Assembly: GCA_002839825.1 (NCBI GenBank)
Contig: PGYU01000023.1
Location: 1-45,284 of the forward strand
DNA length: 45,284 bases
Direction: 5' to 3'
Source: Ignavibacteriae bacterium HGW-Ignavibacteriae-1
GTDB taxonomy: Bacteria; Bacteroidota; Ignavibacteria; Kapaibacteriales; UBA2268
Shown here: piece after piece, positions 1 through 45,284 of the stretch
Numbering within the stretch: position 1 is the first letter of the stretch
Layout: each line of letters begins with the position of its first letter
Notes under the pieces: model-generated
Database searches by the model: none
Told to the model about the DNA's origin: nothing
The model's input: the letters and a program-made list of their open reading frames with translations, nothing else
Translations under genes and position numbers: made by a program

Positions 1-77
1 TGTCTCAAGGCGTATATAGTTTGCTGCTGAAAGCACCTTGGAGTATTCATTATCAACAAATTCTGATACTAAGATGA
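1..77 (+). CDS. 3' end of an upstream T9SS cargo paralogue (partial)
   Basis: Reading from base 3, the first 77 bases encode the last 24 residues of a protein that begins outside the window and stops at TGA 75-77. The residues (SQGVYSLLLKAPW..., ending in ILILR) are identical to the C-terminus of the next gene, because the DNA itself is an exact repeat of 3720-3796. They have the look of a T9SS type A sorting domain end (GxYxLxL followed by a basic final residue). The stop overlaps the start codon of the next gene in an ATGA arrangement, which suggests translational coupling within one operon. How much longer the gene is, and whether the identity continues to the left, cannot be seen. Confidence 0.7.
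   Translation, partial: SQGVYSLLLKAPWSIHYQQILILR
1..77 (+). repeat. 77-base direct repeat, copy 1
   Basis: Bases 1-77 are identical to 3720-3796. The sequences diverge at the next base (A here, C in the other copy). The left boundary cannot be determined because the window starts here, so 77 is a minimum length. This copy leads into a complete gene with its own signal peptide. Confidence 0.97.
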
Positions 78-3000
78 AATCAATCATTTTCGCATTTCTT
101 TTGCTCCTTGCGGTAAACACGCAAGCCCAAAATAACAGCCCGCAATTTTTCAATTGGCATTTTGGAACTCAGGAAGCTATTACTTTCAAAACTCCTGACT
201 TAGAGCCAATAAGCTATCGAAATAGTGCAATGATAACTCGTGGAGGCTGTGCCAGTATATCCGATATGGACACCAATTTGCTTTTTTATACAAACGGTCA
301 CCAAGTTTGGGACAGATTCAACAAACAAATGCCCAATGGATTTGATTTGAGAGGACATCAATCATCATCTCAATCCGCCTTAATTGTAAAAAAACCCGGC
401 ACTGATTATTTGTATTACATATTTACTGTTGGTGTTTGTAATGATTTCAGGAATGATAATTTTTGTTATTCAATAGTTGACATGAATGCCAATGGCGGTG
501 CCGGTGATGTTATTGAGAAAAATGTCCCAATTCATGACAGAATGGTTGCCGAAAAACAAACGGCTGTAATGCATCGAAACGGTAAAGATTATTGGATAAT
601 TGCTCATGAAGGTGAACACGATAATTTTGTAATTGCTTTACTTACTAAAAATGGTATTGAATCAGTCAAAGTCCAAAAAATTGGTCCTGAGTATTACAAA
701 ACAGATACAAATCTCTATGTAAAAAGAGGTAATCTCAAAGCAAACATTCGAGGCGATAGACTTGCGGCGGTCTCATATAGCCAAAATGAGATGCAATTTT
801 TCAAATTTGACAGAGAAAACGGTATTATTTTTGATTATCTGCCAATTTCATTAGATACTAATGGATATTATGGCGTCGAATTTTCACCTTCCGGTCAACT
901 ACTTTATGTTTCATTTAAGAAAATGAGAAATCACCCTCAAAATAAAATTTTGATACAATTCGATATTAATATTTATGACAGAGATTCGATTGAAAAATCT
1001 GTAGAAGTTATAATTGAAAGTTCGCGTGATGATCATTCAATTGGTTCCTTGCAAATTGCACCAAATGGTAAAATTTATTTTCCTCATTACTCGGTGGTTC
1101 ATTGGACAATTGAATATAATTTAGGTGTTATAAATAAACCGGATTTGCGTGGAACGGCATGTGAAGCAAGTAAGAAAGCCTTATTTCTGAAGAATCAACA
1201 GCCTAGTGATGGTTTACCAAATTATTGTGTAACAAAAATGCTTGAATACGAGGGATTAGAATTATATGGTCAGGATGTATGCTTAAATGAAGATATTGAA
1301 ATTGAAGTTGAAGTTTTCCCAAACGATTTAAATTATACATACAAATGGACTGGTCCGAATGGATTCACTTCTACTTTACCAATATTTAAAATTGAAAAAG
1401 CGATGTTAATAAATGAGGGTTATTATGTTGTGGAAACATATCAGTCTGGTGTTTTTAAAATGAAAGACTCCATTTATATAAAAGTTCATCCACTTCCGAC
1501 AGTCAAAATTATTGGTCCAAAGTTTATTTGTCAGCCAAGCTTTGAACTATTACAAGTTGATTCGGTCAAACCCGGTATAGAATATTTATGGTCTGATAGT
1601 ACAGTAGGCACTGAAATATGGGTCGATCAGCCCGGTTTATATCATGTTATTACCACAAATAGTTTTGGTTGCCGCGATACAGCTTATTTTAATTTAAAAG
1701 CAGGTGATTTAGATGTAGAAATATTAGGCGCTCTCGGAATTTGTGAAAATGGAGTAACAACTTTAAAAGCTAACAAAAGTAAGGCTATTGATGGTAGGAA
1801 TTATACATATCTATGGTCAACAGGCGACACTACAGAGAGTATAACTGTCTCAGAAGCAGGCGAGTATTCTTTGCAAATTATTAGAGAAGGTGGATGTTTT
1901 GGTTATGACACTGTTGATGTAGTGAATTTCCCGTCGCCTGAAATAGACTTTTCGCATCTCGGTAATTTGAGTATTTGTGATGAAAGCGGTATTAGGCTTT
2001 ATGTTAAGGCACATGATTTCAATTCGACATATGTTTGGGATGATGGGGTAGTCGGTTCATCTCGAGTTGTAACTACAACCGGAAAATACAAACTCTACGT
2101 CACAAATGCGAATTTGTGCATTGATTCAGCCGAAGTCGAAGTTAAATTTGGCGAGAAACCCGATGTAGAAGTCGAATTCAGCAATGATTTGAATATTTGC
2201 AGCGGTGATTCAGTTGTTGTTTCCGTTAATTTTGATACCGATAAAAACTCAATTAAGTGGAATGACGGAAGTACAGATTTAGCCCGGACTTTCTATGAAA
2301 GTGGGATATTCCGATGTGTCGTTTCAAATGATATTGGCTGCAGCGATACAACTGAATTTGAAATCAAAGTATTCGACATCGATAAACCTGAAATAATTGC
2401 CGACAAAATATACGTTTGCGAAGCCGGAACTCCCGTTACTTTATCCGCAAATCAAGTCTATCACGAATATTTATGGTCAAACGGCGCTACAACACAAAGC
2501 ACTGTGATTGATAAACAGGGCATTTATAAATTAATTGTTAGCAATGAAATTGGCTGCAGCGATTCAGCCGAAATTGAAATTTTCATAATGCCGATGAATA
2601 AACCTGAAATTGTAGCGAGCAAAAATTTCTTTTGCGAAAATGACACATTAACGCTTACCGCAAATGGAGATTACGCAACATATCAGTGGTCCGATGGCTC
2701 AACAAATTCGAGCATCATAGTCAGAAATTCAGGCACATATAAAGTAATTGTTTCCAATGAAATCGGATGTGTTGATTCAGCCGAGATATTCATAGATGCG
2801 ATACAAATTGCATTTGAATTCACCCAAAATAATTATGAAGGTGACATTAAGTGTACCGGCGAGGAATCAACAATAGTACTCAATTTGAGGAATTTGACTC
2901 AAACTGCGACTATAATTAATGAATTAATTCTCGAAAATCAAATAGACTTTCGTGTGATTTCGCCGAATTTGCCTTTCACATTGGCTGCGGATGAAAATCG

Positions 3001-3796
3001 AGAAATAATTATCGTCGCGAATTCGCTCGTCCCGGGGAATTTTGAAACGAGCATAAAAGCAATTTCTAACGAACCATGTTATTTCGAGACATCAACAAAT
3101 ATCACTCAAAAATTTATACAGGATATTAGCTTCAGTTTGCCCGATATTGAAGCTATTGCCGGGGAACAGCTTTGCATCCCGATTTACGGCAAAATCAATT
3201 GCGGCGCTTCGCCATTTGTTTCATCGGCTACCATTCAAATCAGTTTTGATGCGGAATATTTCAATCCTATTAGCCTCAAATCGGGAGCGAATTTTACAAA
3301 AGTCATCGAAAATGGCATTTGTACTGTGACTATTGATTACGCATCACTAAATCTTACAGAAACCGAAACAATGATTGACGAACTTTGCGGTGTAGTCCTT
3401 ATCGGTCAACCTGAAACAACACCATTGCAACTAACTTATGATGATGAAGCAAGCGATTTCATAGAAATTGAATCCGTTGATGGCAGCTTGAAAATCGAAG
3501 CTTGTGCAATTGAGGTTAGAGCTGTCCAATATTTCACCCCAACTGCAATGTCAGTTTCGCCACTTCCTGCAAATGACAACCTCAGCGTTACGATTGAATC
3601 AGGTTCTATTGGCACATTTGAACTCATTCTCGTCGCTTTCGACGGCACCCAAGGAGTTTTAAAAACATGGGAAAACATGCAATCAAGCTCGGTTGATTTA
3701 TTATTCGACGTTAGCAATTTGTCTCAAGGCGTATATAGTTTGCTGCTGAAAGCACCTTGGAGTATTCATTATCAACAAATTCTGATACTAAGATGA
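74..3796 (+). CDS. Secreted beta-propeller / Ig-like / cohesin-like protein with T9SS sorting domain
   Basis: Protein of 1240 residues, probably exported by Sec and then across the outer membrane by T9SS. I start it at ATG 74, which opens directly into a signal peptide (MKSIIFAFLLLLAVNTQAQ, cleavage after AQA or nearby); an ATG at 38 in the same frame would only translate the repeat. Residues about 25-390 form a beta-propeller-like N-domain typical of Bacteroidota surface proteins (ASISD, LLFYTNG, VWDR, QMPNG, YYIFTV). About 394-905 hold seven Ig/PKD-like modules with the pattern C...YLWS.G...G.Y...V.N..GC.D. About 1019-1140 form a cohesin-like module (LPDIEAIAGEQLCIPIYGKI). The T9SS type A domain lies at about 1152-1240. 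The substrate is unknown. It overlaps the preceding stop by ATGA. The last 77 bases are the second copy of the repeat. Confidence 0.85.
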   Translation: MKSIIFAFLLLLAVNTQAQNNSPQFFNWHFGTQEAITFKTPDLEPISYRNSAMITRGGCASISDMDTNLLFYTNGHQVWDRFNKQMPNGFDLRGHQSSSQSALIVKKPGTDYLYYIFTVGVCNDFRNDNFCYSIVDMNANGGAGDVIEKNVPIHDRMVAEKQTAVMHRNGKDYWIIAHEGEHDNFVIALLTKNGIESVKVQKIGPEYYKTDTNLYVKRGNLKANIRGDRLAAVSYSQNEMQFFKFDRENGIIFDYLPISLDTNGYYGVEFSPSGQLLYVSFKKMRNHPQNKILIQFDINIYDRDSIEKSVEVIIESSRDDHSIGSLQIAPNGKIYFPHYSVVHWTIEYNLGVINKPDLRGTACEASKKALFLKNQQPSDGLPNYCVTKMLEYEGLELYGQDVCLNEDIEIEVEVFPNDLNYTYKWTGPNGFTSTLPIFKIEKAMLINEGYYVVETYQSGVFKMKDSIYIKVHPLPTVKIIGPKFICQPSFELLQVDSVKPGIEYLWSDSTVGTEIWVDQPGLYHVITTNSFGCRDTAYFNLKAGDLDVEILGALGICENGVTTLKANKSKAIDGRNYTYLWSTGDTTESITVSEAGEYSLQIIREGGCFGYDTVDVVNFPSPEIDFSHLGNLSICDESGIRLYVKAHDFNSTYVWDDGVVGSSRVVTTTGKYKLYVTNANLCIDSAEVEVKFGEKPDVEVEFSNDLNICSGDSVVVSVNFDTDKNSIKWNDGSTDLARTFYESGIFRCVVSNDIGCSDTTEFEIKVFDIDKPEIIADKIYVCEAGTPVTLSANQVYHEYLWSNGATTQSTVIDKQGIYKLIVSNEIGCSDSAEIEIFIMPMNKPEIVASKNFFCENDTLTLTANGDYATYQWSDGSTNSSIIVRNSGTYKVIVSNEIGCVDSAEIFIDAIQIAFEFTQNNYEGDIKCTGEESTIVLNLRNLTQTATIINELILENQIDFRVISPNLPFTLAADENREIIIVANSLVPGNFETSIKAISNEPCYFETSTNITQKFIQDISFSLPDIEAIAGEQLCIPIYGKINCGASPFVSSATIQISFDAEYFNPISLKSGANFTKVIENGICTVTIDYASLNLTETETMIDELCGVVLIGQPETTPLQLTYDDEASDFIEIESVDGSLKIEACAIEVRAVQYFTPTAMSVSPLPANDNLSVTIESGSIGTFELILVAFDGTQGVLKTWENMQSSSVDLLFDVSNLSQGVYSLLLKAPWSIHYQQILILR
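3720..3796 (+). repeat. 77-base direct repeat, copy 2, at a gene-truncating junction
   Basis: Identical to bases 1-77. It encodes the end of the first full paralogue and its stop codon. Immediately after it (3797/3798) the sequence enters the middle of the N-domain of the next paralogue, with no start codon or signal peptide. The repeat therefore marks a junction where about 30-40 codons of the second paralogue are absent. Confidence 0.97.
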
Positions 3797-3866
3797 CTTC
3801 GGTGGCAGAGCTTCTATCACTTTTAATACGCCCAATCTTGAGCCGGTCATTTCCGGGCAAAGCAGT

Positions 3867-6800
3867 ATGGCTCAACTCGAAGGCAGCGCCAGCATTTCCG
3901 ACAAGTATGGCAATCTACTTTTTTACTCAAACGGAGTTAATGTTTGGGATAAAAATAATCTTCAAATGCCTAACGGATTCAAGCTTAGTGGTCATGCATC
4001 ATCTACACAAACGGTATTGATATTGCGTCAGCCCGGCAGTCGCAATATTCATTACATTTTTACCGTTGGCAAAGGTCCATATTTGGTTGACTCGCCTCAA
4101 GATTTTTGCTATTCTATTGTTGATATTGACGCAAATTTGGGAAATGGTGATGTTGTTGAGAAAAATATTTTGCTTCATCAACCTGTTACCGAAAAACTTA
4201 CAGCAGTTTTGCACAGCAACAATGAAGATTTCTGGGTGATTGCACATGAAATGGATTCACCAAGATTTGTTGTGGCACTTTTGACCAAAAATGGAATTGA
4301 GTATGTAAAAACACAATCAATTGGTCCATCTCATGACGCAGGTAGTGGCTTGAACAAAGACGGTGTAATCGGGCAAATGAAAGCAAATCGCAAAGGCGAC
4401 CGTTTGGCAGCTGTTACGAATACAAGCAAAGAGCTTCAGCTTTTCAAATTTGACCGTAACAAAGGCGAATTGTCCGATTTTGTCGCTGTCACTATGGATA
4501 CTGTCGCAGGATATTACGGTTTGGAATTTTCCGCATCGGGGCAATTTGTCTATGTAACAAATATCTTTACTCGCTTGTTGCAATTTGACATCAGTTCCTA
4601 CCAACGCCCAATTATCGAATCATCGCGAAAGCCAATTTATGATGAATATTCTACAGAAGTAGAGACTTTTGGGCAATTGCAAATCGGTCCAAACAATAAA
4701 ATATATCTTGCCATTCATAATTTGAAGGCACTTGGAGTAATCAACAAACCTGATTTGCCCGGCAACTCGTGCAATTTCCAATATGCTGGTTTTTTACTGA
4801 CGAAAGGCGGCTCTACATATGGTTTGCCGAATTTCCTTGTCACCGAATACGATTACCGATTGGAAATCTCGGCTCAAGACGTTTGCATTGGCGATACCAT
4901 AAACATTTCCGCGAGAGTTATACCGTCTGCGGATGAATATCGCTATGTTTGGCGAGGACCGAATTCATTTTATTCCGAATCCCAAAATATTACAATTGCT
5001 AATGCGCGTGATTTTAACGAAGGATATTATGTCCTCGAAGTATTTGAATTTTTTCATCTCCGATACAAAGACTCGGTCTATATCAAAGTTCACCCATTTC
5101 CCGAAGTTGAAATTGTCGGCACAGACACGATTTGTCCACCTGAAAAAGCGAATTTAAAAATCAAGAATAGTCAGCAGGGTGTAGCATATTTATGGTCAAC
5201 GGGAGAAATAGGGGATGAAATTTTCGTTGACAGTCCGGGCACATATCACGTAACAGCAACATCGAAAGCGGGATGCGTTGCGGATGCTTCATTTAATGTG
5301 TTTGCAGGGAACAATTTAATCGTAAATATCCTTGGGAAAAAAATCATGTGCGAAGGTGAATCCATCACTTTGAGCACTGACAGAGTCAGCGATATTGAGG
5401 GCGAATACACCTATTTGTGGTCAACCGGAGAAACAAGTCCCGAAATAATTGTAAGTACGCCGGGTAGTTATTCCGTCACTGTTTATCATAGCGGTGGTTG
5501 CACCGGAACTGATGAAATTCTTGTCGAAATTGCCCCAAATCCAATTGTGAAGCTGTCGCACGAAGGGACTTTCAATTTATGTGTCGGCGACGAAATGGAT
5601 ATTTGGGTAATTGACCCAATTGCTGAAAATAATTATTTTTGGCATGACGAAATGGCTGATTTGACGCGTAAAATAACTCAGACAGGAATATATAAAATTT
5701 ATGTAGTGAATGAGTTTGATTGCATAGATTCCGCCGAAGTCGAAATTATATTTCACGAAAAACCAATTTTTGATATAATTTATGATAATGATTTGATTTT
5801 TTGCAAAGGCGATTCGGTTAATGTTACGATAAATTATGATTTTGACAATGAAACAATACTTTGGAATGACGGAATTAGCGCAAGTTCCCGCACGATTCAC
5901 GAGAATGGGATCTATTCTTTCCGTATTACAAATCAATACGGCTGCTATGATAGCGCTGCATTTGAAGTACAAATTATTGAAATCGAAAAACCTGAAATTA
6001 TCCCAACTAAATATTTCGTTTGCGAAGGCGATACATTAACTTTGTTTGCCGTCGGAAATTATCATTCATATTTGTGGGATGATGGAACTACGTCGCCGAG
6101 CACAATTGTCAAAGGTGCGGGCAAATATAAATTATACGTCCGAAACGAATATGGGTGCACCGATTCGGCAGAAATCATAATCCAAGACATCAGCGTTGGA
6201 ATCAGTTTTTCGCAAGAGTTGTACGAAGGGGCAACTGTTTGCACTGGCAATGAATCAATAATCGAATTGACATTGAAAAACGATACTCAAACTGAAACAA
6301 TTATTAAGGAATTAATCCTTGACGATAATTCCAACTTCAGAATTATCTCACCAAAAGTTCCGTTTAAAATTGCAGCTTTAGACTCAGAGCCAATTTTAAT
6401 CGCATCATTTTCACAATCTACAGGAATATTTCTGACAAAAATTACAGCAATATCGGACGAACCTTGTTATACCGAATCATTTTCTGAGGCGAAGCAAATA
6501 TTTTATTTAACCAATATTGTGCGATTGCCGGATATGGTGGTAGATGCCGGAGAAAGTCTTTGCATACCAATTTATGGCAAAATTAACTGTGGAGCCACGC
6601 CCTTAGATTCTCGTGTGAAATTGGAAATAATTTTTGACGCAGAATATTTCAATCCGATTAGCCTAAAATCCGGCACTACTTTCACAAAAATTATCGAAAA
6701 TGGCATTTGCAAAGTAACTATCGAGTACGACTTATTGCTACTCACAGATTCGGAAGAAATAATTGATATGCTTTGCGGAGTGGCACTCATTGGCAGAGTT

Positions 6801-7190
6801 GTCCCGACAGAATTGATTTTTGCCGATGCTGACTGGCATGATAATTTAATTTCGACAGAAAAGATTAATGGAAGTTTGGCAATCGAAGCTTGTATAATTG
6901 AATTGCGTCCTATTAAATATATAACACCGCCAATACTGCAAATTGCCCCAAATCCTGCATCTGAAACAGTTAAACTTACTATCACAAGTACACAAGATGG
7001 AATGCATAACCTGAGTATCTTCGACCTGAGCGGCATTGAAATTGCATCATTTGATTTTATTAATTCAGATAATTCACCAAAAATTAATAATTTTTACTTA
7101 TATTCGAGTGATTTTAAAAACGGATTTTATATTATTCGTTTAAAAGCACCTGATACGGTGATATTTGAAAAATTGATAATTGAAAATTAA
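3867..7190 (+). CDS. T9SS cargo paralogue lacking its signal peptide (N-terminally truncated)
   Basis: From ATG 3867 the protein has 1107 residues, but homology to its neighbours runs back in frame to base 3798 (FGGRASITFNTPNLEPV, matching FGTQEAITFKTPDLEPI of the preceding gene). Between the in-frame stop at 3789-3791 and 3867 there is no ATG, GTG or TTG, so 3867 is only the first available start, not the ancestral one. The rest is intact: propeller-like N-domain (ASISDKYGNLLFYSNG), six Ig/PKD-like modules, the linker with SFSQELYEG, the cohesin-like module (LPDMVVDAGESLCIPIYG) and a T9SS type A domain (APNPASETVKL...NGFYIIRL). As assembled it could not be exported, so it is either a pseudogene, a recombination product or an assembly chimera. 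Its TAA overlaps the next ATG by one base (TAATG). Confidence 0.75.
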   Translation: MAQLEGSASISDKYGNLLFYSNGVNVWDKNNLQMPNGFKLSGHASSTQTVLILRQPGSRNIHYIFTVGKGPYLVDSPQDFCYSIVDIDANLGNGDVVEKNILLHQPVTEKLTAVLHSNNEDFWVIAHEMDSPRFVVALLTKNGIEYVKTQSIGPSHDAGSGLNKDGVIGQMKANRKGDRLAAVTNTSKELQLFKFDRNKGELSDFVAVTMDTVAGYYGLEFSASGQFVYVTNIFTRLLQFDISSYQRPIIESSRKPIYDEYSTEVETFGQLQIGPNNKIYLAIHNLKALGVINKPDLPGNSCNFQYAGFLLTKGGSTYGLPNFLVTEYDYRLEISAQDVCIGDTINISARVIPSADEYRYVWRGPNSFYSESQNITIANARDFNEGYYVLEVFEFFHLRYKDSVYIKVHPFPEVEIVGTDTICPPEKANLKIKNSQQGVAYLWSTGEIGDEIFVDSPGTYHVTATSKAGCVADASFNVFAGNNLIVNILGKKIMCEGESITLSTDRVSDIEGEYTYLWSTGETSPEIIVSTPGSYSVTVYHSGGCTGTDEILVEIAPNPIVKLSHEGTFNLCVGDEMDIWVIDPIAENNYFWHDEMADLTRKITQTGIYKIYVVNEFDCIDSAEVEIIFHEKPIFDIIYDNDLIFCKGDSVNVTINYDFDNETILWNDGISASSRTIHENGIYSFRITNQYGCYDSAAFEVQIIEIEKPEIIPTKYFVCEGDTLTLFAVGNYHSYLWDDGTTSPSTIVKGAGKYKLYVRNEYGCTDSAEIIIQDISVGISFSQELYEGATVCTGNESIIELTLKNDTQTETIIKELILDDNSNFRIISPKVPFKIAALDSEPILIASFSQSTGIFLTKITAISDEPCYTESFSEAKQIFYLTNIVRLPDMVVDAGESLCIPIYGKINCGATPLDSRVKLEIIFDAEYFNPISLKSGTTFTKIIENGICKVTIEYDLLLLTDSEEIIDMLCGVALIGRVVPTELIFADADWHDNLISTEKINGSLAIEACIIELRPIKYITPPILQIAPNPASETVKLTITSTQDGMHNLSIFDLSGIEIASFDFINSDNSPKINNFYLYSSDFKNGFYIIRLKAPDTVIFEKLIIEN

Positions 7191-9796
7191 TGCGTTTCAC
7201 AATAATTTTTGTTTTTTATTTTTTATTTTTTTCAACCGGTTCTTACTCTCAAAAAGAGAGCTATAGCTGGTATTTTGGTGCTAACGCCGCCATCACATTC
7301 GATACTCCCGATGGCGAACCAATTGCTTTGAATAATTCTCTGGTAAACACTCTGGAAGGCGTATCTTCGATTTCCGATTCAACCGGCAAATTGATGTTTT
7401 ACTCGGACGGCGTTCGCGTTTGGAATTCTCAACACAAGGTGATGAATCCGGACACATCAATGCACGGTCATTTCAGCTCAACACAAAGCGCTTTGATTGT
7501 CAAAAAACCCGGCGTCAATAGTATTTATTATATTTTTACTGTAGATGCAGGACAATATTTTGACAACATTGACCCAACCCAACCGGAAAACAAAGGGCTT
7601 TGCTGTACAGTAATTGATGCAGAGCTAAACGATGGTTTGGGAGAAATTGTTGAAATCAATACACTAATTCAAAAACCGGCAGCAGAAAAACTTACCGCCA
7701 CAATTCATTATAATAATCAAGACCTTTGGATAGTCAGCCATGAATGGAATAGTGACAATTTCATATCGGTTTTGCTTACTGACCAAGGAATTGAGGATGT
7801 GATAAATTCTTCCGTCGGCTTAAATTATACGGGTTCCTATCTTCGTTCAATCGGCATGATGAAATTTTCACCATGCGGTACTAAATTAGCTGCGGCTGTC
7901 AACGAGTATGATTTTGTGGAATTATATTCGTTCGATAATTCTACAGGTAAAGTTTTCGACCCTATTTCAATTCGTACTTTCGGCAGATATAGTAATTATG
8001 GAGTAGAATTTTCGCCAAACGGCAATAAACTCTATGTGTCAGATTTTACCCAACGTTCGATACATCAATATGATGTAACTGACTTAAATGCTGATTTAGT
8101 CAATTTAAGCGGACGTAAAATATATGGTAATAGTAACAGAGCCGTACCCGGAGCTTTGCAAATCGGTCCTAACGGTAAAATTTATATTGCTTTGCTTAAC
8201 TCAAATTATCTTGACGTTATCGAAAACCCGAATCTGACAGGCGATGAATGTAATTATCGTGCTGATGCGGTCAGATTAGCATCAGTGAAATTTTCTGCAA
8301 AATCACTCTATGGACTGCCGAATATGTCCCAAGGGTATTTCTTCATGAAAAGCAACTTGCGTGACACTATCGTTTGCGGCGGTGATAATTTAATTATTGA
8401 CCCTGTAACAAATGTATTATTTAACGAGATGACATTCATCTGGGAAGGTCCCAATGGATATATCTCTACAAAATATTTTCTAAAGATTGATGACTTTTCC
8501 GAAAATGATGCCGGTAAATATTATTTCAAAGCATTTTTCCGCGAATATGTGATTTCCGACAGCATTTTAATAAGCTATAGTCAAATTCCGATTGCGAAAA
8601 TAATCGGCGACAGCATAATTTGTTCCGATGCTCCAATCATACTGTCATCTCAATTCGAAGCTCACGAATACATTTGGTCAACGGGCGAATCTACTCAATC
8701 AATTGAAGTCAATCAACCCGGTACATATATTTTGACTTTGTTAAATGACGGGCATTGCTCGGACTCAGATACATTGCTTGTCAGAGCCGAAATTGCAAAG
8801 TTCGAATTTATCAATGCAAATGATGCTCAATTTGGCGAAATTTGCCTTGGGGAAAGTCTCGAAATAAATTTATCTATTAAAAATGTGACCGGAATTGACG
8901 TATTAATCAAAGATGTCAAGCTGCTTCATTCTTCGAGCGAGATTGAAATGAGCAATGCCATTAATATTTTAGTCAAAAAGGACGAGATTTTTGAACTAAA
9001 AAAGATTGTAAAATCTGATATTATTGCAATGGTTGATGATACTCTGACATTTATTATTTCTGATTTTTGCAAAGTTGAAGATAATTTGCCAATAAAAGGT
9101 AAAATTATCGCTATCAATACGATTTCTATTCCTGAGATTGAAACCGCTCCGGGCGATGATATTTGCATTCCGGTTTATGCAAGATTAGATTGCAACGATG
9201 CGCAAGAATTGGAATCAGATGTGGAATTTGAAGTTTCATTCAATGCTGACTATTTTTATCCAAATAATATTACTAATGGTGAAATAGTGTCCAATGAAGT
9301 TGTTGATGGGAAAAGAATTTTGAAAATGAAAATAGATGATTTTACTCTAAGCAATGGCGGAAATGAATTAACTCAAATTTGTGGCAAAGTACTAGTTGGC
9401 AATGATATTGACGAAGCGCTTGTGATAGACAATGCAGTGTGGGACAGCGATTTAATCAGAAGTTCCTATTCCTACGGCAACTTGAAAATTAGAGCTTGTG
9501 CTTTGGAAATCAGACCTATTAATTATTTCAAACCCGCTAGCTTGACCGTAAAATCTGCCATTGGCGAGCCACAAGTAAATATTTTGCTCGAAGGAATGAC
9601 AGAAGGCGAGTATGAATTAACAATTTTCAATTCAGCCGGATTTGAAATTGAAAACTATAATTATCATAATTTGCGAAAAGAATTATTTATACATGAAATT
9701 GAATTCAGTACTTCAACTCTGCCTACCGGAATTTACATCGCTACTTTGAAATCGCCTTGGAACTTTAAATCCGAAAAATTTATAATCGTTAAATAA
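7190..9796 (+). CDS. Secreted beta-propeller / Ig-like protein with T9SS-type C-terminus, short paralogue
   Basis: 868 residues; third full member of the tandem family. Signal peptide at residues 1-20 (MRFTIIFVFYFLFFSTGSYSQ). The N-domain at about 25-390 keeps the family motifs (WYFGANAAITFDTPDGEPI, SSISD, LMFYSDG, VWNSQHKVM, YYIFTVD). Only two Ig-like modules follow (about 395-530; YIWSTGESTQSIEVNQPG is clear), against seven and six in the two genes upstream. Then come the linker, the cohesin-like module (IPEIETAPGDDICIPVYARLDC) and a C-terminal domain ending in LPTGIYIATLKSPWN, consistent with T9SS sorting although the usual NP motif is degraded. Its start overlaps the previous stop (TAATG), which implies coupled translation. 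It converges with the minus-strand gene one base away, with no visible terminator. Confidence 0.85.
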   Translation: MRFTIIFVFYFLFFSTGSYSQKESYSWYFGANAAITFDTPDGEPIALNNSLVNTLEGVSSISDSTGKLMFYSDGVRVWNSQHKVMNPDTSMHGHFSSTQSALIVKKPGVNSIYYIFTVDAGQYFDNIDPTQPENKGLCCTVIDAELNDGLGEIVEINTLIQKPAAEKLTATIHYNNQDLWIVSHEWNSDNFISVLLTDQGIEDVINSSVGLNYTGSYLRSIGMMKFSPCGTKLAAAVNEYDFVELYSFDNSTGKVFDPISIRTFGRYSNYGVEFSPNGNKLYVSDFTQRSIHQYDVTDLNADLVNLSGRKIYGNSNRAVPGALQIGPNGKIYIALLNSNYLDVIENPNLTGDECNYRADAVRLASVKFSAKSLYGLPNMSQGYFFMKSNLRDTIVCGGDNLIIDPVTNVLFNEMTFIWEGPNGYISTKYFLKIDDFSENDAGKYYFKAFFREYVISDSILISYSQIPIAKIIGDSIICSDAPIILSSQFEAHEYIWSTGESTQSIEVNQPGTYILTLLNDGHCSDSDTLLVRAEIAKFEFINANDAQFGEICLGESLEINLSIKNVTGIDVLIKDVKLLHSSSEIEMSNAINILVKKDEIFELKKIVKSDIIAMVDDTLTFIISDFCKVEDNLPIKGKIIAINTISIPEIETAPGDDICIPVYARLDCNDAQELESDVEFEVSFNADYFYPNNITNGEIVSNEVVDGKRILKMKIDDFTLSNGGNELTQICGKVLVGNDIDEALVIDNAVWDSDLIRSSYSYGNLKIRACALEIRPINYFKPASLTVKSAIGEPQVNILLEGMTEGEYELTIFNSAGFEIENYNYHNLRKELFIHEIEFSTSTLPTGIYIATLKSPWNFKSEKFIIVK

Positions 9797-9797
9797 T

Positions 9798-12700
9798 TTA
9801 TTTATTGATTATAATTCCTTCGCTGATTATGCTGCCATCAAATTCGATTTTCAAAATATAATATCCGTTCGATAAATTGCTGAAACTAATTAATTCAGAA
9901 TGTGAACTTGTTTTCTTATCAAAATAGCTGCTCAAAACGGATTTGCCCGACAAATCAGTCAATTTAATATTGATTGCACCCGTAAATTGTCCTTCGAGAT
10001 TCAACCAAAAGTAATCTATCGCAGGATTTGGATAAGCGGAAGCAATCATATTTTGAATGAGTGCAGTATTTCGATTAAGTTTCAGAAATCCATTTTGCTT
10101 ATAAGTCAACTCAGTTGCTTTGTTACCTTCCGCAACTAAATCATTTAAAATCAATTGTTTATTGTCGGTAGAATTATATAACACAAAGTTCATTTTGTCG
10201 CCATTGTTGAATAATTTTGGATTCTCGTCCAAGACATCATTTCCCCAAACTGTCACAGGAGCAATTCCATCTTTAAACTTTGCAGCACCGGCAACTGTTC
10301 CCGAAGGCGTCAAAACTGCTATTTCTGAGCCGTCGGCTATCTCAGGCAAACTAATGAGCAATACGGAATTATTTGCCGTATAAAGCTCTTGTGGGCGGAA
10401 ATAAACAGCATCATATCTGTGGCGGTCAAAGTCTACACTCACCTTTTCTAAAGAATTTGGCGGATATTGCAAAGTGTCTTTATTTGTCAAATAAACTTGA
10501 TAGGCTTGCATTGGCATTAAATTCCCAATCATATTGATATCATACTCGGGTATATATACATTGCCTGCGTTATCTTTAGCGATAATCAAATTATCATTTT
10601 CGGTTAAGGGTGTAAAACAGCTTTCAGCATCGTAGGGGCTATCACGCAGATAAGAAATGATGTTCCAACCTGCATTGCAGTATATAGGGTAATCCTCAGG
10701 TTCAATCGCAGTGCCGACAACTTTGATTGTTTGCACCTTTTGCGAATAGACTTGGTAGCCTTGTGTCAAATCCCAATCACCGATAGTATTGACTTCAAAT
10801 TCCGGTATATAAACATTTCCTGCATTATCTTTGACAATAGAAATTTGATTTTTGATTGAATTAAAAATGCTATCCATATTTGGATTTGTTGCCAAGAAAA
10901 TTGACGAAACCATATTCCAACCGATAACAAGAGGTACAAAAGATGTATCGGCGTAATCGGGCATTCTTGAAATCACAGTTGTAGTGCCATCTACAAAGTG
11001 GTCAGGACCGGATTCGTAACGCGGAACAACTACGTATTGGTCGCCTGTGATTGCGTCAAATTGTTTGATTGTATATGATTCGTTGTCTGCCATTCCGTCT
11101 TTGACAGCAGTTTCGACATTATCGCCCCAAACAGTAATTTCCATATCGTTGCCATTCCAGATTGAAAATCCGGCACAATATAAATTGCTGTTTCGAGTGT
11201 AAAAAACGCCAATAGCATCGCCGACAGCCATGTAACGATTGCCAATTATTGGATTTACAGAAGCGGCGATTGAAATAGTCGAACTTTTGCCCGTGTTGTC
11301 TTTATAAGTCCAAACCGAATTGGGCGAAGCAACACCATCGAAAGCAAAGTAGGAATTCATATCGAGCGAAATCGCTTCGCTAATTTCCAAACTTCCGAAA
11401 CTGACTTGCCCGAAATAAATTCCGGCAATAACATGAGTACCGCCACCGATACTTGCAACCGCTCGCGCTTCCGAAAAAATTGAATTTGAGTCGCTTTTAG
11501 CGTATAACACCGAACCGTCCGAAGCTAAACGTAGGAAATAAGACGCTCTTGAAGCATCTGATTGAATTGTCGTTCCGCTAATCGTCGCTTCTGATGAATA
11601 ATAGCCTACAGCCATTACACCACCTGTCGCGTCAACTGAAATACCTTTGCCGACATCGAATCCCGGACCACCGATAGAGCGGCTCCAAATCCAATTTCCG
11701 GCTGTATCTAATTTTGTAATAAATCCGTCAGAATTTCCTGCACCGATTAAATATTGCTCCCCAAAAAGACATAAACCTTTGAAAGTGCCAGTTGCATAGA
11801 CATAACCCGAACTTGAAAATTTGACATTGGAGCCATATTCTTGGTATGAGTTTGTTCCGGCAGATACTGCCCATAACCATGTGCCTGAGCTATTTAATTT
11901 TGCTATAAAAATGTCATCGCCGCCGCCGGAAGTGACTGAATGAGTACCGAAAGTCGCAATATTTTCAAAACCACCTGTGATATACAAATTTCCGCTTGGG
12001 TCTATATCAATACCATGTCCAACATCGAATTGGCTGCTGCCACCCCGAACAGCCCATTGCCAAGCTCCGCTATTGTTCAATTTCGCAACGAAAACGTCAT
12101 CTCTGCCCGCAGAGAATAATCGCGTAGCTCCAAAATAAGGTTTATCCGAAAAGAATCCGGTAACGTAAATATTTCCTGCGGCGTCAGTTACAAGGGCTTT
12201 TCCTTCGTCAAATTCGTCTTCTCCTGCGATTGTAACCCATACCCAATTTCCGTTGGTATCAACTTTTGCAATGAAAATTTCCCCTTGTCCGGAGGAAACT
12301 CGTGTTATATTTCCAAATTTTGCCGTGACCGAAAAGTATCCGGTCAAGATTGCATTCCCAAGATGGTCAACTGCAATCCCGTTGGCTACATCGGGTTCGG
12401 TTCCACCTGCTTTTCTGCCCCAGAGCCAATTGCCGTTTCTGTCAGATTTTGCGACAAAAATATCGGCATCGCCCGAGGATTTGAGAGTATCATTCCCGAA
12501 AACGATTGTCCCGAAAAATGAGCCACACGAATAGAAATCACCATTTGTAAGTGCAGCTATAGAATTTACGTCAACATAACCAATTATTCCGCCCGTCCCC
12601 AAAGCCCAAGACCAATTACCTGAACTCGAAATTCGAGCAGCAAAAATATCCGAATTTCCTCGAGTATATAAAGTATCAGTCCCAAATACAGCATTATGAT

Positions 12701-13988
12701 AAAAGGCTCCAATCGGGTAAGAAATACCGTTTGTAGCTGTAGCAACGGTGAAGCAATCAACTGTGGTTTTCCCTGTGATGGCTTTAGCCCACTGAATTAC
12801 TCCCGATGAGTTTAATTTCATCAGAAAAGCATTTCTATCGCCGGAACTAACCAAATTTGTACCGCCGAAATTTGCGGTTCCGGTAAAGTAACCACTAACG
12901 TAGGAATTACCCGAATTATCCAAAGTTGCGGAATAGCCCTGCTCATAGCCATTGCTACCTGCTGCAGTAGCCCATAACCAAGAGCCGTTTTTGTCAATTT
13001 TTGCAACGAAAACATCTTCATTGCCGGGTGTTGGCAAAGGATAAGCGCCGAAGCTGAAAATTTTGACATAATAACCCGTTATGACTGCGTTGCCACCACC
13101 ATCTAAAGCAATAGAACGGCTATCTTCAGATGAGGTACTTCCGGCACCGGCTGCCCATTGAAATGCGCCGGACGAATCCATTTTTGCAACAAATACATCT
13201 TTTCCACCGCTTGAAATGATATTTTGCCCGCCGAAACTTGCAGTTCCGGCAAATCCACCCGTCAGATAAAGCATATTATCTGAACTGTAATATTTGATAG
13301 CAAGAGCTTCATCAACAGAGCTGCCTCCGGCTTTTTTAGCCCAAATGACATCACCGTTAGCACTATATTTGGCGACAAATATATCTCTTGAGCCGGAACT
13401 TGTAAGTATGATATCGCCAATTGTAATATTGCCGTCGAAACCGCCTGTAACGAAACAATTCCCTGCGGCGTCAACGTCAACCGCGTTACCGCGATTAAAC
13501 CCGTATCCGGGAGCAGATTTAGCCCATTGCCAAACTCCCGATGAGTTCAATTTTGCCACAAAAATATCTGTATTAGTAGAGCCTGAAATAGTATGTTCGC
13601 CAAAATTTGCTAAAGTATAAAAATATCCCGTTATGAAAACGTTGCCATTAGCGTCCACTGCTATTCCTCTGCCATAATCGGCATTTGAACCACCGGCGGA
13701 GCGTGCCCACTCCCAATAACCGTTTTTATTTAGTTTTGCTACGAAAATATCCCTATTGCCTGATGTCCTCAATGTGTCAGTATCGAACGCAATTTCTCCT
13801 TCGAAATAACCTGTCACAAGCACATTGCCCTGAAAATCAATAACCGATGCTGTTGCTTGGTCGTGAGCCGAGAAACCTGTGCCGTTTTTGAGAATTTCCG
13901 GTTTGAGTGTGTTTGTCCAATTTTGCCCCATCAAGGAGAATGGCACAAATAAAAAGAGAGTAAGTAATATATATCTAAGTAGCTTCAT
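9798..13988 (-). CDS. Giant SBBP-repeat secreted protein with T9SS sorting domain
   Basis: 1396 residues. I choose ATG at 13988 because it opens directly into a signal peptide (MKLLRYILLTLFLFVPFSLMGQN); an in-frame ATG at 14021 would add an 11-residue polar extension. Residues about 35-865 contain 13-14 copies of a roughly 60-residue SBBP (beta-propeller) repeat of the form DxxGNxxITGYFxGTAxFG...DIFVAKLNxxGxWxWAxxAGG. Residues about 880-960 form another beta module, and about 1020-1180 hold two related copies beginning GWNMVSS and GWNIISY, each with DNAGNVYIPE. A T9SS type A domain (AYPNPAIDYFWLNLEG...NGYYILKIEF) covers about 1310-1396. Likely a long surface or extracellular structural or adhesive protein; the ligand is unknown. 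It is divergent from truA and convergent with the paralogue array. Confidence 0.85.
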   Translation of the reverse strand: MKLLRYILLTLFLFVPFSLMGQNWTNTLKPEILKNGTGFSAHDQATASVIDFQGNVLVTGYFEGEIAFDTDTLRTSGNRDIFVAKLNKNGYWEWARSAGGSNADYGRGIAVDANGNVFITGYFYTLANFGEHTISGSTNTDIFVAKLNSSGVWQWAKSAPGYGFNRGNAVDVDAAGNCFVTGGFDGNITIGDIILTSSGSRDIFVAKYSANGDVIWAKKAGGSSVDEALAIKYYSSDNMLYLTGGFAGTASFGGQNIISSGGKDVFVAKMDSSGAFQWAAGAGSTSSEDSRSIALDGGGNAVITGYYVKIFSFGAYPLPTPGNEDVFVAKIDKNGSWLWATAAGSNGYEQGYSATLDNSGNSYVSGYFTGTANFGGTNLVSSGDRNAFLMKLNSSGVIQWAKAITGKTTVDCFTVATATNGISYPIGAFYHNAVFGTDTLYTRGNSDIFAARISSSGNWSWALGTGGIIGYVDVNSIAALTNGDFYSCGSFFGTIVFGNDTLKSSGDADIFVAKSDRNGNWLWGRKAGGTEPDVANGIAVDHLGNAILTGYFSVTAKFGNITRVSSGQGEIFIAKVDTNGNWVWVTIAGEDEFDEGKALVTDAAGNIYVTGFFSDKPYFGATRLFSAGRDDVFVAKLNNSGAWQWAVRGGSSQFDVGHGIDIDPSGNLYITGGFENIATFGTHSVTSGGGDDIFIAKLNSSGTWLWAVSAGTNSYQEYGSNVKFSSSGYVYATGTFKGLCLFGEQYLIGAGNSDGFITKLDTAGNWIWSRSIGGPGFDVGKGISVDATGGVMAVGYYSSEATISGTTIQSDASRASYFLRLASDGSVLYAKSDSNSIFSEARAVASIGGGTHVIAGIYFGQVSFGSLEISEAISLDMNSYFAFDGVASPNSVWTYKDNTGKSSTISIAASVNPIIGNRYMAVGDAIGVFYTRNSNLYCAGFSIWNGNDMEITVWGDNVETAVKDGMADNESYTIKQFDAITGDQYVVVPRYESGPDHFVDGTTTVISRMPDYADTSFVPLVIGWNMVSSIFLATNPNMDSIFNSIKNQISIVKDNAGNVYIPEFEVNTIGDWDLTQGYQVYSQKVQTIKVVGTAIEPEDYPIYCNAGWNIISYLRDSPYDAESCFTPLTENDNLIIAKDNAGNVYIPEYDINMIGNLMPMQAYQVYLTNKDTLQYPPNSLEKVSVDFDRHRYDAVYFRPQELYTANNSVLLISLPEIADGSEIAVLTPSGTVAGAAKFKDGIAPVTVWGNDVLDENPKLFNNGDKMNFVLYNSTDNKQLILNDLVAEGNKATELTYKQNGFLKLNRNTALIQNMIASAYPNPAIDYFWLNLEGQFTGAINIKLTDLSGKSVLSSYFDKKTSSHSELISFSNLSNGYYILKIEFDGSIISEGIIINK

Positions 13989-14136
13989 TTCAAAATTCCA
14001 ATTAAATTCATCATAAGTCAATCAACAGCATTTTGCAAAATCCATGCCATCAAATTTGTGAATTAGACGAACAAAAGATAAGATTAATGAGATGAATAAG
14101 TTATTTTTGCAGAATGTATAATTTCGGTTCAATTTG

Positions 14137-14883
14137 ATGTATTTGATTTTTGAAATAGAATATGATGGGACAAGCTACTCCGGATGGCAAAGGCAAAAGA
14201 ACGCCGTAACGATTCAAGGAGAGATTGAAAGAGCATTCCGCGAAATCACCGGACGTGAAATTTCGCTCACAGGTGCGGGGCGAACTGATGCCGGAGTTCA
14301 TGCAAGAGCGCAAATAGCACATGCCGAAATTGGCGATGAACTCGGAATAACAGCTGAGCAATTGCCATTAGCACTGAATTCCAAATTGAGCTTTGATATT
14401 CGAATCAAACGCATCGTTTTTTCGGAAGAAAAATTCCATGCTCGATTTGATGCCATTGCTCGCGAATATTCATATACAATCGTGACTCGATACAGCGTTT
14501 TTGACCGCCATTTTTGCACTCATATTCGCTACCCGATTGATAGAAATTTGCTTTTGCAATCCGCAGAATTATTTTTGCTCAAAGATGATTTCACTACATT
14601 TTCCAAACGCAATTCGGATATAATCAACAATGTTTGCGACGTAACGGTCAGCAAATGGGTTGTAGTTGACGAAAATACGTTGAGATATACAATTAGGGCA
14701 AACCATTTCCTTTATGGTATGGTTAGGTCGCTTGTTGGTACGATGCTCGATATTTCGCGAGGCAAACGTGATGCTTCTGAAATTGCAACTGCGCTATCCT
14801 GTCGCGACCGAAGTTTGCAGTCACCTTTGGCAGATGCTCGAGGACTTATACTCGAAAAAATATTCTATAAAAATTATTTATAA
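14137..14883 (+). CDS. truA: tRNA pseudouridine(38-40) synthase TruA
   Basis: 248 residues, normal for TruA. It isomerises uridines 38-40 in the anticodon arm of tRNAs in the cytoplasm. The N-terminal motif FEIEYDGTSYSGWQRQ and the catalytic motif GAGRTDAGVHA are both present, with the nucleophile at Asp51. The C-terminal half has FLYGMVRSLVGTML, also conserved in the family. I use ATG 14137; a TTG one codon earlier is possible but less likely. The gene reads away from the giant secreted-protein gene and is followed 65 bases later by the M48 protease. No terminator is visible between them. Confidence 0.96.
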   Translation: MYLIFEIEYDGTSYSGWQRQKNAVTIQGEIERAFREITGREISLTGAGRTDAGVHARAQIAHAEIGDELGITAEQLPLALNSKLSFDIRIKRIVFSEEKFHARFDAIAREYSYTIVTRYSVFDRHFCTHIRYPIDRNLLLQSAELFLLKDDFTTFSKRNSDIINNVCDVTVSKWVVVDENTLRYTIRANHFLYGMVRSLVGTMLDISRGKRDASEIATALSCRDRSLQSPLADARGLILEKIFYKNYL

Positions 14884-14948
14884 TAAACAAAATTCGTTCT
14901 AATGAGTCTAATATATATAATTCTACCAACTAATTATTAGGTTCGAAA

Positions 14949-15773
14949 ATGAGAACAGTTAAATTCTATTTGATTTATGCGGTTATGGCAATCGCAACTA
15001 TGGGAACATTCAATGGCTGCGAAAGCGGCACCGGTATCGGTGATTTGAATTTGTATTCCCCTTCCGATGATGCTCAAATGGGAGCACAGTTAGACGCTGA
15101 AATCAGAAATATGCCAAACGAATACCCAATTTACAACAATGCGGCGGCAACGCAGTATTTGCAAGATATAATGAACGAAATTCTTATATCGGATGAAATC
15201 GAATACAGAGAAGTGTTCAATTACAAAGTTACGATTATTCAAAGCGAGACAATCAATGCTTTTGCAACTCCCGGTGGATACGTTTATTTTTTCACAGGAA
15301 TGTTAAAATTTTTGGAAAATGAAGCTATGCTTGCATCGGTAATGGCACATGAAATAGCCCATGCAGAAAGGCGACATGCTACCCAAAGAATGACAAAGCA
15401 ACTGGGATTATCGGTACTTCTAAGTGTAGTACTTGGAAATAATCCTGCTCAATTGACTGAAATTGCAGCTAACCTATTTTCAGGACTCGAACTACTGAGA
15501 AATAGTCGCTCAGATGAAGCAGAATCTGACGAATACAGTTTCAAATATTTGCAAACTACAAAATGGTACCCGGGTGCAGGAAAGATGTTTTTCGAACTCG
15601 TCTCCCAAGGTGGAACAACAGGTGCTATCGAGGAGTTACTATCAACTCACCCACCTGATGAAAAGCGAATTGCAGCAATCGAAGCTATGATTAAAGCAAA
15701 TAATATACCTCCACCAACAGAAGCTAATTTATTTACTCAAAGATACCAACAATTCAAACAAACACTCAACTAA
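14949..15773 (+). CDS. M48-family metalloprotease, probable lipoprotein
   Basis: 274 residues. The N-terminus is a lipoprotein-like signal (hydrophobic segment 6-20, lipobox-like TFNGC with Cys24), so the protein is probably anchored on the periplasmic side of a membrane. The zinc motif HEIAH is at 134-138, preceded by NAFATPGGYVYFFTGML (the conserved NAFA.PGG.V.V..G segment). The third zinc ligand is probably Glu190 in SRSDEAESDEY, the ExxxD motif of the family. HPPDEKRI near residue 235 matches the STHP.. motif of BepA/LoiP-like proteases, which act in outer-membrane protein quality control. Function here is by family only. It lies 13 bases before pyrF. Confidence 0.9.
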   Translation: MRTVKFYLIYAVMAIATMGTFNGCESGTGIGDLNLYSPSDDAQMGAQLDAEIRNMPNEYPIYNNAAATQYLQDIMNEILISDEIEYREVFNYKVTIIQSETINAFATPGGYVYFFTGMLKFLENEAMLASVMAHEIAHAERRHATQRMTKQLGLSVLLSVVLGNNPAQLTEIAANLFSGLELLRNSRSDEAESDEYSFKYLQTTKWYPGAGKMFFELVSQGGTTGAIEELLSTHPPDEKRIAAIEAMIKANNIPPPTEANLFTQRYQQFKQTLN

Positions 15774-15786
15774 TTTACTGAGATGA

Positions 15787-16593
15787 ATGGACGCATATAC
15801 TAAACTTAACGAAGCTATCCGAAATAACGGCTCGATGCTATGTATCGGATTGGACAGTGAGATTAACAAATTACCGACTTTTTTACAAGATGATTTAAAT
15901 GGTTTGCTCAATTTTAATTGCTCAATCATTGAAGCAACTCAAGATATTGTATCATCTTACAAAATCAACTTTGCTTTTTATGAGCAATACGGGGCAACGG
16001 GAATCGAAGTGATGAAGAAAACCTTCGATTACATTCCCGCGGACATAATGAAAATTGCCGATTGTAAGCGTGGCGATATCGGCAATACTTCGTATGCTTA
16101 TGCAATGGCTTGTTACGAGCATTTCGGTGCAGATGCAGTGACATTGCATCCATACATGGGATTGGATTCGGTGAAGCCATTTTTGGATTTCCCTGATAAG
16201 TTCGTTTTCATGCTTGCCCGAACGTCTAACAAAAGTGGCGATGACTTCCAAAGCCTAATTTGCGACGGCGAACCGCTTTATAAGCATGTTGTCCGAAAAA
16301 GTCTCGAATGGGGCGGAGCAGACAAAATCGGTTTCGTAGTTGGAGCTACTCGTCCGGAAGAATTAGCTGAAATCCGCCAAATTGCACCCGATAGTGTGTT
16401 TCTCGTGCCGGGTATTGGGACTCAAGGTGGAGATTTGAAAGCTTCAATCAAGGCGAATAATTCTGGGACAGCTATTTTCAATGTATCTCGCGGTATAATT
16501 TATGCTTCGGATTCGGACGACTTTACAATCAAAATCCGCGAAGTAGCACAAAATTACAGAGATGACATTAATAATACGCTTTACGATTTGTAA
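15787..16593 (+). CDS. pyrF: Orotidine 5'-phosphate decarboxylase (type 2)
   Basis: 268 residues. It catalyses the last step of de novo UMP synthesis, OMP to UMP plus CO2. The active-site motif is ADCKRGDIGNT at 91-101, with Lys94 and Asp97 as the central catalytic residues, and the preceding CIGLDSE holds the substrate-binding Asp. The DCKRGDIGNT form and the longer length mark the type 2 subfamily. VPGIGTQGGD near residue 200 is the phosphate-binding loop. It starts 13 bases after the M48 gene stop and converges with the membrane-protein gene, stops 8 bases apart. Confidence 0.95.
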   Translation: MDAYTKLNEAIRNNGSMLCIGLDSEINKLPTFLQDDLNGLLNFNCSIIEATQDIVSSYKINFAFYEQYGATGIEVMKKTFDYIPADIMKIADCKRGDIGNTSYAYAMACYEHFGADAVTLHPYMGLDSVKPFLDFPDKFVFMLARTSNKSGDDFQSLICDGEPLYKHVVRKSLEWGGADKIGFVVGATRPEELAEIRQIAPDSVFLVPGIGTQGGDLKASIKANNSGTAIFNVSRGIIYASDSDDFTIKIREVAQNYRDDINNTLYDL

Positions 16594-16601
16594 TTGAATT
16601 C

Positions 16602-18182
16602 CTAATTTTGCTTGAAATATTCCGCTTTCCCAACGGAATCAGGTTTGAATATATAAAACGATGTAATTCCGAACATGACTTTTTCGTGTTCGGATTTTTC
16701 GTTTTCGTCCCACTCAGCTTGACTTTCGACCACTAAAGATTTTACAGCGACTGTGTTACCTTGCTGATTCATATCATTTATATATTGTTTTAACGTGAAA
16801 TCTGTGATTTGCGAATTGAGCGAATCGGGTATGACAAATTCAAATGGGCTGAATATTTTATAATATTTATGCGCTATCCATTCCATTTCATATACGATAA
16901 TCGAATTTTCCGGTAGATATTGCATCGCTTCGGACACTTCGGTATAATACAAATCATTTTCGATTTTGCTTGCCGGCAGGATTGTATATCGGAAATTAAG
17001 CATAAATAGCAGAACAACGGCTCCAATTGCCAAAATCATTGCTCGCTTTTTTGGTGTGATTTTCCCTACAAGTACAGCAAAACAAATCCAGAAAAGAATT
17101 GATTGCGGTATCCAAAATTCCATATTTGTCGGGTCCCAAAACAGGAAGAATACGGCATAAATCAGCATGAAAATTACGAAGAAAAGGTATCGTGAATTTG
17201 TAGAAAATACTCGGGCAATGCTTTTTATTTGACTTCCAAAAACATAAAATATCGTGGCAAAAAGTGAGATTATCATTGTTAAATAAAGCACAAAATCAAA
17301 TGTCCGCATATTTCGGACAATAAAGGCGTCGTCGGACAAATCTTTTTCGGCAAACATCCGAAACAACATCGAACTCATCTGCCCTTCGATTAGCAATCCA
17401 TGGATTGACACTACCGAACGGATGATTCCAATCAAGGGCTTGATAAAAAATTGAACTCCAAATCCCGACCAAGAATTAGCTTCATGATGATATAAGAAAA
17501 ACCAATACGACACTTTATCGAATGTATCATATCCCAAAATATATAATGCGATTGCATATCCGGCTATCCAAACAAAATTGAAAATAGCCGAGAATATTAT
17601 GATTTTTGTAAAATTGGATTTCAATCCCGTGAGTGCCAAATATAGTACAACAACCAATCCCATCAAAGCATGAAGTTGATGAAAAAGCACTGCAATCCCA
17701 CCAAATAATGCTGCCAGAATAATATCAGAAGTGCTCAAAGACCGTTTTGTAATCATATAAACAGATGCAAAAACAAATACTAAGGGCAGTTGGTATGTTT
17801 CGATATTGATTGCATAAAACCAATTGGCATAAGAAAATGCACATAGAAGTACTGCGATTCGAGCAGTGAATAAATTCAAGCCGAGATTATTTCGGAGAAT
17901 AAAATATATTATGACAAGCGTAGAAGTGGTAGCAATTGAATTGATGAAATTAACGGCAAATTGAGTAGATTGGAAGCCGATATTTGTGAGCAAATCGCTA
18001 CCAAAAGTCATTGTTGGGCAGAACAACAAATGATGCGGATGAAGTACGAAATATCTTTCGAGTATTTCCCAAAAATATAAAATACTATCATGGGATAAGG
18101 AAAATACCTTAGATGTGAATATCACATTCAGCAAGAGATACCCAATAGCAAAAAGCCCTGGGAACCAATCTTTATTCTTCAT
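16602..18182 (-). CDS. Polytopic membrane protein, GT-C glycosyltransferase-like
   Basis: 526 residues from ATG 18182 (a TTG two codons upstream is a weaker alternative). About ten hydrophobic segments alternate with short loops from residue 10 to about 400, followed by a soluble C-terminal part of about 120 residues. The overall plan, the early luminal loop with HPHHLLF and the late aromatic-rich helices resemble GT-C fold enzymes (lipid-linked sugar transferases, PMT/ArnT-like), but I see no motif that proves catalysis, so substrate and reaction are unknown. It lies 74 bases downstream of the hybrid kinase gene on the same strand and could be co-transcribed with it. Confidence 0.6.
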   Translation of the reverse strand: MKNKDWFPGLFAIGYLLLNVIFTSKVFSLSHDSILYFWEILERYFVLHPHHLLFCPTMTFGSDLLTNIGFQSTQFAVNFINSIATTSTLVIIYFILRNNLGLNLFTARIAVLLCAFSYANWFYAINIETYQLPLVFVFASVYMITKRSLSTSDIILAALFGGIAVLFHQLHALMGLVVVLYLALTGLKSNFTKIIIFSAIFNFVWIAGYAIALYILGYDTFDKVSYWFFLYHHEANSWSGFGVQFFIKPLIGIIRSVVSIHGLLIEGQMSSMLFRMFAEKDLSDDAFIVRNMRTFDFVLYLTMIISLFATIFYVFGSQIKSIARVFSTNSRYLFFVIFMLIYAVFFLFWDPTNMEFWIPQSILFWICFAVLVGKITPKKRAMILAIGAVVLLFMLNFRYTILPASKIENDLYYTEVSEAMQYLPENSIIVYEMEWIAHKYYKIFSPFEFVIPDSLNSQITDFTLKQYINDMNQQGNTVAVKSLVVESQAEWDENEKSEHEKVMFGITSFYIFKPDSVGKAEYFKQN

Positions 18183-18256
18183 TTCCAAATCAAAATCCGC
18201 TTATATTCATCGAATAGTAATCGGAGAAACTAAATATTATTGTATAGCATTGGAAT

Positions 18257-21200
18257 CTATTTATGGTTATTTTCCAATATCGTTACAAGCAATGAAAGCA
18301 ATTCTTTGCTATCAATAGGTTTTGAAATATAATAATCGCAACCGGAGCTGAGAATTTCAGATTTTTCGTTGCTGAAAGCAAATGCGGTTTGACCGATTAT
18401 CGGCAAATCCGGACGGAATTCTTTAATCAGTGTCGCCGCTTCCATACCGTCCATAATCGGCATTCTTATATCCATCAAAATCACACTGATGTCTTGGCGT
18501 TTTTGAGCAAAATCAACAGCGAGCGCCCCATTTGATGCGTGAAGAATTTCAAATTTATGTTCTTTGAGTATTGTTTTGAGCAACATAAAGCTGGTAATAT
18601 CATCTTCGGCAATCAATAATACGTGATTTGATTTAATCGCATCTTTGCCAACCTCAATGAGAGGCGTTTCAACTTGCCTATCGGGAATAAATGGAATTGT
18701 AAAATAAAAAGTTGTTCCAACGCCTAATTCAGATTCGAGCCAAATTCTGCCACCCATCAATTCAACGAGACCACGGCAGATGGACAATCCTAAGCCCGAG
18801 CCTTCGTAAGTACGGGTGGTGGTCAAATCTGCTTGTATGAATCTCTCGAAAACACGCTCCTTGTATTCATCACTAATGCCAATGCCTGTATCTTTTATAG
18901 TGAAGAGTAATTCAGAATCTTGAACTTCATAGCCAAATTGGACTGAACCATTGTCTGTAAATTTAATCGAATTATTAATCAAATTTGTCAAAACTTGTTG
19001 AATTTTGACCGAATCCGAAATAATCATACTATCGTCATCCTCCAATCCCACTTTATATTTCAGCGTTAAGGATTTCTCCTTTGCATGTTGCGTAAAGAAA
19101 TCAAGGGAATCATAGATAATTGTATTAATCGAAAACGCATGATTTCGTATGTTCATTTGTCCGGTTTCGATTTTTGAAATATCGAGCACATTATTGACGA
19201 TTTCAATCAATCTTCTGCCACTTGCTTGAATGATTGAAGTGAATTCGTCGCGTTCCTCAGTAGAAAGTTCGGTGTCTTTTAGCAATTCCGAGAACCCGAT
19301 TATACCATTGAGAGGTGTACGAATTTCGTGCGACATATTCTGCAAGAATGCAGTCTTCAGTCTGTCACTTTCTTCAGCTTTGTCACGAGCATAAATGATT
19401 TGTTCTTGAAGCATTTTGACATCGTTTATATCTTGAAGAATTCCAATCATACGTAGCGGTTGGTCGTTTTGGTCCCATTCGATAATTGCTCCTACTGAAT
19501 GTATCCACAACCATTCACCATCCTTAGTGCGTTGACGGTTATGTACATTATACTCGCTCAACTCACCTGCAATGTATTTGTTGTAATAATCTTGAGTCGG
19601 TTTTAAATCGTCGGGATGAATTCTCGCAATCCATCTTTCGTGTGATTCGACAAATTCTTCCGGGTCATAGCCAAGCATAATGGCATATTCGTCATTTACA
19701 ATGGCTTCGCCTGTTTGTACATTTAAGTCATATAATCCCAAATTTGCAGAATAAAGTGCAAGTTGGAGTCGGTCTTGTTCTTCTTTTAGCGACATTTCTG
19801 CCAACTTACGAATTGTATTATTTTCGTGGGCAATTACTACTTTGGAGTCTTTTTCTCCCGGGAATCTCGTAACTCTTGCCACAAACCATCTTTTTTCTGT
19901 TAGTGAATGACACGGGTATTCCATTTCATAGGATTCTAATTCGCCATTCAGTACTTTCCGGACATTGAAGGCAAATTCATTCGCCATAACTCTTTCTTCG
20001 CCAAAAGCATTATCACAAACCTCCAAGTAATTGGAGCCTTCGGACACATTGGCTAATATTGCATTGTTTTCAATAGCGAAATCTCGCCAAGCTTTGTTTA
20101 CTGCTTCAACTTCGCCGTTAGAATTTACAATTGCAATATGAGCCGAAAGCCCATCAAGAGTGTTTCGGGACAACTCCTCCGAAATTCTCAAGGCTTGCTC
20201 AATGTCAAGTCTGTTAAATGCACTTACGAGAATTTCGCCTAATAATCTAAGTAAAAGTATATCTTCGTCATACCATATCTTTTCGGTTTGAACGGCATCG
20301 AATCCGATAAATCCAATCAAATCACCATTACGCTTCAGAGGGAGTATAATTATTGATTGGACACCACCCATTTCCATAATTTCCATTTCAGTCGCACTCA
20401 TATCACTCAAATCTTTTACGCTAGGAATATGTACAATTTCGTTATTAGTTATTTTTTCAAACCACCATGGAAATTCTTCAACAGGCAAATTCTGGAACAT
20501 TCCTTTTTGTGGTTCAATGCCTTCTCTGCACCATTCATTTGTGTTGGAGCATAGCTTTCGGTCTTTGGACAACAAGAATAAATATGAACGATCAACATCA
20601 TCAAGCAATCCTACTCCTTTCAGAGTTGAATCAATCAATTCATCTAAATCTTCTATTCTTGTGTTTAGGAATTTGGTTGAGACTTGGATAATGTATTGCT
20701 CGAAAAGAAGTTGTTTTCTGAGCTTCATTTCCATATTTTTACGCTCGGTGATGTTTCTCATGATTCCAATAACCACAACTTCATCTTCGTTTTCGAGTTG
20801 AACCGTGCTTACTTCGATGTTTTTAATCACACCAAGTTTTGTTTTGATTTCTGTTTCGTAAATACTTGGAATTGGCAGTCCTTCTCTCCTCGCACTATAT
20901 CTTTCTTCTATTAAAGCCCTACTCTTATCGGTCAAAAATACATTGTAGTCGAAATCCGGCGAAGTGACTTCCTCTCTTGAATAACCTGTAATATGGCAGA
21001 ACTTATCATTAACATATTCATAACAATGTTCACGTAAAATATAAATACCATCGAAAGCACCCTCGACTAAATTACGGAATCTTGATTCACTTTTCTCGAA
21101 TTCGATTTCGGCATTCTTACGGGGAGTAATGTCTCTTGTAACGGCAAGTATTCTATCCTCACCACCAATGTCCGTTTCGCGTAATGAAACTTCTACCCAA

Positions 21201-24200
21201 AACAATTCTCCATTTTTCTTCTTAGCGTGCCATTCAAAAATCTGAGGTCCTTCCGTCTTTGCTTTAAGTACCCTTTCAAATGCGACTTCATCCTTAAATT
21301 TACCAATGCTTGAACTTCTATCGGCAATAGTGCTATTCAGTATGTCCTCTAAGGAATCATATCCGTACATATTAACCATAGTCTCGTTAGCATCAATCAA
21401 ATGTCCGGAATTTGCATCATAAATGAAAATTGCTTCGCTTGTAGAGTTAAATATTTCGCGGTAATTTCTTTCGCTCGTTTCAAGAGCAATTAATGATTTC
21501 TTTCTATCGGTGACATCAGTAAAAATAACCGAAAAACGATTTGGCTGCGGTCTGTAAGCTCTGACTTCGTAATATTTGTCAAAGGTTGCAAAATAATTTT
21601 CAAAAAGAATAGGTTTGCCGGTTCTTACAACTTCACCAAATGTATCAATCCAGTATTGCTCTGTGTTTGGCAAGACTTCGAAAACTGTTTTGTTTATAAT
21701 GTCATCACGTTTCAATCCTGTCAACTTTTCAAATCCGTGATTTACATTAATATATCGGTAATTCACCATTTTCCCGCTCTCGTCATAAATGGCGTCATGG
21801 ATTGCCAAACCCTGTTCCATTTGTTCAATTAACAGGCGGTATCGTTCCTCACTATCCCGAATTTTCTTTTCAGCCTTTTTCCGTTCGCTAATGTCACGCA
21901 TTATAACTTGAATGACTTTGTTGCCTTTCAATTCAAATGGGGCAGCCGTAACTTCTACCGAAACTTCTTTGCCTTTGAGACTTATGATTATTTCTTCAAT
22001 CATTTCTACAGGCTTATATTCAACTAACATTGCCTGAATTCTTTGCTTTATAACATCATGATATTCGGGATGGAAAAGCTCCAAAGGTGACTTGCCAATG
22101 ATTTGTTCTGCCGAATCTGCTTCTAATAATTTTAGGCACGATGGATTGGCATAAACTATGCAATTGGATTGATTGATGAAAATTGCATCTGTAGAAAGCT
22201 CAATCAGATTTCTATATTTTTCTTCGCTTTCGCGAATTTCTCTACGAACTTTATACATTTCGGTAACGTCGGAAAAAACTACCACAGCGCCACGAATAAT
22301 ACCGTCAAAATCTCTTATCGGAGCGGCGCTGTCGGCTATATTGCGTTCAGTACCATCTTTTGAAATTAATAGTGTTCTGTTTGTTAGTCCCACGATTTCT
22401 TTTGTTAAAAAGACTTGGTCAACGGGACATTCGACAGGCTCTAAGGTTTCGGCATGTAATAATTTGAAGACTTCTTTGAAAGGTCTGCCAATAGCATCTT
22501 CTTTCGCCCAACCGGTTAATTTGGCTCCTATCGGGTTGATTCCTTTGATTATACCATTGCTATCAGTCGAAATTACACCATCTCCAATGGAATTAAGCGT
22601 AATGGTAAGGTTTTCCTCGCTTTCGCGCAATGCCAATTCAATCTTTTTCAGGTCAGTAATATCTTGGAACGACCCGCTAACTCTTACTACTTTTCCTTCT
22701 TTAAAAGTAGGATGACCGATTGTCTTGACCCATTTTCTAATGCCCTTGGCGCTAATAATTTCAAGGTCCAAATCGTAAGGTTTTCCTAATTCAAGTGCTT
22801 CTTTAATTGCGTTTTCAATTATTTGACGAGATTCTTCGGTATAATATTTAAGTCCAATTTCAACATTAGTAGGATCTGCCGGGTCGAGGTCATGTATCAG
22901 AGCAGTTTCATCTGTCCATGTGCCTTCTAAAGTTAAAGCATCAAATTCCCAGCCACCAACTTTTGCAATATTTTCAGTTTTACGCAGCATTTTCTCATTC
23001 TTTTCGAGAGCCTTTTGCATTTGCCTTTCTTCAGTTTGGTCTCGGAAAACGAGTACAACACCCGATATTTTGTCTTCCAAATCTCTAACAGGTGCTCCAC
23101 TATCTGCAATTGGTATTTTTCGTCCGTCACGAGAAATCAGCAAAGTATGATTAGCAAGCCCGACTATTTGCCCTTCTCTCAAGACAATTTCTACAGGACT
23201 TTCAACTTTCTCATGTGTTTCTTCATTTATAATGACAAATACTTCGTCTAATTTTTTTCCTTTTGCATCATCTTCTGTCCATCCTGTAAGCTCCTGAGCA
23301 ATTGCATTCATTACTTGAACATTGCCTTTATCATCTGTGGTGATGACACCATCCCCAATACTATATAATGTAGTGCGGAATTCGACTTTCGACCTGAAAA
23401 TTTCTCGTTCTTTTGCGATGATATTGCTCAGATAATTTTTCTGATGATTTGTCCCAACAAAAGCAGCACCCGTAAATAAAAAGATAATCAAAAGTACCGT
23501 AAACACAGTGAGATAAGTCGCACGTGCGTAAAAATCCTTGAAAACCTCGTCTTTGTCAATTTTTGCAATCATGTACCAATCTGTTCCGGACACAGGTGTT
23601 ATATATGCCAGAACCTCTTCATTGCGGTAATCAATTCCCTCGAATAAACCAAGATAGCCATTAACTGCTTTTACTGCAGGAAGCGTGGTGATGCTCAAAG
23701 GTATTTTAAGGCTAAGGTCTTTGTTTTCTTTATGTTTTAAATCATTCAAAAACAATACGCTGTCGCCTTCATGTCGAACAAGCAAAGTCTCTGAAGTTTC
23801 GCTAATTGTGGGCCACTGCTTGATTAGCGAATATAAGAATTCATTAGGATTTACTCTAAAGACAATTGCTGCGAAAGTTCGGTTTTTCTCGTCTTTCAAA
23901 GGTGTGATAATATCATAATGTACTGCGTTATGAGTTGGACTATAATAAAAATCAGTAAATGTGATTTCGCCACTTTCTATGGCTTTTGAAGCAAATGAAC
24001 TTGTAATATTGTCAAGTTCTTTATCAAAATTTTTGACAGACAAAATCATTTTCCCGTCTTTATTCAAAAGAAAAATATTCTCATATCGATACATTTCAAT
24101 TTCAGGCTGCAAACGTCTGATGACATCTGCTCTAAATTCACTATTCGATGTATTATTTAAGAAATCTCTTACCCGTTTATAAAAGGAGGTTTTGACTATA

Positions 24201-24418
24201 ATAATTGCGTCGCCGGACCGTTCTTTAAGCCATAATTCAATTTGGCTGAGTTTCATTTCGGCAATCGATTTGATATCATTCGAGCTTTCATTAAAAGCTG
24301 CTCGCTTTTCAAAATTGTAGAACAAGTAAGCACCTATTAATATCAATAGGCTCAAAATTGATGCTAAGCTTATGAGCATCCTTTTATTGAAGAAACCATT
24401 TTTAGGCTCTAACGACAT
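18257..24418 (-). CDS. Multi-PAS/GAF hybrid sensor histidine kinase with receiver domain
   Basis: 2053 residues. TM1 at about 14-35 and TM2 at about 300-322 flank a Cache-like extracytoplasmic sensor. Then follow PAS1 (347-470), PAS2 (478-590), PAS3 (600-735), PAS4 (735-855), PAS5 (860-975), PAS6 (985-1105), PAS7 (1110-1235), a GAF domain (1240-1405), PAS8 (1410-1525) and PAS9 (1545-1665). HisKA has the phospho-acceptor His1697 in NMSHEIRTPLNG; HATPase_c (about 1795-1910) has DTGIGI and GSGLGLSI; the C-terminal receiver has phospho-acceptor Asp1983 in LMDIRMP and a conserved Lys in SKPID. All catalytic residues look intact. No HPt protein or DNA-binding response regulator is adjacent, so the output is unknown. 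PAS1 and PAS3 are near duplicates. Confidence 0.93.
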   Translation of the reverse strand: MSLEPKNGFFNKRMLISLASILSLLILIGAYLFYNFEKRAAFNESSNDIKSIAEMKLSQIELWLKERSGDAIIIVKTSFYKRVRDFLNNTSNSEFRADVIRRLQPEIEMYRYENIFLLNKDGKMILSVKNFDKELDNITSSFASKAIESGEITFTDFYYSPTHNAVHYDIITPLKDEKNRTFAAIVFRVNPNEFLYSLIKQWPTISETSETLLVRHEGDSVLFLNDLKHKENKDLSLKIPLSITTLPAVKAVNGYLGLFEGIDYRNEEVLAYITPVSGTDWYMIAKIDKDEVFKDFYARATYLTVFTVLLIIFLFTGAAFVGTNHQKNYLSNIIAKEREIFRSKVEFRTTLYSIGDGVITTDDKGNVQVMNAIAQELTGWTEDDAKGKKLDEVFVIINEETHEKVESPVEIVLREGQIVGLANHTLLISRDGRKIPIADSGAPVRDLEDKISGVVLVFRDQTEERQMQKALEKNEKMLRKTENIAKVGGWEFDALTLEGTWTDETALIHDLDPADPTNVEIGLKYYTEESRQIIENAIKEALELGKPYDLDLEIISAKGIRKWVKTIGHPTFKEGKVVRVSGSFQDITDLKKIELALRESEENLTITLNSIGDGVISTDSNGIIKGINPIGAKLTGWAKEDAIGRPFKEVFKLLHAETLEPVECPVDQVFLTKEIVGLTNRTLLISKDGTERNIADSAAPIRDFDGIIRGAVVVFSDVTEMYKVRREIRESEEKYRNLIELSTDAIFINQSNCIVYANPSCLKLLEADSAEQIIGKSPLELFHPEYHDVIKQRIQAMLVEYKPVEMIEEIIISLKGKEVSVEVTAAPFELKGNKVIQVIMRDISERKKAEKKIRDSEERYRLLIEQMEQGLAIHDAIYDESGKMVNYRYINVNHGFEKLTGLKRDDIINKTVFEVLPNTEQYWIDTFGEVVRTGKPILFENYFATFDKYYEVRAYRPQPNRFSVIFTDVTDRKKSLIALETSERNYREIFNSTSEAIFIYDANSGHLIDANETMVNMYGYDSLEDILNSTIADRSSSIGKFKDEVAFERVLKAKTEGPQIFEWHAKKKNGELFWVEVSLRETDIGGEDRILAVTRDITPRKNAEIEFEKSESRFRNLVEGAFDGIYILREHCYEYVNDKFCHITGYSREEVTSPDFDYNVFLTDKSRALIEERYSARREGLPIPSIYETEIKTKLGVIKNIEVSTVQLENEDEVVVIGIMRNITERKNMEMKLRKQLLFEQYIIQVSTKFLNTRIEDLDELIDSTLKGVGLLDDVDRSYLFLLSKDRKLCSNTNEWCREGIEPQKGMFQNLPVEEFPWWFEKITNNEIVHIPSVKDLSDMSATEMEIMEMGGVQSIIILPLKRNGDLIGFIGFDAVQTEKIWYDEDILLLRLLGEILVSAFNRLDIEQALRISEELSRNTLDGLSAHIAIVNSNGEVEAVNKAWRDFAIENNAILANVSEGSNYLEVCDNAFGEERVMANEFAFNVRKVLNGELESYEMEYPCHSLTEKRWFVARVTRFPGEKDSKVVIAHENNTIRKLAEMSLKEEQDRLQLALYSANLGLYDLNVQTGEAIVNDEYAIMLGYDPEEFVESHERWIARIHPDDLKPTQDYYNKYIAGELSEYNVHNRQRTKDGEWLWIHSVGAIIEWDQNDQPLRMIGILQDINDVKMLQEQIIYARDKAEESDRLKTAFLQNMSHEIRTPLNGIIGFSELLKDTELSTEERDEFTSIIQASGRRLIEIVNNVLDISKIETGQMNIRNHAFSINTIIYDSLDFFTQHAKEKSLTLKYKVGLEDDDSMIISDSVKIQQVLTNLINNSIKFTDNGSVQFGYEVQDSELLFTIKDTGIGISDEYKERVFERFIQADLTTTRTYEGSGLGLSICRGLVELMGGRIWLESELGVGTTFYFTIPFIPDRQVETPLIEVGKDAIKSNHVLLIAEDDITSFMLLKTILKEHKFEILHASNGALAVDFAQKRQDISVILMDIRMPIMDGMEAATLIKEFRPDLPIIGQTAFAFSNEKSEILSSGCDYYISKPIDSKELLSLLVTILENNHK

Positions 24419-24477
24419 TATAAGTACCTAAATATTCAAAAAACTAACTTCTAATTTACATAAAATAATCTGATATA

Positions 24478-24516
24478 CCAAAATAAAAAAATCCAATTAA
24501 TATACTAATTGGATTT
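24478..24516 (-). terminator. Rho-independent terminator for the downstream end of the T9SS cargo gene
   Basis: A perfect 11-base-pair stem (24489-24499 with 24506-24516) and a 6-base loop is followed, on the minus strand, by a T-rich run (complement of 24478-24488). The stem is AT-rich with only two G-C pairs. It lies 48 bases past the stop of the 24564-25742 gene and separates it from the kinase gene. Confidence 0.7.
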
Positions 24517-24563
24517 CATGAAAAAAGACTAATAATTTATGCGATAAAAAAAGTGTAGGTGTA

Positions 24564-25742
24564 TTACTCCTTAATGAGTTTACCTGCCGACATAATTTGC
24601 CCGCTTGCATTTCTAATTGAATAATTAATAAACCCCGGAGCAGAATTTTCTAAATTAATAATTGTGTTAATTTCGCCGATTTCTTGCGAGATTTTTTGTG
24701 ATTGAAGCTTTTTGCCTAAATTGTCAAATACTTCAATAGTCCACGTTTGCGAATCAGTTTTGTCAAATTGCACATTGAATTGGTTCACCATAGGATTTGG
24801 GAATACTTTGGCTTCAATCGGGAATGAAGTTTGAGATTCTGAAACTGATGCGATGCTTGAAACATCGCTTGACATTGAACTACTTGTAAATTCTTCATTA
24901 TCATTGCTGTATCTCATGCTCAAAACTGAACGAGGCAAACCTTTTGCAAAAAATTTGTAATCGGTATAGCTGTAAACTTCACCTTGTTTCAATCCGAAAG
25001 CCTTTGTCAACATTTCAGCAGCAAGCTCTCCATTTAAATAGTAGTTATCGTTGAAAATCTCTGTATTCTTGACTAATAATGCTTCTACACTAATTGGGTC
25101 GCCACCGTTTGGATTTGGAAGTATCAATGTTCCCCAACCTGCCACTTCCCATTCAGTTTGCCATTCTTGACGATTATATCCGGGAACTTTATCAATTCCA
25201 TATATTTGCACAGTTAGCTCATAATCTACAGAAAGTTCGAATTCCGATTCCATTTTCAAACCATAGGTCATCGGAAATTTCAATAGCCATGATGGTTGAG
25301 CGTAAACGTCAGTATTGCCGACAAGTACAATAGAATCCATAGGATTGTTGGTGACACCTGTTAAAACAGAAGTTGTATAACCAAGCTTTCTTCCTAATGT
25401 CACAAAACGTTCGTCATTCAATTGATACCAAAATGTGATTTCTTGGAAATCTCCGAAAGGGCTTTGTCCGGACATATTATAATAATTTGCACCATCAAAT
25501 TCGCTATCTGTACCCGCTTCTAATATGCCCTCTGAATATTGGAGACCCAATTCAATTCCTGAATAATCCCAAGTTTGATTCTCGCCTTCAGTTGGCAAAA
25601 ACATACTAGCTTCGACAACCTGGGTAGAATTAAATCCCAGGCTTGGATTGAGCGTATAATCAGCTCTATTGATTGTGATTTGAGCATTAGCAGTGAATGC
25701 AAAGATTAATAAAAAGGCAATAAATAGAACAAAATATTTCAT
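24564..25742 (-). CDS. Secreted protein with T9SS type A sorting domain
   Basis: 392 residues. Signal peptide MKYFVLFIAFLLIFAFTANAQ. Residues about 22-300 are a beta-rich region that I do not recognise (WDYSGIELG, GLKMESEFELSVDYELTVQIYG). The C-terminal 80 residues are a T9SS type A domain (KVFPNPMVNQFNVQF...TWTIEVFDNLGKKLQ...). The start is well placed: GGAG lies about six bases upstream, and a promoter-like box lies a further 25 bases upstream. Probably a cell-surface or released protein; function unknown. A hairpin terminator follows. Confidence 0.85.
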   Translation of the reverse strand: MKYFVLFIAFLLIFAFTANAQITINRADYTLNPSLGFNSTQVVEASMFLPTEGENQTWDYSGIELGLQYSEGILEAGTDSEFDGANYYNMSGQSPFGDFQEITFWYQLNDERFVTLGRKLGYTTSVLTGVTNNPMDSIVLVGNTDVYAQPSWLLKFPMTYGLKMESEFELSVDYELTVQIYGIDKVPGYNRQEWQTEWEVAGWGTLILPNPNGGDPISVEALLVKNTEIFNDNYYLNGELAAEMLTKAFGLKQGEVYSYTDYKFFAKGLPRSVLSMRYSNDNEEFTSSSMSSDVSSIASVSESQTSFPIEAKVFPNPMVNQFNVQFDKTDSQTWTIEVFDNLGKKLQSQKISQEIGEINTIINLENSAPGFINYSIRNASGQIMSAGKLIKE

Positions 25743-25773
25743 GAATTACTCCAAATAAACAATTAATAATAAA

Positions 25774-25781
25774 CAAATATA
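25774..25781 (-). promoter_or_regulatory. Bacteroidota-type -7 promoter box
   Basis: On the minus strand this reads TATATTTG, fitting the TAnnTTTG consensus of the Bacteroidota primary sigma factor. A weak -33 element (TTTA at 25803-25806) lies 21 bases upstream. The implied 5' leader of the 25742 gene is about 25 bases. AT-richness makes chance matches common. Confidence 0.4.
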
Positions 25782-25884
25782 ATAAAAATATTTAATTGTT
25801 TGTAAAAATATTTCACATAATATTAACAATTATCTTAGTCTATCCGAAGAAAAATTTAGGGCTTTGCTATTCTGTTGAGAAGAG

Positions 25885-27174
25885 TTATAGCACTTCTATC
25901 ACAGTATATGCACCGGACACTTTATTGGTGAGGCTAATGAATATGGTATCCACAACTTCATCTGCCGCTGAGACAATTTCAATTACATAATCATTGCCAT
26001 CATATTCGAAAAATTGACTCCACGACTGACCGGAATCGGAGGAATACATTATCATTCCTTTTGTATGATTGAAATTCCCTAAATCGGCAATAAATGCCCA
26101 AATTTCAACTCCATTCTCGCCATTTTTAGTTATTAAATGACTAATTGCATTCCTACGGAAAGGGTCAGGCAGAACTTGATAGACGAAATTGAACGAATCA
26201 TCGGTACGAATCATAAAATTTGTTCCTCCCAAATAATCCGACCCGAAAAATACCGAATTGCCATATTCAACAACAGCAGTGTGTCCGCCCATACCTACAT
26301 GATGTTTATTAATTGTCCGCCATCCATCATCGTCTGATTTGCGGAAAATGGATTCGAGGTCAAGCAATGTATCATTAAATCGCAATCTTTTGTGATTATC
26401 ACCATCAGTAAGGCATAGTTTATTCAAATTTTTAAGATATTTGACCAAATGAACATGTTTGTTTACATCATCTTTTATCAAGAAATCAGTCGCTTTCCAA
26501 GTTACGCCATTGTCACGGCTTATATACAAATATGCAAGACTGACCCATCTGCCATTTTCCCACAAAACTCCATATTCGCAAACAATCAAAGTGCCGTCGG
26601 GAAGCTCTGTCATACCGCAATTATTTCGGAAGTAACTGAGTCGGTATGCGTAATCTACGACTTTGACGAATTCGGATTTAGCAGTTCCACGATATACAAA
26701 TCCTAATGTACATACATAGATAATATTTTCGGAGGAAACAAAGACGGACATGACTTCACCATCAAATTTTGTTAAGTGAGTAATTGTTCCGCTTTCACGG
26801 TCAACTACGCTGATTTGATTTTTTGATTCAAATAAAGCACCAACTAATAAATTTCCTTTGTGAAAAACTTTCCACCATTTGTACGCAGATTTTTTTACTT
26901 TTTTCCGAGAATCTGAATTTACAAATACTTCATTGAGAGAATTTTCTAAGGCTTCAACTTCGTATGAGCTTTGTTTAGACAATTTTAGATATTTCGATTT
27001 CCCAAACAATCCAAGTTGATGTTTAATTTCCCACAACATGAAGGAACTCAATTCTTCTGTCTTGCCGCTTCGAATTACATCCCGTACGAATTTCGGGAGC
27101 ATTAACAAAGCTTTGCCCAATGTTGCCAAATTTCTTTGCTTGAATAAATCTTTATAACTTTCTGTCAAGTACAT
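25885..27174 (-). CDS. Cytosolic BNR/sialidase-like beta-propeller protein, function unknown
   Basis: 429 residues with no signal peptide or membrane segment. Two clear Asp-box (BNR) motifs are visible, SRDNGVTW near the middle and SSDSGQSW near residue 385, in a protein otherwise made of short beta strands, so a six- or seven-bladed propeller is likely. The first 90 residues are helical and charged (FKQRNLATLGKALLMLPKFVRDVIRSGK) and may be a separate small domain. I see no sialidase catalytic set (no FRIP motif), so an enzymatic role is not supported. It starts at ATG 27174 and is separated by 132 bases from the DUF1697 gene. Confidence 0.7.
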   Translation of the reverse strand: MYLTESYKDLFKQRNLATLGKALLMLPKFVRDVIRSGKTEELSSFMLWEIKHQLGLFGKSKYLKLSKQSSYEVEALENSLNEVFVNSDSRKKVKKSAYKWWKVFHKGNLLVGALFESKNQISVVDRESGTITHLTKFDGEVMSVFVSSENIIYVCTLGFVYRGTAKSEFVKVVDYAYRLSYFRNNCGMTELPDGTLIVCEYGVLWENGRWVSLAYLYISRDNGVTWKATDFLIKDDVNKHVHLVKYLKNLNKLCLTDGDNHKRLRFNDTLLDLESIFRKSDDDGWRTINKHHVGMGGHTAVVEYGNSVFFGSDYLGGTNFMIRTDDSFNFVYQVLPDPFRRNAISHLITKNGENGVEIWAFIADLGNFNHTKGMIMYSSDSGQSWSQFFEYDGNDYVIEIVSAADEVVDTIFISLTNKVSGAYTVIEVL

Positions 27175-27306
27175 TAATTGAACTCTTCCAATATATGGAT
27201 ATTGATTATATCTGCAAATATACTCAAATCTTCAAAAACTTCTTCATTATTACTTTGTATTTAAGCACTAACGAGCATTTATACGGAAAGATACATAAAA
27301 TTAGTT

Positions 27307-27849
27307 TTATAATTTCATCATCGAATACAGCTTGGTCGTAGTATTCCAATTCCTTACAGTCATGCTTTTGTAAATCCCAAGTTTGATTATCTTATTCAAG
27401 TAGCTTTGTCCTGCTTTGCTAATCAAGCGAGAAAAATATATAACATTATCCCCTTGATAGGCTTGGTCAACGCCATCTCTAACGCTCAGCCCATTCATCG
27501 CTTCTGTTGCCGTTAAAGGTGCTTTCAGAAACAGCACATCATAGCGAAATTGTTCAGGTTCTTCCCCAAATCCTTTAGGGGCTTTATCAACAACTTTTTC
27601 CATTTGATTTCGAGTTATTAAGACAATTTTGGATTTATAGTTAAATAGATTAGATAATCCACTTTCAATTTTCTGGGTTAATTCAGCTATATCATTATCA
27701 TCGGATTGGAAAATCACGTTGCCACTTTGAATGTAGGTCTGCACATTATTCAGACCTAATGATTCAAAACATAATTTAAGATTTGCCATCTTGATTATAT
27801 TATTGCCACCAACATTAATGCCGCGTAAAAGTGCGAGATAGTGATTCAT
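27307..27849 (-). CDS. DUF1697 family protein
   Basis: 180 residues, full length for DUF1697. The N-terminus MNHYLALLRGINVGGNNIIKM and the following QTYIQSGNVIFQS are the family signature, and the C-terminal MTVRNWNTTTKL is also conserved. The family has no established biochemical function; it is cytoplasmic and often stands alone. Here it starts 27 bases after the stop of the T9SS cargo gene on the same strand, so the two may share a transcript. Confidence 0.92.
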   Translation of the reverse strand: MNHYLALLRGINVGGNNIIKMANLKLCFESLGLNNVQTYIQSGNVIFQSDDNDIAELTQKIESGLSNLFNYKSKIVLITRNQMEKVVDKAPKGFGEEPEQFRYDVLFLKAPLTATEAMNGLSVRDGVDQAYQGDNVIYFSRLISKAGQSYLNKIIKLGIYKSMTVRNWNTTTKLYSMMKL

Positions 27850-27876
27850 AACTTCAATTTAGTTTCTTTTCAAAAT

Positions 27877-29115
27877 TTATTGCAATATTACTTTCTCGGT
27901 ATAAATATTCTCACCGTTAAATATTTTGACAATATACGTTCCATTTGGTAAATTAGTCAATTTGAATGCCATAAACGGGTATGTCAAAATTGTTTCAAGA
28001 ACCAATTGTCCGGACAAATTATAAACTTCTAAGTTCATGGAGTTAGAAAATTCTATTACATCTTGTGCTGAATCAATAGTAAATAATCCATTTGAAGGAT
28101 TTGGATATATGTTTATATTGCCCGCTAAATTCAACTCTTCAATTCCTGTTGTACCACCATTAATTGTTTTTATTATCATACCATTATCACCACATGCGAA
28201 ACCGACGCTATCATTTGCAAAACTAATTGAATAAATATTCGCTGCAAGGTTTTGCGCTATGGAAATCTCTGTCCAACTAAGTCCGCCATCTGTAGTCTTA
28301 GCCATTTGCCCCCAACCTGCTAAGTAACCAATTTGCCTTGAAGGGAAATCAATACTATACCATTGATTATGTAATACAAATTGGTCTATCCAGTTCTCAC
28401 CGCCATTTGTTGTATAAGCGCAAAATGGATTGTACCATCCCACAATGAAGCCGGTATCTGCAGAGAAAAAGTGGACATCTTCGAGTATGCTAAACATATC
28501 CCCGGATTTGACCAAATTTGTATCCGTTATGAACCAATTGTCACCTGCATCAACAGTTTTCATACACATGCCTCTCGTAATTGCGTATCCAATTTGAGGT
28601 TCAGGAAAAACAATTTTTGTGAAATTAATATCAAAAATTGATTCCGGGATTGATGTTTTAGTCCAAGATTGACCACCGTCGCTTGTTTTGAATATAATCC
28701 CGCTTGAGAAATTTTCACTTCCGCCAACATAACCTATAAGTGTTGAGGTAAAACAAACGGAACTCAGCTTCAAAAAATCGTCCTCAATTAGATAGCTTAT
28801 AATCCAATTCGAGCCTCCGTCTGTCGTTTGGGCAAAATATCCCGAATCACCAACAACGCAACCAACATTTGAATCGAAAAAGAATAAATCATGAATATCG
28901 TGCTCTGTCTCCATTTCCAAAATAGTCCAAGAGTTGCCACCGTCAACGGTCTTTAACATAGTCCCCTTTTCTCCAACTGCAAAACCTGTGTTTTCGGTAG
29001 GGAAATATATTTCGTTGAGCGTGTTTTCAGTTCCTGAATTTAATTGTTTCCAGTTACTATAAGAAGCTACGTTAATAGCGAAAAATAGGACTAATCCTAT
29101 AATTATTTTTTCCAT
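27877..29115 (-). CDS. Secreted YCF48/BNR-like propeller with T9SS sorting domain
   Basis: 412 residues from ATG 29115, chosen because it has AAAGG about six bases upstream and opens into a signal peptide (MEKIIIGLVLFFAINVASYS). A longer in-frame reading from 29199 would run into the cupin gene and adds a charged, unlikely leader. Residues about 25-330 carry repeated YCF48/BNR units of the form GFAVGxxGxxxKTxDGGxxW (at least five), related in fold to the photosystem II assembly factor HCF136 but here an extracellular propeller. Residues about 335-412 are a typical T9SS type A domain (IYPNPSNGLFTI...LPNGTYIVKIF). The ligand is unknown. It lies 37 bases downstream of the cupin gene. Confidence 0.85.
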   Translation of the reverse strand: MEKIIIGLVLFFAINVASYSNWKQLNSGTENTLNEIYFPTENTGFAVGEKGTMLKTVDGGNSWTILEMETEHDIHDLFFFDSNVGCVVGDSGYFAQTTDGGSNWIISYLIEDDFLKLSSVCFTSTLIGYVGGSENFSSGIIFKTSDGGQSWTKTSIPESIFDINFTKIVFPEPQIGYAITRGMCMKTVDAGDNWFITDTNLVKSGDMFSILEDVHFFSADTGFIVGWYNPFCAYTTNGGENWIDQFVLHNQWYSIDFPSRQIGYLAGWGQMAKTTDGGLSWTEISIAQNLAANIYSISFANDSVGFACGDNGMIIKTINGGTTGIEELNLAGNINIYPNPSNGLFTIDSAQDVIEFSNSMNLEVYNLSGQLVLETILTYPFMAFKLTNLPNGTYIVKIFNGENIYTEKVILQ

Positions 29116-29152
29116 TTTATACCTTTTACTTTTGTATTCCTGCTTCATTTTT

Positions 29153-29710
29153 CTACTTTTCAAATCCGGAATATTTTTTATAAACAGCACGATACCCAAA
29201 CACTCGAGATATTGGAGCGACGGTGTTCATCAATACTTTTTGGACTCCAACCGGAATATCGGCAAGAAAACTTTTGCTATCGAGATACTTCAAAGTCACC
29301 AATTCTTGAAATATCCCCGCTTTGCCATTTTTCATCAGTCCGTCGGACGCAAGCCCAATGAGATTCTCCATCAAATATTCAAAATCAAGCGCCGGAGTGA
29401 CTGTCTGAATCATTGTTAGTGTTTCATCGCTATCGTTATAGTGGTTGTGCGGCTTGCCCTTAGGGAGTGTCATACTCTCGCCGGCATTCAGAATGTGGAT
29501 TTTGTTCTTAAGCCATATCGTCAACTTGCCCTCGAGCACTTCGAAAGTTTCATCTTGCAAAACGTGGAAATGATTGGGGACTAATAGCCCTTTCGTTTTC
29601 AGCACCATTTTTATTGAAATTCGCTCCCCGTTGGTCTCTTTGGAGGTTTCCAAAAACTCATAAGAGTCACCCGAAACGGGATTCACTAAAATCTGACCTC
29701 TTTGCGGCAT
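29153..29710 (-). CDS. Cupin-domain protein
   Basis: 185 residues. A single conserved cupin barrel covers about 30-110: motif 1 is NHFHVLQDETFEVLEGKL, with His47, His49 and probably Glu54 as metal ligands, and motif 2 is LPKGKPHNHYN, with His88 or His90. The remaining 75 residues are helical and include GLASDGLMKNGKAG. No signal peptide is present, so it is cytosolic. Substrate unknown; cupins of this type range from sugar isomerases to dioxygenases and small-molecule sensors. GGAG lies eight bases upstream of ATG 29710, and a good promoter match lies at 29778-29809. Confidence 0.85.
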   Translation of the reverse strand: MPQRGQILVNPVSGDSYEFLETSKETNGERISIKMVLKTKGLLVPNHFHVLQDETFEVLEGKLTIWLKNKIHILNAGESMTLPKGKPHNHYNDSDETLTMIQTVTPALDFEYLMENLIGLASDGLMKNGKAGIFQELVTLKYLDSKSFLADIPVGVQKVLMNTVAPISRVFGYRAVYKKYSGFEK

Positions 29711-29777
29711 ACATAACTCCTTTATAATTTTTGCAAACCTAACATATGATTTAGCATCATAAAATATTATGATTTGA

Positions 29778-29809
29778 CAAACATAATATATTGACGCGAA
29801 TTCTGCAAA
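29778..29809 (-). promoter_or_regulatory. Bacteroidota-type promoter for the cupin gene
   Basis: On the minus strand TTTG (29806-29809), a 20-base spacer and TATGTTTG (29778-29785) match the Bacteroidota -33/-7 consensus exactly, including spacing. Transcription would start near 29771, giving a leader of about 60 bases before ATG 29710. An 18-base segment that includes the -7 box recurs upstream of yjbQ. Confidence 0.6.
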
Positions 29810-29859
29810 TAAAAATGGGGGGATTTTTGAGAAAATAGGCGTATAAACGGTAAAGATTT

Positions 29860-29933
29860 ATTTTAACCGCGAAGGTCAACTGCGAGGGACTGCACTCCTA
29901 CTTATTAGTGAGTTAAGGGGGGGGGGCGTTGAG
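29860..29933. repeat. Degenerate dispersed-repeat remnant with a ten-G run
   Basis: Bases 29860-29880 (TTTTAACCGCGAAGGTCAAC) resemble the TTTAACCACAAAGGTCAC core of the repeats at the right end of the window. A run of ten G (29917-29926), flanked by GTTAA and CGTT, resembles GTTAGGGGGTGTT at 45113-45125. The stretch lies just beyond the mcrC stop and has no gene. Confidence 0.5.
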
Positions 29934-29936
29934 TGT

Positions 29937-31010
29937 TTAAAGTTGAGAGTCTGGATCTTTTTCCAGTTCAATTATTTCTATTAAACGCGATGAAATCTTT
30001 CTCCAATCTGAATTTAAGTCCACGGTCTTTATCAAAATTTTATGCCCCAAGTATTGAAAGTTTAAATCATAGTCTTGTGTAATTTTTGGATAAAGCAGAA
30101 TCCCTGTTGCATTTATAGTTTTCGATTCCTCGTTTTGTTGGTTCAGAAGATATGCGAATAATTGGTAAAGATTGGCTGATTTGATTCTTTCCTTATCATA
30201 ACGAATAGACATTGTTTCTCTATAAAACTTAGCATCAATGATGATTTTTTCTTGGTCATTTTCTAAAGTTATGTCAGTTTCCATTTGTGGCAAATATTTG
30301 TTACTATCATTGTCTGTGTTATCAAATTGCCACTTGATAGTTTCCTTTTTTACTGTTTTATATTTCCGTTGTTCAATTTTGTAAAAGTTTCTGATGAATG
30401 ATTCAAAAAGTTGATTCATTTTATTTTCATCTCTTGTGAAGTCTGAAAATTTGAAATGACCTTGTTCTTCAGAAGGGAGTGTGTTTTCGTATATAATTTG
30501 GCAAACATTCATTACAAAACCGTAAAAACGATTGTTCCTGTTAAGTTTTACTTGCTTGAACAAAGGCAGTGTGATTTCAATTAGCTCAATTCCTGATAAC
30601 ATTCTTTGCAAAGAAATTAAATCGCTTTTAAGTTTCCTATCCAGACCTTTAGTTCTAGTTAGTCTATAAATCGTTGAAACAAGAATTCGGTTTGAAATTA
30701 TGTTGGCGGAAAAGTCGTCAAAAGTACATATAGTTCGCTGTTTAAAAAGTAGATTGCTTTTGAGTGTCCGGCTAATTTGAATTTTTCCTTTGACACCGGC
30801 TAATTCGACAGTATGGTCAATATAATTTTTATCAATTCCTCTTTTAAGAAGCATTTTAGTAGCATTGATTAAGACCTTAGCAAAAAGGTCAAGTAATTCT
30901 GTGTTGCCATCAATTGATACATTTACTCTTTCCTTCTCGTCTAACTTGTTCCAGGAATAACAGAGTAAAAAGTAAATATTTTCAATAGGTATATCGAGTG
31001 GTGTTTGCAT
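29937..31010 (-). CDS. mcrC: McrC-family nuclease subunit of a type IV restriction system
   Basis: 357 residues, normal for McrC. The N-terminal IPIENIYFLLCYSWNKL is the family signature. The C-terminal half carries a PD-(D/E)xK nuclease core: Asp246 in METDITL, then Asp259 and Lys261 in IIIDAKFY, all intact. McrC supplies DNA cleavage when assembled on the McrB GTPase ring, and cuts invading DNA that carries modified bases. The gene starts 28 bases after the mcrB stop, in the standard mcrB-mcrC order. Base composition by eye is AT-rich compared with anmK beyond. Downstream there is no clear terminator, only repeat debris. Confidence 0.93.
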   Translation of the reverse strand: MQTPLDIPIENIYFLLCYSWNKLDEKERVNVSIDGNTELLDLFAKVLINATKMLLKRGIDKNYIDHTVELAGVKGKIQISRTLKSNLLFKQRTICTFDDFSANIISNRILVSTIYRLTRTKGLDRKLKSDLISLQRMLSGIELIEITLPLFKQVKLNRNNRFYGFVMNVCQIIYENTLPSEEQGHFKFSDFTRDENKMNQLFESFIRNFYKIEQRKYKTVKKETIKWQFDNTDNDSNKYLPQMETDITLENDQEKIIIDAKFYRETMSIRYDKERIKSANLYQLFAYLLNQQNEESKTINATGILLYPKITQDYDLNFQYLGHKILIKTVDLNSDWRKISSRLIEIIELEKDPDSQL

Positions 31011-31038
31011 ATGATTGAATCTCTTCGCGTTCTAACGG

Positions 31039-33633
31039 TTAAATCTTCCTCTTTAAGATTTCAAGTTGTGTTTCTACTGTTGCCGTTTCATCAAACCAAA
31101 TTTCTTCTAAAAGAGGTTTTAGTTCAAAATTCAAAATCTCATCCCACCATTGGTTCTCATCTTCACCATTGTTAAATGTACAAAAATAGCTATGACCAAT
31201 TTGAAAACCTTCACCGAGATTTATGTCATCTTTAATTTTGGTATTTACCTTAGTAACAGATGAGCAAATATGTTCAATCATACCATCCGTTAATTCATTT
31301 TCTGAAAGGAAGGTACGGAAATTATCACCATAATCGGGTTGCAATGTGACAAAAGCAAATCTCCTTCTTAATGCATAATCAACAATTGCCAAAGAACGGT
31401 CAGCAGTATTCATTGTCCCAATTATATATATATTTTGAGGAACATAAAAACGGTCTTCTTCATCTTCGGCATAAGTAAGTTTCAAGGCAAACTTTTCTTC
31501 TCTTTTGTCGGCTTCAATCAACATCATCAATTCGCCGAATATTTTACTCAGATTCCCTCTGTTAATTTCGTCAATGATGAAAAAGAAAGGTCTGTCAGGA
31601 TGAGCTAATGCTCTTTGGCAGAACAAATAGAATATTCCATCTTTTAAATCAAAGCCACCATTTTGGGTTGGTCTTAAACCTTGAATAAAATCTTCATAGC
31701 TGTATGATTGGTGGAATTGAACCATTTCAATGTTAGCATCTTTTACTTCTTGCATCATTTCATATGCCAATTTTCGGGCAATGAAAGTTTTTCCAACACC
31801 CGGAGGACCTTGCAGTATGATGTTCTTCTTTTTTCTGAGCAAAGCAACTGTCTGTAAAAAGTTTTGTTCGCTAATAAAAGGCTTGTCGGAGTCTTCCGAA
31901 AAGCTGTATTTTTGTACATCAATTTCAATTTCTTGTTGAACATCTTCGTTTGCAGCTAATTCATCTTCTTGCTTTCTGAACCTCAATTGAACAAACTTGA
32001 ATAATTCATAAGCTTCTTTGTCAGTGAGTGTTTTATTTTTTCCATACTCTGTCAAAGACCATATACCACGTTTATCATTAGAAATCAAGCCACCATCTTT
32101 TAAATAATTTCTTGCCCACGCAACTTGATTGTAAATAATTGGCACACCAGTTTTTGATTTTTGTTCTAGTTCTTTACTTGTAAAATTGAATTCATCAATT
32201 ACTAGTTTAGTTATATCTGAAGGTTTTCCTTCTCCAACCTTGTTTAATACTTTTAAAAGTGGGTTGAAAAATCTTAAGAATTTTGGACCTTGTTTATGGT
32301 TTTTAGATTCAGATATTTTAGAACCATTCGTCTCAAACATCAAATAATTTTCAGCAAATACTTCTGCAAGTTCCGGATACAATCTAATATATTCATTCAA
32401 AATAAACTCATAAACAGCAGTAGGACTAAATGTATCGGGTCTGAAAAGAGTGATGTAAGTTCCACCTTTACTTCCTTTATGAGTTTTAGAGGTATATTTA
32501 TAAACTTTGTCAGTAATCCATTTGACTTTTCTACGGTGGTTATACCCATCGACATTCTCTTCATAATAGTAATCACCTTCAATGATTCCTATTCCTATGC
32601 AAGTATTAACGCCTTTATTAGCGAATACCACATCGCCGATATTTGCTGATTTTAGTAGCCAAGCGTTCCAAGTCTGATTTGATTTATTATCTGCTGCCAA
32701 TCCGGCTTTTAAGTTTACATCTGCATTTGAATTACAACTAGAAATATCACCGACATTTAAGTTTGCAAATCGAATTGCAACTACCCCTTCATTATAAAAT
32801 TTATCCCATTCCGAAGCTTGACTTCCCGGGGCAAATTTGAAATATTTGCGATTTGTAGTGTCAGCATTGCTTGTGCTCTCAGTATTATCACTATTCTTTA
32901 GATTCAATTGAATAATTTTATCGCCCATTTCTTCAAATAATTCTAATATATCTTCATATGAATTTACGGGCTTTAGCTCGTTTGGTTCAGAATTATTAAC
33001 TGATGAACCGGCATATTGACCGGCTACTGAATCTGCATCTAATTGAACAAAAAACTGATAACTGTCTTTATGTGATATTTTATATTTCGGGTATAAAGCT
33101 AACCAACAATAAGTAGAACCAAAGTTAGCGGTACCATTAAAGTTGACAGTATGAAGATTATAATCATATAATTTTAGTTTTTCTTTTAAATCTTCGCCAA
33201 TATTTTGAAGATAGGAAGAAACCGTTACTTTGACCTTCCCCCTGAAGAAGAAAACATATAGTACTCGCCAATAATTATTCCAAGCAGTAAAATAATCACT
33301 GTTCCCAATAAGGGCTTTATAGTTTTTTAATCCATTTTTGAGTTTTTCAGAATATGTATCAAAATAATCAACATCCTTTGCTCTGATTCTTTCCTTTATT
33401 TCATTTACAAGGATTTCGCTTACCTTTTCAGCTTGTAAAATTCGTCTGGCAATTTCTGCTCTTAGCAAGTTGACCGGCTTGAAATCCCTTTTAAGGTTAC
33501 CATACTCTTGGTATATTTCTTCGACTACATTTTTAGGTAGCTTATTAAGTGCATCGTACAAATCATCTTGGTTTTCGGCATAATTGCTATATTGTTTTGC
33601 TAAATCTGTTATGTATTGGAATCGTTTATTCAT
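31039..33633 (-). CDS. mcrB: McrB-family GTPase with EVE/PUA-like and Mrr-type winged-helix reader modules
   Basis: 864 residues. Residues about 1-245 form an N-terminal region (FNGTANFGSTYCWLALYP..., FFVQLDADSVAGQYAG) seen in large McrB-like proteins; I do not assign it a named domain. About 275-400 form an EVE/PUA-like module (NEGVVAIRF, NIGDVVFANKG, CIGIGIIEGDYYY, HRRKVKW), a fold that binds modified bases. About 451-533 match the Mrr N-terminal winged helix (FFNPLLKVLNK, VAWARNYLKDGGLI, RGIWSLTEYG). The AAA+ GTPase follows, with P-loop GPPGVGKT at 609-616, Walker B FFFIIDE at 683-689 and McrB signature MNTADRS at 741-747, then RRRF. All catalytic motifs are intact. It is the recognition and motor subunit for the adjacent McrC, and is preceded by a good promoter match. 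Confidence 0.93.
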   Translation of the reverse strand: MNKRFQYITDLAKQYSNYAENQDDLYDALNKLPKNVVEEIYQEYGNLKRDFKPVNLLRAEIARRILQAEKVSEILVNEIKERIRAKDVDYFDTYSEKLKNGLKNYKALIGNSDYFTAWNNYWRVLYVFFFRGKVKVTVSSYLQNIGEDLKEKLKLYDYNLHTVNFNGTANFGSTYCWLALYPKYKISHKDSYQFFVQLDADSVAGQYAGSSVNNSEPNELKPVNSYEDILELFEEMGDKIIQLNLKNSDNTESTSNADTTNRKYFKFAPGSQASEWDKFYNEGVVAIRFANLNVGDISSCNSNADVNLKAGLAADNKSNQTWNAWLLKSANIGDVVFANKGVNTCIGIGIIEGDYYYEENVDGYNHRRKVKWITDKVYKYTSKTHKGSKGGTYITLFRPDTFSPTAVYEFILNEYIRLYPELAEVFAENYLMFETNGSKISESKNHKQGPKFLRFFNPLLKVLNKVGEGKPSDITKLVIDEFNFTSKELEQKSKTGVPIIYNQVAWARNYLKDGGLISNDKRGIWSLTEYGKNKTLTDKEAYELFKFVQLRFRKQEDELAANEDVQQEIEIDVQKYSFSEDSDKPFISEQNFLQTVALLRKKKNIILQGPPGVGKTFIARKLAYEMMQEVKDANIEMVQFHQSYSYEDFIQGLRPTQNGGFDLKDGIFYLFCQRALAHPDRPFFFIIDEINRGNLSKIFGELMMLIEADKREEKFALKLTYAEDEEDRFYVPQNIYIIGTMNTADRSLAIVDYALRRRFAFVTLQPDYGDNFRTFLSENELTDGMIEHICSSVTKVNTKIKDDINLGEGFQIGHSYFCTFNNGEDENQWWDEILNFELKPLLEEIWFDETATVETQLEILKRKI

Positions 33634-33681
33634 ATAAAATTCTTCTCTAAATGTTTTTTTTCTTCTTCACATTAACTTAAA

Positions 33682-33713
33682 CAAATTTAACGAAACATTC
33701 CCCATAAATCAAA
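33682..33713 (-). promoter_or_regulatory. Bacteroidota-type promoter for mcrBC
   Basis: On the minus strand TTTG (33710-33713), a 20-base spacer and TAAATTTG (33682-33689) fit the -33/-7 consensus with the same spacing as at the cupin promoter. The start site would be near 33675, about 42 bases before ATG 33633. Confidence 0.55.
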
Positions 33714-33797
33714 AATCAACTCAAACTCACCGCCTCAATCGCCTCCAACCATGATTATAGACATAATAATAGTTCTATGACGTCACCTCCCGTCGCC

Positions 33798-34922
33798 CTA
33801 CATCTCATACCTGCTGCCGAGGATGGTGCGGCGGGAGGCTCCTGTTACTTCGGGTAGATTTCCGGGTAAACGCATTAAATTCAATAGTCCGAGATAGGCA
33901 AAGGCTATTGCTTCCTTGTAATCGGGGTGAATTCCCCACTCATCACTGATTGATGTTTCGAAATTGGGTAAACGCTTTTGCAATAATCGCATCATAAATT
34001 TGTTTGCGGAACCTCCACCGGAAACTATTATATTGCCACTTTCTGTGCAAAATGTTTCAATATTGTGGGCAATGGATTCGACTGTGAAATGCGTTAATGT
34101 GGCTACAACATCTTCAGCTAAATAATGTTGGGCGATGATTTTGGCTAAAAAGTGTTGCCCGAAGCTCTCGCTACCGGTTGATTTGGGTGGTATTTTGAAA
34201 ATGAAATTATTTGAGAGCAATTCCACCAATAAATCATGTTTCAAAGTGCCGGATTCGGCTACTTGCCCTTTATCGTCAAAATTTTTGGTGAAATAGTATT
34301 TCATCGCCAAATCTATCAGCATATTTCCGGGTCCGGTATCGAAAGCTTTGATTCGCTGCTTAGGCTTCATCGGCAAATATGTGATATTTGCAATTCCACC
34401 AATGTTCAGGCAAATCACGTCTTTCTCGCGATTTCGGAAATAGGCTTTGTCGAATATTGGTACTAATGGTGCACCTTGACCGCCTAAAGCAATGTCTGCA
34501 GATCGGAAGTCGAATATGACTTTGATGCCTGTCCGATGCGATAGCAGTGGTGCATCAATCAATTGAAGAGTCGAACGGACGCTGTGCTCGCCCATCGCGA
34601 TAGCCACAGGCTGATGCCAAACTGTTTGCCCGTGTACGGCAATTGCATCAATATTTTTTAATGCTATGCCGGAACTTACGCATAATTCAATCACTGATTG
34701 AGCGTATAATTCGGACAATAATGCCGATAAATTTGAAATTAGCGAAACGCTGATTTCCTTATTTATAACTTGCTCGATAAATTGTCGCGTTGAATTGCTG
34801 AACGGAAAAGTATTTGCCGCCAATAGCTTAAATTCCATCGAATCAGATTCGGTATTAAAATCGCAAATCGCAACATCAATACCGTCCAAAGATGTTCCGC
34901 TCATTATTCCGGCTATCACCAT
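33798..34922 (-). CDS. anmK: Anhydro-N-acetylmuramic acid kinase
   Basis: 374 residues, full length. AnmK phosphorylates and opens 1,6-anhydro-MurNAc to MurNAc-6-phosphate in cytoplasmic peptidoglycan recycling. The ATP-binding motif GIMSGTSLDGID lies at 5-16, VHGQTVWH at 96-103, and the family motif DFRSADIALGGQGAPLVP at 138-155. The C-terminal ISDEWGIHPDYKEAIAFAYLG is also typical. No other recycling gene (murQ, nagZ, ampG) is adjacent. It lies 93 bases downstream of the small exported protein gene on the same strand. Confidence 0.96.
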   Translation of the reverse strand: MVIAGIMSGTSLDGIDVAICDFNTESDSMEFKLLAANTFPFSNSTRQFIEQVINKEISVSLISNLSALLSELYAQSVIELCVSSGIALKNIDAIAVHGQTVWHQPVAIAMGEHSVRSTLQLIDAPLLSHRTGIKVIFDFRSADIALGGQGAPLVPIFDKAYFRNREKDVICLNIGGIANITYLPMKPKQRIKAFDTGPGNMLIDLAMKYYFTKNFDDKGQVAESGTLKHDLLVELLSNNFIFKIPPKSTGSESFGQHFLAKIIAQHYLAEDVVATLTHFTVESIAHNIETFCTESGNIIVSGGGSANKFMMRLLQKRLPNFETSISDEWGIHPDYKEAIAFAYLGLLNLMRLPGNLPEVTGASRRTILGSRYEM

Positions 34923-35015
34923 AATCCGAACCTTATGATTATGTTAGAAATCAATCAATTATCGTTGCTCTTTATTTTTCGGGCAAGATTTCGCAAAATA
35001 CGGCAAAGGCAACTA

Positions 35016-35585
35016 TTATTGTTCTTTGAGCTCGTACGGCAAACCAAGGTGCATTTTGATTCTTTCCATCATCATAGATTCTTTAAATCCATTCGATTTC
35101 CAGAAATGTACTTTGTTTGTTACATGGGATTCCATCCCGCTGATTTCTCCGTTTAAAAGCACATAAACCTTGTTGTCTTGAGTTTCGCGAACTATGATTT
35201 TATATTGCATCCGACCATTCGCCCAAACTCCACCACGAATAAAGGGCAAATCAACCGAATAATATCTCATATTGACGAGCGTAGTGTCGCCGACGGCAAA
35301 AATACAAAAGTCGCTCTGAATTGTCCCGCGGTACAAACCTTCGTCATCTTGTCTGGTATTAGCAGTAATGATCGAACAGTTGATTTCTTCTATAGACTTC
35401 TTCGCAGCTTCCCATACAGTATCAAATGTTTGGTCGAGAGTCATTTCATACTTATCTTTAAGATAAGGAAAGTTGTCCTTAGTTTCGATAGTCGAACCTC
35501 GCCAATCATCTTGTGCAATCAATGCCGGTGCAAAAATTATTATGCAAATTAATGAAAATAGAATCGAATTTGTAAAGTTTTTCAT
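35016..35585 (-). CDS. Small exported protein of unknown function
   Basis: 189 residues from ATG 35585, which has GAGG about six bases upstream and opens into a signal peptide (MKNFTNSILFSLICIIIFAPALIAQ). An in-frame start at 35618 is possible but overlaps the upstream gene. The mature part is a single mixed alpha/beta domain (YEMTLDQTFDTVWEAAKKSIEEINCSI followed by antiparallel strands), which loosely recalls small periplasmic or lipoprotein domains, without an assignment I can defend. It has no lipobox Cys. It begins 22 bases after the Gfo/Idh/MocA gene stop, so the pair probably forms an operon. Confidence 0.7.
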   Translation of the reverse strand: MKNFTNSILFSLICIIIFAPALIAQDDWRGSTIETKDNFPYLKDKYEMTLDQTFDTVWEAAKKSIEEINCSIITANTRQDDEGLYRGTIQSDFCIFAVGDTTLVNMRYYSVDLPFIRGGVWANGRMQYKIIVRETQDNKVYVLLNGEISGMESHVTNKVHFWKSNGFKESMMMERIKMHLGLPYELKEQ

Positions 35586-35607
35586 AATATACCTCAATAT
35601 TAAAATT

Positions 35608-36627
35608 CTAAAAATCAATTTCTATAGGAACACCACCGGATTTCATTGATTTATCGGCGGCTTCGAGTATTGCAACCACGTACAATCCCGATTTTCCATC
35701 AGTATCAGTATCCACCTCTTTGACTATACAATCATAGAAATGGTTACATTCTTCTTTGAGAGCTTCGTGATTTTTTATCGCAGGAGACATCATATCTCCA
35801 ATTCGATATTGAATCAGCGACTCGTAAACATCTTCGCGAGATTTCATTTCAATTCCGCTATCGAATATTTTGATTTTCTCGATTGGTTCCATATCATCGA
35901 ATACGAGCATTTTGCGATTTCCACCGATGATAATTTTGCGGATTTTGACCGGAGACAACCAATTAACGTGCAAATTCGCCATCATACCGTTTTCGAACCG
36001 GATATTCAGATATGCGATAGATTCGATATCGTTATTATTATATTTATAGGGCGAAATGCCATTTGCCGAAACAGCAAGGGGCTTGCGGTCTAACAAATAC
36101 TGCAAAATTGACAAATCATGTGGCGCCAAATCCCAAAGTACGTTGACGTCATGTTGAAAAAGCCCCAAATTTATTCTGACAGAATCAAAGTAGTAGATTT
36201 CACCGAGTTCGCCGCTTTCGATTATAGATTTAATTTTGCGGACAGCCGGAGTGTAGATAAAAGTATGGTCCACATGTAGAATAACTTTTTTCCGCTTGGC
36301 AGTTTCGACAAGCGTTTGCGAGCTTGCAGCGTCAGAAGTCAGAGGTTTCTCGACCCAAGTATGCTTGCCGGATTCAAGTGATCGTTTTGCCAAATCGAAA
36401 TGGGTATTGACCGGAGTTGCGATTGCGACTGCATCAATAGATGCGTCATCGAAAATAATTCCGGCGTCAGTGACAGCTTTTGCATTCGGGTAAGATTTTG
36501 CAATCTTATTCAAATGCTCGGCATCAATGTCACAAATGTATTTTAAATTCCAATTCTCCGATGAATTGAAGTTTCTAACTATGTGATTTCCCCAATATCC
36601 ACAACCAATTACAGCAACATTTTTCAT
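35608..36627 (-). CDS. Gfo/Idh/MocA family NAD(P)-dependent oxidoreductase
   Basis: 339 residues. A Rossmann domain opens the protein with VIGCGYWGNHIVRNF, the acidic end of beta-2 is CDID, and the family EKP motif is at 93-95 (HTWVEKPL). The catalytic region has DLAPHDLSIL with Asp166 and His170. It resembles WlbA-like sugar dehydrogenases, which oxidise UDP-sugars for surface polysaccharide synthesis, but no sugar-pathway gene is next to it, so the substrate is open. It is cytosolic. The gene is divergent from the sirtuin operon; an inverted repeat lies 29 bases upstream of its start. Confidence 0.9.
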   Translation of the reverse strand: MKNVAVIGCGYWGNHIVRNFNSSENWNLKYICDIDAEHLNKIAKSYPNAKAVTDAGIIFDDASIDAVAIATPVNTHFDLAKRSLESGKHTWVEKPLTSDAASSQTLVETAKRKKVILHVDHTFIYTPAVRKIKSIIESGELGEIYYFDSVRINLGLFQHDVNVLWDLAPHDLSILQYLLDRKPLAVSANGISPYKYNNNDIESIAYLNIRFENGMMANLHVNWLSPVKIRKIIIGGNRKMLVFDDMEPIEKIKIFDSGIEMKSREDVYESLIQYRIGDMMSPAIKNHEALKEECNHFYDCIVKEVDTDTDGKSGLYVVAILEAADKSMKSGGVPIEIDF

Positions 36628-36655
36628 TTTTTCAAGAACATTTTGTTATTATGTA

Positions 36656-36682
36656 AATTTCATAACATAAATTTATGAAATT
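36656..36682. promoter_or_regulatory. Inverted repeat in a divergent promoter region (possible operator)
   Basis: Perfect 10-base arms (36656-36665 AATTTCATAA and 36673-36682 TTATGAAATT) around 7 bases. A nested 12-base palindrome CATAAATTTATG lies at 36666-36677. It sits between the divergent oxidoreductase and sirtuin genes. It could be an operator or simply an AT-rich hairpin. Confidence 0.4.
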
Positions 36683-36767
36683 CTTTTCAGATTTTTATCA
36701 AAAATTCGAATAAAAGATAAAATTTTATGTTGAAATCAATTTGAAATCAAAATTTGATTGGAATGTT

Positions 36768-36775
36768 TATATTTG
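36768..36775 (+). promoter_or_regulatory. -7 promoter box for the sirtuin-acpS operon
   Basis: TATATTTG fits TAnnTTTG. Transcription would start near 36782, leaving a short leader that contains GGAGAAG and then ATG 36795. This favours 36795 over ATG 36783 as the sirtuin start. No TTTG lies at the ideal -33 spacing. Confidence 0.4.
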
Positions 36776-36794
36776 TAATCATATGGAGAAGAAA

Positions 36795-37529
36795 ATGGAT
36801 ATACCTGAAAAATTAATCGAAATACTGAAAAAAGCTAAGAAAGTGGCTATGTTGACGGGTGCCGGAGTAAGTGCAGAAAGCGGGATTAAGACTTTTAGAG
36901 ACCCCGACGGCTTGTGGACAAAGTTCAATCCTGCCGAATTAGCAAGCATTGACGGGTTCATGTCAAATCCCAAACTTGTATGGGAATGGTATCAGCACCG
37001 CAGGGCTATAGTATTCGATGCAAAGCCAAATCCGGGACATTTTGCAATTGCCGAAATGCAGAATTTGTTCGACAAATTTACATTAATCACTCAAAACGTT
37101 GATAGATTGCACCAAACCGCAGGAGCAACAAATGTACTTGAATTGCATGGCAATATAATCGATAATCGTTGCTTGGATTGCAATCGTAATTTTGAGGGTG
37201 AAACGTCATTAGCAGATAAATTTGTACCTCGATGCACTCATTGCGGGGGCTTAATCAGACCTTGCGTGGTTTGGTTTGGTGAGATGTTGCCCGAAGAGGC
37301 ATTCAAGCAGAGTGAATTGGCAGCAATGCATTGCGATGTATTCTTCAGCGTTGGGACATCCGGCGAAGTCTATCCGGCAGCAGGTTTGCCATTTATTGCT
37401 CAAAACTATGGTGCAAAGATAGTGGAAGTCAATCCCAATCATACCTCAGTAAGCAATAGCATGGATTTTGTTTTGAGGGGAACCTCATCTCATGTGTTGC
37501 CTTTAATTGTGGAAAAATTAAAAAATTAG
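36795..37529 (+). CDS. cobB: NAD-dependent protein deacylase, sirtuin (CobB-like)
   Basis: 244 residues from ATG 36795, chosen because GGAGAAG lies five bases upstream, the same arrangement as acpS next door. It removes acyl groups from lysines using NAD. GAGVSAESGIKTFRD (22-36) is the NAD loop, TQNVDRLH (99-106) and catalytic His118 in ELHGN are intact, and the structural zinc site is Cys126, Cys129, Cys147 and Cys150. WYQHR gives Tyr66 and Arg69, the Y-x-x-R pair known in class III sirtuins (SIRT5, E. coli CobB) to favour succinyl and malonyl lysine. It is followed after 8 bases by acpS, so the two are almost certainly co-transcribed. Confidence 0.94.
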   Translation: MDIPEKLIEILKKAKKVAMLTGAGVSAESGIKTFRDPDGLWTKFNPAELASIDGFMSNPKLVWEWYQHRRAIVFDAKPNPGHFAIAEMQNLFDKFTLITQNVDRLHQTAGATNVLELHGNIIDNRCLDCNRNFEGETSLADKFVPRCTHCGGLIRPCVVWFGEMLPEEAFKQSELAAMHCDVFFSVGTSGEVYPAAGLPFIAQNYGAKIVEVNPNHTSVSNSMDFVLRGTSSHVLPLIVEKLKN

Positions 37530-37537
37530 GAGAAAAA

Positions 37538-37912
37538 ATGATATTTGGAATAGGGACTGATATAGTTGATGTAGAAAGAATCAAGCAAGCGATTGAAAGT
37601 TACGGACAACGGTTCTTGGATAGGATTTACACTGATACAGAGCAGGAATACTCCGAAAGCTTTAATGACAAAAAATACGTTCATTATGCTGCACGATTTG
37701 CCGCTAAAGAGTCTTTCAGCAAGGCAATCGGGACAGGCATCACCAAAGGTTTCAAATTCCGGGAAGTGGGGATCAAAAACGAAGCAAGCGGCAAACCGGT
37801 AATGATGCTCGAAGGTGAAATGCTCGAACGATACGGTAAATACAAAATTCATGTGTCGCTATCGCACACTGATGCCAATGCAATAGCATATATTCTCATG
37901 GAAAGTGAGTAA
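37538..37912 (+). CDS. acpS: Holo-[acyl-carrier-protein] synthase
   Basis: 124 residues, normal for AcpS. It transfers 4'-phosphopantetheine from CoA to the serine of apo-ACP and so activates fatty-acid synthesis. IGTDIVDVERI places the Mg-binding Asp8, and ARFAAKESFSKA places Glu58; VSLSHTDANAIAYI near the C-terminus is the third conserved block. TAGGAGAAAAA before ATG is a strong ribosome site that overlaps the sirtuin stop. It converges with yjbQ, stops 2 bases apart. Confidence 0.96.
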   Translation: MIFGIGTDIVDVERIKQAIESYGQRFLDRIYTDTEQEYSESFNDKKYVHYAARFAAKESFSKAIGTGITKGFKFREVGIKNEASGKPVMMLEGEMLERYGKYKIHVSLSHTDANAIAYILMESE

Positions 37913-37914
37913 AA

Positions 37915-38331
37915 TCACTCGCCGATAATTTTGACTAATACGCGTTTGCGGCGCATTCCGTCGTATTCGCCGTAAAATATTTGCTCCCAAGGACCGAAAT
38001 CAAGTTTGCCGGCAGTAATCGCAACAGTGACTTCGCGTCCCATGATTTGGCGCTTCAGATGTGCATCGGCATTATCTTCAAATCCGTTGTGACGGTATTG
38101 CGAATGGGGCTTTTCGGGTGCTAATCGCTCTAACCACACTTCAAAATCACTGTGCAATCCGCTTTCGTCATCGTTGATAAAGACCGAAGCGGTGATATGC
38201 ATAGCATTCACAAGCACAAGCCCCTCTTTTATGCCACTATCAGATACACATTTTTCTACTTCCGTAGTGATGTTTAAGTAAGCTCGACGCGAATTTGCAT
38301 TAAACCAAAGTTCCTTTCTGTATGATTTCAT
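37915..38331 (-). CDS. YjbQ/UPF0047 family protein (secondary thiamine-phosphate synthase family)
   Basis: 138 residues from ATG 38331, which has GGAG six to ten bases upstream; a longer in-frame start at 38370 is unlikely. The family signatures are [29 protein letters not shown] and [19 protein letters not shown], with the conserved histidines present. Family members show weak thiamine-phosphate synthase activity in vitro, but their physiological role is not settled. It is convergent with acpS and divergent from pheT. Confidence 0.92.
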
Positions 38332-38363
38332 AAAAAACTCCAAAAAAATATTAAAAAGAATGA

Positions 38364-38371
38364 CAAACATA
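38364..38371 (-). promoter_or_regulatory. -7 promoter box upstream of yjbQ
   Basis: On the minus strand TATGTTTG, within an 18-base segment (38361-38378) identical to 29775-29792 at the cupin promoter. No TTTG lies at the expected -33 position. The leader would be about 25 bases. Confidence 0.45.
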
Positions 38372-38452
38372 ATATATTTTTTTTAGAAAAATGATTAAAT
38401 TGCAAGTCTGAAATAGGTTAGAGATTAATAATAAATATGAGATGTTCATTTT

Positions 38453-40867
38453 ATGCTTTTATCGTTTAATTGGTTAAAAGAATTTGTTGATATAAAATCA
38501 AGTCATCTTGAATTAGAGGGCATCCTGACCATGTTGGGATTGGAAGTTGACGCTATAAATGATTTGTCTGCCAAGTACGCAGGGTTCGTCGTAGCCGAAG
38601 TAGTGAAAAAGGAAAAACACCCCGACGCAGATAAATTATCCGTTTGTGAAGTTTATGACGGGACAGAAAATTTGCAAGTTGTGTGCGGAGCACCAAACGT
38701 TGAATCAGGTCAGAAAGTAGTTTTCGGCAAAAAAGGTTCAGTTGTACCAAACGGTGGATTCAAACTCGAAAAACGCAAAATTCGTGGTGTGGAATCAAAC
38801 GGCATGATTTGCTCGCAAATAGAACTTGAAATGGGCGATGATGCAGCAGGGATTTGGGTACTGCCTGAAGATGCAACCGTCGGTATGTCTTTTGCAGATT
38901 ATTACGGATTGAATGATGTAATCTTCGAAATCAGCATTACGCCTAATAAAGCAGATTGCCTGAGTCATTTGGGTGTTGCACGTGAACTCGCTGCATACTA
39001 TGGTAGCTCAGTCACAATGCCGAAAGTGGAAATGTACGAAAATGATGATGATGTCAAAAGCGAAATTTCTGTTGAAATAAATGATGCTGACTTGTGCAAT
39101 CGTTATACAGGAGCAGTAATCAAAAATTGCACAATCGGTCCATCGCCGGATTGGATGCAAAAGAGACTGCTAAATCTCGGTTTCCGCCCTATAAATATTG
39201 CCGTAGATGTGACAAATTATGTGCTAATCGAAATGGGGCAACCGCTCCACGCCTTCGATTTAGCGAAAATTTTGGGGAATAAAATCATTGTTCGTGCTGC
39301 TCAAGAAGGCGAAAAATTCACCACTCTCGACGAAAAGGAACGCACACTTGATGCCCATATGCTCATGATTTGCGATTCCAAACGTCCGGTAGCAATTGGT
39401 GGAGTTATGGGTGGCATGAATAGCGAAATTTCAATTACTACAATTGATATTTTGCTCGAATCTGCTTTTTTCAATCCATCTTCGGTACGTAAGACATCGA
39501 AAAAACTCGCTCTACAGAGTGAATCATCGTACCGATTTGAGCGCGGCGTTGACATAGAAAATGTTCCGCTTGCATTGATGCGAGCAGCAGCTTTAATTGC
39601 CGAGCATTCAGGTGGCAAACTTGTCAAGGGCTACGTTGATACTTACCCTAAGAAGCATATTCCACTTGAAATCAGCTTGAATTTTGGCAAAGCAAGGCGA
39701 TTGATTGGAATTGACATCAGCGACGACAAAATTTGCGACATACTGAACAAATTGAATTTCAGCACAATTTCTCGAAATGACGATTCTGCGACTTTTCGTG
39801 TTCCGGCTTATCGTGTTGATGTTAGTTATGATGTAGATTTGATTGAAGATATTGCGCGATTGCATAATTACGACAATATCGAACCAAACTACAATTCGAT
39901 GATTGACTTCGAGCACGAAAGCATTGCGACTCATCTTTCCGTGCCGCCGTTGCGAAATAGAATTCGCAAATATATGGTCAGCAACGGATTTAATGAAATA
40001 GTAACACAAAATCAAATTGACCCGAAATCGGCAGAAATTTTTTCTGATTCACCAGTTATTTTGGCAAATCCATTGGGCGAAGAATTGAGCAGAATGAGAA
40101 CTTCTCTTCTGCCGTCTGTGCTCAAAGTTATTTCGAATAATATTCGCAAAGGCACCAAAGATTTGAAAATCTTCGAAATCGGGAAAAGCTTCCGATATGG
40201 AGATGCTTCTGATTCCTTTTTGGAAAATATTATCGAAAATGAAGAATTGATAATTGCAGTTAGCGGAAGCCCGGCGCCAATCCAATGGACTCAGCAACGT
40301 AATTCCAGTGATTTTTATGACATCAAAGGCATAATTCAAGATTTGATGGCGGCGATGAAAATTCAAAAGTACAAATTTGAAGAAGCGGGCAGCACAAACG
40401 GATTTACGGCAATGTCATTGAATATCAAGGTCGGCAATCGAGTTATTGGAACTTTCGGTCAGATTGACCCCAAATTTGCTCAGATTTATGATTTGGAGCA
40501 GCAAGTTTTTGCGGCTGTATTGAATTTGAAACTCATTTATGGCACCGAAAACACGAAATATCAATACCTCAAGGTCAGCCCATATCCCGGAATCAGTCGA
40601 GATTTGGCATTCATTTTCGATTCGTCGGTCAAATCTGCCGATATATTGAATTCAATCAACAAAAACGGCGGAGCTTTTCTTGTCGGATTGGATGTTTTTG
40701 ACCAATTTATTGACAAAAAATTGGGCGACAACAAAAAGAGTCTTGCTTTTACTTTGAATTTCGCCTCTATGACAAGGACATTGACAGACGATGATGTCGA
40801 AAAGGATATATTGAAAGTTTGTGAAGTGATAGAATCAGAGTTTTCGGGAATATTGAGAAGAAGTTGA
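38453..40867 (+). CDS. pheT: Phenylalanine-tRNA ligase beta subunit
   Basis: 804 residues, full length for the bacterial long beta subunit. With PheS it charges tRNA-Phe as an alpha2-beta2 enzyme. Domains in order: N-terminal MLLSFNWLKEFVD; EMAP-like tRNA-binding domain at about 40-150 (VVAEVVKKEKHPDADKLSVCEV...VVCGAPNV); B3/4 editing domain at about 200-380; B5 at about 395-470; catalytic-like core; and the FDX-ACB anticodon-binding domain at about 705-804 (SPYPGISRDLAFIFD). pheS is not in the window, so it is unlinked. The stop overlaps a possible TTG start of the coiled-coil gene, suggesting one operon. Confidence 0.97.
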   Translation: MLLSFNWLKEFVDIKSSHLELEGILTMLGLEVDAINDLSAKYAGFVVAEVVKKEKHPDADKLSVCEVYDGTENLQVVCGAPNVESGQKVVFGKKGSVVPNGGFKLEKRKIRGVESNGMICSQIELEMGDDAAGIWVLPEDATVGMSFADYYGLNDVIFEISITPNKADCLSHLGVARELAAYYGSSVTMPKVEMYENDDDVKSEISVEINDADLCNRYTGAVIKNCTIGPSPDWMQKRLLNLGFRPINIAVDVTNYVLIEMGQPLHAFDLAKILGNKIIVRAAQEGEKFTTLDEKERTLDAHMLMICDSKRPVAIGGVMGGMNSEISITTIDILLESAFFNPSSVRKTSKKLALQSESSYRFERGVDIENVPLALMRAAALIAEHSGGKLVKGYVDTYPKKHIPLEISLNFGKARRLIGIDISDDKICDILNKLNFSTISRNDDSATFRVPAYRVDVSYDVDLIEDIARLHNYDNIEPNYNSMIDFEHESIATHLSVPPLRNRIRKYMVSNGFNEIVTQNQIDPKSAEIFSDSPVILANPLGEELSRMRTSLLPSVLKVISNNIRKGTKDLKIFEIGKSFRYGDASDSFLENIIENEELIIAVSGSPAPIQWTQQRNSSDFYDIKGIIQDLMAAMKIQKYKFEEAGSTNGFTAMSLNIKVGNRVIGTFGQIDPKFAQIYDLEQQVFAAVLNLKLIYGTENTKYQYLKVSPYPGISRDLAFIFDSSVKSADILNSINKNGGAFLVGLDVFDQFIDKKLGDNKKSLAFTLNFASMTRTLTDDDVEKDILKVCEVIESEFSGILRRS

Positions 40868-40887
40868 ACTTAAAAAAAATAGATAGT

Positions 40888-42531
40888 ATGAGCACAGATA
40901 ATAATCGTGTTGAAAATAAGCAAGCATCTCCGGCAGACCCCGAATTGAATAATTTGGTGGTAAAGCTTTGGGAATTGGTAAGAAATGCCGGCGAAGGGCT
41001 AACAGACTTGCGTGCGAAGTATGCCGAATTAGATTCAAAATACCGAAATGCAGAGCGAAGTCTGACTGACCGCAGTAATTATCACGAAAAATCGGAGCAA
41101 AAGCTAAATTCGCTCGAGAAAAAAGTCGAAGATTTGAATTCGCAGCTATTTGCAAAAGATAACCACATTCACATGCTTTCCGAAAGTGCCAAGGAAATTA
41201 CAGAATTGAATGCTAAATTAGCAGAACTGGAAAGTAATTTGAGCCAAGTCACACACAAAAATACTTTGCTCAACGAAAAGGCTGCATTCCTACCTAAATT
41301 GACAGATGAGCTCGAAGCTGAAAGATTGGCAAATAGGAAAAACGAGCTTGCTTTGATTGAAATGAACAACAAAATCAAAGAATTGACTTCGCTCAATGCA
41401 AGTTTCAGCATAGTTCAGAAAGAACTTGCTCATAAAAACTTTGTGATTAAGGAAAAATCGGAAAAAATCGAGCAACTCAAAGAACAATTGGAAATCAACA
41501 AGAGCAAGGTAATAAACCTCAAAAATATCGAATCCGAACGCAACGATTTCGCCGAGAAATTTGGCAAACTCGAAGAAGAATACCGATTGCTGAGAAATAG
41601 ACAAAGTGAAGATTTGCAGATGCTGACGGTAGAAATCGAAGATAAGAACAATAATATCAGCGAGCTCGGCACAAAATTGCAAGAAGCAGAAGATTTGATA
41701 GACCAATTGCGGAATTCGAGCAATAATAAAGATGTGTTGCTGAAAAAATTAGGCGATAATACTTCAGCTTCGGAATCAAAATTGTCCTCACTGCAATCAA
41801 TTATCGAAACGAATATTGCCGATATTAATAAGCTGAAAAGCAAAAATGCCGAATTGGCAAGAATGTTGAGCGTTCTGAAAGAGCAACAACAACTGAATTT
41901 GATGAAGGACAGACATAATTCCGAACTCATTCAGAAAATTGAAGAAACCGAAGCCGCGATGGTATTGCTCCAGAAAGAACGCGACCGACTTAAGAAGCTG
42001 AATCAAGGCATGAGCGATGATTTGGATAGAACGAGAGCATCGCTGAATGAAAAATTAGACTTGATTGACGAATTGACCAAAGAAACCGAAAATCTTCGCG
42101 AGGAGCTTCAATCATCACAAAATTCTGATGAAATTAAACAATCAATTTCCGAAAATGAAGCGAAAATTGAAGAAAATGATGCCCAAATCGAAGAATATGA
42201 AGCAAAAGTTGAAGAATTGAAATCGGTAATTAGCAAGATGAGCGAGCAAATCATTCATTCCAATACTATTGAAAAAAGATTCAGCGAATTGAACGAGAAA
42301 CTGAACAAAATCACTAACGAACTGACTGTAAAAGACATCAGTTTGGCCCAATCACGAGAAAAAGTTGATGAATTGGAAAAATTACTCAAGAAAAGATACG
42401 AACAGATTACGATTTTAGAATCGGAATTGAATGAGATTTACGACAAAGCAAACAGCAACAAGGCTAAGTTTGCGGGATTGACTAACAAAATAGATAATTA
42501 CATAATGCAAATTGATGAATTCTTAAAATAA
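40888..42531 (+). CDS. Long coiled-coil protein between pheT and zapA
   Basis: 547 residues from ATG 40888; a TTG at 40864 overlapping the pheT stop would add eight residues. No signal peptide or membrane segment. After a 25-residue polar leader, residues about 30-540 are almost continuous heptads rich in Glu, Lys, Leu and Asn (many ELxxKLxELE-type stretches). No globular domain is recognised. Its position directly before zapA suggests a structural partner in cell division, analogous to the short coiled-coil ZapB of enterobacteria, but there is no sequence proof. It is followed by 110 AT-rich bases with no clear terminator. Confidence 0.7.
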   Translation: MSTDNNRVENKQASPADPELNNLVVKLWELVRNAGEGLTDLRAKYAELDSKYRNAERSLTDRSNYHEKSEQKLNSLEKKVEDLNSQLFAKDNHIHMLSESAKEITELNAKLAELESNLSQVTHKNTLLNEKAAFLPKLTDELEAERLANRKNELALIEMNNKIKELTSLNASFSIVQKELAHKNFVIKEKSEKIEQLKEQLEINKSKVINLKNIESERNDFAEKFGKLEEEYRLLRNRQSEDLQMLTVEIEDKNNNISELGTKLQEAEDLIDQLRNSSNNKDVLLKKLGDNTSASESKLSSLQSIIETNIADINKLKSKNAELARMLSVLKEQQQLNLMKDRHNSELIQKIEETEAAMVLLQKERDRLKKLNQGMSDDLDRTRASLNEKLDLIDELTKETENLREELQSSQNSDEIKQSISENEAKIEENDAQIEEYEAKVEELKSVISKMSEQIIHSNTIEKRFSELNEKLNKITNELTVKDISLAQSREKVDELEKLLKKRYEQITILESELNEIYDKANSNKAKFAGLTNKIDNYIMQIDEFLK

Positions 42532-42641
42532 AATTAATGAATAGTTAATAATTTTTCTTTTATCAAATTTGCATTATTTTTACGAAAATGTATTAGTATC
42601 AAATTTAAATTGAATTTTGTATAATAATTGACAACGAAAAA

Positions 42642-42926
42642 ATGGCTGAGAAAAGTTTTAAAGTGACAATAGGCGGTGTAGAATACAAGCTAACGGGCGA
42701 TAACGAAGATTTGTTGCGCCAAGCAGCATCGGAAGTAGATACACATTTCAGCCAAATCCGCGAACAATACAGTGTGTCGGTATCGGTAAATACATTATCG
42801 GTGCTATCGGCATTGAACATAGCGGAAAACAAAATCAAATCGGATGAGAAACGGAAATCTGATAATGAATATCTGAAAACTGAATTGAACCGCATGTGCG
42901 ATACATTGGAACAAGCATTAAAATAA
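42642..42926 (+). CDS. zapA: Cell division protein ZapA-like
   Basis: 94 residues, typical of ZapA. It binds FtsZ in the cytoplasm and bundles protofilaments at the Z-ring. The N-terminal half SFKVTIGGVEYKLTGDNEDLLRQAASEVDTHFSQIRE matches the family (v.I.G..Y.l...e..l...a..vd..m..i), and the C-terminal half is a helix for coiled-coil dimerisation (LSALNIAENKIKSDEKRKSDNEYLK). The pheT, coiled coil, zapA, RNA, rny order supports the call. Confidence 0.85.
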   Translation: MAEKSFKVTIGGVEYKLTGDNEDLLRQAASEVDTHFSQIREQYSVSVSVNTLSVLSALNIAENKIKSDEKRKSDNEYLKTELNRMCDTLEQALK

Positions 42927-42950
42927 ATGTGCTCTAAGAACATTTATAAA

Positions 42951-43245
42951 GTATTAGACGGGCGACCGTACGTTATTTGAAATATCAAGGCTGGATTTTT
43001 GCTGCATTATACTATCGTTGTCAACAGTATGTTAGAACTATAGCTTTACTTAGAGGGATTAGTCTCAGATTATTAATAACAGGCCTCATGTGCTTCGGCA
43101 CAAGCCCCGTGTGGGCTCAGTGGAAGTTAGAGATAGTCGGGCTATTTTACCCAAAAATGACATGAGAGGTTCTCTTCTTCTCAAGACCCGTTGTCTGTAT
43201 CGAAAGATACTAATACGGAAGATAGTATTTTGCGGCTTTTTTTTT
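42951..43245 (+). ncRNA. Probable 6S-like regulatory RNA (SsrS/6S-Flavo type)
   Basis: The 373-base gap between zapA and rny holds a nested set of long-range pairings that together form a rod: 42951-42956 with 43211-43216; 42957-42962 with 43187-43192 (GACGGG/CCCGTT); a large open bubble; 42995-43001 with 43152-43158 (ATTTTTG/CAAAAAT); 43011-43016 with 43132-43137 (ACTATC/GATAGT); and an apical GTGC-TTCG-GCAC hairpin at 43090-43101. A small GAGA/TCTC hairpin (43164-43174) lies on the 3' side of the bubble, as in many 6S RNAs. A GTATC-GAAA-GATAC hairpin (43197-43210) and a nine-T run (43237-43245) end the unit. The location next to zapA is the classic place for ssrS. The exact ends and the identity need a covariance search. 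Confidence 0.6.
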
Positions 43246-43299
43246 ATAGTTAAATTTTAATAGTTACAAGAATAGTTTTTACAGAGGAGTATTTAACAA

Positions 43300-44859
43300 A
43301 TGGATATAACAGTTATTATCATTAGTAGTATTGCGGGCTTTGTGGTTGCATATCTCATTGGGAATTTCTTTGGTGCAAAAGTGACAAAGGCGAAAATCGC
43401 CGAAGCTGAATCAAGCGCCAAGAATATTGTGAGAGACGCCGAAAATGAAGCTAAGTCAATTTTGAAAGAGAAGGCATTGGAAGCGAAGGAAGAATGGCAT
43501 AGACGCAAGCAAGAATTCGAAAATGAAGCTCAACAAAAGAGACTTAAGCTACAAGAAACCGAAAGGGCGGTCAAAAAACGCGAAGAAGGGATTGACCAAA
43601 AATTGGATACAATCTTAAAAAAGGAAAAGCAAACTCAGGCTTTCGACGAAGAGCTGAAAAAACGCGAAGAGCGAATTAAGGAAAAATTCAATGAAGTTGA
43701 CTTACTTGTTGAAGAACAAGCCAAAAAGTTGGAGCAAGTTGCGGGTTTGTCTCGAGACGAAGCCAAACGCCAACTTATGGACAGCATCATTAACGATGCT
43801 AAGTCTCAATCTGCAGTTCAGGTTAAGCAGATTCGCGAAGAAACCAAATTGAAAGCCACTCGCGAATCGCAAAATATCATTGTTCAAGCGATTCAGAGAA
43901 CGGCTTCTGACCATAGTGCAGAAAATACAGTCTCTGTAGTGACTCTTGATAGCGATGAAATGAAAGGGCGGATAATTGGTCGCGAAGGGCGAAATATTCG
44001 TGCCTTCGAAGCGGCAACGGGCATAGACTTGATTATTGATGATACACCGGAAGCAGTTGTGATTTCAGGATTCGACCCATTCCGTCGTCATGTGGCAAAA
44101 GTGTCGCTGGAAAAATTGATGCTCGACGGACGGATTCACCCGACTAGAATTGAAGAAGTAGTCGAAAAAACTCGTAAAGAGCTTGAATCCGAACTTGGAA
44201 ACATCGGCGAATCAACAATTATGGAATTAGGAATTCAGACAATGCACCCTGAATTACTAAAATTAATCGGCAAAATGAAATACCGTACAAGTTACGGGCA
44301 AAATTTGCTCAATCACTCAATCGAAGTATCGCACCTATGTGCAATAATGGCGGCTGAATTGGGATTGGATGTGCAATTAGCAAAACGCGCCGGATTATTG
44401 CATGATATGGGTAAATGTATCGAACAAGACCCAAGTCCTCACGCACTTATCGGGTTCGACCTTGCCAAAAAGTACAAGGAAAAGCACCTTGTTTGTAACG
44501 CAATCGGAGCCCACCATGAAGATATCGAGATGGAATCGCCGATAGCAGTTTTAGTTCAAGCAGCTGATAGTATCAGTGGAGCTCGTCCCGGTGCACGCCG
44601 CGAATCACTCGAAAATTACGTCAAGAGATTGCAAAAACTTGAAGAAATCGCCATGAGTTTCTTGGGTGTATCTAAAACTTTTGCTATCCAAGCCGGTAGA
44701 GAAATCCGCGTAATCGTCGAACCGGATAGAGTGGACGATGCTTTAGCAGACCAAACAGCTTTTGAAATTGCACAAAAAATCGAAAGCGAAATGGAATTCC
44801 CGGGTCAAATCAAAGTGACAGTCGTTCGCGAACGTCGCAGCGTAGCAATGGCAAAATAA
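43300..44859 (+). CDS. rny: Ribonuclease Y
   Basis: 519 residues, normal for RNase Y, the membrane-bound endoribonuclease that starts mRNA decay. An N-terminal anchor lies at about 3-24 (VIIISSIAGFVVAYLIGNFFG), a long charged coiled coil at 28-200, a KH domain at about 212-275 (GRIIGREGRNIRAFEAATG), and an HD phosphohydrolase domain with the metal-binding His368-Asp369 in LLHDMGK. The C-terminus (IKVTVVRERRSVAMAK) is conserved. AGAGGAG lies ten bases upstream of ATG 43300. A strong terminator follows 25 bases after the stop. Confidence 0.97.
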   Translation: MDITVIIISSIAGFVVAYLIGNFFGAKVTKAKIAEAESSAKNIVRDAENEAKSILKEKALEAKEEWHRRKQEFENEAQQKRLKLQETERAVKKREEGIDQKLDTILKKEKQTQAFDEELKKREERIKEKFNEVDLLVEEQAKKLEQVAGLSRDEAKRQLMDSIINDAKSQSAVQVKQIREETKLKATRESQNIIVQAIQRTASDHSAENTVSVVTLDSDEMKGRIIGREGRNIRAFEAATGIDLIIDDTPEAVVISGFDPFRRHVAKVSLEKLMLDGRIHPTRIEEVVEKTRKELESELGNIGESTIMELGIQTMHPELLKLIGKMKYRTSYGQNLLNHSIEVSHLCAIMAAELGLDVQLAKRAGLLHDMGKCIEQDPSPHALIGFDLAKKYKEKHLVCNAIGAHHEDIEMESPIAVLVQAADSISGARPGARRESLENYVKRLQKLEEIAMSFLGVSKTFAIQAGREIRVIVEPDRVDDALADQTAFEIAQKIESEMEFPGQIKVTVVRERRSVAMAK

Positions 44860-44884
44860 TATTTTTAGAATTTAGATTTTATTT

Positions 44885-44917
44885 AAAGCTGCTTCAATTA
44901 CGGAGCAGCTTTTTTTT
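44885..44917 (+). terminator. Rho-independent terminator of rny
   Basis: A perfect 9-base-pair stem (AAAGCTGCT 44885-44893 with AGCAGCTTT 44904-44912), a 10-base loop and a run of eight T (44910-44917). Confidence 0.92.
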
Positions 44918-44965
44918 GTCTGAACAATGATTTTTTTGATTGTCTGAACTATGATTTGTTTGATT
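44918..44965. repeat. 24-base tandem repeat, two copies
   Basis: GTCTGAACAATGATTTTTTTGATT (starting 44918) is followed at once by a second copy (44942-44965) that differs at two positions. Degenerate TGATT units continue to about 44985. It is non-coding and looks like an extragenic dispersed element common in this group of bacteria (inference). Confidence 0.75.
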
Positions 44966-44988
44966 TGAATGATTTATATGATTGCATC

Positions 44989-45284
44989 TTGAACAGGATT
45001 ATCAAGATTTCGGGATGGACAGGATTAATACAATTTAACCACAAAGGTCACAAAGAATACGCAAAGAACACAAAGAAACCCCAAAAGTCGTTCCCGCTCT
45101 ATCAAGAGCAGGGTTAGGGGGTGTTACGTAAACTTATTTCAGGACGAACAATACAATTTAACCGCAAAATCATTTTGAACAGGATTATCAAGATTACAAG
45201 ATTGGCAGGATTAAAATCAAAACGAATACAATTTAACCACAAAGGTCACAAAGAATACGCAAAGAACACAAAGAAACCCCAAAA
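44989..45284. repeat. Composite extragenic repeat array; contig ends inside it
   Basis: Two unit types alternate. Unit A, TTGAACAGGATTATCAAGATT, occurs at 44989-45009 and 45175-45195. Unit B, a 60-base segment starting AATACAATTTAACCACAAAG, occurs exactly at 45027-45086 and 45225-45284, and a partial copy of its start lies near 45149-45170. Between the copies lies a hairpin-forming stretch (CCCGCTCT...AGAGCAGGG, about 45093-45115). Unit B itself contains short internal repeats of CAAAGAA. From the rny stop (44859) to the end of the window there is no gene. The window ends exactly with the last base of unit B. Confidence 0.9.

What the first reader, a model, noticed from the sequence alone, without database searches (positions are those of the whole stretch)
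3720..3870. 77-base exact repeat at a junction that decapitates a secreted protein: recombination or assembly chimera
Seen: bases 1-77 equal 3720-3796 exactly and then diverge at once. After copy 1 comes a normal start and signal peptide. After copy 2 the sequence enters the next paralogue at codon FGG (3798), in a different frame, with no start codon and no signal peptide, although homology to its siblings is perfect from that very base. The window also starts at the first base of the repeat. Inference: either two paralogues recombined and deleted the 5' end of the second, or the assembler joined two paths through a shared k-mer; 77 is a k-mer length commonly used by de Bruijn assemblers. If a chimera, the gene order and copy number in this array are unreliable.
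Basis: partly seen in the sequence, partly recalled or inferred. Interest (0 to 1): 0.75.

Follow-up and report, generated by a model that had tools for sequence, protein, structure and literature searches.

The report
Missing gene start is assembly error
A secreted-protein gene in this draft bacterial genome seems to have lost its start, but a close relative carries the start intact and the break falls where the assembly programme would stop at a repeat, so the loss is most likely a computing error and ordinary.

Summary
The repeat is real; the decapitation probably is not. Window 1-77 equals 3720-3796 exactly, and the same 77 bases end another contig (C13) of this genome. The window is all of contig C37. 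In a same-genus genome (G002) the repeat (76/77) is followed by a normal start, a signal-peptide-like stretch, then FGG; 82 of those bases are absent between 3796 and 3797. A search of the assembly with the relative's version found no other home for them. Contig ends here follow an overlap of 79, not 77: 5 of 5 same-side sharing pairs share exactly 79. At overlap 79, a graph simulation gives a unitig of exactly 3796 bases (= window 1-3796) only if the second repeat copy also continued into 'aa', as the relative's does. So 3796|3797 looks like a graph boundary where a join dropped about 82 bases. The gene body shows the same purifying selection as its neighbours. Gene order is supported by G002; the copy number of the gene III unit is not. 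Related arrays do recombine (G001 has a hybrid gene), so a true deletion is not fully excluded. No reads were available. Low interest.

The parts
1..77 (+). Repeat copy 1: the 3' end of gene II, whose body is on contig C13 (C13 ends with these same 77 bases), up to the ATGA stop/start overlap with gene III
74..3796 (+). Gene III, 1240 aa, with a signal-peptide-like N-terminus (by eye; no predictor run); paralogue of gene II
3718..3796 (+). Repeat copy 2 in full (79 nt shared with the end of C13): 3' end of gene III
3796..3797 (+). Junction: inferred contig-graph boundary at which about 82 bases (start and signal-peptide-like region of gene IV) are absent compared with the same-genus genome G002
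3795..7190 (+). Gene IV body, 1131 codons without a stop inside, T9SS type A sorting domain at the C-terminus; 5' end missing in this assembly
7190..9796 (+). Gene V, 868 aa, intact paralogue
45027..45284 (+). Right contig end in a dispersed repeat family of this genome

Best explanation
The window is a contig of a draft genome whose contig ends look like those of a de Bruijn-type assembler. Two tandem paralogues, II (end of contig C13) and III (window 74-3796), have identical 3' ends that run into the start of the next gene. This makes a repeat of about 81 bases (tt + the 77 + aa), where the graph has two ways in and two ways out. The assembler therefore ended contigs there: C13 stops at the end of the 77, and C37 starts at its beginning. 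Window 1-3796 is the loop unitig of gene III between the two repeat copies. It was then joined to the contig of gene IV, and in that join the first about 82 bases of gene IV after ATGA (signal-peptide-like stretch and linker to FGG) were lost. In the organism the array is most likely I-II-III-IV-V with IV intact. Shown: the repeat, its place at the end of C13, the 79-base sharing at contig ends, the intact gene IV in G002, no better home for the relative's segment in the searchable assembly, and purifying selection on IV. Inferred: that reads with the intact start exist, and that the joining step dropped the bases. Which programme did it, and why 82, is not known.
For: (a) The 77-mer lies at 100% at C37:1-77, C37:3720-3796 and C13:22863-22939, and C13 is 22939 long. 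(b) Of 86 contig termini (43 contigs; the two of C10 read N, leaving 84), 5 of 5 same-side pairs sharing 15 or more terminal bases share exactly 79; a four-contig knot dovetails by 74, giving a repeat of 84 entered 79 deep from each side. The C13 end and the window up to 3796 also share exactly 79. (c) Unitig simulation at overlap 79: a lost segment beginning aa + non-t gives a unitig of exactly 3796 bases starting and ending with the 77; a real deletion gives 3798, starting two bases earlier than observed; at overlap 80 or 81 a real deletion gives no break at all. (d) G002 has the repeat (76/77) followed by AAAAAATC... and MKKIIFAFFLIAAVSVQAQQKGKEYYNWYFGGKASITF; window 3796-16876 aligns to it at 89.3% from the last base of the missing 82 onward. 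(e) The relative's segment finds in G000 only the starts of genes II (75%) and III (34 bases), plus eight matches of 16-34 bases at E 0.16-0.56. (f) dN/dS of IV against G002 is 0.114 (first 300 codons 0.051), against 0.130, 0.188 and 0.112 for I, II and V.
Against: No reads were available. The two 77-base dovetails (C13/C37 and C2/C16) would also fit a graph with overlap 77 plus a real deletion, if contigs run on through the short repeat edge; only the other contig ends argue for 79. The lost-segment model fits the observed ends untrimmed only at overlap 79, not at 77, 80 or 81. Three shorter dovetails (27, 18 and 15 bases) and shared stretches not flush with the ends follow no rule. Contig C10 (2250 bases) reads N at both ends, so the missing segment could not be sought there. 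The dN/dS test cannot see a very recent deletion. The length 82 is unexplained (77 + 82 = 159 = 2 x 80 - 1 may be coincidence). No second join of this kind was shown. Neighbouring genomes do show real recombination in this array.
Confidence: 0.88

Rival explanations
1. A real deletion: recombination in the organism removed the start and signal-peptide region of gene IV, leaving a gene that can no longer be secreted.
For: Arrays in the same genus vary: G002 has four genes (I, II, IV, V), G001 three, its middle gene II-like for about 3200 nt and IV-like for about the last 600; the last 200-nt window of II and III is 96% identical against 51-81% in the other windows. The sequence as deposited shows it. 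An overlap-77 graph with a real deletion fits the C13/C37 ends.
Against: Contig-end geometry does not fit at the overlap of 79 that 5 of 5 same-side pairs show; gene IV shows no relaxed selection; the two sides of the junction, compared with G002, share one base only; the junction lies exactly at the base where contig C13 also ends.
Confidence: 0.08
2. A mixed population: some cells carry the intact gene IV (which makes the 81-base repeat in the graph), others a real deletion, and the assembly kept the deleted form.
For: Would fit both the graph geometry and the deposited junction.
Against: Needs two events where one is enough; strain variation could not be examined here.
Confidence: 0.03
3. 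The junction is real and functional: a +1 shift at AGA-TGA-C (as at the prfB shift site, recalled) fuses III and IV into one secreted protein.
For: TGAC at 3794-3797, and the frame of IV is +1 to that of III.
Against: AGA-T is not a slippery site known to me (recalled); G002 carries II and IV as separate intact genes; the geometry argues that the junction is not real.
Confidence: 0.01

Closest known systems
Local assembly errors and repeat-bounded scaffold ends in metagenome assemblies (Chen et al. 2020, PMC7111523; abstract, opening and passages seen)
   Same: Scaffold ends keep non-unique sequence and often overlap perfectly by a length set by the largest k-mer; local assembly errors lack support by any read and lead to incomplete genes.
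   Different: Here the suspect join carries no Ns and drops about 82 bases; lack of read support could not be tested, and the assembler is not known.
T9SS type A sorting-domain proteins (TIGR04183 / PF18962)
   Same: Gene IV passes both curated cut-offs at its C-terminus.
   Different: Gene III has no TIGR04183 or PF18962 hit at E up to 0.001, and gene V is below both cut-offs.
Tandem paralogue arrays evolving by unequal recombination and gene conversion (general knowledge)
   Same: Copy number 3, 4 and 5 in three congeners (5 as assembled), homogenised 3' ends of II and III, a hybrid gene in G001.
   Different: Nothing special seen.

Membership tests
Local assembly error at a graph repeat | Junction coincides with a contig-graph boundary | tested here: met
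   C13 ends at the same base and shares 79 nt; a simulated unitig equals window 1-3796 in length and ends
Local assembly error at a graph repeat | Consensus lacks support by any single read | not testable with these tools
   no reads held
Local assembly error at a graph repeat | Closest relative has the sequence intact | tested here: met
   G002 C21, repeat followed by a full N-terminus
Real deletion / pseudogene | Relaxed selection in the truncated gene | tested here: not met
   dN/dS 0.114 against 0.112-0.188 for neighbours; insensitive to a recent event
Real deletion / pseudogene | Contig ends as expected from a 79-base repeat in a graph of overlap 79 | tested here: not met
   C37 would start two bases earlier; would be met at overlap 77
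   5 of 5 same-side pairs share 79 and the knot dovetails by 74; the two 77 dovetails fit either overlap
T9SS type A sorting-domain protein (gene IV) | C-terminal sorting domain above the curated cut-off | tested here: met
   TIGR04183 29.4 bits (cut-off 23), PF18962 30.2 (cut-off 27)
T9SS type A sorting-domain protein (gene IV) | N-terminal signal peptide | tested here: inconclusive
   absent in the window as assembled; present by eye in the G002 orthologue; no predictor run

The most novel reading that the evidence does not exclude
The deletion is real and perhaps variable within the population: recombination through the shared 3' ends of the paralogues switches the export of one array member off by removing its signal peptide.
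Probability: 0.06. Interest if true: 0.4.

Novelty: not a real feature. Interest (0 to 1): 0.12.

Why it matters
It warns that gene IV in this record is probably wrongly truncated and should not be read as a pseudogene or a cytoplasmic form. It also shows a check that needs no reads: measure the overlap rule from contig ends, then ask whether a suspicious junction lies at a graph boundary, and compare with a congener. The array itself is a small example of paralogue turnover.

Tried and rejected
k = 77 as the assembler's overlap: judged unlikely because 5 of 5 same-side terminus pairs share 79. Gene order wrong: judged unlikely, since G002 has I, II, IV, V in this order on one contig. The missing start lying elsewhere in the assembly: searched with 106 bases of G002, 82 of them the missing ones; only the starts of paralogues II and III, plus eight short matches at E 0.16 or more; contig C10 reads N at its ends and could not be judged. 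Other exact copies of the terminal repeats inside contigs, to find a second such join: four searches, for C1/C24, C11/C39, C2/C16 and C1/C5, showed no exact copy beyond the known ends; the C9/C11/C13/C35 knot was not searched. So whether such joins are systematic is not shown. A first scan of genome contigs with gene IV gave no relative. The second, with alignment A1, found 253 stretches and kept 79 loci; only their titles and the contig length of one were used. A paper search for T9SS, paralogues, tandem and gene conversion (at least 5 of 6 terms) listed 9 papers, none opened. Two searches on assemblers (2 listed, 24 found and 12 listed) were seen as listings only; the one paper used, PMC7111523, was fetched by its DOI from recall and seen as abstract, opening and passages.

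Full report
Observation. The window is the whole of contig C37 of its genome (45284 bases; the genome has 43 contigs and 3,227,209 bases). Bases 1-77 and 3720-3796 are identical and diverge at once. After copy 1 gene III begins normally; after copy 2 the sequence enters gene IV at D-FGG in another frame, with no ATG, GTG or TTG of that frame before 3867. The same 77 bases occur once more in the genome at 100%, at C13:22863-22939, and C13 is 22939 bases long, so C13 ends with the repeat exactly where C37 begins with it; a fourth match, C13:19182-19240, is 80%. The last gene of C13 (gene II) ends there with its stop codon. The array is thus I and II on C13, then III, IV and V on C37.

The overlap rule. 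I fetched 300 bases from both ends of the contigs (the C13 end, C37 from the window). Of 86 termini, the two of C10 read N. Among the other 84, five pairs of same-side ends share 15 or more terminal bases, and all five share exactly 79. Dovetails of 15 or more were 77 (C13/C37 and C2/C16), 74 (four pairs among C9, C11, C13 and C35, one knot around a repeat of 84), and 27, 18 and 15 (three pairs, not explained; the 18 involves the window's right end). Some ends share stretches that are not flush with the end, such as about 78 bases for C18/C33 and 58 for C20/C39. A repeat of length R entered 79 deep from both sides gives a dovetail of 158 - R: 74 for 84, and 77 for 81. The end of C13 and the window up to 3796 share 79 as well. 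So 3796 is where a contig would have ended, and 77 is then a by-product rather than k.

Simulation. I built single-strand unitigs from the C13 end plus the window to base 6000 under two models, at overlaps 77, 79, 80 and 81. With overlap 79 and a lost segment that starts aa + non-t after copy 2, the gene III unitig is exactly 3796 bases, starting and ending with the 77, as window 1-3796 does. With a real deletion at overlap 79 it is 3798 and starts two bases earlier than C37 does; at overlap 80 or 81 there is no break. At 77, 80 and 81 the lost-segment model misses the observed ends by two, one and two bases (an overlap of 81 with two bases cut from every contig end would also fit). A real deletion with overlap 77 would fit the C13/C37 ends, if the contig runs on through the short repeat edge, but not the other contig ends. 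The lost segment was a random stand-in; only its first three letters matter for the geometry.

The relative. A search of 40 genomes, the window's own included, with the first 422 codons of gene IV found it at 93% protein identity in G002 (same genus). There the repeat (76/77) at the end of gene II is followed by AAAAAATCATT... and MKKIIFAFFLIAAVSVQAQQKGKEYYNWYFGGKASITF. This is aa + non-t, as the geometry requires. L035 (C13 from base 8000) 5529-14940 aligns to G002 L179 1-9412 (88.5%) and window 3796-16876 to 9494-22574 (89.3%). As the repeat ends at 9412 = 3796, bases 9413-9494, 82 in all, are missing in the window, and gene III is extra between II and IV. The G002 segment finds only the starts of genes II and III in G000 beyond eight matches at E 0.16 or more; C10, which reads N, could not be judged. 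Nei-Gojobori dN/dS between G000 and G002 is 0.130 (I), 0.188 (II), 0.114 (IV) and 0.112 (V); for the first 300 codons of IV it is 0.051. The body of IV shows no decay, though a recent loss would not show.

What is real. The array does recombine. In G001 (same genus) the middle gene is II-like over about 3200 nt and IV-like in about the last 600 (83% to IV and 44% to II in the last window), and the array has three members; G002 has four; G000 has five as assembled. II and III are 51-81% alike in 18 of 19 windows of 200 nt, but 96% in the last. The shared 3' ends are what the assembler stumbled over. Gene IV carries a T9SS type A sorting domain above both curated cut-offs; III has no such hit at E up to 0.001 and V is below the cut-offs.

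Order and copy number. In a graph with II and III both leading into the repeat, and III and IV both leaving it, the only linear order is II-(III)n-IV with n of at least 1 (inference). This matches G002 around the insertion. n cannot be had without depth.

Literature. Chen et al. 2020 (PMC7111523; abstract, opening and passages) describe scaffold ends that often overlap perfectly by a length set by the largest k-mer, and local assembly errors, suspected to be prominent in IDBA-UD assemblies, and they say that leaving out curation propagates incomplete or incorrect genes. Which assembler made this genome is unknown to me. Why 82 bases were lost is unexplained.

Verdict. Observation confirmed; decapitation most likely an assembly error (0.88); a real deletion is the main rival (0.08).

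Noticed in passing
45027-45284: The right end of the contig is a dispersed repeat (AACCACAAAGGTCACAAAGAA...): 43 matches in the genome at E up to 0.001, the window's own included; matches lie within 500 bases of the ends of C14, C21 and C34 too.
   Followed up: partly
The other 78 titles kept are largely Bacteroidota, with some Ignavibacteria, Kapaibacterium and Chlorobiota, so the title looks doubtful.
   Followed up: no
L180 4767-8498 (-): The middle array gene of G001 is a II/IV hybrid, a sign of real recombination in the array.
   Followed up: yes
L189, G000:C2:1-77 and 578-654: The C2 start repeat has a 92% copy 577 bases downstream; the C16/C2 break may be a similar tandem knot.
   Followed up: partly
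3794-3797: The stop of gene III as assembled is TGAC with gene IV in the +1 frame, superficially like a prfB-type shift site (recalled).
   Followed up: partly
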